43,397 nucleotides of DNA from Lachnospiraceae bacterium (GTDB taxonomy: Bacteria > Bacillota > Clostridia > Lachnospirales > Lachnospiraceae). The position numbers and the translations under genes are program-made. The notes below the pieces were generated by a model. That model was not told the origin of the DNA. It did no database searches and worked only from the letters and a program-made list of their open reading frames with translations. Of the stretch, positions 1-43,397 are shown one piece after another. Where the stretch lies: NCBI GenBank assembly GCA_024698075.1, contig JAILRP010000014.1, positions 1 through 43,397 on the forward strand, given 5' to 3'. Position 1 is the first letter of the stretch; each line of letters begins with the position of its first letter.

Positions 1-91
1 CCTTCACAAGCCCGGTGACATAGTCACGGAGCCTCATCTCGTCAGGCAGTATATCCTTCATTCCCGTTGTCGGTTTTTTTACCATAGCCAT
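1..91 (-). CDS. hisS: Histidyl-tRNA synthetase, N-terminal part (cut by window edge)
   Basis: Only the first 30 codons lie in the window. They read MAMVKKPTTGMKDILPDE and onward, which matches the N-terminus of class II histidyl-tRNA synthetases (KP-TGMKDILP-E, with RDYV shortly after). The enzyme charges tRNA-His in the cytoplasm. The ATG at 91 is preferred over the in-frame ATG at 85, because a GAAGGGGA Shine-Dalgarno sequence inside the end of hemZ sits about 8 nt upstream. hemZ ends only 4 nt before this start, so hisS is probably the distal gene of the suf-rel-hemZ transcript. No T-box leader precedes it. The C-terminal body, including motifs 2 and 3, is outside the window. Confidence 0.85.
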   Translation of the reverse strand, partial: MAMVKKPTTGMKDILPDEMRLRDYVTGLVK

Positions 92-95
92 TTTT

Positions 96-1517
96 TCATT
101 CCCCTTCAAACAGTTTTTTCTTTCTGTCTATCATCTCATCGATCCTGCTCATGTACAGGCCGACGTCCTTGACGTTGTCGCACCGCTCTATCCGGCTTCC
201 CATGACGTGTTTTGATATCGTGCCGGCGCCGGCTGCGGCTATGTCGGAAACCTCCTCCATGATGGCGACATTGTACACTCCGTACTTTCCCGGAAGCGCA
301 TATCCGACATTCTCAAAATTGCCCGCCATGTTCTTCTGGCGGTACAGGTAATACGGCTTCATGCCAAGCTCTGCGGCGGCATCAGCCGCCATGGCCATCA
401 TCTCCTCCGTATTGACGGACGTTACGCCGTGTTCCTCAAGGTAGGCATGCATGCCGGCGGCACGCTTTATCGCCAGGGAATGCACGGTCAGGCTTTCCGG
501 AGACAGCTTTTTTATCTCGGTGAGCGTATGGGCGAGCATCTTTTCATCCTCACCCGGAAGCCCGAGTATGATGTCGGTATTTATGTTCGAAAATCCCGCG
601 GCCCTCGCCTTTTCAAAAGCGGCGTACACATCTTCGGACCTGTGTGCCCTGCCGATGAGCGCAAGCGTTGCGTCGTTCATGGTCTGCGGATTTATCGAGA
701 TCCTGGTGACCCCCGCTCCGGAAAGCGCCCGAAGCTTCTCATCCGTTATGCTGTCGGGCCTTCCCGCTTCCACGGTAAGCTCAAGCAGGCCTGATGTGTC
801 AAAAGAGGCCCGGATATGGCCTATGAGGTCCGAAAGCTCCGAAGGCGACAGCGTCGTCGGCGTTCCGCCTCCTATATATACGGAATCAACGCGTCTTCCC
901 CTGTAATATCCGGCGAGATAATCGATCTCGCGCCGAAGGGCCGACAGATATTCTCCCGTCCTTTTGGCCCAGAGGGCTATCGGATAGGAAGTGAACGAGC
1001 AGTACATGCAGGTGCTCGGACAGAAAGGAATGCCAATGTAGAGGCTGAAGCCGTCGGGATTCAGGGATGATATCACGCCAAGCTCCGTATGCGCGATGGA
1101 CACGGCAAGCCTTGCCTTTTCATCCGAGCACAGGTACACGGACTTCATGTACCGTGCCGCTTCTTCATCATCCTCCCCTTCCCTTATCATCTTCATCGGC
1201 ACCTTGACCGGGCGGATGCCCGTCATCGTGCCCCATGGAAGACTCTTTCCGGTAAGCTCCGAGAGTACCGAGTATAAATTTCTCTTAAGGACGTTTTTTA
1301 CATCGGGCCGCGAAAGTGCAGTAAATTGTTCCGCACGGTCAGCCGTTCTTTCGTTCCGGTCAGCGCTGACTGATACAGTATCTTTTCCCACCGCAACATG
1401 TAGTGCCGCCTCATCATTGATGCCCACTATCTTGATGTCTTCCTCGGGAAAGAAGGCTTTTACAAGAGAATGCACGTCATAGGAAAAACTGCTGTCGCTG
1501 ACTGCTACGTTCATCAT
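96..1517 (-). CDS. hemZ: HemZ-type radical SAM coproporphyrinogen dehydrogenase-like protein
   Basis: The protein has 473 aa, the usual HemZ length. After an N-terminal domain of about 160 residues, the radical SAM cluster motif FCPSTCMYC (Cx3Cx2C, near residues 168-175) is followed by a GGGTPTTL glycine-rich SAM motif. The family is annotated as oxygen-independent coproporphyrinogen III dehydrogenase (HemN/HemW superfamily). Its real substrate in anaerobic Clostridia, many of which lack a full haem pathway, is uncertain. The start is one of two consecutive ATGs (1517 and 1514) and overlaps the stop of the MBL hydrolase gene by 4 nt (ATGA), so the two are translationally coupled. It sits in a run of Fe-S (suf), stringent-response and tRNA-charging genes. 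Confidence 0.88.
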   Translation of the reverse strand: MMNVAVSDSSFSYDVHSLVKAFFPEEDIKIVGINDEAALHVAVGKDTVSVSADRNERTADRAEQFTALSRPDVKNVLKRNLYSVLSELTGKSLPWGTMTGIRPVKVPMKMIREGEDDEEAARYMKSVYLCSDEKARLAVSIAHTELGVISSLNPDGFSLYIGIPFCPSTCMYCSFTSYPIALWAKRTGEYLSALRREIDYLAGYYRGRRVDSVYIGGGTPTTLSPSELSDLIGHIRASFDTSGLLELTVEAGRPDSITDEKLRALSGAGVTRISINPQTMNDATLALIGRAHRSEDVYAAFEKARAAGFSNINTDIILGLPGEDEKMLAHTLTEIKKLSPESLTVHSLAIKRAAGMHAYLEEHGVTSVNTEEMMAMAADAAAELGMKPYYLYRQKNMAGNFENVGYALPGKYGVYNVAIMEEVSDIAAAGAGTISKHVMGSRIERCDNVKDVGLYMSRIDEMIDRKKKLFEGE

Positions 1518-2140
1518 CTGCAGAACGGATTATAGGCCTTCTCTTCCCCGATGGTCGTGCTTTCGCCGTGCCCGGGGTAGACCTTCACATCGCTGTCAAA
1601 CGTGTCGACGACCTTCTGTACGCTTTCCATGATCTGCTCGCCGTTCCCGGTCGGAAGGTCGCTCCTTCCGATCGAGCCGCAAAAGAGCGTGTCGCCGGAA
1701 AAAAGCCACTTCCTGCTCTCGATATAATAGCAGCAGCTACCGAGCGTATGGCCCGGGGTCGCATAAACCTTTATCTTTATCCCGGCGGGATCGATCTCAT
1801 CCCCGTCAGACAGAAGGACATCCGGCTCCACGGTATACGGGCGGCCTATCTGCTCCGATGAGTTGAGGTAGGAATTGCGGCACAGCTCATCCTCCGCATC
1901 AAGGGCATATACCTTTGCCCCCGACTTCTGTGCAAGCTCGTGAACGCCCATTATATGGTCAAAATGGCCGTGCGTGAGGAGTATGGCGCATACCTTTATG
2001 CCATGCTGCGAAAGCTTGTCATAAAGCCCGTTCTTGGCCGGATCTATGACTATTCCCTCGCCCGTGTCCCCATCATACACAAAATAGCAGTTCGTCTCGA
2101 CCATTCCGAGAACCATTCTTCCGACTTTAAAATCTCCCAT
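1514..2140 (-). CDS. MBL-fold metallo-hydrolase (glyoxalase II-like)
   Basis: A 208-aa single-domain metallo-beta-lactamase fold protein. The metal-binding signature THGHFDH is near residues 59-65, with the later His in ATPGHTLGS, the Asp in FSGDTLFCGSIGR and the His in VYPGHG. These are the usual ligands for a binuclear metal centre. Members act as hydroxyacylglutathione-type thioesterases or related hydrolases, and the substrate cannot be told from sequence. The start overlaps the rel stop by one base (TGATG) and the end overlaps hemZ by 4 nt, so it is an internal operon gene. MBL genes often lie between rel and hemZ in Clostridia (recalled, not checked). Confidence 0.88.
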   Translation of the reverse strand: MGDFKVGRMVLGMVETNCYFVYDGDTGEGIVIDPAKNGLYDKLSQHGIKVCAILLTHGHFDHIMGVHELAQKSGAKVYALDAEDELCRNSYLNSSEQIGRPYTVEPDVLLSDGDEIDPAGIKIKVYATPGHTLGSCCYYIESRKWLFSGDTLFCGSIGRSDLPTGNGEQIMESVQKVVDTFDSDVKVYPGHGESTTIGEEKAYNPFCR

Positions 2141-4428
2141 CAGCCTGTAGTCCTTTCTATGTCTATAACTCCGGGTATCGTGGAAAGCTTAGCCGCAACA
2201 TCGCGGAGCTCATCCTTGCCCGTTATGGAGAACGATACGTTTATCGTTGCCGTTCCCTGTCGGCTTGTCCTGACGTTCATGTTCAGTATGCTGACGCCCC
2301 TGTCCGTAAGGCACCTCGTGATATCCACGAGCAGTCCCTGGCGGTCCTCGGTGAATATGCGTATCCCCGTCTCGAATTTGTCCTTGTTGTCGGGAGACGT
2401 GACATCCTGCTCCCACTCCGCCTCGATGAGTCTTGCCCTTTCGTCCTCGGGAAGCGCCATTATGTTGACGCAGTCAGTCCTGTGTATGGACACGCCGCGG
2501 CCTCTCGTGATGTACCCGACTATCTCATCGCCCGGGATCGGGTTGCAGCATTTGCTGAACCTTACCGCAAGGTCATCGGTGCCCTGAAGTGCCACTCCGC
2601 CGCCCCGCTTTACCGTAAGCTTCTTGTGGGCAGCCATTTCATTGACGTCCTCTATGAGCTCCTCATCGGAGATTATGTGAGGATGGTCCTTGTCGTAGAG
2701 CTCTTTCATCCTGTTGATGATCTGGCCTTCACGCAGTCCGCCGTGCCCTACGGCGGCCTGGACGGCATCCCAGTCCCTGAAACCGTACTTCTGGAGTATG
2801 GCGTTCATGTACTCCGGGATCATTATCTTGGCCGGATCTACCGAATTGGCCTTGCAGAAGGCGAGCAGAAGCTCCCTGCCCTTCTGGATGTTGTCTTCCT
2901 TGAGCTCGTTCTTGAACCACTGGTTGATCTTGTTCTTGGCCTGGTTCGATTTTACAAGGTTCAGCCAGTCGCGGCTCGGGCCTCTCGAATTCTGGCTGGT
3001 GATGATCTCTATGCGGTCACCGTTCTGTATCTTGTAATTAATGGTCGCGAGCTGCCCGTTGACCCTCGCCCCGATCATCTTATTGCCCACGGCGGAATGG
3101 ATCGCATACGCAAAATCGATCGGGTTGGAGCCTGCCGGGAGCGTTTTTACGTCGCCAGTCGGCGTGAAGCAGTATACGGTGTCGGAGTATAGCTCAAGAT
3201 CCGATTTTAACGTATTTAAGAACTCCTTGTTGTCGGAAAGGTTCACCTGCCAGTCGAGTATCTGGCGCAGCCAGCTCATCTTCTCGGCTTCGGATTCCTC
3301 AACGCGCTTTCCGTCGGAATTCTCCTTGTACTTCCAGTGGGCGGCGATACCGTACTCCGCCGTCCTGTGCATCTCATATGTCCTTATCTGTATCTCAAAA
3401 GGACGCCCCGAAGGCCCTATGAGAGTCGTGTGAAGGCTCTGGTACATATTGGGCTTGGGCATCGCTATATAGTCCTTAAAACGGCCGGGAATGGGCTTGT
3501 ACATCTCATGTATGACACCGAGTGCGGCATAGCAGTCGGGGATCGTGTTGACTATGATCCTGACCGCGAACAGGTCGTATATCTGGTCGAGCGTCTTGTC
3601 CTGGTTCAGCATCTTGCGGTAAATTGACATGAAATGCTTGACGCGCCCGTCAAACGTCGCTTCTATCCCGGCATTGCTTATATGCTTTTTGACATCCTCG
3701 ACGATCTCGGAGACGTATTTTTCGCGCTCCGACCTCCTGATGCTTATCTTGTCGGCAAGATCGTAGTAGACCTCGGGCTCGAGATATTTGAGCGAGAGGT
3801 CGTCGAGTTCGACCTTCATCTTGGATATGCCGAGTCGCTGTGCGAGCGGCGCATATATATCCATGGTCTCCCTTGCTATCTCTATCTGGCGCTCCGGGCT
3901 CTGGTACTGCAGCGTCCTCATGTTGTGGAGCCTGTCCGCGAGCTTGACCATTATCACCCTGATATCCTTTGCCATCGCAAGGAACATCTTGCGCAGGTTT
4001 TCCGCCTGATATTCGAGCTTGTCCCCGTTATACTGGATCTTTTCGAGCTTTGTCACGCCGTCGACGATTATCGCGACGCTGTTCCCGAACTGGTTTCGGA
4101 GCTGTTCGTCGGTTATTATCGTATCCTCGACAACGTCATGAAGTATGCCCGATGCTATGGATTCCTTGTCGAGCTGGAGTTCGGCGAGGATTATCGCGAC
4201 CGAGAGTGGATGGATGATATAGGGCTCACCTGACTTGCGAAGCTGGTCGCGGTGCGCCATATTTGCCAGATTGTAAGCCTTTTCGATAAGAGATATGTCA
4301 TCTGACGGGTGATATTTTTTTACACGCGAAATAAGCTCATCATAGAGCTGTTCGGGACTCTGGTGCTCGGATAGCGCGGTAAAGGCACCGTCGTCAAGTA
4401 TAAGTTCGGTCATCTGGCCATCAGCCAC
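2140..4428 (-). CDS. rel: Bifunctional (p)ppGpp synthetase/hydrolase Rel
   Basis: A 762-aa long RelA/SpoT homologue with the full domain order: HD hydrolase (intact HD pair at about 97-98 in ILHDVVEDT), synthetase (RFKD at about 317-320, then YQSLHTT), TGS (about 405-465), a Cys/His zinc-finger-like region (FSKCCNPIPGDE) and a C-terminal ACT domain. The RFKD signature and intact HD site point to a bifunctional enzyme that makes (p)ppGpp from ATP and GTP or GDP and also degrades it. The start is GTG at 4428 with AGGGG about 10 nt upstream, although an in-frame ATG at 4413 is possible. It follows the sufB-like stop by 4 nt, so it appears co-transcribed with the Fe-S assembly genes. Confidence 0.93.
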   Translation of the reverse strand: MADGQMTELILDDGAFTALSEHQSPEQLYDELISRVKKYHPSDDISLIEKAYNLANMAHRDQLRKSGEPYIIHPLSVAIILAELQLDKESIASGILHDVVEDTIITDEQLRNQFGNSVAIIVDGVTKLEKIQYNGDKLEYQAENLRKMFLAMAKDIRVIMVKLADRLHNMRTLQYQSPERQIEIARETMDIYAPLAQRLGISKMKVELDDLSLKYLEPEVYYDLADKISIRRSEREKYVSEIVEDVKKHISNAGIEATFDGRVKHFMSIYRKMLNQDKTLDQIYDLFAVRIIVNTIPDCYAALGVIHEMYKPIPGRFKDYIAMPKPNMYQSLHTTLIGPSGRPFEIQIRTYEMHRTAEYGIAAHWKYKENSDGKRVEESEAEKMSWLRQILDWQVNLSDNKEFLNTLKSDLELYSDTVYCFTPTGDVKTLPAGSNPIDFAYAIHSAVGNKMIGARVNGQLATINYKIQNGDRIEIITSQNSRGPSRDWLNLVKSNQAKNKINQWFKNELKEDNIQKGRELLLAFCKANSVDPAKIMIPEYMNAILQKYGFRDWDAVQAAVGHGGLREGQIINRMKELYDKDHPHIISDEELIEDVNEMAAHKKLTVKRGGGVALQGTDDLAVRFSKCCNPIPGDEIVGYITRGRGVSIHRTDCVNIMALPEDERARLIEAEWEQDVTSPDNKDKFETGIRIFTEDRQGLLVDITRCLTDRGVSILNMNVRTSRQGTATINVSFSITGKDELRDVAAKLSTIPGVIDIERTTG

Positions 4429-4432
4429 TGTT

Positions 4433-5350
4433 TCACGCCCCTAAAAAACCTGCTATTATCTTTTCCTCGGCTTCCTCTTCGGTAAGTCCCAAGGTCATGA
4501 GCTTGATTATCTGTTCTCCGGCGATCTTGCCTATCGCTGCCTCGTGGATGAGGCTCGCATCTATGCAGGCGGCATTTAATGCGGGGGATGCGTTCACCCT
4601 TCCGTTGCCCGCAAGTATCGCATCGCACTCTGAATGGCCCGTGCATCTGACATTTCCGTTTATGACCGAGCTGTATTCCTGCACGGAATCATCCTTCGCA
4701 ACGCTCCTCGATACGAGGTCCACGCTCGAATCATCACCGTTTAAGTCAACGAGGAACTTTGTGGATGCGCTCTGGTCCTTGTCCGTCAGGATGCTCTCGT
4801 GTATCTTGAGCTTTGCGCCGCGCCCTAAAACGGCCTTCGTATCCCTCGTAGTCCTGTCGACTCCGTGAAGCTGCAGCGTCTCCATCTCAAGAACGGAATT
4901 TTCCTCAAGCTCGGCATAAGTCACCGGGTCAATGACACGCTTTCCCGCACCGTTTCCTATCCCAACGTGCTTTTCCTTGTAGACGACGCGGGAATCCTTC
5001 TCAAGGAAGAACCTGTGTATGCCGTTATGCGCCGAGCCTTCCTCGGCATCGGTGTGCACGCCGCACCCCGCGACTATTACGACATCCGCGCCCGACTGCA
5101 CGTGAAAATCATTATAGACCACATCCTCAACGGCACTCTTGGTGACGCAGGCCGGAATATACACGGTCTCCTTTGCAGCCGACGAAATGTAAATGTCTAT
5201 CCCGCTCTTATCTTCCTTCTTTACGATCCGGATGTTGTCGCTGTTCTGGAAGCTTATGCACTCTCCGTTCTCGCGCAGCGAATATGCCCCCGAGAATATG
5301 CCGTCCCAGTCGGTTATCTCTTTTAATATCTCTTCCGTTATGCTGTTCAT
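4433..5350 (-). CDS. SufB/SufD-type Fe-S cluster assembly scaffold subunit
   Basis: A 305-aa protein, shorter than classical SufB (about 470) or SufD (about 430). It ends in the typical SufB/SufD core signature SLIHEAAIGKIAGEQIIKLM. The middle carries beta-helix-like repeats. With SufC this forms the cytoplasmic ATPase-scaffold complex that builds [4Fe-4S] clusters. There is only one SufBD-type subunit and no sufS, sufU or sufD nearby. This matches the reduced two-gene SUF-like arrangement described in anaerobes and archaea, where one subunit replaces SufB and SufD. The start ATG directly abuts the sufC TAA stop (no gap), implying coupled, stoichiometric synthesis. I left the symbol empty because sufB or sufD would overstate the assignment. 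Confidence 0.85.
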   Translation of the reverse strand: MNSITEEILKEITDWDGIFSGAYSLRENGECISFQNSDNIRIVKKEDKSGIDIYISSAAKETVYIPACVTKSAVEDVVYNDFHVQSGADVVIVAGCGVHTDAEEGSAHNGIHRFFLEKDSRVVYKEKHVGIGNGAGKRVIDPVTYAELEENSVLEMETLQLHGVDRTTRDTKAVLGRGAKLKIHESILTDKDQSASTKFLVDLNGDDSSVDLVSRSVAKDDSVQEYSSVINGNVRCTGHSECDAILAGNGRVNASPALNAACIDASLIHEAAIGKIAGEQIIKLMTLGLTEEEAEEKIIAGFLGA

Positions 5351-6067
5351 TTAATACATCTCTTTCCCTTTTGGACTGCAGCCTCCGCCCTGCATGAGGT
5401 TCGGAAGCACTTCATCTTTTGTTCCGTACTGCGTGATCACGCCTTCCCTTATGACCGCCACATTATCGGCTATGTTCAGTATCCTCTCCTGATGGGATAT
5501 TATGAGAAGGGCCCGGTCCTCGTCCTTTTTGAGGTCCTCGAAGGCACTGATAAGGCTTGAAAAGCTCCACAGGTCTATTCCCGCCTCCGGTTCGTCAAAC
5601 AGCAGGTATTTGGCCGGACGGGCCAGAACGGTCGCTATCTCTATCCTCTTCATCTCTCCGCCCGAAAGCCTCGAATCCATGTCGCGGTCCATGTATTCGC
5701 GCGCACACAGCCCCACCCTGTCAAGAATGCGGCAGAGCGCGGATTCATGCATTTCGGTTCCCGATGCCATCTCCATGAGGTTTCTGACCGTTATCCCCTT
5801 GAAAGCTACCGGCTGCTGGAACGCATAAGCGATCCCGCGTTTCGCCCTGTCGGTAACGGACATATGCGATATGTCCTCTCCGTCAAGGAGTATCTGCCCC
5901 GATGTCGGCACATACAGGCCCGCGATCAGCTTCGCAAGGCTCGTCTTGCCGCCTCCGTTCGGCCCGGTTATCACCGTGAGCTTTCCCGGCATGATATCGA
6001 GCGATACACCGTTCAGAAGATTTTCCTTTGTCTCAAGATCAAGTTTGATATCACGTAAACTAAGCAT
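5351..6067 (-). CDS. sufC: SufC-type Fe-S assembly ATPase
   Basis: A 238-aa ABC ATPase without membrane segments. It has a Walker A GPNGGGKTS, Q-loop in YAFQQPVAF, signature LSGGEMKR, Walker B YLLFDEPEAGID and switch His in ISHQ. The E-A-G-I-D segment after Walker B is typical of SufC. It drives Fe-S cluster formation with the adjacent SufB/D-type subunit. I place the start at ATG 6067 (MLSLRDIKLD), which has AGAGGA about 7 nt upstream. A TTG 18 nt further up would lie in the terminator tail. A strong intrinsic terminator ends only 16 nt upstream of this ATG, so transcription must either read through it from tRNA-Glu or begin within the hairpin region. Confidence 0.92.
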   Translation of the reverse strand: MLSLRDIKLDLETKENLLNGVSLDIMPGKLTVITGPNGGGKTSLAKLIAGLYVPTSGQILLDGEDISHMSVTDRAKRGIAYAFQQPVAFKGITVRNLMEMASGTEMHESALCRILDRVGLCAREYMDRDMDSRLSGGEMKRIEIATVLARPAKYLLFDEPEAGIDLWSFSSLISAFEDLKKDEDRALLIISHQERILNIADNVAVIREGVITQYGTKDEVLPNLMQGGGCSPKGKEMY

Positions 6068-6083
6068 TTCCCATCCTCTATTC

Positions 6084-6111
6084 AAAAAACCTCAAGGCAT
6101 ATACCCTGAGG
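6084..6111 (-). terminator. Intrinsic terminator between tRNA-Glu and sufC
   Basis: On the minus strand CCTCAGGG and CCTTGAGG form an 8-bp stem (one G-U pair) around a 6-nt loop, followed by six T (6084-6089). The flank at 6113-6118 also gives six T on the plus strand, so it could act both ways. It lies 26 nt after the tRNA and 16 nt before the sufC start. Confidence 0.8.
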
Positions 6112-6137
6112 CTTTTTTGTTCAAATTAAACACATAC

Positions 6138-6209
6138 CAGCTCGTAGGGGAATCGAACCCCTGTTTCCGCCGTGAGAGGGCGGCGTCTTAACCGCTTGAC
6201 CAACGAGCC
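6138..6209 (-). tRNA. tRNA-Glu (anticodon CTC)
   Basis: The 72-nt cloverleaf reads 5' GGCTCGT and ends ACGAGCT plus discriminator G. The acceptor stem is 7 bp with a G-U first pair. The anticodon stem is CCGCC/GGCGG with loop CTCTCAC, so the anticodon is CTC, which reads GAG. The T-arm has GGTTCGATTCC. No CCA is encoded. It is followed by an intrinsic terminator and then sufC. Confidence 0.95.
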
Positions 6210-6221
6210 GTACCTGACTAT

Positions 6222-6227
6222 ATTATA
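6222..6227 (-). promoter_or_regulatory. -10 box of the tRNA-Glu promoter
   Basis: A perfect TATAAT on the minus strand sits 12 nt before the tRNA 5' end. The -35 region is poor (a CTTGCT-like stretch before a T run). This is the only clear promoter element seen upstream of the tRNA-suf-rel-hemZ-hisS run. Confidence 0.55.
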
Positions 6228-6274
6228 CGAATCGGAACAAAAAAGCAAGCAGAATATGAATTACTTTTTGTCCA

Positions 6275-9200
6275 TCAGATAAAATACTTGAGAAGATATG
6301 CCGGCAGGAGCACCCTGCTTCCCGACTTTACCACGCCTTCCACATTGATCCTGACCGAACCGTCCTCCTCCGGAGCAGTCTCTGTCTCGGTTTCGGCTTC
6401 CTCGGCAGGCTCTGCGGCAGATGCTTCTTCCGTCGCAGGCTCTTCGGCCTCTACAGCCGCGGGTGCCTCATCGGCCGCGCCTGCGCCATCATCGGCCGGA
6501 GCGGGCTCTGCGGGAGCAGCGTCTTCCTTGGGTGCAGGCTCTTCGGCGGGTGCTGCGGGCTCTTCGGCCTCGGCGGCTCCCTCACCTACTGCCGAACCGT
6601 AGATAGCCTCATTGAGGATGTCTATGACCTCCTGAGGTATCACGATGTCGTCCTCGGTAAGCTCTTCCTGAAGATCGATGAGAGTCATGACCTCTTCATC
6701 CGGAGCGGATTCAGCCTTCTCGCTCTCATGCTTCTCTTCTACGACCGTGACGGGTGAACCGGCACTGTTGATAGCATCCATGTACATGTCGAGCGTTGCA
6801 CGCACGTCAACTCCGAGGAGCTCCGAAAGTCCGTTGATTATATCATCATCCATGCCGTCAAGCGTTACGACAACGTTGACCTCTGCTTCGGAAAGCTTGC
6901 TTAAGTCCACATCGCCGAGTCCTAAGCTGTCAAGATCGATATATCCCATCTCATCAAGCACTTCCGCTGCTGCTCCGAGCTCATCGACAAGCTCCGTAAG
7001 CTCTTCCTGTGAAAGGCTTGTGTCAAATACTTCAGAGAATGCGCCCTGGACGCCCTCAAGATAGATCGTTGCGATGCCTTCGATATCAGTCTCGGCTTCC
7101 ATGAGTATCTTTTCAACGCCCTGCTCATTGATCCTGCCTGATTCAACGTCAGAGACAACATCCTCAACGAGTGAGTTGAAATATCTTTCGGATAATTCGG
7201 CAAGGTCAAGTCCCGCAAGGGCTACCTTCTCACCGACCTCGGCAAGCGCCGGATCTGATGCGATGTCATTTCCGAGCTTCTCATAATCATAATTCATGAG
7301 AGATTCGACATCCTCGATATCACCCGAGAAGTGTCTTCCGAATATTGCCACAACATCATTTGAGACCTCACCGAGCTGTACGGCGATCTCATTTTCGCTC
7401 CATCCGTCCCTCGGGACCGAAGCGATCTTCTCGTTAAAGTACTGTGAAAGTTCCGCTATAGTATCGACTTCAAGCTGCTCCGCGGCTGTCCTGGTCATTT
7501 CCGCAACATCTGCTTCCTCTGCTTCTTCAGGCTCAGCTGCCTCTTTGGCTTCGTCGGCCGGAGCGCTCTCTTCTTCCTCCTCCTCAGGCTCAGCTGCTTC
7601 TTCTTCGGCAGCCTCCTCTTCGGCGGCTTCTATGGCTTCTTCATCCTCTTCCGCGAAAAGCTCATCGAGATCTATCTCTTCCGTATTGCCGGCTATGAAG
7701 TCTTCCATAAGCTTTTCCGTATCAAATCCGGTAAACGTGACGGCTCCCTTATCGTCTCCGTCAAGGACTACTTCTATGGTCTTTCCGTCTTTCGTGGCGG
7801 TGAATATATCATCTGCGACTTCCGTATCCCATCCGTTCATAGTCGCATAGGATATCGCATCAAATGAGCATTCAAAAGGTGTTACGAGGTCATCCGGAAC
7901 GGAATTGACGATTATGCCGTTCTTGAACAGGTACCAGTCAAATTCCTCCGAGATCCTCTCGCAGTTTTCTCCGGCCGCGGCTGCTATATCGTTCACGTAA
8001 GATGTGATCTCCTCGGCTGCCTTTTCAGGAGACTGGTCATAAGCATCTTTCCACTTGCCCCTTAAGGAAGCGGCAACATCCGCTGCGCTTAAGGATTCCA
8101 TGCCTTCCCAGTATTCCCTTACTGACCTTCCGTATGCTTCCCTTCTCGGAATGATCGAATTATTGAGCTTTGCAAATTCAAACTGGAGTATTCCGTCGAC
8201 AAATGCATCATCCTCAACATCGGTTGAGAGGTTTTCGGGCAACGCTGCCGTAAGAACGGGTATCGGGATGAACGGAGAAGCCGTCGGATTGGCCGGCGTC
8301 GTCCACAGTACCGTAGACATCTCGGCGGGAACATCAGGGAATACCTGTAAAACATTTGCCGATGTGACTGACTGGTTGTTGATGCCGAAATATGATGTCA
8401 GATTGTCTTCATCGGAAAGGTCAAAATCGGTTCCTTCATATCTGTTCCTGAAGAAATCGAACACATCCTCCATGCCGAGCTTGTCATCTGGCGCAAAGAA
8501 CGTATCATAGTCTGCATCTTCATCATAGGAAAGTCCCTCTGAAGGTGCGAAAAGGTCATGTCCTATCCATCCGCGCAGATGATCCTCGGATGTGAAATTG
8601 AGTTCTTTATCTATATATGTACCTGCCAGGTCAAGAGTCTTATCTTCATAAACCGCAAATCCGTTATCTTCCGGGAGGGAGAACAGTTCAGATGAGAAGA
8701 TCATGTTCTCATCATCCATTGCCGCCTTTTTGATGATCGGCTCGTTTCCGAATGTACCGACCCGGTCAGCGGGAAGCTTTAAGGCCGCATACTGATGACC
8801 GCTGTAGTTCTCGAAAGCCCAGGCGCCGTCAGGATCCGTGATGAGAAAAGCCATTCCGCAGCAAGCTCCGTTTTCATCTATCATCGAGCCGAGGATCTTT
8901 ACGGCATCCTCCGCGGTCTTTGCCGTTGAAGCAACAGCCAGTTCGACCTTGTCCGTATATACACCGTCATCTGCGAAAGGATCTGCCGCAGCTGCCGCAT
9001 CATTCGATGCCAGCAAGGAGCATCCGATCACCGAAACGCCGTATTCGTTTGAAGCGCAGCAGTTTGCTCCTGCAAAATCCGTATAGGCCATGGCACGCTT
9101 TATGACGAGCTTTGCGCTGTCCTCTGGAAGCGTATATTTATAGCCGTTTGCAAATTCGATCGCGTCACCCTTTTTGTAGAGGCCCTTTTCAAGGACAACC

Positions 9201-9376
9201 GGTACGCATGAGATGCCCACATCCCCTTCGTCGGATACCCCGATGACCGTTGTGCCCTCCGTGCTCACCTCGCTTCCGACATAAATGCCGGTAGCTGCAT
9301 TTGCCTCAAGCCTGAACGAAGCGAGGCAGATGACTGCCGTTAACAAGCCTCCTGAAACTTTTAATAATCCCTTCAT
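6275..9376 (-). CDS. Secreted C69-dipeptidase-like protein with large acidic C-terminal extension, nucleophile apparently lost
   Basis: 1033 aa from ATG 9376, chosen for GGGAGAG just upstream; an earlier GTG at 9412 lacks support. Residues 1-27 form a signal peptide ending ANA. The next ~400 residues resemble peptidase family C69 (Ntn-fold dipeptidases): YVGSEVSTEGTTVIG, SNEYGVSVIG, AAADPFADDG, AFLITDPDGAWAFENYSGHQ. Related secreted members begin the mature chain with the nucleophile Cys (as in ACTGIYVG, from memory), but here the sequence is AATGIYVG, so the Cys position is Ala. The neighbouring Thr could serve only if processing exposed it. Beyond ~residue 560 come two Glu/Ala/Pro-rich linkers (~565-625 and 930-1000) flanking a helical-looking segment. 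Family members are about half this length. It is probably a cell-surface or secreted protein, perhaps a binding protein. No sortase motif or C-terminal membrane anchor is seen. Confidence 0.8.
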   Translation of the reverse strand: MKGLLKVSGGLLTAVICLASFRLEANAATGIYVGSEVSTEGTTVIGVSDEGDVGISCVPVVLEKGLYKKGDAIEFANGYKYTLPEDSAKLVIKRAMAYTDFAGANCCASNEYGVSVIGCSLLASNDAAAAADPFADDGVYTDKVELAVASTAKTAEDAVKILGSMIDENGACCGMAFLITDPDGAWAFENYSGHQYAALKLPADRVGTFGNEPIIKKAAMDDENMIFSSELFSLPEDNGFAVYEDKTLDLAGTYIDKELNFTSEDHLRGWIGHDLFAPSEGLSYDEDADYDTFFAPDDKLGMEDVFDFFRNRYEGTDFDLSDEDNLTSYFGINNQSVTSANVLQVFPDVPAEMSTVLWTTPANPTASPFIPIPVLTAALPENLSTDVEDDAFVDGILQFEFAKLNNSIIPRREAYGRSVREYWEGMESLSAADVAASLRGKWKDAYDQSPEKAAEEITSYVNDIAAAAGENCERISEEFDWYLFKNGIIVNSVPDDLVTPFECSFDAISYATMNGWDTEVADDIFTATKDGKTIEVVLDGDDKGAVTFTGFDTEKLMEDFIAGNTEEIDLDELFAEEDEEAIEAAEEEAAEEEAAEPEEEEEESAPADEAKEAAEPEEAEEADVAEMTRTAAEQLEVDTIAELSQYFNEKIASVPRDGWSENEIAVQLGEVSNDVVAIFGRHFSGDIEDVESLMNYDYEKLGNDIASDPALAEVGEKVALAGLDLAELSERYFNSLVEDVVSDVESGRINEQGVEKILMEAETDIEGIATIYLEGVQGAFSEVFDTSLSQEELTELVDELGAAAEVLDEMGYIDLDSLGLGDVDLSKLSEAEVNVVVTLDGMDDDIINGLSELLGVDVRATLDMYMDAINSAGSPVTVVEEKHESEKAESAPDEEVMTLIDLQEELTEDDIVIPQEVIDILNEAIYGSAVGEGAAEAEEPAAPAEEPAPKEDAAPAEPAPADDGAGAADEAPAAVEAEEPATEEASAAEPAEEAETETETAPEEDGSVRINVEGVVKSGSRVLLPAYLLKYFI

Positions 9377-9506
9377 CTCTTCTCTCCCTTTTCTTCCGTT
9401 GCGGTTTCGCACCGGCCGGAAACCCTCATTTTACGGGCTTTGCAGCCGCTGCAACTCTCCCTGGTCTTTTGCAACATAAAATGGTGCGGATATGCCCACA
9501 CCATTT
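9377..9506 (-). other. Structured leader upstream of the C69-like gene (function unknown)
   Basis: Three potential hairpins follow the promoter on the minus strand. (1) An 11-bp stem (9496-9506 with 9479-9489, one G-U), followed by four T, may also be the terminator of the upstream kinase gene. (2) A stem TTGCA/TGCAA around GCGGC lies near 9440-9454. (3) A stem GGTTTC/GAAACC enclosing CGGCCGGTGC is near 9401-9422. The ribosome site GGGAGAG follows. I compared it by memory with c-di-GMP, cobalamin, glycine and ydaO riboswitches and did not find their conserved cores, so I do not assign a class. Confidence 0.35.
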
Positions 9507-9535
9507 AATGTAACGCTTATGTTTTGTTATGTCAA
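9507..9535 (-). promoter_or_regulatory. Sigma-A type promoter for the C69-like gene
   Basis: On the minus strand TTGACA (9530-9535) and TACATT (9507-9512) are separated by exactly 17 nt. Transcription would start near 9500, giving a leader of about 125 nt before the ATG at 9376. Confidence 0.6.
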
Positions 9536-9548
9536 CACCATTATTATG

Positions 9549-10418
9549 TTAACAGATAATTTTTTTGTCTTTGTGCACTTCGTACTTCAGGACATCCGTT
9601 ACGGTCTCACCGTCTATCTGAAGTGCCGTAGGCCTGTCAAACTCGACCGTCACGTCACTTCCGAACATTTCGCTCACGAGTTTTTTGTACCTGATGTGCT
9701 TTCCCTTGAACACGGAAGCAAACGCCATGAGCAGGAGGAGCCTGAACTTTGTATGGACAACGATGACGGATACGAGCCCATCCTCGTTCATGCGGTCCTG
9801 ATTGGGCGCACACATCATCCCGCCGCCGTAAAACCTGCCGTTCATCGTCGGTGCCATCCAGACATCCCTGAATTCCTTCGTGACCCCGTCAACGGTGACT
9901 TTCGCGTTTACGCGCTTAAAATCATACGCAAGGCCCTTGAGGGCGATGATGGAATAATTGACCCTCTTTCCGGGGCGGATGATCCTCTTCTTGTCGCCTT
10001 CCTCGCAGCAGTATCCGTCAATGCCGTACCCTATGCCGTTGAGGAAGAGCTTCTCGATGCCCTTAACCTTCACGGCGGGGATGCACTTTAAGTACATGTT
10101 GATGCGGTACACGCCGTTCGTGCCCTCTTCATCCACATCGTGGTAAAAATCATTGCCGCTCCCGCCAGGATAATAAAATATATCCTGCTCGAGCTCGGAT
10201 GTGTTGAGCGAATTGATCAGGTAATTGAGGGTGCCGTCACCGCCGCATATGATGATCTGGTCCTCCGGCTTCATGGCACGGATGAATTCCCCGAGGTCAT
10301 CTATCGACAGAAGGTCTATATACCGTTTTTCATCAAAGCTGAATATGTCCCCTACGGCCCTGCAGCTTTCCTCGCACGTGCTGTTTCCCGCGAGGGGATT
10401 GTACATGATATATATCAT
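9549..10418 (-). CDS. Diacylglycerol/lipid kinase family protein (YegS/BmrU-like)
   Basis: 289 aa from ATG 10418, chosen because AGAGGA lies about 8 nt upstream; a TTG at 10433 overlaps that ribosome site. The DAGK catalytic fold is shown by MYNPLAGNS at the N-terminus, the nucleotide-binding IICGGDGTLNYLI and YYPGGSGNDF near residues 75-110. The family phosphorylates diacylglycerol, sphingoid bases or related lipids at the cytoplasmic membrane face using ATP; the exact lipid is unknown. It is separated by a 305-nt repeat-bearing spacer from the upstream GH13 and lipid-type glycosyltransferase genes. A shared role in glycolipid metabolism is possible but not shown. Confidence 0.85.
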   Translation of the reverse strand: MIYIMYNPLAGNSTCEESCRAVGDIFSFDEKRYIDLLSIDDLGEFIRAMKPEDQIIICGGDGTLNYLINSLNTSELEQDIFYYPGGSGNDFYHDVDEEGTNGVYRINMYLKCIPAVKVKGIEKLFLNGIGYGIDGYCCEEGDKKRIIRPGKRVNYSIIALKGLAYDFKRVNAKVTVDGVTKEFRDVWMAPTMNGRFYGGGMMCAPNQDRMNEDGLVSVIVVHTKFRLLLLMAFASVFKGKHIRYKKLVSEMFGSDVTVEFDRPTALQIDGETVTDVLKYEVHKDKKIIC

Positions 10419-10723
10419 CGCCTGTCCTCTCAAACTTTGTCCGTCTTATTTTACAATACCGCCCATGAAAAATCCACAGCGGGCACGTCTTTTTCATGAA
10501 ATACCGAACGCGGTCTGTCCTGCTGTCCTTATCGGTCAGCTTTCCACCATATATAGCGGCTCCCAATTCACATACAGTATCGCGGATACAATATATAGTA
10601 TGTCCCGCTGTCCTTGCCGGTCAGCCTTATGACATATGCAGTCAGCATATGCTGCCCATCCGGTCAATGAACCACTATATATAGCGATGGCCTCTCATGC
10701 CTGCAGCAAGGACTGCTCGGCCA
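10419..10723. repeat. Spacer with imperfect direct repeats
   Basis: This 305-bp gap between the GH13 and kinase genes has no convincing gene. A 28-bp direct repeat occurs at 10516-10543 and 10601-10628, with 24 of 28 positions identical and starts offset by 85 bp. A second motif, a TATATATAGCG core preceded by CCA, occurs at 10545-10558 and 10673-10686, with a partial copy (ATATATAGTATG) near 10591-10602. A palindrome, GCAGCATATGCTGC, lies near 10641-10655. These may be 3'-UTR elements of the GH13 transcript, binding sites, or relics of duplication. Confidence 0.6.
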
Positions 10724-12388
10724 TTAATATCTCTTCGCGTCGGACCCCAGTTCATAGACACGGGCCTCGTACGGCTGAAGGGTCCTTACAGTATGCACGG
10801 GATAGTTGCATATGACGAGCTTTCCCTTTTTCCCGGCAAGATTCCTCGGAAGCCTCCAGGAAATGTCGTGGTCCGCGAACGAACATACGACGAGGATCTT
10901 CTTTCCCTTATAACTTCTTTCATATATATATAGGAAGTTATCCATTCTGAAATATTCCCTGTATGTGCCGTAGAGCGCGATTTCGCTGTGTTTTCTGTAG
11001 TCAAGGCACTTCCTGTAGAAGTTCAGTATGCTGTATTCGTCGGCTTCCTCGGCCTTCACGTTTATGCGCCTGTAGTTTTGGTTTACATAAAACCACGGCT
11101 TGCCGGTCGTAAATCCGGCGTTTTCCGAACGGTCCCACTGCATAGGTGTCCTGGCGCTGTCACGGCTTGACCGGTATATCCTTTCCATCCTCTTTTCCAT
11201 TGGGTCTTTCGTGTGGAACCTGTGGAAGTTCGTCTTCGACGAGACATCGATGTAGTCATCTATCGACGACAGCCTGATGTTCGTCATCCCTATCTCCTGC
11301 CCCTGGTATATGAACGGCGTTCCCTGCTGGAACAGATAGCATGCCGCGAGCATTGTCCCGCTCTCCCTGTGGAACCTCTTATCGTCCCCGTAGCGGCTTA
11401 TGATGCGCGGATGGTCATGATTTTCGAGGTAAAGGGTGTTCCACGCCTTCCCGTCGAGCTCATACTGCCATTTCGAGAAAGCTTTTTTGAGCTTTGTGAG
11501 CTTAAACGGCCTGTGCATGTATTCGGTCATGAAGCAGTCGGCCATCATATGTTCGAAATGAAACATGAGGTCGAGCGTCCTGTCTTTTCCGGAAAGATAC
11601 TTGAGGGCCGAATCCGCCGTGGTCATGGGACCCTCGCCGAGCAGGAAGCAGTCGTACTCCTTTGCCACCTCACGGAATTCCGTCAGATATTCGTGTATGT
11701 GCGGGCCGTCCTTGTAATGCTTCATCCCATTGGCCATAGGAATGAAGGGATACCCGTTCGGAAGTCCCTCGGCCTTTGATATGAAGTTGATGACATCCTC
11801 CCTGAACCCGTCAACGCCCATGTCGAGCCAGAAGCGCATTATGGACTTGACCTCCTCGCGGACCTTGGGGTTGTCCATGTTGAGGTCGGGCTGCTTCTTT
11901 GCGAACAGATGCAGGTAATACTGATCGCGTTCCGGGACATATTCCCATGCCTTGCCCTCGAACAGGCTGTCCCAGTTGTTCGGGAGCTTCCCGTGCTTCG
12001 CATCGCGCCATATATAGTAGTCGCTGTAGGGATTGTCCCTGCTCTTGCGGCTTTCCTTAAACCATTCGTGCTCATCCGACGTATGGTTGACGACAAGATC
12101 CATTATGACCTTGAGGCCGAGTGAGTGCGCCTTATCGAGCACCTTCCTGAACTGGTCTATGTCACCGTATTCGGGATGTATGTTCTTATAATCGGAAATA
12201 TCGTACCCATAGTCGGCGTTCGGGGACGGATAAAGGGGTGAGAACCATATGCCGTCTACCCCGAGGCTCTTAACGTATTCAAGCTTCTCGTAAACGCCGT
12301 AAAGATCTCCTATCCCGTCGCCGTTTCCGTCATAAAAGCTTCTTACCCATATCTGGTAAAAAGACATATTCCTGTACCAGTCAGTCAT
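10724..12388 (-). CDS. GH13 alpha-glucosidase (oligo-1,6-glucosidase type)
   Basis: 554 aa, the normal length for GH13 subfamily 31-like enzymes. The conserved regions are DLVVNHTS, VDGFREDVIN (nucleophile Asp near 196), FLLGEGP (acid/base Glu near 250) and ENHDHPR (transition-state Asp near 324), in a TIM barrel followed by a beta domain. There is no signal peptide, so it acts in the cytoplasm on short alpha-glucosides such as isomaltose-type oligosaccharides, sucrose-like glucosides or trehalose-6-P; the precise specificity is open. Its ATG overlaps the stop of the glycosyltransferase gene by 4 nt (ATGA). Coupling to a GT4 gene rather than to a sugar transporter suggests turnover of an internal glucan or glycoconjugate, which is inference. 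Confidence 0.9.
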   Translation of the reverse strand: MTDWYRNMSFYQIWVRSFYDGNGDGIGDLYGVYEKLEYVKSLGVDGIWFSPLYPSPNADYGYDISDYKNIHPEYGDIDQFRKVLDKAHSLGLKVIMDLVVNHTSDEHEWFKESRKSRDNPYSDYYIWRDAKHGKLPNNWDSLFEGKAWEYVPERDQYYLHLFAKKQPDLNMDNPKVREEVKSIMRFWLDMGVDGFREDVINFISKAEGLPNGYPFIPMANGMKHYKDGPHIHEYLTEFREVAKEYDCFLLGEGPMTTADSALKYLSGKDRTLDLMFHFEHMMADCFMTEYMHRPFKLTKLKKAFSKWQYELDGKAWNTLYLENHDHPRIISRYGDDKRFHRESGTMLAACYLFQQGTPFIYQGQEIGMTNIRLSSIDDYIDVSSKTNFHRFHTKDPMEKRMERIYRSSRDSARTPMQWDRSENAGFTTGKPWFYVNQNYRRINVKAEEADEYSILNFYRKCLDYRKHSEIALYGTYREYFRMDNFLYIYERSYKGKKILVVCSFADHDISWRLPRNLAGKKGKLVICNYPVHTVRTLQPYEARVYELGSDAKRY

Positions 12389-13719
12389 TGCCTGCCCCCG
12401 TAAAAGAAATCCTCAAAATTGTCCCGCATTCCTTCCATGAATCTTACCGGGAACTTGAAAAGCTCCCTCATCTCATATATCACATCATCCGTGAACTCTA
12501 TGACTGTGCCGGCAAGCTTATGGCGCTTCGTGTTGTAAACGCCGGCCCTCTTGTTCTCGATCACGGTATTGTAGCGCTCATATGCTTCGTGGACGCTGTC
12601 GGACCATGAAATGTATATCTCATTCATCGCGTTTTCGCCGACATGCTTCATATGGTCCCTTCTTCCGGAAAGATCCCGAAGGAGCCTGTACATGCTCTCG
12701 GCATTCTCATCGATTATGAATCCGTTCCGGTCATGCTCTATCCCCTCGGCCGCGCAGCTCCCGTCTATCAGCACGCTCGCAAGCGCGCATGCTGCCGCTT
12801 CCCTCACTACGATCCCGTTCGTGTCATATGTTGAGGGGAACAGGAACAGGTCGGCCCTTGTATTCCAGGCCCTGAGTGCCTGCCTGTCATATACCGGCCC
12901 GGTGAAGATGCAGCGGCTCTTCCCCGTTTCGCTGTATATTCCGGCAGTCCTTGCCATTTCCTTTATCTCTTCCATATCCGGCCCGCCGCCGACAAAGACC
13001 ATCCGAAAATCGGTCCCGTCCGCGCTAAGCCTCGAAAGCGCATCCACGATGAGCGGCAGTCCCTTGTACTTCATTATCCGGCCGACGAACAGGAATACGG
13101 GCACGTCCTCCGGAAGGTCATAGCTTCCCGTGACCTCGCTGACTTTTTCGTCATCAGCCCTCCCCTTCGGAAAATCGACCCCGTTAGAGACTACGCGGTA
13201 TTCGCCCTCATATCCGAGCGAGCGCAGGTTTTCGCCGGCGCCGCGGCTCACCGTCCAGACCTCGTCACAGGCCTCGATGTTGCTGACAAGCGCGCGCACG
13301 CTCTCCTTGCGGAGAAAATCGGTCCTGACTGCCTTGGCTATATCCACATCGAATTTTGTATGGTAGGTAAAAACGATAGGCGCCTCAAGCCTTGTCCGAA
13401 GCGCCCTTGCAAGAATGGTCGACACGACCGGGCAGTGCGAATGGATGATGTCCGGCGCAAATTCTTCCATATCTATGAGTTCTTTTATGACAAAAGGATT
13501 GCCCGCCCGGTATCCGTTGACGAGGCGCGTGGTGTCAAAGCTTTTGTAGGCCACGACCTTATAAGGATATGAACCGTAATCAACGTCAGGGTACTTGGGC
13601 GTGCCGACGAGCACATCGGCCAGTCCGTCAGCTGTCAGGATGTCCGCATAGTTTTTGACCGTATTGGCAACACCGTCTATTATAGGCGGAAAAGAATCGT
13701 TAAGAAGGCATACGTTCAT
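12385..13719 (-). CDS. GT4 glycosyltransferase, diacylglycerol glucosyltransferase-like
   Basis: 444 aa with two Rossmann-type domains (GT-B). The N-terminal acceptor motif reads NDSFPPIIDGVANTV, with HSHCP near residue 95. The donor domain has FLFVGRIMKYKGLPL and FPSTYDTNGIVVREAAACALASV, which matches GT4 enzymes annotated as 1,2-diacylglycerol 3-alpha-glucosyltransferases that make membrane glucolipids from a nucleotide sugar. About 60 C-terminal residues after the fold are basic and aromatic, which could help membrane contact. It lies 3 nt after the FAD oxidoreductase stop with only a weak ribosome site, so it probably depends on translational coupling, and it overlaps GH13 by 4 nt downstream. 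Confidence 0.87.
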   Translation of the reverse strand: MNVCLLNDSFPPIIDGVANTVKNYADILTADGLADVLVGTPKYPDVDYGSYPYKVVAYKSFDTTRLVNGYRAGNPFVIKELIDMEEFAPDIIHSHCPVVSTILARALRTRLEAPIVFTYHTKFDVDIAKAVRTDFLRKESVRALVSNIEACDEVWTVSRGAGENLRSLGYEGEYRVVSNGVDFPKGRADDEKVSEVTGSYDLPEDVPVFLFVGRIMKYKGLPLIVDALSRLSADGTDFRMVFVGGGPDMEEIKEMARTAGIYSETGKSRCIFTGPVYDRQALRAWNTRADLFLFPSTYDTNGIVVREAAACALASVLIDGSCAAEGIEHDRNGFIIDENAESMYRLLRDLSGRRDHMKHVGENAMNEIYISWSDSVHEAYERYNTVIENKRAGVYNTKRHKLAGTVIEFTDDVIYEMRELFKFPVRFMEGMRDNFEDFFYGGRQ

Positions 13720-13722
13720 GGC

Positions 13723-15093
13723 TTATAACTGTCCGGCAATCCTCCTTGCAACAAATACACCGCTTGCCGACGCGTGTGAAAGGGAATGGGTGACACCGCT
13801 TCCGTCTCCTATTATATACAGGCCCGGATACTCGGTCTCAAGATTCTCGTCAACCTCGACCTCCATGTTGTAGAACTTGACCTCGACCCCGTAAAGGAGC
13901 GTATCGTCGTTCGCGGTCCCGGGTGCAATCTTGTCGAGTGCATGTATCATCTCCATGATGCCGTCGAGTATCCTCTTCGGAAGCACCAGGCTTAAGTCGC
14001 CGGGCGTCGCATTGAGCGTCGGATGTACCATGCCCTCCGCTATCCTCTTCTCATTGCTCCGCCTTCCCCTCATGAGGTCGCCGAAGCGCTGGACGATGAC
14101 TCCGCCGCCGAGCATGTTCGAAAGCCTCGCGATGCTCTCGCCGTAGCCGTTGGAATCCTTGAACGGCTCGGAAAAATGCTTTGCGACGAGGAGCGCGAAG
14201 TTCGTGTTCTCCGTCTGCTTGTCCTTCGCCTCATAGCTGTGTCCGTTCACGGTAATGATGCCGTTTGTATTTTCGTTAACGACGATGCCGTGCGGGTTCA
14301 TGCAGAACGTGCGCACGTTGTCCTCGAATTTCTCGGTACGGTATACTATCTTGCTCTCATAAAGCTCATCCGTAAGGTGCGAGAAGATCACCGCAGGAAG
14401 CTCAACCCTTACGCCTATGTCGACACGGTTGCTCTTGGCAGGGATCTTCAGGTTGTCGCATACGCTCTCCATCCATTTGCTGCCGCTTCTGCCGACGGAT
14501 ACGATGCAGTTGGTGCATGTCGCGCTGCCGCCGTCATAAATTATCTTATATCCGCCTTCAATGACCTCAATGCTCTTCACCGCGGTCCTGAAGTGAAAAT
14601 CGACCGTGTCCTTAAGGAAATTGTAGAGATTTTCAAGCACGACATAGTTGATGTCGGTTCCAAGATGGCGGACCGATGCTTCAAGAAGCTTCAGCTTGTT
14701 CTGCATGCACGTCTTCTTGAGGCCGGTTCCCGCGGTCGAATAGAGCCTGCAGCCGCTGCCGCCGTTCTCAACGTTGATGCTGTCGACATACTGCATGAGC
14801 TTAATGGCGGTATCCCTTCCGACATGCTCATAGAGCGTTCCGCCAAAATCATTCGTTATGTTGTATTTGCCGTCGGAAAAAGCGCCCGCACCTCCGAAGC
14901 CGCTCATTATGGAGCAGGAGCTGCAGCCTATGCAGTTCTTTACCTTAACGCCGTCTATCGGGCAGTGTCTCTTTGCAAGCTCTGCACCTGCCTCAAAGAT
15001 CGCAACCTTAAGTTCCGGCTTTGTCTTCTTCAGTTCGTAAGCGGAGTAGATCCCGCCGGGGCCAGCCCCGATTATTACGACATCATAATCCAT
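13723..15093 (-). CDS. NAD(P)/FAD-dependent oxidoreductase (COG2509-like)
   Basis: 456 aa. It begins MDYDVVIIGAGPGGIYSA, a classic GxGxxG dinucleotide-binding motif, and ends with the second FAD motif GLYIIGDGSGVTHSLSHA. A Cys-rich stretch, CIGCSSC, near residue 56 precedes SGFGGAGAFSDGK and could bind metal or act in redox chemistry. The family is an uncharacterised FAD-dependent dehydrogenase group, so the substrate is unknown. The start is placed at ATG 15093 because GGGAGG lies 6 nt upstream; the ATG at 15099 would touch that ribosome site. The gene follows the Dabb gene by 22 nt and leads into the GT4-GH13 pair. Confidence 0.85.
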   Translation of the reverse strand: MDYDVVIIGAGPGGIYSAYELKKTKPELKVAIFEAGAELAKRHCPIDGVKVKNCIGCSSCSIMSGFGGAGAFSDGKYNITNDFGGTLYEHVGRDTAIKLMQYVDSINVENGGSGCRLYSTAGTGLKKTCMQNKLKLLEASVRHLGTDINYVVLENLYNFLKDTVDFHFRTAVKSIEVIEGGYKIIYDGGSATCTNCIVSVGRSGSKWMESVCDNLKIPAKSNRVDIGVRVELPAVIFSHLTDELYESKIVYRTEKFEDNVRTFCMNPHGIVVNENTNGIITVNGHSYEAKDKQTENTNFALLVAKHFSEPFKDSNGYGESIARLSNMLGGGVIVQRFGDLMRGRRSNEKRIAEGMVHPTLNATPGDLSLVLPKRILDGIMEMIHALDKIAPGTANDDTLLYGVEVKFYNMEVEVDENLETEYPGLYIIGDGSGVTHSLSHASASGVFVARRIAGQL

Positions 15094-15115
15094 AGTCATC
15101 CTCCCGGGATATCAT

Positions 15116-15415
15116 TCAGATCTCGTAGTCCATGCACGTACGGCTTGCCGTATACGGCCTTACCTTGCTGTCGGCGACCTCCACATGGGCCGGATTTTTC
15201 GAGTATCCGCGAAGTGCGGCTTCGTCCTCAAATGTGGAATCGAGCATCACATCGCAGTTTGAGCTTGCAAGAGGCTCAGTGTTGACCTTTATCTCAACAA
15301 GGCCCGGGATGCGGCCCTTAAGCCCTTCGAGTCCTTCCTTTATTCCCTGCTTTATCTGCTTCTTCTCGTCTTCCGGGCAGTCTTTTAAAACCCAGAGTAT
15401 CACATGCTTTACCAT
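15116..15415 (-). CDS. Dabb (stress-responsive alpha/beta barrel) family protein
   Basis: 99 aa from ATG 15415, with AGGAGAGG 5 nt upstream; the longer reading frame from 15460 has no ribosome site. It starts MVKHVILWVLKD, with KVNTEPLASSNCDVMLDSTFED in the centre and a KVRPYTASRTCMDYEI end, the usual pattern of single-domain Dabb proteins that form ferredoxin-like dimers. Biochemical roles in the family vary (stress response, monooxygenase-like), so none is assigned. It sits between folE and the FAD oxidoreductase gene and may be co-transcribed with them. Confidence 0.82.
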   Translation of the reverse strand: MVKHVILWVLKDCPEDEKKQIKQGIKEGLEGLKGRIPGLVEIKVNTEPLASSNCDVMLDSTFEDEAALRGYSKNPAHVEVADSKVRPYTASRTCMDYEI

Positions 15416-15483
15416 CTTTGCCTCTCCTTTTCTCCTGATTACTGTCATTATCCGCCGCATATTTACGGGCGCGGCGGCATCTC

Positions 15484-16053
15484 CTACCGTCCGAGCCTTG
15501 CCGCGAGCGCAGGTTCAGTCAGGAATCTGCCCCTCAGCTCCTCGGTATATGTTTTTGTGTTGTGATTTTTGATCCCGCGGGCCGTCACGCAGCTGTGGCA
15601 GCCTTCTATGGCAACGGCCACGTCACTGCTTCCGGTGATCTCGCTTATGATGTCGGCGATATCCTGCCCTATGCGCTCCTGGAGCTGGAGCCTTCTGCAT
15701 ACCATCTCGCACACCCTGACGATCTTTGACAGGCCTATGACTTTTCCGTCAGGAATATAGGCAACGGTCGCCTTCATGTCATACATGAGCGCCATATGAT
15801 GCTCGCAGTATGAGAATAGGGAGATGTCCTTCATGACAACGATCTTTTCCTTATCCGTGTCGATGTCGTCGTCGAACGTGCGGCTGAACATTTCAGCGAT
15901 CTCATGGTTCGTATAGTTCATGCCCTCGAAGACCTCGGCGTACATCCTTGCCACGCGCTTTGGCGTATCAACGAGCCCCGGCCTGTCCGGATCGTCGCCG
16001 ATGGCGGCAAGGATCCCTCTTATATGTTCTTCTATCGCATTTGTGTCTATCAT
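15484..16053 (-). CDS. folE: GTP cyclohydrolase I
   Basis: 189 aa, the normal length. Zinc and active-site features are present: [11 protein letters not shown] (Cys and His ligands), [18 protein letters not shown] and [15 protein letters not shown] (third ligand). It converts GTP to 7,8-dihydroneopterin triphosphate, the first step to folate and a precursor for queuosine-type deazapurines. No other folate or queuosine genes are nearby. Its ATG overlaps the stop of the nudC-like gene by 4 nt (ATGA). The adjacent NUDIX protein could act on a nucleotide or on dihydroneopterin triphosphate, but its zinc-ribbon type favours NADH as substrate. Confidence 0.95.
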
Positions 16054-16871
16054 CTTATCCTGTTTTCCTTAAACATTCTCATCATCTCGTTGGTGAGGCT
16101 TAAATTGTTCGGCTGAAGCTCAATCTCATCACGCTTTGTCCATTCGGCGTATTTGAGCTCGCCCTCATCCATCCGTATCGTATCGTCTCCAGTAACATCG
16201 CAGAAAAAGCCCGTCAGAAGATCCTGGGCCATTCCCCACGGCTGGGACTTGTAATATCTTATATTGGCAACATGAAGGCCCGTTTCCTCCATGACTTCCC
16301 TTGCAACCGTTTCCTCAAGGGTCTCGCCGATCTCCGCAAATCCCGCGACCAATGCATTGTGTGCGTAGCCCCTGCGGTATCTCGTGATAAGGAGGCTGTC
16401 GCCGTTTATGACTCCTACTATGACCGCAGGATTGATGCGCGGATAGACGATCCTGCCGCAGTTGCCGCACTTTAGCGCCCTTTCCGTATCATCCGGCGAA
16501 AGCGGTTCGCCGCAGGTTCCGCAGTACCTGTTGTCGTCGTACCATTTCCACAGGTGGTATGCGGTAAAAGCCGCAAACAGCTCCTTCCCCGAGCACATGT
16601 CGCGAACCTGCCGTATGGCCAGATGCTCCGCTCCGGAAAAGATGCTGTCCGGATCGTCATCCATGAGCAGGAAATACCCGGTCTCATCGACCGAGAAGAG
16701 ATACTGCGTTTTATGATCCCCGTAGGAAGTGTCCGGAAAGACAAGGCTGCCATCCGAGACATCCGCGATAAGCTTTCCTTCCTTATCAAACGCGAGAACG
16801 ATGTCACCGCTTTTTAGGGCGCGGTTCTTATATGAATTGTCAAGCCTGCTCGGCGCTATATCCTGTATCAT
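16050..16871 (-). CDS. nudC: NADH pyrophosphatase-like NUDIX hydrolase (NudC type)
   Basis: 273 aa. An N-terminal domain of about 115 residues is followed by a four-Cys zinc ribbon (CGTCGEPLS then CGNCG) and a perfect NUDIX box, [20 protein letters not shown] followed by TGL. After it the NudC signature is partly kept as SQPWGM where Escherichia coli NudC has SQPWPF. This supports hydrolysis of NADH/NAD or removal of NAD caps from RNA, with the altered motif leaving some doubt on substrate. The start ATG has AAGGA 4 nt upstream and lies 7 nt after the citrate synthase stop. Confidence 0.88.
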
Positions 16872-16878
16872 TTTTCCT

Positions 16879-18195
16879 TCAGTGTTTTTTCATTATGCTC
16901 TTGTATGCGGGGCGGACGATCTTGGTCCCGCTGACAAGCTCTTCTATGCGGTGGGCGCTCCAGCCCGCAACCCTTGCTATCGCAAAGATCGGAGTGAACA
17001 GCTCCCTCGGTATGTTCAGCATGTCATACGCAAACCCGCTGTAAAAATCGACGTTCGGCGATACGCCCTTGTATATCTTGCGTTTTTCGGCGATCACCTC
17101 GGGTGCGAGCGATTCGACCTTGCGGTAAAGCTTCAGGTCGTCCATGCGGCCCTTTTCTTCGCTCAGCTTCTCAACGTATTTGCGGAAAATGACTTCCCTC
17201 GGATCGGACTTCGAATATACGGCATGTCCCATTCCGTATATGAGGCCCTGTCGGTCGAAAGCCCTGCCGCTGAGTATCTTGGCAAGATATGCCTTCAGCA
17301 TTTCATCATCATCTATGTCGCCGACATTTTCCCTTATGTTGTCCATCATCTCCATGACCTTGATGTTCGCGCCGCCGTGCCTCGGACCTTTCAGCGAGCA
17401 CATTGCGGCCGCTATCGTCGCATAAGTGTCGGAGCCTGAAGATGTGACCACCCTCGTAGTAAAGCTTGAATTGTTTCCGCCGCCATGCTCCATATGAAGC
17501 ATCAGGGCTACATCGAGTGCCTTGGCCTCGGTCTCGGTAAACTTCGAATCCGGACGCAACAGCGTCAGTACGTTCTGGGCCGTCGAAAGCTCAGGCTGAG
17601 GACGGTGTATGTACATGGATTCAAGATTATCGTAATGGTTGTATGCATGGTAGCTGTATACTGCAAGCAGCGGGAACACGGCGATGAGCTGCATGCACTG
17701 CGACACAACGTTTTCGATCGAAGTATCGTCCGCATGGCGGTCATACGATGCAAGTGTCAGGATCGCCCTTGTCATCGAATTCATGACATCCTTCGTCGGG
17801 GCCTTCATGATGACGTCACGCGTAAAATTGGTCGGAAGCTCCCTCGCGTTCGAAAGGGTCATGATAAAATCATCGGATTCCTTCTTGTTGGCAAGATCCC
17901 CGAAAAGCAGCAGGTACGCAAGGTTCTCATACCCGAACGGAGTATTCCTGTATTTTTTTATCAACTCCTCGACACGGTATCCCCTGTACCAGAGCTGTCC
18001 GTCGCACGGATTCCCGTCCGGATCCCTTGCGATGATATTCGATATATTGGTAAGCCCCGCCAGCACGCCCTTTCCGTTAAGGTCGCGGAGCCCCCTCTTT
18101 ACGTCATAATTCTCATAGAACTCCTGCGGGATGCTGTCATTCTTCCAGATAAGGTCGGTATAAACCGAAGTGTCTATGCTGTCCCTCTTCTTCAA
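16879..18195 (-). CDS. gltA: Citrate synthase
   Basis: 438 aa from a TTG start at 18195, chosen because a near-perfect AAGGAGGG lies 6 nt upstream. An upstream ATG at 18225 would place that ribosome site inside the gene and lacks one of its own. Family landmarks are the catalytic His in MEHGGGNNS, MGHAVYSKSDPRE with the second His, and Asp in PNVDFYSGF. It condenses oxaloacetate and acetyl-CoA to citrate in the cytoplasm; related 2-methylcitrate synthase activity cannot be excluded. No aconitase or isocitrate dehydrogenase gene is adjacent. It is the first gene of the gltA-nudC-folE run. Confidence 0.92.
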   Translation of the reverse strand: MKKRDSIDTSVYTDLIWKNDSIPQEFYENYDVKRGLRDLNGKGVLAGLTNISNIIARDPDGNPCDGQLWYRGYRVEELIKKYRNTPFGYENLAYLLLFGDLANKKESDDFIMTLSNARELPTNFTRDVIMKAPTKDVMNSMTRAILTLASYDRHADDTSIENVVSQCMQLIAVFPLLAVYSYHAYNHYDNLESMYIHRPQPELSTAQNVLTLLRPDSKFTETEAKALDVALMLHMEHGGGNNSSFTTRVVTSSGSDTYATIAAAMCSLKGPRHGGANIKVMEMMDNIRENVGDIDDDEMLKAYLAKILSGRAFDRQGLIYGMGHAVYSKSDPREVIFRKYVEKLSEEKGRMDDLKLYRKVESLAPEVIAEKRKIYKGVSPNVDFYSGFAYDMLNIPRELFTPIFAIARVAGWSAHRIEELVSGTKIVRPAYKSIMKKH

Positions 18196-18275
18196 ATAAT
18201 CCCTCCTTCGTTCATTTCTCTGCATATACGCACAATCAGACAGTATTATATTTTACTATAAACAGGTCAACGGCA

Positions 18276-18350
18276 CAAGAGTGGCCCTGGGGGACGGAGT
18301 CAGGGGGCCAAAAAATGGGCCCCTGACTCCGTCCCCCAGGGCCACTCTTG
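18276..18350. repeat. 75-bp near-perfect palindromic element
   Basis: Two 31-bp arms (18276-18306 and 18320-18350) are exact reverse complements, starting CAAGAGTGGCCCTGG. They are separated by a 13-nt spacer that itself can form 2 more pairs around AAAAAAT. The arms are GC-rich and contain GGGGGACGGAGTCAGGGG. No T-run follows, so it is not a standard terminator. It sits between the gltA promoter region and a broken pilin gene. It resembles dispersed REP/REPIN or MITE-like palindromes seen in Clostridia; no transposase is present in the window. Confidence 0.85.
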
Positions 18351-18360
18351 CATTTTGCGC

Positions 18361-18390
18361 AAAAAAATGCCGCGGAACCTTCCGCGGCAT
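18361..18390 (-). terminator. Intrinsic terminator after the pilin remnant
   Basis: On the minus strand ATGCCGCGGAA pairs with TTCCGCGGCAT (11 bp, very short loop), followed by T7 (18361-18367). It lies 7 nt beyond the TAA at 18397 and closes the long minus-strand transcript coming from the NUDIX and MFS side. Confidence 0.85.
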
Positions 18391-18396
18391 ATCATC

Positions 18397-19055
18397 TTAT
18401 TCCCTGTAGAGGTCATCCGGCTCGGGCCAGAGCCTGTATATCGGGTAGCCGCCGCCGGGATCCGGCTGGGCGACCCAGATTTCCATCATCCCATTATCCT
18501 CACGCCTTACTATCCTCCAGCGGTCTAGCTTCTGATAAACATATCCGGATATTGGAAAAGTTCCATTTCCGGGCGTTGTATATTTGGGGATGATCTCACT
18601 GTTCATCTCCCGGGTGGACAACCCGAGTTCCCTGTTTATAACACCGTAAAATCCGGTGCTTCCTTCTTTATTCCCAAAAGTGGACGTATACCCATTAAAA
18701 CAATTAGAATTATATGGAGTTGTACCCTGTTTGCCATTTGCTATAAATAAAAAGCTTTGTATTTTTGTTGGACACCATGCTCCATTACCGTCAATTGTCC
18801 ATATATTTTATTGTTTTTATTATTCTAATCACAAAAAGCCTCGTACACCTCCGGATGTTCAACAAAAGCAATATTGACCGCCTTCGCGATCTGTGCCGCC
18901 GTATACACGTCCTTTGATTTCCGCGACCTGTCCACATACTTTATGAACATTGGCGACAGCACTCCGACAAGTACCCCCATGATCGCGATCACGACAATTA
19001 GTTCTATAAGGGAAAGACCCCTGTTATCTTTTCTGTTCCTGCCTAAAACTCTCAT
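18397..19055 (-). pseudogene. Type IV prepilin-like gene, interrupted by a stop and a frameshift
   Basis: The 5' part (19055-18825) has a good ribosome site (AGGAGA) and encodes 76 aa: a short basic leader, the prepilin cleavage motif RG|LSLIE (Glu at +5) and a hydrophobic helix, then DRSRKSKDVYTAAQIAKAV, ending at a TAG. The 3' part reads open in another frame from about 18800 to the TAA at 18397: WTIDGNGAWCPTKIQ near its start and YRLWPEPDDLYRE at its end, with no good start codon. A pilin of about 200 aa split by one in-frame stop and one frameshift within an AT-rich stretch (18795-18835) explains both parts. It could instead be an assembly error, or a truncated mini-pilin. No other pilus genes are in the window. 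Confidence 0.65.
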
Positions 19056-19105
19056 GACAGTCTCCTGCTACCCACTTTCCTGAATCTATGAAATGAAGCG
19101 TGCCC

Positions 19106-19657
19106 TCACTTCCCCGATAAATAAAAAGCAAGCGCATGAATTGCCTGCATGAAATCACCGCCGTCTATCAGGCATTTAATCTCCTCGGGAGTATGCAGAA
19201 CAACATTTAAAAACTCCGTGTCATCAAGCGACTGGTCCGATACCCTGCGGCAGCTTTCGGCGACGAATATGTACGCATAATTATCGGCAAGCGTCGCATT
19301 TTCCGGTATTGTCAGTATATGCCTCCAGTCGTCGGATACGTAGCCTGTCTCTTCGAGGAGCTCACGCTTTGCGGCTTCAAGTATATCGCTTCCGTCCTTT
19401 TTCTCTATGCCGCCCGCCGGAAATTCGGTAGTGACTTTTCCGATGCCCTGCCGAAACTGCCGGACGCAGATGTATCTGCCTTCCTCATCGGTTGCCGCGA
19501 CTACGACAAAATCCTTTCTGCTGTACGTGTAGAATGGCTCATAGACAGTGCCGTCGGGAAACCTGTAAGAAGACCGGCGAAAATCGATCCACTCATCGGT
19601 TATCACATGCTCACACGAAACCTCATCCCACTCAAGGGGATCTCTTCTGCCACCCAT
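19106..19657 (-). CDS. NUDIX hydrolase, ADP-ribose pyrophosphatase-like
   Basis: 183 aa from ATG 19657, which begins one base after the MFS gene stop (TGA-T-ATG) and has AAGGCGG upstream. The fold is shown by FVVVAATDEEGRYICVRQFR and the NUDIX helix EFPAGGIEKKDG plus AAKRELLEETGY. The region between the glycine and REL has one extra residue, and the usual first Glu is replaced by Ser/Asp. The PAGG motif and the VRQFRQG motif are typical of ADP-ribose or nucleoside-diphosphate-sugar pyrophosphatases. It would act in the cytoplasm on ADP-ribose-like compounds. It is the last intact gene of the partner-switch/MFS operon. Confidence 0.85.
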   Translation of the reverse strand: MGGRRDPLEWDEVSCEHVITDEWIDFRRSSYRFPDGTVYEPFYTYSRKDFVVVAATDEEGRYICVRQFRQGIGKVTTEFPAGGIEKKDGSDILEAAKRELLEETGYVSDDWRHILTIPENATLADNYAYIFVAESCRRVSDQSLDDTEFLNVVLHTPEEIKCLIDGGDFMQAIHALAFYLSGK

Positions 19658-19658
19658 A

Positions 19659-21884
19659 TCAGGCCGCCTTCTTTCTTCCCATGAACAGGAACGCGGCAAG
19701 GGCCAGAAGAACCGCTCCGCATGACAGCATCCATATGAGATTCTTTTCGCAAAGCTCTAAGACAAACGGAGCCGCCGCCATGACCGCGCTTGATATGACC
19801 GAATAGACCATGAGGCTTTCCGTTCCGTTTAGATTTTTCATGATCGCACCGTTCTTTAAGAAGAGGTCCGTAGACACCGGTGTCCCGATACCGTCGAGAA
19901 GTCCCGCGAGTGACGCCGCCACAAGTATGACAAGTGAATATGCGGCGGGAATGTCCATTATGAACATGACTGCCGCCCCTCCGAGCAGCACGAGCGCCTG
20001 GATGTTCAGGCTGCTCTTTATCCTGCGGCTCAGGATCTTATATAAAATCTCTCCAATATACAGTCCCGTCATGCCGTTTAAAAGATTGGCATATGTAAGG
20101 ACGACGCCGGGCAGTTCAAGCGACTGAATGCGCCCGGGTATGAGGCATACGATGAGCATGAGCAGGAAGTTCTGCGGCACGACTATCATGAAGATCGCAC
20201 GCCATGCCGATGCCGACGTGAATATATGCCCCGCTCTTGCCATGAGATTTTTCTCCATCTTCTCACTGCCTGACGCGGCCGTATGCGAAGCGATCATATC
20301 CCAGGGAATGCACGCCCGTTCAAACAGGAGATACAGGATGTGTCCGATCCCGCCCGCAAGGAAAGTCGCCTGGTAGCCGAACACGCCTGCGACCACGCCT
20401 CCGAGGCCGAGCCCGCAGAGCAGCCCTCCTATGACACCCATGTTGCTCGCGGTAAGGTTGCTGTTGCGCTCCTGCTCGTTTGAGCATCCTTTTGTTATGA
20501 CCTCGTTCCTGACCTGCTTGGTGCCCGCTGCCCCGGCTCCCGCGAAAAATCTCATGATTATCATCACGGCAGTGGATGCGGTAAAGAAGCAGCTGATGTT
20601 CGATATGACGATGACCGCAGCCGATATGCTCATAAGGAGCCTTCCGTTTATCTTCCGGCTTATGGCTGGCATTGCGATCATCCCCGCGATATCCGCTATC
20701 GAACAGATCGATATGGAAAGGGCCGCCGCCATGACCGGCGAAAGTCCCCATGCTCCCTGGTTCCACTCCTTGATCTGAAGTGCCGAGAATGACAGGCACA
20801 TGTATTCAAAAGTCAGCGACATGAAATTTCCGTACCTTATCGCCCTCGCTATGTTCTCAAACTGCTCGGGCACGTTCTTTCCGAACCGCCCGCTCTTTCT
20901 GAAGGCGATCATGTCGGAAAGCGTGAGCGATTCTTTCAGCACTATGACCGCGAGTATGATCGTCGCCACGAACATGAGCACCATGTTGATGACATTCTTC
21001 CTGATATAGCCCTCGGCTATGCGGCACGACAGCACCAGGCTTGAATCGGTGTTTTCGATGCCGACGGCAAACAGGTCGTCATCTTCGGGTATCTTATCCG
21101 TACGCTCTATATATATGTCCTTGATAAAATCATTTTCCTGCTTTTTCTTCTCGAGATAGTCTCCGAGGTCTGCGATCTCATCGATTGCAACTCCCTTTTC
21201 GAGCACCCCGTCTATGGATGCGCCGATATATGACGCAACGCCCGTGATGCTCTTCTGTGAGGCCTTGACAAATTCCTGTTCATAGACGGCGGTCAGGAAT
21301 ACGCCCTGCAGTATGATGGCCGCTACGGCCGCCGCTACGACCCTGTTTGCGCTCCAGTTCTTTCTGACACCGGCGGCAAGCAGCACAATGACAAGCACGA
21401 TAAGTATCCCGAGGCTTCCGAGCGTCGAACGCACCGCAGAAGGAAGCAGCGCACTGACGACGTTGTCCTTGGAATAATAGGTTTTAAGGATCCCTGCCGT
21501 ATTGTCGGCCCCGTCATGTATCTCCTGCTCTATCGCTTTGTAATCAGACATCGGGATGACGAAATGGTCTTCCTCCATCGTCGTTGCAATAACGCTGCCG
21601 TCCGCATCCTCGATGACTATTATGGAATCCATTCCTCCTTCTGCCACAAGGTCGCGGCTTCGAAGGAGCACCTGCCTGATGCCGTAATAATTCGACAGCC
21701 TCTTGCCGTACCGCAGTGATGTTTCGATCTCCTCGACCGCGCTTTCATTGCAGGTCACTATGTACTGTTCCTCATTGGCGAATGAGTAGTCAAGCACCGT
21801 AAGGTAGCTGAGCGCGCACAGTGCGAGCGCCGACATCACGGTGATTATCAGTATGATATAGTACTCACGTAAAAAAGCTTTCAT
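19659..21884 (-). CDS. MFS-type transporter with N-terminal membrane sensor-like region
   Basis: 741 aa, far longer than usual MFS proteins (about 400). TM1 spans residues ~10-30. It is followed by an extracytoplasmic segment of about 120 residues with a Cache-like strand pair (SIIVIEDADGSVIAT), TM2 (~157-177), TM3 (~183-205), a second extracytoplasmic segment (~206-300), TM4 (~303-323), then a 12-TM-like MFS body (~345-741) with MRFFAGAGAAGTKQVRNE in the region of the conserved loop. The N-terminal third looks like the input part of a histidine kinase or chemoreceptor, but no kinase follows. I infer a transporter gated by, or signalling with, external ligand binding. It lies 9 nt downstream of an orphan binding lipoprotein gene. 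Confidence 0.75.
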   Translation of the reverse strand: MKAFLREYYIILIITVMSALALCALSYLTVLDYSFANEEQYIVTCNESAVEEIETSLRYGKRLSNYYGIRQVLLRSRDLVAEGGMDSIIVIEDADGSVIATTMEEDHFVIPMSDYKAIEQEIHDGADNTAGILKTYYSKDNVVSALLPSAVRSTLGSLGILIVLVIVLLAAGVRKNWSANRVVAAAVAAIILQGVFLTAVYEQEFVKASQKSITGVASYIGASIDGVLEKGVAIDEIADLGDYLEKKKQENDFIKDIYIERTDKIPEDDDLFAVGIENTDSSLVLSCRIAEGYIRKNVINMVLMFVATIILAVIVLKESLTLSDMIAFRKSGRFGKNVPEQFENIARAIRYGNFMSLTFEYMCLSFSALQIKEWNQGAWGLSPVMAAALSISICSIADIAGMIAMPAISRKINGRLLMSISAAVIVISNISCFFTASTAVMIIMRFFAGAGAAGTKQVRNEVITKGCSNEQERNSNLTASNMGVIGGLLCGLGLGGVVAGVFGYQATFLAGGIGHILYLLFERACIPWDMIASHTAASGSEKMEKNLMARAGHIFTSASAWRAIFMIVVPQNFLLMLIVCLIPGRIQSLELPGVVLTYANLLNGMTGLYIGEILYKILSRRIKSSLNIQALVLLGGAAVMFIMDIPAAYSLVILVAASLAGLLDGIGTPVSTDLFLKNGAIMKNLNGTESLMVYSVISSAVMAAAPFVLELCEKNLIWMLSCGAVLLALAAFLFMGRKKAA

Positions 21885-21893
21885 ATCCCTTTC

Positions 21894-23096
21894 CTATCTG
21901 TATATCCGGTCTATGCCCCTAAGCAGGTCAAAAGTTGTTACAAATCCTGAATTTTTCGCCGTCGTCATGTTGAGCACGACGTGAGGCGAACTCGTGTAGA
22001 TGCACGGCTGGTCTCCGGCATTGTGCCCGTGGAAAACGTTGCTCGCAACCATCGCGGCATATGCGCCGTATCCTTCATAGTCGAAGCACGACAGACACAT
22101 CATCCCGCCGTTCTCGCTTATCGAATCACCGTCCCCTATAAGGGAAGGTATGCCGGCATCCGCGGCAAACGACGAAAGCGCCGGAGCATTCTCATCATCC
22201 ATGGTGCCGTATGCGAACAGTATGGCATCATCCTCGGAAAGGTCCGCGGATCTTAATGCCTCTTCAATCTTTTCATCATAATCATCCTTCAGGGATTCTT
22301 CCTCTGAAAAGTTGATCTCATCTACCACGACGCCAAGCTCGGCCGCCTTTTCGCGGTAAAGCGGATTGCCGGTTATGGTATCCATGCCGTTGACGGTTAC
22401 CATGCACAGCCTGTCGAATCCGAGCATGTTCCGGTAGCCTTCGAACTGCCTCTTGTACGGATTGGGCTCAACGAGCGCCCATATCCTGTCATCACCCGTA
22501 TCCTCCGCGGAATCGATGATCCCCGATGCGACCGGATCCGTTGCAAGGCATACGAGAAACGGGATGTCGAGGCCGAGATCCTTTAAAAAGATCCCCGGAT
22601 CGGTCCCGGTCGCAACGACCATGTCAAGCCTGCCGGCACTGCACTCCTCGGAAAGCTGTGCGGCTATCTCGTCATCATTGCCTTCTCCGATCATGTAAGG
22701 TTTTTCGTCAAACGATACGTACGGCCCGAGGTCCTGTGACAGCATGAAATCATAATATTCGTAAAAATCCTGCGGAGCCTTGGAAAAATCGACCCCTTCG
22801 CTTATATATCCCAGGGCCTGCAGACCCTCGGCAAAGCCCTTGAGGCACAGATACGAGCTCTCGATCGGAGGTCCGAGGTCCATGAACGCCAGGCGGAACG
22901 GCTCCCCGTCACTGCGGCATACGGGCTCCGTCTCGAACTCATAATCCTGCCCGGCGACATCTATCACCACATCGTTCCTTCCCGTGCATCCCGAAAGAAA
23001 AAGGGACATAATAACGAGAAGGACACTAACAGCCCTGAAGGTTCTGAAGCGTGTATTTGCCGTAGTGTTCTTTTGCATATACGGCGATCCTTTCAT
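21894..23096 (-). CDS. ABC-type substrate-binding lipoprotein (COG2984/PF04392-like), orphan
   Basis: 400 aa from ATG 23096, with AAGGAG 9 nt upstream; ATG 23078 is also possible. The gene start overlaps the end of the 487-aa gene by about 70 nt. A lipoprotein signal ends in LFLSGC (lipid-modified Cys near 37), so it is membrane-anchored outside. The body has the two-lobed binding protein pattern: FMDLGPPIESSYLCLKGF, VVATGTDPGIFL, FLVCLATDPVASGIIDSAED. In this family the binding protein is normally encoded with a COG4120 permease and a COG1101 ATPase; neither is here. It may present ligand to the adjacent sensor-MFS or to the membrane phosphatase (inference). Relatives bind small molecules such as aromatic amino acids. 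Confidence 0.78.
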   Translation of the reverse strand: MKGSPYMQKNTTANTRFRTFRAVSVLLVIMSLFLSGCTGRNDVVIDVAGQDYEFETEPVCRSDGEPFRLAFMDLGPPIESSYLCLKGFAEGLQALGYISEGVDFSKAPQDFYEYYDFMLSQDLGPYVSFDEKPYMIGEGNDDEIAAQLSEECSAGRLDMVVATGTDPGIFLKDLGLDIPFLVCLATDPVASGIIDSAEDTGDDRIWALVEPNPYKRQFEGYRNMLGFDRLCMVTVNGMDTITGNPLYREKAAELGVVVDEINFSEEESLKDDYDEKIEEALRSADLSEDDAILFAYGTMDDENAPALSSFAADAGIPSLIGDGDSISENGGMMCLSCFDYEGYGAYAAMVASNVFHGHNAGDQPCIYTSSPHVVLNMTTAKNSGFVTTFDLLRGIDRIYR

Positions 23097-24489
23097 ACCA
23101 GTTGTCTCCTTTCTCATCCGCATCGGTAATGTCATTATAAAACTCAAAGCAGCCCATCTCATGGGCAGATTTCATATCAGTCTCTCCGAACAGCCTGTCA
23201 AAGGCTTCCGGCGCAGGCGGTTTTGCCATCATCTCGAACGGCCCGGCATTGACCGCTCCGTCGCCCGTGTCAAACAGCATGTATATCGGACCGCTAAGGT
23301 ACCCCGAATCGTCAAAATCCCCCCGGGGCCCGACGGCGTCCGCATAGCCCGCATCGCGGAGCATTTCGCACGTGCTCCTTCTCCATCCGCGCAGATACTG
23401 TGACTGCAGTATCCCTCCATACCACGAAAATCCCCGGACATATGATGACATGAACCATGACAGGTACACGTGGGGCATGACTTTTCGTGCCTTTACTGCA
23501 TCGGTCAGAGCACTGCCGCCGTCCGAGCGTATGTCGATGTCAAGACAGCCGCCGCTGATATCGCGTCCCCTGAGGTGGCCGTCAGCGTCAAGGTTTATCC
23601 CGAAGCACTTCCTGTCAGAAGCGCACCCCCTGAACAGGAGCGATGAAAGCTTCCTGCCCTCATCGTCTGTGGCTTCATTGAGGGCAGTTATCGCGGCTTC
23701 ATCCGACAGGATATGGTATACAAGGCTTCCGTGGTCGCCAAAGTCTTTTTCGAAGAGCCCTGCAAAGACCGTCTCAGCCTCCATGTGCCAGAACTTCCCC
23801 TGCAAAATGACACCATACAGGCGGTCGTAAAGTCCCTCGCCCAGATAGATGACCTGGTCCGCGAACCTTCTGCACCCAAGGACCTGCGGGCTCTGGTAGA
23901 GGCTCTCCATTACGGAGCGTATCTGTTTTTTCACAAGATAGCTCCTTACATTTGCAAGGGCTTTGTCCTTGGTGCTCCTTGCCATGGCAGAAGTAAACGC
24001 GTCAGAAAGCGAAGCGGCCGCATTCGTCGGCATCTTCGGAAGCAGCGGTATGTGTTCGGCCCCATCCGTCCGTGAATATGCTATAAGTCCGCGTGCGTAA
24101 GTGCTGCTGTTTATCGGGACAAGTCCGAAGGACATCATCGGGACCGACGGGGCTGCGCCTCCGAACAGTTTCCCGAGGAGCCTTGCGTATATAAGATCTC
24201 CCTGAAATGACTGTGCGGAATACAGTCCGCCGAGATGGTTGGCCGTATATAATATTCCTTTCTGGAGAACGGCTGACGCACGCTCTGCCGCATCGGCACC
24301 AAGACGCTCAGCCAGATAGTCTTCACAGAACGAGATCAGGTCCTCCCTGCCGGAAAGCAGGGGAAACTCATTATTTCCTGACAGTTTTTGTATCTCATGG
24401 TCTATGTGGCCGTCCAGTGTCAGGACGGATGACATCATCTCATCGACCGTCGCATTGCGGCTCCTGACTGTTCTTATTATCTCATCCAT
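23026..24489 (-). CDS. Protein of unknown function, 487 aa
   Basis: I do not recognise this family. The protein appears soluble: no signal peptide and no membrane helix. The N-terminal ~90 residues look helical (VDEMMSSVLTLDGHIDHEIQ). The central part has motifs that look conserved in style: LYTANHLGGLYSAQSFQGD (~85-105), FGLVPINSSTYARG (~125-138), HIPLLPKMPTNAA, then MPHVYLSWFMSSYVRGFSWYG and SGYLSGPIYMLFD. The His/Asn/Gln-rich centre would suit an enzyme site. The ATG overlaps the TAA of the phosphatase gene (TAATG), and its end overlaps the binding-lipoprotein gene, so it is tightly coupled to both. Its place between phosphatase and binding protein suggests a role in the same signalling or uptake pathway. 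Confidence 0.75.
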   Translation of the reverse strand: MDEIIRTVRSRNATVDEMMSSVLTLDGHIDHEIQKLSGNNEFPLLSGREDLISFCEDYLAERLGADAAERASAVLQKGILYTANHLGGLYSAQSFQGDLIYARLLGKLFGGAAPSVPMMSFGLVPINSSTYARGLIAYSRTDGAEHIPLLPKMPTNAAASLSDAFTSAMARSTKDKALANVRSYLVKKQIRSVMESLYQSPQVLGCRRFADQVIYLGEGLYDRLYGVILQGKFWHMEAETVFAGLFEKDFGDHGSLVYHILSDEAAITALNEATDDEGRKLSSLLFRGCASDRKCFGINLDADGHLRGRDISGGCLDIDIRSDGGSALTDAVKARKVMPHVYLSWFMSSYVRGFSWYGGILQSQYLRGWRRSTCEMLRDAGYADAVGPRGDFDDSGYLSGPIYMLFDTGDGAVNAGPFEMMAKPPAPEAFDRLFGETDMKSAHEMGCFEFYNDITDADEKGDNWYERIAVYAKEHYGKYTLQNLQGC

Positions 24490-26267
24490 TATTCTTCGAG
24501 CCTGAAGGCGAGCATCGTAAGGTCATCAAACTGTTCGGCAGCGCCCACGAACTCATCGACATCCGCCCGAACGTTCGGCAGAAGATCCATCGGCGAACAC
24601 CCTGCATTCCGGCCTATCGTTATCTCAAGCCTCGTCATGTCATACAGTTCATTGTTCTCATTTGTGGCCTCGGGAACTCCGTCGGTATAAAGGAACAGCG
24701 TATCACCTTTTTCCATCTTCAGCGTACAGTTGACATATGTGATGTCTTCCATCGTGGCAACAGGCGGTTTTTTCCTCTCGGGCTTTACTATCTGTGTTTC
24801 TCCCGACGGCTTTAATATTATCGGATACTCATGTCCCGCATCCGAATAAGTGACTATGCCGGTTGATATATCAACTATGCCGAGCCATACGGTGACAAAA
24901 AGGGCTGCGTCGTTTTCGCTACACAGCTGGTTGTTCACGAAATAGAGAGTCTTTGCAGGATCAAGGCATGCATATGCATTGTCCTTTATCATGACTTTCG
25001 ATATCGCCATGAAGAGCGCCGCAGGTACTCCCTTGCCGGAAACATCGGCCATGACAAGCGCAAGATGGTCATCATCGAGCATGAAGAAATCGTAGAAATC
25101 GCCTCCGACCTCCTTGGCCGGATCCATCGTCGCATAGAGCGTGAATTCCTTTCTGTCCGGGAACGGAGGGAAAATCCTCGGGAGCATTGAGGCCTGGATC
25201 TCGGTGGCGATGCTAAGCTCCGCACCGATCCTTTCCTTCTCGGCGGTCACCGCGGTCAGGTTGTCCATGTACTCGTGAAGCCGCCTTATCATCGAGGAGA
25301 ACTCAGTCGAAAGAGAGGTGATCTCATCGTGGTCATTTCTGTCACTCTTTATCTTATCTGCGATGGCAGGATCCTTTTCGCGCGCGTACTGTGCGACCTG
25401 TCCTTCAAGAACCGCAAGCCTTTTTAAAACATTCTTCCTGACATAGCCCATGATGGCTGCCGAGAAAAGTCCGAGAACGATGACATATATGCCGACTATG
25501 ATGAGGGCCGTCGTTCTTATCGACCCGTTCACGAAGCTGTAATTGACATCGGTCAGAATGACTCCGAGCACCCTGTCGCCGTTCTTTACGGGCGTTGCAT
25601 AGCAGTACACATGCCCGTACTCGTTGTCATATGAATCCATCCTCTCCGTAGGCGCTCCGGTATTATATGCCGCCCAGAGATTGGGATGTATGGCCGGGTC
25701 CTGATAGAATTCGAGGCCGAGTGCCAGATAGTCCTTTCCGTAAACGGTCATTTTGTCTCGCGGACCGTCGAACATGAAGCACATCGTATCAGGCTCATCG
25801 ACCGGATAAACATAATATGCATAATCAAGTCCGAAATCATCCCTGACCTCATCGAACAGTATCAGGTATTTCAGATACATGTACCTGTAGTACAGAAAGG
25901 CAGTCTCATCATCGAGCTCCCTGCCCTTAAGCTCAGACCTGCGCGGGTTGTCGGGATAATTTTTCGCAAGCGTAATCCTGTATTCGTTCCGGTAGTCATC
26001 AAGGAGTTCCGAATAATCATAAGGTATCATCATCTCCTTGTAATGTGCGGCAAAGTATTCCTGAAGATCACCAAACTCATCGAGCTCATCATCCATCTGG
26101 TCTAAGATGTAGGAGTTGATCTTGGAAAGTTCATCCATGTACTGCCCGTAATATATCCTGTTCTGCGTGACATATGTGGCCACTGCACTGATGACGATCG
26201 TGATCAGGATGAATATGATGAAAATAGATCCAAATTTGGCCGCAAGCGAGCTCCTGTTACTGTTCAT
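24489..26267 (-). CDS. Membrane SpoIIE/PP2C-type serine phosphatase with extracytoplasmic sensor and HAMP-like linker
   Basis: 592 aa. TM1 (~13-32), an extracytoplasmic sensor of about 220 residues with Cache-like C-terminal strands (YCYATPVKNGDRVLGVILTD), TM2 (~257-280), a HAMP-like helix and coiled coil (~285-355), then the SpoIIE phosphatase domain: IQASMLPRIFPPF, EVGGDFYDFF (~388), MADVSGKGVPAALFMA (~415) and a C-terminal FDDLTMLA. Metal-binding Asp residues are kept. Such proteins dephosphorylate STAS antagonists of anti-sigma kinases in response to signals, and both partners are encoded upstream in this cluster. The start ATG has AAAGGAGA 6 nt upstream and follows the dehydrogenase stop by 14 nt. 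Confidence 0.92.
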   Translation of the reverse strand: MNSNRSSLAAKFGSIFIIFILITIVISAVATYVTQNRIYYGQYMDELSKINSYILDQMDDELDEFGDLQEYFAAHYKEMMIPYDYSELLDDYRNEYRITLAKNYPDNPRRSELKGRELDDETAFLYYRYMYLKYLILFDEVRDDFGLDYAYYVYPVDEPDTMCFMFDGPRDKMTVYGKDYLALGLEFYQDPAIHPNLWAAYNTGAPTERMDSYDNEYGHVYCYATPVKNGDRVLGVILTDVNYSFVNGSIRTTALIIVGIYVIVLGLFSAAIMGYVRKNVLKRLAVLEGQVAQYAREKDPAIADKIKSDRNDHDEITSLSTEFSSMIRRLHEYMDNLTAVTAEKERIGAELSIATEIQASMLPRIFPPFPDRKEFTLYATMDPAKEVGGDFYDFFMLDDDHLALVMADVSGKGVPAALFMAISKVMIKDNAYACLDPAKTLYFVNNQLCSENDAALFVTVWLGIVDISTGIVTYSDAGHEYPIILKPSGETQIVKPERKKPPVATMEDITYVNCTLKMEKGDTLFLYTDGVPEATNENNELYDMTRLEITIGRNAGCSPMDLLPNVRADVDEFVGAAEQFDDLTMLAFRLEE

Positions 26268-26281
26268 ACACTCTCCTTTTT

Positions 26282-27232
26282 TTACTGTCCGTCTTCCCTG
26301 CCGGATGCCGCAAGCCTTACAGTCCTTGATATAAGCTCATGCAGCGACTCATCTGACAGATACGCTATATGGGGCGAAAGAATGACGTTGTCCATCCGCA
26401 TGAGCGGACTGTCCGTATCATTAAAAGGTTCATTCTCAAAAACATCTCCGGCAAATCCGGCGATCTTTCCGGACTCAAGTGCCGCGATGAGGGATTGGGT
26501 GTCTACTACCGCTCCCCGTCCCGTATTGACTATGTAAGATGCGTCCTTCATCAGGCCGAATTCCCTTTCGGATATCATGTGCCTCGTCTCATCAGTCAGA
26601 GGAAGGTTCGGTGATATGACGTCCCCTGCCATTAAAACTTCATCAGCCGAAGATGCGGCCACGGCTCCCGAAGCGGTTATCTCGCAGGCCGGAACATAAG
26701 GGTCGTATGCAATGACTTTCATGCCGAACGCAGATGCATACTCCGTCACTTTCCTTGCTATCTGTCCGAACCCTATGAGGCCGTAAGTCAAGCATGAAAG
26801 CCTTCGGACAGGCCTGTCAATTGCAAGGTCCGGCGATGTCCATCTCCCGGCCTTTACAAAATCGGAATAATTGTTTACGTGGCGAAACAGGTTGAGCATG
26901 AGCGCAAACTGATGGACGGCAACCTCTTCCACGGCATAGCCCGGAACATTGAAGACTTCGATGCCGCGCGCCCTTGCCGCCTCCACATCCACAAGGTCGC
27001 ATCCCATGGCGGCTATGACTATCCTGCGTACGCTTGTGCTGAGCCGTTCTATGAGATCTGCGCCAAGAGGGGTCACGAGGGTGACTATGACTTCCCGCCC
27101 TTCGCAGGCAGCGAGCACTTCTTCATCGGTCCCGGCATCGAGCACGATTCCGGCGCCTCCCGCAGACTCAAACTCACTTTTCCATGCGTCAAGGCACGGG
27201 GTCGTGCTGCACGCAAACATGACGATGTTCAT
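26282..27232 (-). CDS. D-2-hydroxyacid dehydrogenase family protein
   Basis: 316 aa with two Rossmann domains. NAD-binding motif GLIGFGQIAR (~145-155), then AYDPYVP. Catalytic residues: Arg in VNTGRGAVVD, Glu in FENEPFND, His in LSPHIAYLS. This is the D-isomer-specific 2-hydroxyacid dehydrogenase family, which reduces 2-oxoacids to D-2-hydroxyacids with NAD(P)H or acts in phosphoglycerate oxidation; the substrate is not predictable. The start overlaps the aminotransferase stop by 4 nt (ATGA). An aminotransferase feeding a 2-oxoacid to a hydroxyacid dehydrogenase is a coherent two-step route from amino acid to D-hydroxyacid (inference). It is embedded between anti-sigma kinase and phosphatase genes. 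Confidence 0.88.
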   Translation of the reverse strand: MNIVMFACSTTPCLDAWKSEFESAGGAGIVLDAGTDEEVLAACEGREVIVTLVTPLGADLIERLSTSVRRIVIAAMGCDLVDVEAARARGIEVFNVPGYAVEEVAVHQFALMLNLFRHVNNYSDFVKAGRWTSPDLAIDRPVRRLSCLTYGLIGFGQIARKVTEYASAFGMKVIAYDPYVPACEITASGAVAASSADEVLMAGDVISPNLPLTDETRHMISEREFGLMKDASYIVNTGRGAVVDTQSLIAALESGKIAGFAGDVFENEPFNDTDSPLMRMDNVILSPHIAYLSDESLHELISRTVRLAASGREDGQ

Positions 27233-28389
27233 AAGATACCGCTTTCCTTTATCGCATTTACCGCATCCGTCAGGATATCGGGTTCCTCAACGAGCGCAAA
27301 CCTTACATACTGCCGCCCGTTCGGTCCGAAGAACGCACCCGGTGCGCAGAGAACGCCGCTCTTTTCAAGAAGGATATCACCGAATTCCTCAGAGTCCTCA
27401 TATCCTTCCGGCAGACGGCACCAGCAGAATATCGAGCCGTCGGGCGCATCGGCATCCCATCCGACCCTGCGGAGCCCGTCAATGAAAACATCCCTTCTCT
27501 TCCTGTATATCCCGCACAGATCATCGGTATACGACTTCGGAAGGGAAAGTGCCGCGGCGGCCGCCCTCTGAAGCGGGATGAACATCCCGAAATCTATGTG
27601 TTCCCTAAGAGTCCTTATGGCCTTTACAGCCTCGGTGTTTCCGACCGCAAAGCCGATCCTGGCTCCTGTTATGCAGAATGACTTGGAAAGGGAGAACAGT
27701 TCGATCCCGACCTCATCGGCGCCTTCCGCCTCAAGGAAGCTTGTGCCCCTGTCGAGGTCAAACACGAGGTCCCTGTAGGCTCCGTCGTGAATGACAAACA
27801 CATCATTGGCCCTTGCCCATCTGACGAGTTCATCAAAAAATCCGTCCCTTACGGTACATCCTATCGGATTGGACGGAAAATTGACGACGATGACTTTTGC
27901 CGCTTTTGCGGCATCTGCAGGTATTGAAAAAAGATCGGGCATGAAAGAATTTTCGCGAAGCAGCGGATAATAAACCGCATTCACCCCGGCGGTGTATGCC
28001 GAGGAAAGAAATCCCGGATAGCAGGGGTCCGGAATAAGGATGGTATCTCCCGGGTCGCAGAGTACAAGAAGTGCGTGCGTCAGTCCGGTCTGTGTGCCGG
28101 CTACGCTTGTTATCTGTTCAGGCAGAACGCTTACACCGTATCTGTCCCTGTAATGGCCTGTCAGGGCCTGTATCATTTCAGGTATGTCAAAAAGCGCATA
28201 CTTCCACGCATCCGGCTCATCGGCGGCTTCCGAAAGCGCACGCCTTACCTCGTCCGGTGCGGGAGAGTCCGGAGTTCCGATGCTGAGGTTATAAACCTTT
28301 CTGCCGCACCGCTCCATTTCCATTTTCTTAAGTTCGAGGCCAGTGAACACTTCCACGCCGAACTTTCTGATCTTCGATGAAAGGACCAC
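27229..28389 (-). CDS. Class I/II PLP-dependent aminotransferase
   Basis: 386 aa from GTG 28389, which has GAAAGG about 9 nt upstream; a TTG at 28398 overlapping the ATPase stop would touch that ribosome site but stays possible. Fold type I markers: LSIGTPDSPAP, VAGTQTGLTHAL, NFPSNPIGCTV, HDGAYRDLVFD and the PLP Lys in SLSKSFCITGARIGF (~233). The nearest named relatives by pattern are LL-diaminopimelate or aspartate-type aminotransferases. It makes 2-oxoacids from amino acids in the cytoplasm. It overlaps the dehydrogenase gene by 4 nt and abuts the HATPase gene, so these metabolic genes sit inside the signalling operon. Confidence 0.87.
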   Translation of the reverse strand: MVLSSKIRKFGVEVFTGLELKKMEMERCGRKVYNLSIGTPDSPAPDEVRRALSEAADEPDAWKYALFDIPEMIQALTGHYRDRYGVSVLPEQITSVAGTQTGLTHALLVLCDPGDTILIPDPCYPGFLSSAYTAGVNAVYYPLLRENSFMPDLFSIPADAAKAAKVIVVNFPSNPIGCTVRDGFFDELVRWARANDVFVIHDGAYRDLVFDLDRGTSFLEAEGADEVGIELFSLSKSFCITGARIGFAVGNTEAVKAIRTLREHIDFGMFIPLQRAAAAALSLPKSYTDDLCGIYRKRRDVFIDGLRRVGWDADAPDGSIFCWCRLPEGYEDSEEFGDILLEKSGVLCAPGAFFGPNGRQYVRFALVEEPDILTDAVNAIKESGIL

Positions 28390-28394
28390 TGCGC

Positions 28395-28808
28395 TCAACC
28401 TTTCAGATTCTTGCGGATGGTCAGTATGTTCTGTCCTCCGCTATATTCATATTTCACATCATCCATGCTCTTTTTGACCATGAATATCCCGAGTCCGCCA
28501 ATCTCCCTCTCCTCCGCGCAAAGCGTGATGTCGGGATCTTCCTTGGCCAGCGGATCGTATGGTATCCCGCTGTCCCGGAAAGTGATCGCGACACATCCGG
28601 GCTCGGCTTCCGTCTCGATCTCGATGACCGCCTTCCCGGTCCCCGGACTGTAGGCATAGCTTGCAATGTTAACAAATATCTCTTCCACGGCAATGTCGAT
28701 CTGGTACAGCGTCTTGAGCGGGCAGTCCACATCCTCGAGCGTACTGTCCACAAATGCGAGCACCTTGCTCAGATTGTCACGGACGGCACCGGTTTCCAAC
28801 CGTTTCAT
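28395..28808 (-). CDS. Anti-sigma-factor-type ATP-binding protein (RsbW/HATPase_c_2 family)
   Basis: 137 aa, the size of RsbW/SpoIIAB-like kinases. Bergerat-fold boxes: N box VEEIFVNIASYAY, G1 box FRDSGIPYDP and G2 box GGLGIFMVKKSMD. Such proteins bind a sigma factor or other target and phosphorylate a STAS antagonist; a SpoIIE phosphatase reverses this. The antagonist gene lies just upstream but beyond a terminator, and the phosphatase is two genes downstream. No sigma factor gene is present in the window, so the bound target is unknown. The start ATG has GGAAAGGAAA upstream. Confidence 0.9.
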   Translation of the reverse strand: MKRLETGAVRDNLSKVLAFVDSTLEDVDCPLKTLYQIDIAVEEIFVNIASYAYSPGTGKAVIEIETEAEPGCVAITFRDSGIPYDPLAKEDPDITLCAEEREIGGLGIFMVKKSMDDVKYEYSGGQNILTIRKNLKG

Positions 28809-28865
28809 AGCGTTTCCTTTCCACTTGCAGATGATCTTTCAGGCAAGTCAGGCAGCACTTCATAG

Positions 28866-28890
28866 AAAAAACGGGAGGCAGAACCTCCCG
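28866..28890 (-). terminator. Intrinsic terminator between STAS gene and HATPase gene
   Basis: On the minus strand CGGGAGG and CCTCCCG form a perfect 7-bp stem around a 5-nt loop, followed by T6 (28866-28871). It lies 31 nt after the STAS stop and 57 nt before the kinase start, so it should uncouple expression of antagonist and kinase. Confidence 0.85.
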
Positions 28891-28921
28891 GTGATTTCAT
28901 TGCGGAATATGATATCCCTTA

Positions 28922-29218
28922 TCATTCGATATTGAGTATCTCAGTAAAGCCCGTAACCTCAAATATCTCCTTGATCTCGTCGGCAACATTGCGGACAACC
29001 ATGGTGCCCTGCTTGTTCATGCGTTTCTGCCCGGCAAGAAGGACTCTAAGTCCGGCCGAAGATATATACTCAAGCTTTGCAAAATCGAAGACAAGCTTCT
29101 TGACATCATCAAGCAATCCCGAAAGCTCTTCTTCGAGCTGCGGAGCCGTGGTAGTATCAAGTCTTCCCTCGAGCGCAACGGTAAGTTCATCACCATTTTT
29201 TTCCTTATTGATCGTCAT
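28922..29218 (-). CDS. STAS-domain anti-sigma factor antagonist
   Basis: 98 aa, a single STAS domain. It has ALEGRLDTTTAPQLEEEL at the N-terminus and the phospho-site region LEYISSAGLRVLL; the likely acceptor is Ser54 (Ser53 next to it), aligned with the Ser of RsbV/SpoIIAA. It is the partner that, when dephosphorylated, binds the RsbW-like kinase and frees its target. It has its own strong promoter just upstream (TATAAT) and a terminator just downstream, so it can be made in excess over the kinase. The ribosome site is GGGAGAAAAG before the ATG. Confidence 0.92.
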   Translation of the reverse strand: MTINKEKNGDELTVALEGRLDTTTAPQLEEELSGLLDDVKKLVFDFAKLEYISSAGLRVLLAGQKRMNKQGTMVVRNVADEIKEIFEVTGFTEILNIE

Positions 29219-29278
29219 TTTCTTTTCTCCCTCGTATCAGGCACCGGATGATGCCAATGATTATATGCCAACAACTGC

Positions 29279-29307
29279 ATTATACTGTAACAGCGAAAAA
29301 AAAACAA
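29279..29307 (-). promoter_or_regulatory. Promoter of the STAS gene
   Basis: A perfect TATAAT (29279-29284) with TTGTTT (29302-29307) at 17-nt spacing on the minus strand. The -35 lies in a T9 tract directly after the cysK stop. The predicted leader is about 55 nt, with a small GGCA/TGCC hairpin. Confidence 0.6.
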
Positions 29308-29311
29308 GAAC

Positions 29312-30253
29312 TTACAGGTCTTCGGGCTCTTCGAAAAGCGGCGTCGAAAAGTATCTTTCTGCCGTATCGGGAAGCACTGTCACGACCGTTTTTCCGGGTC
29401 CGAGCTTTTGGGCAAGCTTTATCGCCGCAGCCACGTTGGTCCCGCTTGAAATGCCGCACAGTATGCCTTCCTTCCTCGCAAGGTTCTGTGCAGTGCCTAT
29501 GGCCTCTTCATCGGTTACGATATAGATGTCATCAAAAACAGACAGATTGAGTATCTCCGGGATTATCCCGTCACCGATGCCCATCTGAAGATGCGTTCCT
29601 ATGTTTCCGCCCGCGAGAATGGCTGCATTTTCCGGCTCGACCGCCCATATCTCAATGAAAGGATACTGGGCCTTTAAGACCTCTCCTATGCCGGTTATCG
29701 TGCCGCCCGTGCCTATGCCGGAACAGAACCCGTGGATCGGGCCTGCGACCTGCTCCATTATCTCGAGCGCGGTATGATTTTTATGTGCGAGTGTATTGTT
29801 GGGATTTTCGAACTGCTGCGGAACAAAGACGTTGGGATCCTCATCCCTCATCTTAAGTGCAGTCTTCAGACATGCATCCATGCAGGCGCCTATGTCACCG
29901 TCATCATGGATGAGCACAACCTCTGCACCGTAATGCCTGATGATCTTCCTTCTCTCTTCACTGACGGAATCAGGCATGATGATAATGGTCTTATAGCCTC
30001 TTACCGCACCCACGAGCGCAAGGCCTATACCCTGGTTGCCGCTCGTCGGCTCTACGATCACGGTATCTTTTCCGATAAGGCCTTCCCGCTCCGCCGCCTC
30101 GATCATGTTGAGCGCGGTCCTCGTCTTGATGGAGCCTCCGATATTGGTGCCCTCAAACTTTACCAGGACCTCTGCGGCCCCTTCCGGGACCATCCTGTTG
30201 AGCCTTATCATCGGTGTGTGGCCAACGGCCGAAAGAACGTTGTTGAAGATCAT
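29312..30253 (-). CDS. cysK: Cysteine synthase (O-acetylserine sulfhydrylase)
   Basis: 313 aa from ATG 30253, with GAGGAG about 5 nt upstream. Longer frames run into the tRNA-Ala gene and are not credible. PLP Lys in GTNIGGSIKTRTA (~40-45), substrate loop EPTSGNQGIG, phosphate-binding GIGTGGTITG and the Ser of GISSGTNVAA are all present. It makes cysteine from O-acetylserine and sulfide in the cytoplasm. No cysE or sulfate-reduction genes are close. A terminator hairpin ends only 14 nt before the start codon and directly follows tRNA-Ala, so expression probably depends on read-through or on an unseen promoter. Confidence 0.93.
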   Translation of the reverse strand: MIFNNVLSAVGHTPMIRLNRMVPEGAAEVLVKFEGTNIGGSIKTRTALNMIEAAEREGLIGKDTVIVEPTSGNQGIGLALVGAVRGYKTIIIMPDSVSEERRKIIRHYGAEVVLIHDDGDIGACMDACLKTALKMRDEDPNVFVPQQFENPNNTLAHKNHTALEIMEQVAGPIHGFCSGIGTGGTITGIGEVLKAQYPFIEIWAVEPENAAILAGGNIGTHLQMGIGDGIIPEILNLSVFDDIYIVTDEEAIGTAQNLARKEGILCGISSGTNVAAAIKLAQKLGPGKTVVTVLPDTAERYFSTPLFEEPEDL

Positions 30254-30267
30254 GCTGCTCCTCGTAT

Positions 30268-30300
30268 AAAAAATTGGTCGTAAGGAATCCTCCTTGCGAC
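30268..30300 (-). terminator. Intrinsic terminator between tRNA-Ala and cysK
   Basis: GTCGCAAGGA and TCCTTACGAC (30291-30300 with 30277-30286) pair over 10 positions with one mismatch around GGAT, followed by CAA and T6 (30268-30273). The stem begins one base after the tRNA 3' end. Confidence 0.75.
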
Positions 30301-30301
30301 A

Positions 30302-30374
30302 TGGAGCATACGGGATTCGAACCCGTGGCCTCGACATTGCGGATGTCGCGCGCTCCCAACTGCGCTAATGCCCC
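30302..30374 (-). tRNA. tRNA-Ala (anticodon CGC)
   Basis: The 73-nt cloverleaf starts GGGGCAT and ends ATGCTCC plus discriminator A. It has the G3-U70 identity pair of alanine tRNAs. The anticodon stem CGACA/TGTCG holds loop TCCGCAA, so the anticodon is CGC. T-loop GGTTCGAATCC is present. CCA is not encoded. Confidence 0.95.
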
Positions 30375-30411
30375 TTGGATCATTCCTGTATATTCTGCAT
30401 CATAATCGGAT

Positions 30412-30954
30412 TTATTTCAACACATATCTTTCATAGGATTTTCGGCCGCGGCTGTCAAGCTCGACAAGATCCCTTATCAGACTGTCTCCGATAAGCAGCT
30501 CCCAGGCCTCAAGAACCGAGGATACATATGTGCCGCTGAGCTTCATTTTTTCGCTGATGAGCGGGCAGGTGTACGGAAGGTCCACGTCACAGTATATGAG
30601 GCCGAGCTTCCCGTCTTCATCAAGATGCGGCTCGAGCGGAAACGTCCTGCACTGTATCGGGCGAAAGCGCCTCGGGCATTTTCCGGGGCCCGTGCACTTT
30701 GCGGTATATACATATTTTCCCCATGATCTCGGAAAATTATGGAATTTGGCCGGAAGCCTCATAAACTCAAGGCCGGCCCCCATTTCTTTTAAATACTCCA
30801 TCTCTCCGGGGAGCAGATATATATACATCTCTTCCTCGGGAATGTCCGGGGATGAACAGCAGATGCTCCCGCAGAGATCTCCGCAGTCTCCCGGGATCGG
30901 AGTCGCCTCGTCAAACAGCGAATATACTCTTTGATAAAGTTCATGGTCAGCCAT
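30412..30954 (-). CDS. Cys-rich metal-binding protein (YkgJ-like, probable)
   Basis: 180 aa from ATG 30954, which overlaps the MATE stop by one base (TGATG). It has many cysteines: CGDLCGSICCSS near residues 24-35, CTGPGKCPRRFRPIQCRTFPLEP near 100-120, then YCDVDLPYTCPL. The RPxxCRxFP pattern is typical of YkgJ/CxxCxxCC proteins thought to bind iron or zinc, though the spacing here is not exact. Soluble; function unknown. It follows a MATE transporter and precedes tRNA-Ala. The Cys set would suit an Fe-S or Zn site in an anaerobe. Confidence 0.72.
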   Translation of the reverse strand: MADHELYQRVYSLFDEATPIPGDCGDLCGSICCSSPDIPEEEMYIYLLPGEMEYLKEMGAGLEFMRLPAKFHNFPRSWGKYVYTAKCTGPGKCPRRFRPIQCRTFPLEPHLDEDGKLGLIYCDVDLPYTCPLISEKMKLSGTYVSSVLEAWELLIGDSLIRDLVELDSRGRKSYERYVLK

Positions 30955-32327
30955 CAGTTCGCAAGCTCCGCCGTATCCCTTGTGATGTTCTTTGCCCATC
31001 CATATTTATAAAAGTGGGCAAATACCCACGGCCATTTGACGAATTCATCCGTGCAGAGCAGAAAATATACCCACTTGACCGGAAGCTTCAGCACAAAGGC
31101 CGCTATGAGTCCCAAAGGGACCGCATATACCCACATGTCGATAAGGTCGCACCTGAATCCGAACCGGCTGTCTCCGCCGGCCCTGAACACTCCTGCTATA
31201 AGCGTTGTGTTTACCGCGGTCCCCATTATGTAATAGCCGTTTATCAGCAGCATGAACCTCAGGTAGTCGCTCGCGGTTTCCGAAAGCGACATGATGTGCA
31301 CGGTAAACGGCGTCATCGCCATGACGGCCAGTCCTCCGATAAGGCCGGTCAGGACTGAAAGGCGCAGACATAAATGTCCTGCATCTATTCCCTGCTCCCG
31401 GTCTCCTTCCCCGAGTATCTGCCCGGTTATTATCCCGGATGCCTCGGCTATCCCATAGCACATGACGGTTCCGAGATTGCGTACGACATTGTTTACGGAA
31501 AAAGCCGCGACCGCATCATCTCCGAGATGCCCGAGTATTCCGGAATACGCCGAAAATCCCAGAGCCCATACGAGATCGTTTGCTATGGCGGGCATGGCCA
31601 TGCTGACAAAATCGCGCCCGAGCACCCGGTTCCGGGTAAAGATCGTCTTAAGCCTCAGCCTTACGCCCGGACGCAGCCGGACGGATACGAACACGCAGCC
31701 CGCCAGCTGGAGCATGCGGCTCAGCATTGTCGCGATCCCGACTCCAACGACTCCGAGCTTAGGCGCTCCGAACAGTCCGAATATGAACACGGCATTTAAA
31801 ATCACATTTGAAAAAAGTGCCGTCACCTCGAGCACGGTGCTGACTGATACTTTGTCAATGCACCGCAGTATCGACATATAGACCGCGCTCACGGCCCAGA
31901 ACAGAAGTCCCGGAGCGATCATCCGCAGATACTTTGCGCCGAGTTCTATGAGTACCGCGTCGTTCGTATAAATGCGCATCAGATACTCAGGAACGGTGAG
32001 GGCCAGCAGGGCTCCGAGCAGCGCGACGGAAAGCGAAAAGCGAAGCCCTATCCCCTCGATCTTCTCAATTGTCTTGAGATCGCCTTTTCCGTAATACTGT
32101 GCGGAAAGCATTGCGATGCCCGTTCCGATCCCATAAAGGAACATGAAAAAAACACCGATCATGCTGTTGGCAAGCGAAACGGCACTTATGGCCGACTGGC
32201 CTACAAAGTTCAGCATCAGGACGTCCGCACTGCTGACTGCGGCATCGATCAGATTCTGAAGCATTATCGGTATGGCCACTATCCATATTTTTCTGTTGAT
32301 CTGTTTCCTGTTTGCTATCTTTCTCAT
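30954..32327 (-). CDS. MATE family efflux transporter
   Basis: About 457 aa from ATG 32327; a TTG at 32339 is the other option and neither has a strong ribosome site. Twelve hydrophobic helices are spaced in two halves; the N-half begins IWIVAIPIMLQNLIDAAVSSADVLMLNFVGQ, quoted here as the region of residues ~14-45. Typical MATE content includes ISAVSLAN and AMPAIANDLVWALGFS. It exports cationic drugs or metabolites using Na+ or H+ gradients; the substrate is unknown. It lies 18 nt after the flavodoxin-like gene and is coupled to the Cys-rich protein by a 1-nt overlap. Confidence 0.88.
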   Translation of the reverse strand: MRKIANRKQINRKIWIVAIPIMLQNLIDAAVSSADVLMLNFVGQSAISAVSLANSMIGVFFMFLYGIGTGIAMLSAQYYGKGDLKTIEKIEGIGLRFSLSVALLGALLALTVPEYLMRIYTNDAVLIELGAKYLRMIAPGLLFWAVSAVYMSILRCIDKVSVSTVLEVTALFSNVILNAVFIFGLFGAPKLGVVGVGIATMLSRMLQLAGCVFVSVRLRPGVRLRLKTIFTRNRVLGRDFVSMAMPAIANDLVWALGFSAYSGILGHLGDDAVAAFSVNNVVRNLGTVMCYGIAEASGIITGQILGEGDREQGIDAGHLCLRLSVLTGLIGGLAVMAMTPFTVHIMSLSETASDYLRFMLLINGYYIMGTAVNTTLIAGVFRAGGDSRFGFRCDLIDMWVYAVPLGLIAAFVLKLPVKWVYFLLCTDEFVKWPWVFAHFYKYGWAKNITRDTAELAN

Positions 32328-32345
32328 CGGGAAAGTCAAGTGATA

Positions 32346-32966
32346 TCAGGCATCTATAAAATTCGTCCAGACATGCTCTTCCTTCTCGGGAAGTCCATAT
32401 TCTTTTTTCCCGAGCGCTATGCTCTTCATGAGGAATGACATGTTCCGTGCGAGAACCCTCATGACCTGCAGGCCCTCAAGATCAGACGCGGCCTGTCCCG
32501 GGGCGTTTCCGTGCACGCTGTTCCAATACTGGCTCGAAGCCACCGGCATGCCGCTGATTGTAAAATATTTATTGAGTTCGTCAAATGTTGCCGAGCATCC
32601 TCCGCGCCTTGCCACAACGACACTCGCACCGACTTTCATGGTCTTGTCGAACTTCGTGCTGTAGAACAGCCTGTCAAGGCATGCGATGAGCGTTGCATTG
32701 GCTGAAGCGTAATATACCGGGGATGCCGCGACAAGTCCGTCGGCTTCCTCAAACTTCGGTGCGATCTCGTTGACTATGTCATCAAATACGCACTTTCCCG
32801 TGCTGCCGCAGGAGTTGCAGGAAACGCATCCTCTAACGTCCCGGTTTCCAACCCCGATGATCTCGATATCTATCCCCTCGGATTCAAAGACCCTGACCAT
32901 CTCATTTAACGCGGTCATAGTGTTTCCGTTGTTCTTCGGACTTCCGTTGAGTATCAGTACTTTCAT
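32346..32966 (-). CDS. Flavodoxin-fold NAD(P)H-dependent oxidoreductase (iron-sulfur flavoprotein-like)
   Basis: 206 aa from ATG 32966, with AAGGA 8 nt upstream. It starts MKVLILNGSPKNNGNTMTAL, the FMN-phosphate loop of NADPH-dependent FMN reductases, and has a Cys cluster GCVSCNSCGSTGKC (~45-58) typical of iron-sulfur-flavoprotein-like family members. SPVYYASANA is the second FMN contact. It probably reduces quinones, flavins or other acceptors. The C-terminal part is a helical extension. It follows the C_GCAxxG_C_C gene by 16 nt; the two Cys-bearing redox proteins may work together (inference). Confidence 0.87.
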   Translation of the reverse strand: MKVLILNGSPKNNGNTMTALNEMVRVFESEGIDIEIIGVGNRDVRGCVSCNSCGSTGKCVFDDIVNEIAPKFEEADGLVAASPVYYASANATLIACLDRLFYSTKFDKTMKVGASVVVARRGGCSATFDELNKYFTISGMPVASSQYWNSVHGNAPGQAASDLEGLQVMRVLARNMSFLMKSIALGKKEYGLPEKEEHVWTNFIDA

Positions 32967-32982
32967 TTTCATCTTCCTTTCA

Positions 32983-33405
32983 TCACATGTTCTGTTCCTG
33001 TCTGCTCTTTTCATGCTCCGCAATGACCGTCTCAAGTATGTCACACGCGGTCTCTATCGTCTTTTTGCACCTGAATTCGGGATCAAAAGACTGCGGCTTG
33101 ATATCACGGCACATGACGGATCCGTATACATTGTTGAACGCCCGTATCAGAGCGGTCGTTACCGGCTTGATGTCACTGCTTTCGTGGGCCTTCTTTTCAA
33201 CATATTTCACAGACAGGACCGCCGAGGCCGCAAGGATCGCACCGCACGTGTTTCCGGTCTGGATGCCCGCCCCGTATCCCCCGAGCATGATCATGTCGCG
33301 GTCATGAAGTCCCAGATGATAGTATTCATCTGCCGCACGGATCATGGTTTCCGCGCAGTTGTAATTGCCTTCGTAGTAATATTTTTCATACAGGTCTTTA
33401 AGCAT
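32983..33405 (-). CDS. C_GCAxxG_C_C family redox protein
   Basis: 140 aa from ATG 33405, with a strong AAGGAGG upstream. Features match the C_GCAxxG_C_C family: NCAETMIRAA near the N-terminus, GGYGAGIQTGNTCGAILAA in the centre and two later Cys (VMCRDI and FRCKK, TACDIL). The family is thought to bind an Fe-S or other metal cluster and is common in anaerobes; the specific role is unknown. Neighbours are a DUF4037 gene 32 nt upstream and the flavodoxin-like gene 16 nt downstream. Confidence 0.85.
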   Translation of the reverse strand: MLKDLYEKYYYEGNYNCAETMIRAADEYYHLGLHDRDMIMLGGYGAGIQTGNTCGAILAASAVLSVKYVEKKAHESSDIKPVTTALIRAFNNVYGSVMCRDIKPQSFDPEFRCKKTIETACDILETVIAEHEKSRQEQNM

Positions 33406-33437
33406 CACGTGCCTCCTTTTTACTGTCCGTTGCCGGA

Positions 33438-34376
33438 TCACGCAAGCACCCTGCCGACATCGGCCTCAAGATATGGATTGATGCGGTCACAGAGCCCGCG
33501 CTCCTTCAGCATCTCAGATATATCATAACCTATATCTTCCGCCAGTCCAACCACCCTGTCCTTGAGATTCGGACGATTGGTGTGGTACCTTGTCCCTTCC
33601 CACGCGCCCGGGTCGGCACTGCAGCGCGCCAGTTCGTCTATCCTGGCGCAGAAATCCCCGCCGGCATCGATCTCGGTAAGCGCCCTGTATGCCCATTTGT
33701 AATACGGCATATACTTACGCTCAAGCAGAAAGAATAATTCCACCGCAGCCATCATTCCCGTTGTGCGGCAGTATTCGGCCGCAACTATATCACCCCTTGC
33801 CATGCATCGCTGGTAGTTCACCTGCAGCGTTGCGGAATACTCATGCATTTTTTCGGCAATGCGCATCCGCCACACCTTATCGGGATAATAGCCAAGGAGC
33901 ATGCTCCTAAACTTCGAAAAATCACCCAGGTCATCACGGAACACCTCGCCGTTCACCGCCGTTGCCAGACACGAATGGTCAAGCGCCATCCACTGTTCCT
34001 CCGTCATCACGCAGCCATCCGTGTCACAGTCGATGCACAGGATCTTCGAGTAAAAATCATGTATGGTCATGACTCCCCTGCGCTCCCTCAGCCTGTCGGT
34101 GTAAAATGCCCTCTCCCGGCTTCGCACGATATCGTCATATGCAGCAGACAGCTCCGACCCTGCCGAAGCCATGTCGGCATCCGTAAGCCACAGGCATACC
34201 CCGGTCCCGAAGTCATGGTCGCGGGATATCCCGTCATCATATCCGAAACAGTCGCTGCCCTCTCCTGCGATGCCGACCGCGATGCGGTTTTCGTATACGC
34301 CAAAACGGCTCCGGATCATCGGGGCAACATACTCATCGTAGAACCTGCGATTTTTACTGATTATACCGTTATCCAT
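33438..34376 (-). CDS. DUF4037 domain-containing protein
   Basis: 312 aa. Near the N-terminus it reads GIAGEGSDCFGYDDGISRDHDFGTGVCLWL, cited as residues ~34-63, the hallmark of DUF4037 proteins, which resemble nucleotidyltransferase folds (GxGSxxFG and DHD motifs). The Asp pair in SRDHDF could bind metal. The C-terminal half is helical. No biochemical role is known to me. It starts 6 nt after the CPBP protease stop, so is likely co-transcribed. Confidence 0.85.
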   Translation of the reverse strand: MDNGIISKNRRFYDEYVAPMIRSRFGVYENRIAVGIAGEGSDCFGYDDGISRDHDFGTGVCLWLTDADMASAGSELSAAYDDIVRSRERAFYTDRLRERRGVMTIHDFYSKILCIDCDTDGCVMTEEQWMALDHSCLATAVNGEVFRDDLGDFSKFRSMLLGYYPDKVWRMRIAEKMHEYSATLQVNYQRCMARGDIVAAEYCRTTGMMAAVELFFLLERKYMPYYKWAYRALTEIDAGGDFCARIDELARCSADPGAWEGTRYHTNRPNLKDRVVGLAEDIGYDISEMLKERGLCDRINPYLEADVGRVLA

Positions 34377-34382
34377 ATGAGG

Positions 34383-35438
34383 TCATTGTTCCGGGGAAGC
34401 AGCCGCATCACGCCTGTAGATGGGCATAAAGATGAACAGGAAGAAAACTATGAAGGATGCCGCCATTGCAGGCAGCATGTTCCATTCTATGACTTGGTCT
34501 TTGAGGGAATCAGACCCTCCCGAAATGATGGCGCCAAGATTGTTATAAAGATAATGCATGATCACGGGGACCCATATGTTCTCCGTTTTCATATAAGCAT
34601 ATCCGAGGAATACCGCACTCGCCACACATGTCATTATCTGGCTTGCGACCGCCTGTAAACCATAGTCCTTGGCATAAAACATAAAGTCAACATCAATGTG
34701 CCACAGCGCCCATACAAGTCCGAGCAGGAGTACGCCCGCCCGTTTTCCGAAGCGGCGCTGCATCAAAGGCTGAAGATAATATCTCCATCCGTATTCCTCT
34801 CCGAAAAATGCTATAAAGGACATGATAAAATTGACCGGAAGGACGAGCAAGGTTACCCACGTGAGCGGGCTGCGGCATACGGCAAGCACCGCCTGCAGCT
34901 CCTTGTCCGTGCCGGTCCTAAAGTCCTCAAGAAAGACCGCGATCATGCAGCGCCCGATAACAAGGGCAATAAAGACCGCCACCAGAATAACGCTGAGCCT
35001 GATGTTCCTGCGCTCTATCCCGGCATTTTCTCTCTTTTCGCGTCCGCATGTCCAGAACAGGATATAGGTAATCACGCTTCCGAACATGATCGGAAACTGT
35101 GACAGAAGATTCCAGACGTCAATGACCTGTCCCGCCGCCATGATCGGTCCTATGCGCCAAAACAGGGACAGAACCGCCATAACGAGCATCACCGCCGTGG
35201 TGGCGAGCACCGTGATATATCCTGCCATCGGAAGCTTATCGTCATCACTTTTGGTGATCAGCTTTCCGAGTATGACTCCGCATGCCGGATACATCATCTG
35301 CAGATTTACGAATGCCGTGATGTCATACTGCCTGCGGAAGCCTATGTACATAAAAATGCTCATGACGGCCACGAGCCCGTATGCTATGGCAATGAATATC
35401 CATAGTTTTTTCTTTTCAGCTGATTTATTATCTGTCAT
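34383..35438 (-). CDS. CPBP family intramembrane metalloprotease
   Basis: 351 aa with about eight hydrophobic helices. The catalytic motifs of the CPBP/Abi (CAAX protease-like) family are intact: EEYGWR (Glu-Glu-x3-Arg), WALWHIDVD (His) and HYLYNN (His/Asn). It would act in the membrane; in bacteria such proteins are linked to bacteriocin self-immunity or processing, but no bacteriocin gene is seen here. The ATG lies 10 nt after a candidate 20-codon ORF. N-terminal signal MTDNKSAEKKKLWIFIAIAY indicates a positive-inside first helix. Confidence 0.88.
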   Translation of the reverse strand: MTDNKSAEKKKLWIFIAIAYGLVAVMSIFMYIGFRRQYDITAFVNLQMMYPACGVILGKLITKSDDDKLPMAGYITVLATTAVMLVMAVLSLFWRIGPIMAAGQVIDVWNLLSQFPIMFGSVITYILFWTCGREKRENAGIERRNIRLSVILVAVFIALVIGRCMIAVFLEDFRTGTDKELQAVLAVCRSPLTWVTLLVLPVNFIMSFIAFFGEEYGWRYYLQPLMQRRFGKRAGVLLLGLVWALWHIDVDFMFYAKDYGLQAVASQIMTCVASAVFLGYAYMKTENIWVPVIMHYLYNNLGAIISGGSDSLKDQVIEWNMLPAMAASFIVFFLFIFMPIYRRDAAASPEQ

Positions 35439-35448
35439 TTTATCTCAA

Positions 35449-35511
35449 TCACCGCCGCACCTGATGAGCACGTCTTCTTTCCATGCTTTCGGTCAAAGTA
35501 TCTTTATCCAT
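35449..35511 (-). CDS. Candidate 20-codon leader ORF
   Basis: ATG 35511 with a strong AAGGAG 5 nt upstream opens a 20-codon frame (MDKDTLTESMERRRAHQVRR) ending in TGA 10 nt before the CPBP protease start. The peptide is basic and hydrophilic. It could be a leader peptide that couples translation into the protease gene, or the remnant of a longer gene. No homologue recognised. Confidence 0.4.
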   Translation of the reverse strand: MDKDTLTESMERRRAHQVRR

Positions 35512-35521
35512 TTTTGCTCCT

Positions 35522-35559
35522 TTCCCATGATTCTGTTGTATACCTTTTCATCATGGGAA
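35522..35559 (-). other. Inverted repeat between hydF and the CPBP leader
   Basis: Perfect 9-bp arms TTCCCATGA (35522-35530) and TCATGGGAA (35551-35559) are separated by 20 nt. One arm touches the hydF stop and the other borders the ribosome site of the small ORF. There is no T-run, so it is either an operator or an RNA hairpin that could mask or expose that ribosome site. Confidence 0.55.
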
Positions 35560-35560
35560 G

Positions 35561-36769
35561 TCAAGGGTTTATCAGAGGTGCGATGCTCCTTTCAAGTATG
35601 CCGTTCATATGTGCTATGGCTGTGCCGTAGTTCGTAAACGGAATGGATGCCTCTGCCGCTGCCGCCATACGGTTCCTGACTTCATTGTCATTCAGCATGC
35701 ATGCACCGCAGTGTATGATGAGGTCAAAGGCGCTAAGATCATCCGGATAGCCGTGCCCCGATGTGAAAGTAAATTCAAGTTCTTTTCCGGTATGCCCCCT
35801 GAGCCATGCCGGAAGCTTGACGGTACCTATGTCCTCGCACTGCCTGTGATGCGTACAGCCCTCCGCGATCAGTATCTTCGCATGGTCCCCAAGGCCGTCT
35901 ATGGCCTTTGCACCTTCCACGGCTTCCCATAAAAAGCCCTTGTATCTTGCCATCAGTATTGAGAATGATGTCAGCGGTATGCTGTCCGGTACAATCTTCA
36001 TGACTTTGGAAAACGCCTGGGAATCCGTGACCACAAGAGCGGGATCTTTCCTAAGGCCCGAAAGCGTGCCGCAAAGTCCCTCCACTCCGGTCACAACGCT
36101 TATGGCACCCGCGTCGAGTATGTCCCGTATCGCCTGCTGCTGCGGCAGTATCAGCCTGCCTTTCGGAGCAGATGCGTCAATAGGGATGACAAGCACGGCC
36201 GTATCGCCTTTATGTATCAGATCCGCGACAAGCCGTGTCTTCTTTGCGCCGTCCGATGCGGCCTTTGCGATCGCTTCTTTGAGCTCTTCCACGCCGTCTC
36301 CGGTCTTAGCCGAAACATATATAAGCGGAAATCCCTGAGCCGTCATGTCTGACGCGGCCTGCACCTTTCCGCCTTCTATACGATCCGTTTTATTTCTTGC
36401 TATGACGCACACAGTCTTCCTTGCTTTTATCAGGTCAAGAAGTTCTGTCTCCGACGGATCCGGTTCGTCATTTTCGGTAACAAACACGGCTATGTCGCAG
36501 GATGCGAGCACCTCCTTCATCCTTCCGACCCTCAGGCTTCCGAGCATTCCCTCATCATCATATCCGGGCGTATCGATTATCACGACAGGCCCGAGAGGCA
36601 GAAGCTCCATGCTCTTTCTGACCGGATCCGTTGTCGTTCCCCTGACATCGCTCACAAGCGAAACCTGCTGGTTGGTGATCCTGTTTACAAGGCTGCTCTT
36701 TCCCGCGTTCCTTATGCCGAAAAATCCTATATGTGTTCTCTCCGCCATCGGAGTTTCATTAAGGCTCAT
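35561..36769 (-). CDS. hydF: [FeFe]-hydrogenase maturation GTPase HydF
   Basis: 402 aa. N-terminal GTPase: GFFGIRNAGKSSLVNRI (P-loop), RGTTTDPV, DTPGYDDEG and RNKTD. The C-terminal Fe-S ligands follow the HydF pattern CxH...HCxxC as EGCTHH and IIHCGACM. HydF is the scaffold on which HydE and HydG assemble the 2Fe subcluster before transfer to HydA. Start ATG 36769 has GGGGA about 8 nt upstream; it follows hydG by 27 nt. No hydA structural gene is in the window. Confidence 0.95.
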   Translation of the reverse strand: MSLNETPMAERTHIGFFGIRNAGKSSLVNRITNQQVSLVSDVRGTTTDPVRKSMELLPLGPVVIIDTPGYDDEGMLGSLRVGRMKEVLASCDIAVFVTENDEPDPSETELLDLIKARKTVCVIARNKTDRIEGGKVQAASDMTAQGFPLIYVSAKTGDGVEELKEAIAKAASDGAKKTRLVADLIHKGDTAVLVIPIDASAPKGRLILPQQQAIRDILDAGAISVVTGVEGLCGTLSGLRKDPALVVTDSQAFSKVMKIVPDSIPLTSFSILMARYKGFLWEAVEGAKAIDGLGDHAKILIAEGCTHHRQCEDIGTVKLPAWLRGHTGKELEFTFTSGHGYPDDLSAFDLIIHCGACMLNDNEVRNRMAAAAEASIPFTNYGTAIAHMNGILERSIAPLINP

Positions 36770-36796
36770 GATTTTTCCCCGTTAACTTTGTAATGA

Positions 36797-38218
36797 TCAG
36801 AAGCGGAAATCCCTCTCTCCTTCCGCGATCTTAAGAAGACGTTCCTTAACCACCTCGCGGACATTCTCCTTCGGGATCGTGCCTATCTCTTTTTCTATCA
36901 TCTCCTCGCCGATCCTCCTGGTATCTTCAGACGCATAGTCTATGAGAAATTCCTTCAGAGTCATCAGGGCGTTCGGATGGCAGCAGTTCTGTATCTGTCC
37001 GGATTTGCACAGTTCCATGAAACGGTCCCCGGTCCTGCCCTCACGGTAGCAGGCTGTGCAGAAGGAAGGGATATAGCCGGCCCTCATCAGCCAGTTCACC
37101 ACCTCGTCGAGCGTGCGGCTGTCGGAAACATCAAACTGCTCCGTATCGTGCGGACGTTCCTCCTCGGCGTATCCTCCCACGGAAGTTCTCGAGCCTCCGC
37201 TTATCTGGCTGACGCCGAGGCGGATGATCTTTTCCCTGACCTGCGGTGTCTCCCTCGTGGAAATTATCATTCCGGTATAGGGAACCGCGATCCTGATGCA
37301 GGCAGCGATCTTACAGAACATTTCATCGCTCAGCGAATTGTCAAAATCACCGGGGTCGATGTCATCGGCAGGCTTAACACGCGGCACGCTTATCGTATGC
37401 GGCCCGACTCCGTGGACGGCCTCGAGATGTTCAGCATGCATCAGCAGGCCGGCAAATTCATACGCGTAATTATCAAGTCCGAATAGCACTCCTATGCCCA
37501 CATCATCGATCCCGCCTTCCATGGCACGGTCCATGGCTTCCGTATGGTATGCGTAGTCATGTTTCGGTCCTGTAGGATGCAGGATCTCATACTGCTCCCT
37601 GTTGTATGTCTCCTGGAACAGGATGTATGTTCCGATCCCCGCGTCCTTGAGTTTTCTGTAATTCTCAACAGTCGTTGCGGCTATATTGACATTTACCCTG
37701 CGTATCGCACCGTTCTTATGCCTTATCGAATATATGGTCTTGATGCATTCAAGAATATATTCGATCGGGTTGTTGACCGGATCCTCTCCCGATTCGATCG
37801 CAAGCCTCTTATGCCCCATATCCTGCAGGGCGATGACTTCCCTTGCCACCTCTTCCTGTGTCAGCTTCTTTCTCGGAATGTGTTTGTTCTTCAGGTGGTA
37901 CGGACAGTACAGGCAGCCGTTGACGCAGTAATTGGACAGGTAGAGCGGGGCGAACAGAACGATACGGTTCCCGTAAAAATCCTTTTTTATCTGTTCTGCA
38001 AGATCGTATATCTCCCTGACTTTTTCTTCATTGGTACATGCAAGAAGAACGCTTGCCTCGCGGTGGCTGAGTCCCTTTCTGAGCCTTGCCTTTTCAAGGA
38101 TCTTATCAACCAATGCGATATCATCCTTATGTTCAATGGCATATTTCACGGTATCCTTTATCTCACCGTCATTGATGAATTCGTCTGCCTTCATCGATCT
38201 TACATCATACTTCATCAT
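36797..38218 (-). CDS. hydG: [FeFe]-hydrogenase maturase HydG (radical SAM tyrosine lyase)
   Basis: 473 aa, the usual HydG length. Radical SAM motif NYCVNGCLYCPYH (Cx3Cx2C), and the C-terminal auxiliary-cluster Cys in FCTACYREGRTGD plus QNCCHP. It cleaves tyrosine to give the CO and CN ligands of the H-cluster. ATG 38218 overlaps the hydE stop by one base (TGATG); a second ATG directly follows at 38215. Order TM1266-hydE-hydG-hydF forms one minus-strand operon. Confidence 0.95.
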   Translation of the reverse strand: MMKYDVRSMKADEFINDGEIKDTVKYAIEHKDDIALVDKILEKARLRKGLSHREASVLLACTNEEKVREIYDLAEQIKKDFYGNRIVLFAPLYLSNYCVNGCLYCPYHLKNKHIPRKKLTQEEVAREVIALQDMGHKRLAIESGEDPVNNPIEYILECIKTIYSIRHKNGAIRRVNVNIAATTVENYRKLKDAGIGTYILFQETYNREQYEILHPTGPKHDYAYHTEAMDRAMEGGIDDVGIGVLFGLDNYAYEFAGLLMHAEHLEAVHGVGPHTISVPRVKPADDIDPGDFDNSLSDEMFCKIAACIRIAVPYTGMIISTRETPQVREKIIRLGVSQISGGSRTSVGGYAEEERPHDTEQFDVSDSRTLDEVVNWLMRAGYIPSFCTACYREGRTGDRFMELCKSGQIQNCCHPNALMTLKEFLIDYASEDTRRIGEEMIEKEIGTIPKENVREVVKERLLKIAEGERDFRF

Positions 38219-39270
38219 CAGTTCCTCACTTTCCTGTCTATATGGTCACCGCGGTCCGTCACGATCTCGCAGCCTGTCTTTTCGACACGGGTTTTCAGGC
38301 ATTCTATACACTGTGCCGCTTCTTCTCCGGTGCATATCTTATCGTCATAAAGCAGATACTTTCCCCTGACGTTTACAGGCGAAAGATTCGGCATGAGCAC
38401 GTTTGCCCCTCCTTCTATTGCCAGCTCACGCCCCTTAGGGTCGACCGTGGCAAGTGCGGTCGTTGCCGGCAGAAGCACGTCAGGAAGCGTCAGCCGGATA
38501 AGCGAAAGCAGAAACAGTGTCAGCTCCGCAGTTCCCGCGGGCCTGTCGGCAAACGGTGTATCTTTATGCGGAATGAAGGGGCCGATCCCCACCATCTCCG
38601 GCTTTAGTTCCTTCAGGAACAGAAGCTCGTCAGCAAGGTCTTCATCGGTCTGCCCGGGAGAGCCGACCATGAAGCCTGCTCCTGTCTGAAAGCCGATCTC
38701 CTTAAGGTTGCGGAGGCACTGCATCCGGTTGTCCCAGCTCATCCCGCCGGGATGAAGCATGCCGTAGTGCTCCCTGTTTACGGTCTCGTGCCGCAGAAGG
38801 TAACGGTCGGCACCAGCTTCGTACAGTCTCCTGTAGCTCTCATAAGAACGCTCTCCGACCGAAAGCGTAAGAGCGCAGTCAGGATGCCTTGCCTTGATAT
38901 CTTTTATGAGCGGGACAAGGATATCGTCGCCAAAGTATGCATCCTCTCCACCCTGAAGGACAAACGTGCGGAAACCAAGTTCATATCCGCTATCCGCACA
39001 GCCTGTTATCTCTTCAGGCGTAAGGCGGTATCTGTCCGCCTTATCGTTTCCGGCACGGATCCCGCAGTAGCTGCAGTTGTTTTTACAGTAATTCGTAAAT
39101 TCGATCAGGCCGCGGATGAATATCTTTTTCCCGTAGACCTCATCACGCACTGTGCCCGCAAGTCCTGCCGCATATTCCCGGATCTGTGCCCGGTTCCTGA
39201 TAAGGCTAAGGTACCCGTCGCGGTCAAGAACCGTTTCGGTCTTCAGTTTATCAAGAAGCTCCGTCATCAT
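38218..39270 (-). CDS. hydE: [FeFe]-hydrogenase maturase HydE (radical SAM)
   Basis: About 350 aa from ATG 39270 (ATG 39267 adjacent; AAAGAG just upstream). An earlier ATG at 39291 lies inside the upstream gene without a ribosome site. Radical SAM motif YCKNNCSYCG, then FVLQGGEDAYF and GFMVGSPGQTDEDL, match HydE. It helps build the dithiomethylamine bridge of the H-cluster with HydG products. It starts 13 nt after the TM1266-like stop and overlaps hydG by one base. Confidence 0.93.
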   Translation of the reverse strand: MMTELLDKLKTETVLDRDGYLSLIRNRAQIREYAAGLAGTVRDEVYGKKIFIRGLIEFTNYCKNNCSYCGIRAGNDKADRYRLTPEEITGCADSGYELGFRTFVLQGGEDAYFGDDILVPLIKDIKARHPDCALTLSVGERSYESYRRLYEAGADRYLLRHETVNREHYGMLHPGGMSWDNRMQCLRNLKEIGFQTGAGFMVGSPGQTDEDLADELLFLKELKPEMVGIGPFIPHKDTPFADRPAGTAELTLFLLSLIRLTLPDVLLPATTALATVDPKGRELAIEGGANVLMPNLSPVNVRGKYLLYDDKICTGEEAAQCIECLKTRVEKTGCEIVTDRGDHIDRKVRN

Positions 39271-39283
39271 GGGCTCTTTATTC

Positions 39284-39538
39284 CTATACATTGCTGAATG
39301 CCGCTTTCGATGAAACACCGTCAAGCTTTCCGATCTGTCCGCAGAGGGTATTTATCTCATTCTGAGCGGCATCGATCACAACCGTGATGCAGCTTATGTT
39401 CTTCTTTTCGTATGGCAGCCCCATCCGGCCTATGATATGTTCCCTGTGCCGTGAAAGTATATCATTCAGTTTTGCTATGCTGTCCGTATTTTCGACTATT
39501 ATCCCGATAACAGCAACTCTAGTTTCGGTCTGCTCCAT
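39284..39538 (-). CDS. TM1266 family iron-only hydrogenase system regulator
   Basis: 84 aa from ATG 39538, with GGGGGAG just upstream. MEQTETRVAVIGIIVENTDS starts a small ferredoxin-like (NikR C-terminal/ACT-type) fold; IGRMGLPYEKKNISCITVVID is typical of the family found beside hydEFG. It lacks a DNA-binding domain, so is probably a ligand or metal sensor for the system; its real function is unproven. It is the first gene of the hydrogenase maturation operon. Confidence 0.88.
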   Translation of the reverse strand: MEQTETRVAVIGIIVENTDSIAKLNDILSRHREHIIGRMGLPYEKKNISCITVVIDAAQNEINTLCGQIGKLDGVSSKAAFSNV

Positions 39539-39612
39539 ATTCTCCCCCATGCGCATGCTCATTCCATTGCAAAATCATCCGCATTCAATGATCCTGCCGT
39601 GATCCGGCGGTC

Positions 39613-39644
39613 AAAAAAAGCCGTGCGAACGCACGGCAAAAAAA
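39613..39644. terminator. Bidirectional intrinsic terminator
   Basis: GCCGTGCG/CGCACGGC (39620-39627 and 39630-39637) forms a GC-rich 7-8 bp stem with A7 on both flanks, giving T7 after the stem on either strand. It separates the radical SAM gene from the hyd operon. Between here and 39778 I see only a 15-bp imperfect tandem (ATGACG plus GGCAGGC units near 39743-39772). Confidence 0.85.
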
Positions 39645-39778
39645 GCACACATCAGCTGTTTAAGTTCGCACTTTCGGTCAGAGGTTATCTTTCCGTCAGA
39701 TCAAACGTATTGTAATCCCGCCCCGCCCGTTCTGTCAACATCATGACGAGGCAGGCTATGACGCGGCAGGCCGCCTCT

Positions 39779-40657
39779 TTACAGGTCAAATAAACTCATC
39801 TGCGGATATTTTTCCGGAAGTTCGTTCATATACCTGAAACAGTCCTCAGGACTTGACAAGATCCCGTTTGCCTTACAGATCCTCTGAAATATCTCAGTCA
39901 GTTTCCGGGCATTGGGACTGGGCAGCTCATACGCATTCCCATACTGCCTGATGTAGCATTCCTTCATCCCCGGAAAATGCCTGTCAAGCGCTGCATAATA
40001 GTATTCCCGGTCGCCGTCCCTGAGTGTCAGTCCCATGCCGAAATCTATAACGCCTTTTACACCTACCCGAACGCATTCATTCAGGATATGTGTAATATTA
40101 TCTTCCGTATCATTGATGAATGGCAGGATCGGAGTCAGCCAGACCACGGTAGGGATTCCCCTTTTCTGCATTTCATACAGCACTTCTATCCGCCTCTTTG
40201 TATTGCAGACATTCGGCTCCAGTATCCGGCACAGGTCATCATCCCATGTCGTGAGCGTCATCTGCACCACACACTTTGCACGGCGGTTTATCTCATCGAG
40301 CAGATCGATATCCCGTAATATACGGTCTGATTTTGTCTGTACCGCAGCACCGAAACCGTACTGCAGTATGATCTCAAGGCACTTCCTTGTCAGCCGCAGC
40401 TCCTCTTCGCAATGCATATACGGATCCGACATCGCACCGGTTCCGACCATACCCTTTTTTCTTTTTGAACGAAGAGCAGACTCCAAGAGTTCCGGAGCAT
40501 TCCGCTTGACTTCTATGTCTTCAAAAGGATGCGTAAACTGATAGCAGCGGCTGCGGCTGTCACAGTAAATACATCCATGGGAGCATCCTCTGTATATGTT
40601 CATCCCATAATGTCCGCCGCTGCCGGTCAGCAGCCCCTTTGCATCCACAAAATGCAT
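39779..40657 (-). CDS. SPL-family radical SAM protein
   Basis: 292 aa from ATG 40657, with GAAGGAGA 5 nt upstream. The cluster motif YRGCSHGCIYCDSRS (Cx3Cx2C) is near residue 30, followed by TGAMSDPYMHCEE and VQMTLTTWDD. It resembles the SplB-like/Rv2578c radical SAM group rather than true spore photoproduct lyase, which is longer. Substrate unknown; DNA repair is possible. It ends in LPEKYPQMSLFDL. It is followed by a terminator and preceded by a short HD-protein remnant. Confidence 0.85.
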   Translation of the reverse strand: MHFVDAKGLLTGSGGHYGMNIYRGCSHGCIYCDSRSRCYQFTHPFEDIEVKRNAPELLESALRSKRKKGMVGTGAMSDPYMHCEEELRLTRKCLEIILQYGFGAAVQTKSDRILRDIDLLDEINRRAKCVVQMTLTTWDDDLCRILEPNVCNTKRRIEVLYEMQKRGIPTVVWLTPILPFINDTEDNITHILNECVRVGVKGVIDFGMGLTLRDGDREYYYAALDRHFPGMKECYIRQYGNAYELPSPNARKLTEIFQRICKANGILSSPEDCFRYMNELPEKYPQMSLFDL

Positions 40658-40691
40658 GTTATCTCCTTCGCTCCCATCCATTCATTACTCT

Positions 40692-40787
40692 TTAATGATC
40701 ATCCGGTCTTTCGGCATCTATTTTGGCAAGAGTATCCTTCAGGCGCTCTGCAATATGAAGTATATTCAAATAATCTCTTGTTTTCAT
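40692..40787 (-). pseudogene. 31-codon remnant resembling the N-terminus of an HD-domain hydrolase
   Basis: A 31-codon frame with GGGAGA 9 nt upstream of its ATG reads MKTRDYLNILHIAERLKDT and then LAKIDAERPDDH before a TAA. The first part resembles, from memory, the start of HD-superfamily hydrolases (LH-AE-LKDT-RHC), but the rest of the protein, including the HD motif, is missing. It could be a deletion relic or a short expressed peptide. Confidence 0.5.
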
Positions 40788-40805
40788 AATGAATGTCTCC
40801 CACTC

Positions 40806-41552
40806 CTATCCGTTTACAAGTTTCAGGAACTTTTTATCATTCATCTGTTCATTCGTAATATATTCTCCATCATAAAAAAGAGCATAGTTCGTGATCGGAG
40901 TAGGCGCATTCCGTGCTTCCTCTGTGCTTTCAATATGAACCGCCCGAAACGGAATACCCTTCTCTTTTGCTGTCTGCTCCAAGACCGGAACATACTTTGC
41001 ATTAAAAGGACATTGGCTCGTGTAATACAGAACATAGCCCTTCTCTTCTATATGCGGATGCCTGGCGCATTCCTTGAACTGCGGAACATCAGCTTCCTTA
41101 TCAAATGGAAAATACCATAGCTGGATACCATTATCAGCCTCATCACCAACGATAAAACCTTTGTACTTCAGGAACTTCGGATCAGCCAGGAATGGTTTTT
41201 TCTTATCCGCGCACAAAATGCACAATCCCTTTCGTCCTTTTTCTTTGCTATCCTCTATGCAGGCATCCAGCAGATCGGAAGAGTATCCATGTCCCTTGAA
41301 AGACCCGGACACCCACAGGCAGTCAATGTACATATACCCATCCGCTTCGATCGGGATCCAGGCATATTCCGCCGGGATATATTCGATAAAGCACTTTCCG
41401 CGCTCAACACTTTTCAGAAAAACAAGTCCATCGTCAAACCTGTCAGCAAGCCACGCCTTCTTTGAAGATACCTGCACGTCCTTATTATTGGAAATCGCAC
41501 AGCAGATGTGTTCCTTTTCCAGATTTTCCTTTGTAACTTTTATATACTCCAT
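40806..41552 (-). CDS. GNAT acetyltransferase with C-terminal YoaP-like domain
   Basis: 248 aa. The N-terminal ~145 residues are a GNAT fold with the acetyl-CoA loop in VSGSFKGHGYSSDLLDACIE (~83-102). The C-terminal ~85 residues (VLYYTSQCPFNAKYVPVLEQ, then ESTEEARNAPTPITNYALFYDG) match the YoaP-type domain with a thioredoxin-like CPF site. The substrate is unknown. The ATG follows the stop of the GyrI-like remnant by 4 nt with AAGGGG upstream, an arrangement that suggests the two once formed a functional pair. Confidence 0.87.
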   Translation of the reverse strand: MEYIKVTKENLEKEHICCAISNNKDVQVSSKKAWLADRFDDGLVFLKSVERGKCFIEYIPAEYAWIPIEADGYMYIDCLWVSGSFKGHGYSSDLLDACIEDSKEKGRKGLCILCADKKKPFLADPKFLKYKGFIVGDEADNGIQLWYFPFDKEADVPQFKECARHPHIEEKGYVLYYTSQCPFNAKYVPVLEQTAKEKGIPFRAVHIESTEEARNAPTPITNYALFYDGEYITNEQMNDKKFLKLVNG

Positions 41553-41556
41553 ACAA

Positions 41557-41796
41557 TCACCCCTTCACTCTTATCGGATGCCTGACCACAGTCTGTAATT
41601 TTTCCGGCACAACTTTCCTTGCGTCACTCAGATAAATCTCGTGGTGCAATCTCTGATCCGTGATATCAAGAACATATCCCTGGCTTTCCATAAACCTGTG
41701 CATGGCTTCTACCGTGGCAGGTTCATCATCATAAGATCCGATGTGCATGCATTGAACACACAAGCCTTCATCATAAGTAAAGAATTCGAAAATCTC
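41557..41796 (-). pseudogene. GyrI-like domain protein, N-terminally truncated
   Basis: The open frame covers the last ~80 residues of a GyrI-like small-molecule-binding protein: FEFFTYDEGLCVQCMHIG, then DEPATVEAMHRFMESQGY and the characteristic end HHEIYLSDARKVVPEKL. Full-length members have about 200 residues; here an in-frame TGA (41797-41799) lies just before the homologous part and upstream sequence is unrelated. There is no ATG; TTG 41763 or a rare ATT 41793 would be needed. Likely a relic, though a short C-terminal peptide may still be made. Confidence 0.7.
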
Positions 41797-41825
41797 TCAC
41801 GCTCCGTTTATATCATAGCAAACTC

Positions 41826-41849
41826 AACATGACAACTGTGTGTCATGTT
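41826..41849. promoter_or_regulatory. Perfect 9-bp palindrome, probable operator
   Basis: AACATGACA and TGTCATGTT flank a 6-nt centre (ACTGTG). It lies about 30 bp upstream of the GyrI-like remnant on its promoter side, with TATGAT nearby (minus strand). A dimeric regulator site is likely; a hairpin is the alternative. Confidence 0.5.
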
Positions 41850-42044
41850 TATTATATCCGCTAAACTTTTTCTGTAAACGAAAAACCTTATACGATCATA
41901 ACTTGACGATATTATTATCGAAGGGAGTATTCGAGAGTTGATGGCTTGAAGATAGATAATTGTACAGCTTGAGCGAATTGATAATATGAAGAAGATATGA
42001 GACCTGAAAAGGTGTACGCTACCTATGACAAATCCGCACTTCAA
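41850..42044. other. AT-rich intergenic stretch, no gene seen
   Basis: Between the 41826 palindrome and the fic boxes I see no credible gene. A CGATATTATTATCG hairpin-like sequence lies near 41907-41920. A 78-codon minus-strand frame here has no ribosome site and looks like chance. Confidence 0.5.
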
Positions 42045-42136
42045 TGAAATAAAAAGGCGAAGACGACGCCGTTATTTCAACAAATACTTTACAATCTGAA
42101 ATAAGAGACGTATTATGTATATGTTATTTCAGATTG
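42045..42136 (+). promoter_or_regulatory. Fic promoter with four alternating TGAAATAA/TTATTTCA boxes
   Basis: TTTACA (42088-42093) and TATTAT (42111-42116) are 17 nt apart, a good sigma-A promoter. Four 8-bp boxes occur: TGAAATAA at 42045 and 42097, TTATTTCA at 42072 and 42124, with starts 27, 25 and 27 bp apart. The two inner-proximal boxes extend to a perfect 13-bp inverted repeat (CAATCTGAAATAA at 42092-42104 and its complement at 42124-42136) that covers the spacer and the start site. The first pair encloses a GGCG/CGCC stem. This looks like an operator for repression of fic. Confidence 0.75.
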
Positions 42137-42148
42137 AAGGAGATCTCT

Positions 42149-43288
42149 ATGGGCAGATCAGGTGAGTTGGTTACAAATCTAAGCGGTGAAGCGGCATATC
42201 AGTCATTTAGGCCTTCACCGTTGCCTCCGAATCCGGAACTTATTATCAACAGCGATATAGTAAAAAAACTGGTGGAAGCCAACAGAGATCTGGTAAGGCT
42301 TGACACAGCGGCAAAGTTCATACCGAATGTTGAGCTCTTCATTTCCATGTATGTAAGAAAAGAAGCGCTTATTTCCTCACAGATAGAAGGTACTCAGTGT
42401 ACACTGGATGATGTTCTTGATCCCGGGGTTGACGTAAATGCAAATCTTAATGTTGGGGATGTTATCAATTATGTGAGAGCTTGTTCATATGCAATAGGCA
42501 GACTGGATAAGTTGCCTTTATGCAACAGACTTTTAAGGGAAATTCATCACGAACTTCTTGCGGGAGTCAGAGGACAAGAAAATAATCCGGGCGAATTTCG
42601 CAGATCCCAGAACTGGATCGGCGCTGCTAATTGCACGTTAAAGGAGGCAAGATACGTCCCTCCTAATGTAGAAGACATGAACGCCGCAATGACGGATCTG
42701 GAGAAATATATGAACAAAGGGGATGATTACGATCCGCTCATCAGAATTGCGCTGATCCATTATCAGTTTGAAACGATCCATCCGTTCCTTGACGGAAATG
42801 GAAGAGTAGGGCGGTTAATGATATTGCTGTATCTTATTGAACTTAGGATTATTTCCAAACCGATTATTTATATTTCCTACTTTTTGAAAAAGAACCAGAT
42901 AGAATACTATGACCGTATTTCAGAGGTGAGAAGAAGCGGAAATTATGAGCAATGGGTTGGTTTTTTTCTTGAGGCAGTATCGGCAGCGGCGAAGGATTCA
43001 TTGGCTACGGTCGAAAAGTTGTCAGCTCTTCATGAGTGCAATGTTGAAAAACTTCCTGTTACCGCGAGAAAGAATGATAATGTAAGAAGAGTTTTTGATT
43101 ATATAGAGCAGTATCCCATCATTGATATTAAAAGAACGGCGACTGACTTGGGAGTAAGCTATAACACGGTATCGGCTGCTGTGGGGAAATTGGTTCAGGC
43201 AAGTATATTGAAGGAAACAACAAATGCGTTGCGAAACAGGGTGTTCTCATATGAAGAGTATCTGAATATCCTTCGTAAGGACACGTGA
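42149..43288 (+). CDS. Fic family protein (AMP-transferase type) with C-terminal HTH
   Basis: 379 aa from ATG 42149, with GAAGGAGA 5 nt upstream; a TTG at 42134 would lie in the operator. It is the only confident plus-strand gene. The Fic motif HPFLDGNGRVGR begins at about residue 211 and is intact, so it should transfer AMP (or another nucleotide moiety) to a target hydroxyl. The N-terminal SSQIEG (~76-81) fits the [S/T]xxxE[G/N] inhibitory helix of class II Fic proteins, which self-inhibit. C-terminal ~70 residues form a winged helix (IKRTATDLGVSYNTVSAAV), suggesting DNA binding and autoregulation at the upstream palindromes. AT-richer than its neighbours, so possibly acquired. No separate antitoxin is seen. 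Confidence 0.92.
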   Translation: MGRSGELVTNLSGEAAYQSFRPSPLPPNPELIINSDIVKKLVEANRDLVRLDTAAKFIPNVELFISMYVRKEALISSQIEGTQCTLDDVLDPGVDVNANLNVGDVINYVRACSYAIGRLDKLPLCNRLLREIHHELLAGVRGQENNPGEFRRSQNWIGAANCTLKEARYVPPNVEDMNAAMTDLEKYMNKGDDYDPLIRIALIHYQFETIHPFLDGNGRVGRLMILLYLIELRIISKPIIYISYFLKKNQIEYYDRISEVRRSGNYEQWVGFFLEAVSAAAKDSLATVEKLSALHECNVEKLPVTARKNDNVRRVFDYIEQYPIIDIKRTATDLGVSYNTVSAAVGKLVQASILKETTNALRNRVFSYEEYLNILRKDT

Positions 43289-43319
43289 AAAACAGAAATT
43301 TGAATTAAAATGAAAACCG

Positions 43320-43366
43320 TTCCCAAGTTACTTGACATGTAATAGTCCGGCCACTATAATTGGGAA
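43320..43366 (+). promoter_or_regulatory. Consensus promoter with flanking inverted repeat for the next gene
   Basis: TTGACA (43332-43337) and TATAAT (43355-43360) are both perfect and 17 nt apart. TTCCCAA (43320-43326) and TTGGGAA (43360-43366) form an inverted repeat bracketing the promoter, probably an operator. The downstream gene would begin at or beyond the window end; GGGGGA at 43384-43389 precedes a possible TTG at 43395. Confidence 0.8.
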
Positions 43367-43397
43367 TAGTTCTCATATTAAACGGGGGAATGTCTTG

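Follow-up and report, generated by a model that had tools for sequence, protein, structure and literature searches.

RsbU/RsbV/RsbW and SpoIIE/SpoIIAA/SpoIIAB, like the locus analysed here, combine a PP2C phosphatase with a STAS protein bearing a phosphoserine motif and a GHKL kinase. The serine of the STAS motif is the phosphorylatable residue, N and G boxes have defined roles in GHKL serine kinases, and the motifs of PP2C-type SpoIIE phosphatases include metal-binding Asp residues. SiaABCD is a sigma-independent, or non-canonical, partner switch that acts on c-di-GMP. PF04392/COG2984 binding proteins (TrpX type) share their fold family with a lipoprotein of our locus, and small clusters of the staphyloferrin A type hold a racemase-like PLP enzyme, a synthetase and an MFS exporter. 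Vibrio fischeri SypA/SypE and Bordetella BtrU/BtrV/BtrW follow the same STAS/kinase/phosphatase logic as our locus, have an output not known as a dedicated sigma factor and act on biofilm or secretion (PMC8256260).

Gene content of the locus

The window (the whole stretch of DNA analysed, 43,397 nt) is contig JAILRP010000014.1 of assembly GCA_024698075.1 from a Lachnospiraceae bacterium, a gut-type organism, and the locus lies within positions 19106–29218. An earlier note had placed nine co-directional genes here, all of which were confirmed as minus-strand open reading frames (ORFs); its assignment of the partner-switch parts to established families was upheld by Pfam matches and intact motifs. 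ORF and Pfam analyses identified a STAS antagonist (28922–29218, 98 aa, phosphoserine motif YISSAGL; PF01740, 1.8e-16), an RsbW-like GHKL kinase (28395–28808, 137 aa; HATPase_c_2, 2.1e-22), a class I/II aminotransferase (AT; 27229–28398, 389 aa, TTG start; Aminotran_1_2, 2.9e-47) and, with NCBIfam in addition, a D-2-hydroxyacid dehydrogenase (HADH; 26282–27232, 316 aa; 2-Hacid_dh_C, 5.5e-56). The nearest NCBIfam models to AT were LL-diaminopimelate aminotransferases, with scores under their cut-offs. The membrane SpoIIE phosphatase (24489–26267, 592 aa; SpoIIE, 1.3e-43) has an ectodomain between hydrophobic segments 15–33 and 255–273. Beside it are encoded U487 (23026–24489, 487 aa), a protein of unknown family that we propose as a biosynthetic enzyme; a binding lipoprotein (21894–23162, start probably at 23096 or later, lipobox LSGC; ABC_sub_bind, PF04392, 3.7e-11); a 741-aa sensor-MFS protein (19659–21884; MFS_1, 2e-14), in which a sensor region (about residues 1–345) with four hydrophobic segments and two ectodomains precedes an MFS domain (363–674); and a NUDIX protein (NUDIX, 3.6e-12).

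Overlaps of 1–70 nt had been reported throughout. By ORF coordinates most neighbours do overlap (kinase/AT and AT/HADH by 4 nt each, SpoIIE/U487 by 1 nt, U487/lipoprotein by 137 nt in the longest ORF or 71 nt from the next in-frame ATG, and MFS/NUDIX by 41 nt in the longest ORF), but gaps separate HADH from SpoIIE (14 nt), the lipoprotein from MFS (9 nt) and STAS from the kinase (113 nt). The last of these gaps contains a terminator-like hairpin on the minus strand (28872–28890, 8 pairs, T6 tail; terminator scan), which casts doubt on one continuous operon running from STAS through NUDIX. The related locus L002 retains the outer GGGAGG/CCTCCC stem and the T-tract, with a different inside; this hairpin is absent from the scan list, the scan allowing loops of at most 8, fewer than its inner part would need. 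Terminator-like sites numbered 15 in the window (shuffle mean 9.2, sd 3.0) and 13 in L002 (11.3, sd 3.5). Any one site of this sort therefore carries little weight, and the case rests on retention of the hairpin in place. Reading by eye revealed inverted repeats (AAAAGCGGG...CTCGCTTTT) 3′ of STAS in L038, L042 and L045, and none evident after STAS in L012 or L063.

Membership of NUDIX in the unit was not sustained. In L002, MFS and NUDIX are separated by a FeoB-like gene, and tblastn on the stretches fetched for L006, L035 and L036 detected no NUDIX. Among the fetched stretches of 20 loci, NUDIX and CysK were both found only in the window and L002 (tblastn), and we do not count either as a member.

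Partner switch and sigma factors

The window STAS protein scored over the cut-offs for PF01740 and TIGR00377, and the ISSAGL motif was present in all seven STAS sequences read in loci of this kind. The kinase matched PF13581 at 79.9 bits with visible N and G box motifs, and the phosphatase matched PF07228 at 149.6 bits; its GGDFYDFF, ADVSGKG, YTDGVPEA and FDD motifs do not vary among three homologues. None of the three reached the equivalog cut-offs of the sporulation proteins: STAS scored 57.3 of 114.75 bits for SpoIIAA (TIGR02886), the kinase 29 of 135 bits for SpoIIAB (TIGR01925) and the phosphatase 28.4 of 490.8 bits for SpoIIE (TIGR02865). The kinase also scored far beneath the RsbW equivalog cut-off, and the SiaA equivalog model (NF038263) gave 64.9 of 700 bits.

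The locus had been described as lacking a sigma factor, and this held when the search was extended to the assembled genome, where nothing scored over the cut-off of the SigB/F/G model; the three sub-cut-off matches were RpoD, FliA and a weaker sigma-like protein on contig C105. We therefore considered an ordinary RsbU/V/W arrangement in which the kinase antagonizes FliA, RpoD or an unrecognized sigma factor as its anti-sigma factor and the enzymes are passengers or targets. FliA and RpoD are present and could be targets of the switch, and the weaker match on contig C105 also speaks for this reading; moreover, a sigma gene may be missing, since the assembly is 94.3% complete. However, nine of ten core-bearing genomes tested had no SigB/F/G match over cut-off, and enzymes accompany the core described below in 18 of 19 loci, unlike passengers. 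A sigma output elsewhere thus seems improbable to us, and we lean towards an output that is not a SigB/F/G factor. The genome encodes another SpoIIE (L063), with which STAS and the kinase may work as well.

A recurrent core in Lachnospiraceae

The arrangement exceeds chance: the order CysK-STAS-RsbW-AT-HADH-SpoIIE-U487-SBP-MFS recurs in L002 with 61–90% protein identity. As a fixed set, the eight genes fared less well: all eight co-occur in this one relative, but AT was not found in the other 18 loci (17 genomes), three of which have U487 without AT (tblastn). Within the genus, 3 of 37 genomes contain U487, and these same three also have the MFS and lipoprotein subtypes seen here.

We compared 20 loci from 19 Lachnospiraceae genomes, picked through relatives of U487, MFS or the lipoprotein; these parts are therefore partly present by construction, unlike SpoIIE, STAS, RsbW and the other enzymes. 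Gene presence was counted by tblastn on fetched stretches; L008, L041 and L046 run into contig ends, so that flanking genes there are not visible. In these loci, the lipoprotein adjoins a membrane sensor that is either joined to MFS or split off. MFS adjoins the lipoprotein in 17 of the 18 loci where this is visible, and in L037 the two are fused in one 1,147-aa protein. SpoIIE was found in 16 of 18 core loci with visible flanks (absent in L043 and L098), and STAS and RsbW are sometimes included. Neither STAS nor RsbW was found in the fetched stretches of L006, L035, L011, L037, L039, L040 and L044, and STAS is present in L043 (both tblastn). As switch genes are missing from several loci, the switch is not an obligate neighbour of the core. 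The recurrent core is the lipoprotein and sensor-MFS, usually with SpoIIE, and it is almost certainly linked to variable enzymes.

Lipoprotein and sensor-MFS

PF04392 matched the window lipoprotein at 43.2 bits (cut-off 25.9) and was found in 12 of 15 lipoproteins of the set. In agreement with the earlier note, none of the ten proteins that were compared with Pfam between 19106 and 30337 was an ABC permease or ATPase. The sensor-MFS protein matched MFS_1 at 53.7 bits (cut-off 33.4), a family confirmed in all ten further MFS proteins scanned, and its part after residue 370 contains nine hydrophobic windows over threshold, some overlapping. An AlphaFold2 model built from two sequences was not usable (mean pLDDT 34.9). 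The sensor takes three forms: fused to MFS (in the window and others), encoded by a gene of its own (L044, L045 and L097), or accompanied by nothing but the lipoprotein (L098). Of 19 sensors, 17 had four hydrophobic segments and L046, which is cut by a contig end, had three; the two segments of L012 rule out the four-segment form as universal. Because of the L037 fusion and the adjacency of MFS in 17 of 18 loci, the lipoprotein very probably works with the sensor-MFS protein and not with an ABC transporter.

Exchangeable enzymes and chromosomal sites

The enzymes beside the core vary: U487 sets, an NRPS, a GH3 amide synthetase, a formyltransferase, an acetyltransferase, or an aminomutase with a D-Ala-D-Ala-ligase-like enzyme, with families confirmed on representatives. 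These exchanged enzymes look biosynthetic. Different genomes have different cassettes beside recA and trmD. At the recA site, L038/L042 and L045 have STAS and RsbW outermost and different interiors; at the trmD site, L039 has an NRPS and L044 an acetyltransferase.

Mapped on the MFS, lipoprotein and SpoIIE trees, enzyme type required five changes on each, the lowest number possible, and 0 of 5,000 shuffles were as low. Genus labels on these trees were uninformative (5,000 of 5,000 shuffles), so the change-count test does not separate enzyme type from lineage. In the MFS tree, proteins from different genera group by enzyme type, and grouping by lineage was rejected (AU p 1e-9). Lineage grouping was not rejected for the lipoprotein tree (p 0.095), and the SpoIIE tree leans, not significantly, to lineage (enzyme-type grouping, AU p 0.055), leaving swapping at the sites, as judged from SpoIIE phylogeny, borderline.

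The enzyme differences between loci would fit a chance neighbourhood without joint function. Yet the conserved order in L002, the MFS-lipoprotein fusion, the shared presence of U487 and both subtypes in 3 of 37 genomes and a related gene triad in Nitratidesulfovibrio, which belongs to another phylum, all speak against it, and we regard chance as scarcely credible.

U487 and its relatives

For U487, neither Pfam (E ≤ 0.1) nor NCBIfam (E ≤ 0.01) gave a match. Against solved structures, its best sequence match had E 0.38, and a five-row profile found nothing at E ≤ 5. Pfam searches of its relatives at loose thresholds returned GYF_2 at a chance-level 0.14 in one of five and one of ten members. 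The AlphaFold2 model (two sequences, mean pLDDT 33.7) was not used. We take a BshC- or IucA-like nature as a candidate idea.

On Nitratidesulfovibrio plasmids, a U487 relative lies behind a lipoprotein and a sensor-MFS gene in a lipoprotein-MFS-U487 triad, with no SpoIIE, STAS or RsbW in the fetched stretches. A Streptomyces cluster encodes another relative together with an L-amino-acid-ligase-type ATP-grasp enzyme and PLP decarboxylase-like, MFS and FemAB-like proteins; the MFS_3-type transporter adjoins U487. Given these neighbourhoods, U487 is probably a biosynthetic enzyme. It also occurs outside the module in genomes G682 and G139, and further relatives are encoded in genomes G217, G808 and G705 and in Ensifer. 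In the racemase-like enzyme of some loci, the position where a second catalytic Tyr would be expected holds Ser in L006 and L035 and Tyr in L036, and the Ser makes racemase activity doubtful. A D-configured substrate for U487, either the D-2-hydroxy acid of HADH or the D-amino acid of the racemase-like enzyme, is attractive and is not claimed here.

Transaminase and 2-hydroxyacid dehydrogenase reactions also occur in amino-acid fermentation. They would fit binding-protein-assisted uptake, in which the lipoprotein feeds a nutrient derived from amino acids to MFS, a secondary transporter. The nutrient would then be processed by the enzymes, with the switch tuning expression to its supply. The L037 fusion and the Nitratidesulfovibrio triad without any switch agree with this model. 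However, NRPS, GH3 and D-Ala-D-Ala-ligase-like enzymes in sister loci build rather than degrade, and the Streptomyces relative of U487 sits in a biosynthetic-type cluster; we consider uptake rather unlikely.

Discussion

We give about even chances to a modular system for the production, transport and sensing of a small molecule derived from an amino acid, signalling through a partner switch without a SigB/F/G-type output. A ligand-responsive switch, perhaps acting on transport or the coupled enzymes, had been proposed before; the switch parts, the missing sigma factor and the orphan lipoprotein stand, NUDIX does not belong, and the eight genes recur as a set in one relative. We infer the product, ligand, output and transport direction of the module as follows. 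Cassette enzymes would make the molecule; in the window, AT and HADH would convert an amino acid to a 2-hydroxy acid, which U487 would join or modify. MFS would carry the product through the membrane, export being the likeliest direction. Outside the cell, the lipoprotein would bind the product or a kindred molecule and present it to the sensor region, the SpoIIE ectodomain or both. Ligand binding would alter the activity of SpoIIE, which would dephosphorylate STAS, and STAS would draw the kinase off a target that is no SigB/F/G-type sigma factor. That the molecule sensed is the molecule made is conceivable, at somewhat below even chances.

Genes of three predicted kinds (synthase, secretion and receptor) are present, with product and ligand inferred as above. 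More tentatively, the loci may represent a class of chemical communication in which a fixed non-SigB/F/G partner switch serves interchangeable cassettes, each synthase (U487 set, NRPS, GH3, aminomutase-ligase or acetyltransferase) being paired with a matching lipoprotein and sensor-exporter; lineages would change signal by swapping cassettes at fixed chromosomal sites, and U487 would be an unknown family of amino-acid-conjugating enzymes. Alternatively, a producer may export an inhibitory or chelating metabolite through MFS, with the lipoprotein and switch monitoring the outside to adjust production and no cell-to-cell message. NRPS and other biosynthetic genes adjoining MFS, and the MFS_3-type neighbour of Streptomyces U487, are compatible with such self-protection, but no resistance enzyme or immunity gene was recognized among the locus proteins scanned, and a dedicated receptor and switch exceed the needs of simple export; we judge it unlikely. 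It differs from the favoured reading of a making, moving and sensing module mainly in purpose.

If the favoured reading is true, a core nearly always found with its own synthesis genes offers candidate signal molecules and receptors, as well as candidates for an RsbW-type switch with a non-SigB/F/G output in Lachnospiraceae. U487 would be marked as an enzyme family for characterization, and the recA and trmD sites would be natural experiments in which site and switch genes are the same and synthase and sensor differ.

The combination of lipoprotein, sensor-MFS, switch and enzymes was not found in titles and abstract openings of the literature searched, which is weak evidence of absence as most subscription journals and bioRxiv were outside its scope; in relatives, like switch and sensor parts with quite different synthesis enzymes hint that these loci belong to a family of chemical signalling systems in bacteria not yet described. 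Staphyloferrin A-type clusters resemble these loci in a racemase-like PLP enzyme, an MFS protein and a possible ligase but, unlike there, no synthetase family can be assigned, because U487 matches no Pfam model. PF04392/COG2984 proteins differ in context: the window locus has no ABC permease or ATPase, and the partner is very probably a sensor-MFS protein, once in the same polypeptide. For SypA/SypE and BtrU/BtrV/BtrW, the passages of PMC8256260 consulted describe no transporter-sensor joined with an exchangeable biosynthesis cassette. Compared with RsbU/V/W and SpoIIE/AA/AB, the window genome has no SigB/F/G over cut-off and its switch proteins fall far from the RsbW, SpoIIAA, SpoIIAB and SpoIIE equivalog cut-offs, and the switch is instead tied to a lipoprotein, a sensor-MFS protein and enzymes.

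A lipoprotein–sensor module recurs beside exchangeable enzymes

The genes named in the earlier note were confirmed by ORF calls and by Pfam and NCBIfam searches, all on the minus strand and in the families stated. The window corresponds to contig C15 in an assembly of 2.49 Mb (105 contigs, 94.3% complete). Motifs were intact in the RsbW-like kinase, the STAS antagonist and the SpoIIE phosphatase on inspection, with functional roles that we take to be those usual for these families. The closest NCBIfam models to the aminotransferase were LL-diaminopimelate aminotransferases, with scores below their cut-offs, and the 487-aa protein (U487) matched neither Pfam nor NCBIfam, nor did sequence search link it to a solved structure. 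The sensor-MFS protein begins with ~345 residues in which two ectodomains are enclosed by four hydrophobic segments; the MFS domain follows and is the only part covered by a Pfam match.

Starting from relatives of U487, the MFS or the lipoprotein, we collected 20 loci from 19 genomes, counting the window. Every locus with a visible flank (19 of 19; L041 is cut) has the lipoprotein next to the sensor, with or without MFS. MFS is present in 17/18 (L041 and L046 cut; missing in L098), SpoIIE in 16/18 (L008 and L041 cut; missing in L043 and L098; encoded on the other strand in L011), RsbW in 8/20 and STAS in 8/20 (window, L002, L012, L038, L042, L043, L045 and L097). MFS_1 was confirmed in 10/10 further MFS proteins, PF04392 matched 12/15 lipoproteins at E ≤ 0.01, and 17/19 sensors have four hydrophobic segments (two in L012; three in L046, truncated by a contig end). 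The lipoprotein and MFS form a single 1,147-aa protein in L037, and the sensor is a separate gene flanked by lipoprotein and MFS in L044, L045 and L097. Because of this fusion, the adjoining sensor in other loci and the lack of any ABC permease or ATPase among the ten window-locus proteins scanned, we assign the lipoprotein to the sensor-MFS. In L098 (8346–10561, G041), the lipoprotein and sensor stand alone: neither SpoIIE nor MFS nor any cassette enzyme was seen, which suggests a reduced or simpler form.

Enzyme genes, found in 18/19 loci (L046 cut; none in L098), are exchanged between loci: U487 sets (five loci), NRPS (L039, L040, L041 and L043), a KamA-type radical SAM protein with a D-Ala-D-Ala-ligase-like protein (L037, L038 and L042, with an additional D-2-hydroxyacid dehydrogenase in L037), acetyltransferase (L044, L045 and L097), GH3 (L008 and L011) and formyltransferase (L012). 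Families were checked by Pfam or NCBIfam on representatives; L008, L035 and L042 were assigned by similarity to those. These Lachnospiraceae NRPS genes are large and adjoin the lipoprotein and sensor-MFS (the L041 sensor flank is cut). A lipoprotein profile at E ≤ 1e-25 was positive in 8 of 329 family genomes sampled; the module is therefore uncommon, yet in that sample it reaches 7 genera.

Different cassettes also stand at the same chromosomal sites in different genomes. Next to recA, L038 and L042 read STAS-KamA-ligase-MFS-SBP-SpoIIE-RsbW-recA (SBP, the lipoprotein) and L045 reads STAS-SpoIIE-SBP-sensor-MFS-acetyltransferase-RsbW-recA (RecA confirmed by family search in L038 and L045). At trmD, SpoIIE-MFS-SBP-NRPS stands in L039 and L040; L044 and L046 have an additional membrane-protein gene with SpoIIE-SBP-sensor (TrmD confirmed in L039 and L044; L040 and L046 read by similarity). 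In trees of 15 shared loci, MFS clustered by enzyme type across genera, with lineage grouping rejected (AU p 1e-9); the lipoprotein tree favoured enzyme type, with lineage grouping not rejected (AU p 0.095), and the SpoIIE tree favoured lineage (enzyme-type grouping p 0.055). These topologies suggest that the sensor-MFS may move along with its enzymes and SpoIIE remain in place.

U487 is rare and probably biosynthetic

The order CysK-STAS-RsbW-aminotransferase-dehydrogenase-SpoIIE-U487-SBP-MFS is repeated in L002 (RUI284, same contig as G219:C105). G217 (L006) and G808 (L035) have racemase-like enzyme-SpoIIE-U487-SBP-MFS, and G705 (L036) has SpoIIE-U487-racemase-like-SBP-MFS-RsbW. The alanine-racemase-like proteins of L006 (7064–8206) and L035 (14795–15946) bear Ser at the position expected for the second catalytic Tyr, and may catalyse a different PLP reaction.

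U487 is rare. It and the window subtypes of MFS and lipoprotein occur in the same 3/37 genus genomes; remoter lipoprotein relatives in 9 further genus genomes belong to other module forms. U487 was found in 1/200 family genomes, in 1/398 phylum genomes (3-row profile) and in 4/299 family genomes (5-row profile), the last being G808 and G705, in the module, and G682 (E = 7.6e-59) and G139 (1.4e-6), outside it. In G682 (L061, 8412–10521) the relative adjoins a methyltransferase; in G139 (L062, 1513–4777) it lies beside M29-like and homocysteine S-methyltransferase-like proteins.

A U487 relative is also present in each of three plasmid records from Nitratidesulfovibrio vulgaris. In the two megaplasmid regions opened (L060, pDEVAL01, 3118–9203; L067, 4694–10749), binding lipoprotein, long MFS and U487 relative stand in a row, and the L060 MFS has the four-segment sensor layout of the module. 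Profile E-values in the five-protein set were 2.6e-27 (lipoprotein), 4.5e-21 (MFS) and 1.3e-19 (U487); tblastn found no SpoIIE, STAS or RsbW in the fetched stretches. A relative on the linear plasmid of Streptomyces sp. NBC_01420 (hhalign probability 99.2) lies in a biosynthetic-type cluster near the plasmid end (L065, 752–11432), whose other genes, by annotation or scan, encode a methyltransferase, a PLP decarboxylase-like protein, an SDR, an amidinotransferase, an ATP-grasp protein with an L-amino-acid-ligase C-domain, an MFS and a FemAB-like protein. An Ensifer similarity is weak (probability 73.5), with an acetyltransferase adjoining. Taken together, these contexts are best explained by a biosynthetic role for U487.

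Unit boundary, output and mechanism

Directly after STAS and before the kinase lies a minus-strand hairpin shaped like an intrinsic terminator (28872–28890). The L002 hairpin, which a simple terminator scan did not report, conserves the outer stem and T-tract around a longer interior containing a small inner hairpin; the two stretches folded in this comparison gave −14.4 and −18.1 kcal/mol. STAS may therefore be transcribed on its own or be produced in excess over the kinase. Terminator-like or inverted-repeat elements directly 3' of STAS occur in the window, L002, L038, L042 and L045, possibly a route to more STAS than kinase. NUDIX, counted as a unit member in the earlier note, falls outside the unit when loci are compared. 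A 781-aa protein, FeoA-FeoB-like by sequence reading, separates MFS from NUDIX in RUI284 (L002, 14810–17155).

Searching the window's genome with the SigB/F/G model returned RpoD, FliA (TIGR02479, 266 against a cut-off of 189.6 bits) and one weak match, none above the model's cut-off, which only 1 of 10 core-bearing genomes passed (G076). The genome has a second partner-switch cluster on contig C98 (L063, G000:C98:2500–13992), with STAS, a 224-aa protein lacking Pfam or NCBIfam matches, SpoIIE and RsbW at 6062–9031; the 11.5 kb fetched around it contained neither a lipoprotein nor an MFS gene.

The comparison establishes that the module recurs, that its enzymes are exchanged and that MFS and lipoprotein can be fused. 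In the mechanism we propose beyond this, the enzymes would make a product that would be exported, a putative ligand would be sensed, and the signal would pass from SpoIIE to STAS to the kinase, which would act on a presumed target. A stronger reading, in which such loci form a family of signalling cassettes that make and sense their own molecules, is possible but on balance less likely than not. We regard the locus as a previously undescribed variant form of partner switching; SypA/SypE and BtrU/V/W (PMC8256260) are comparable switches able to act via other outputs.
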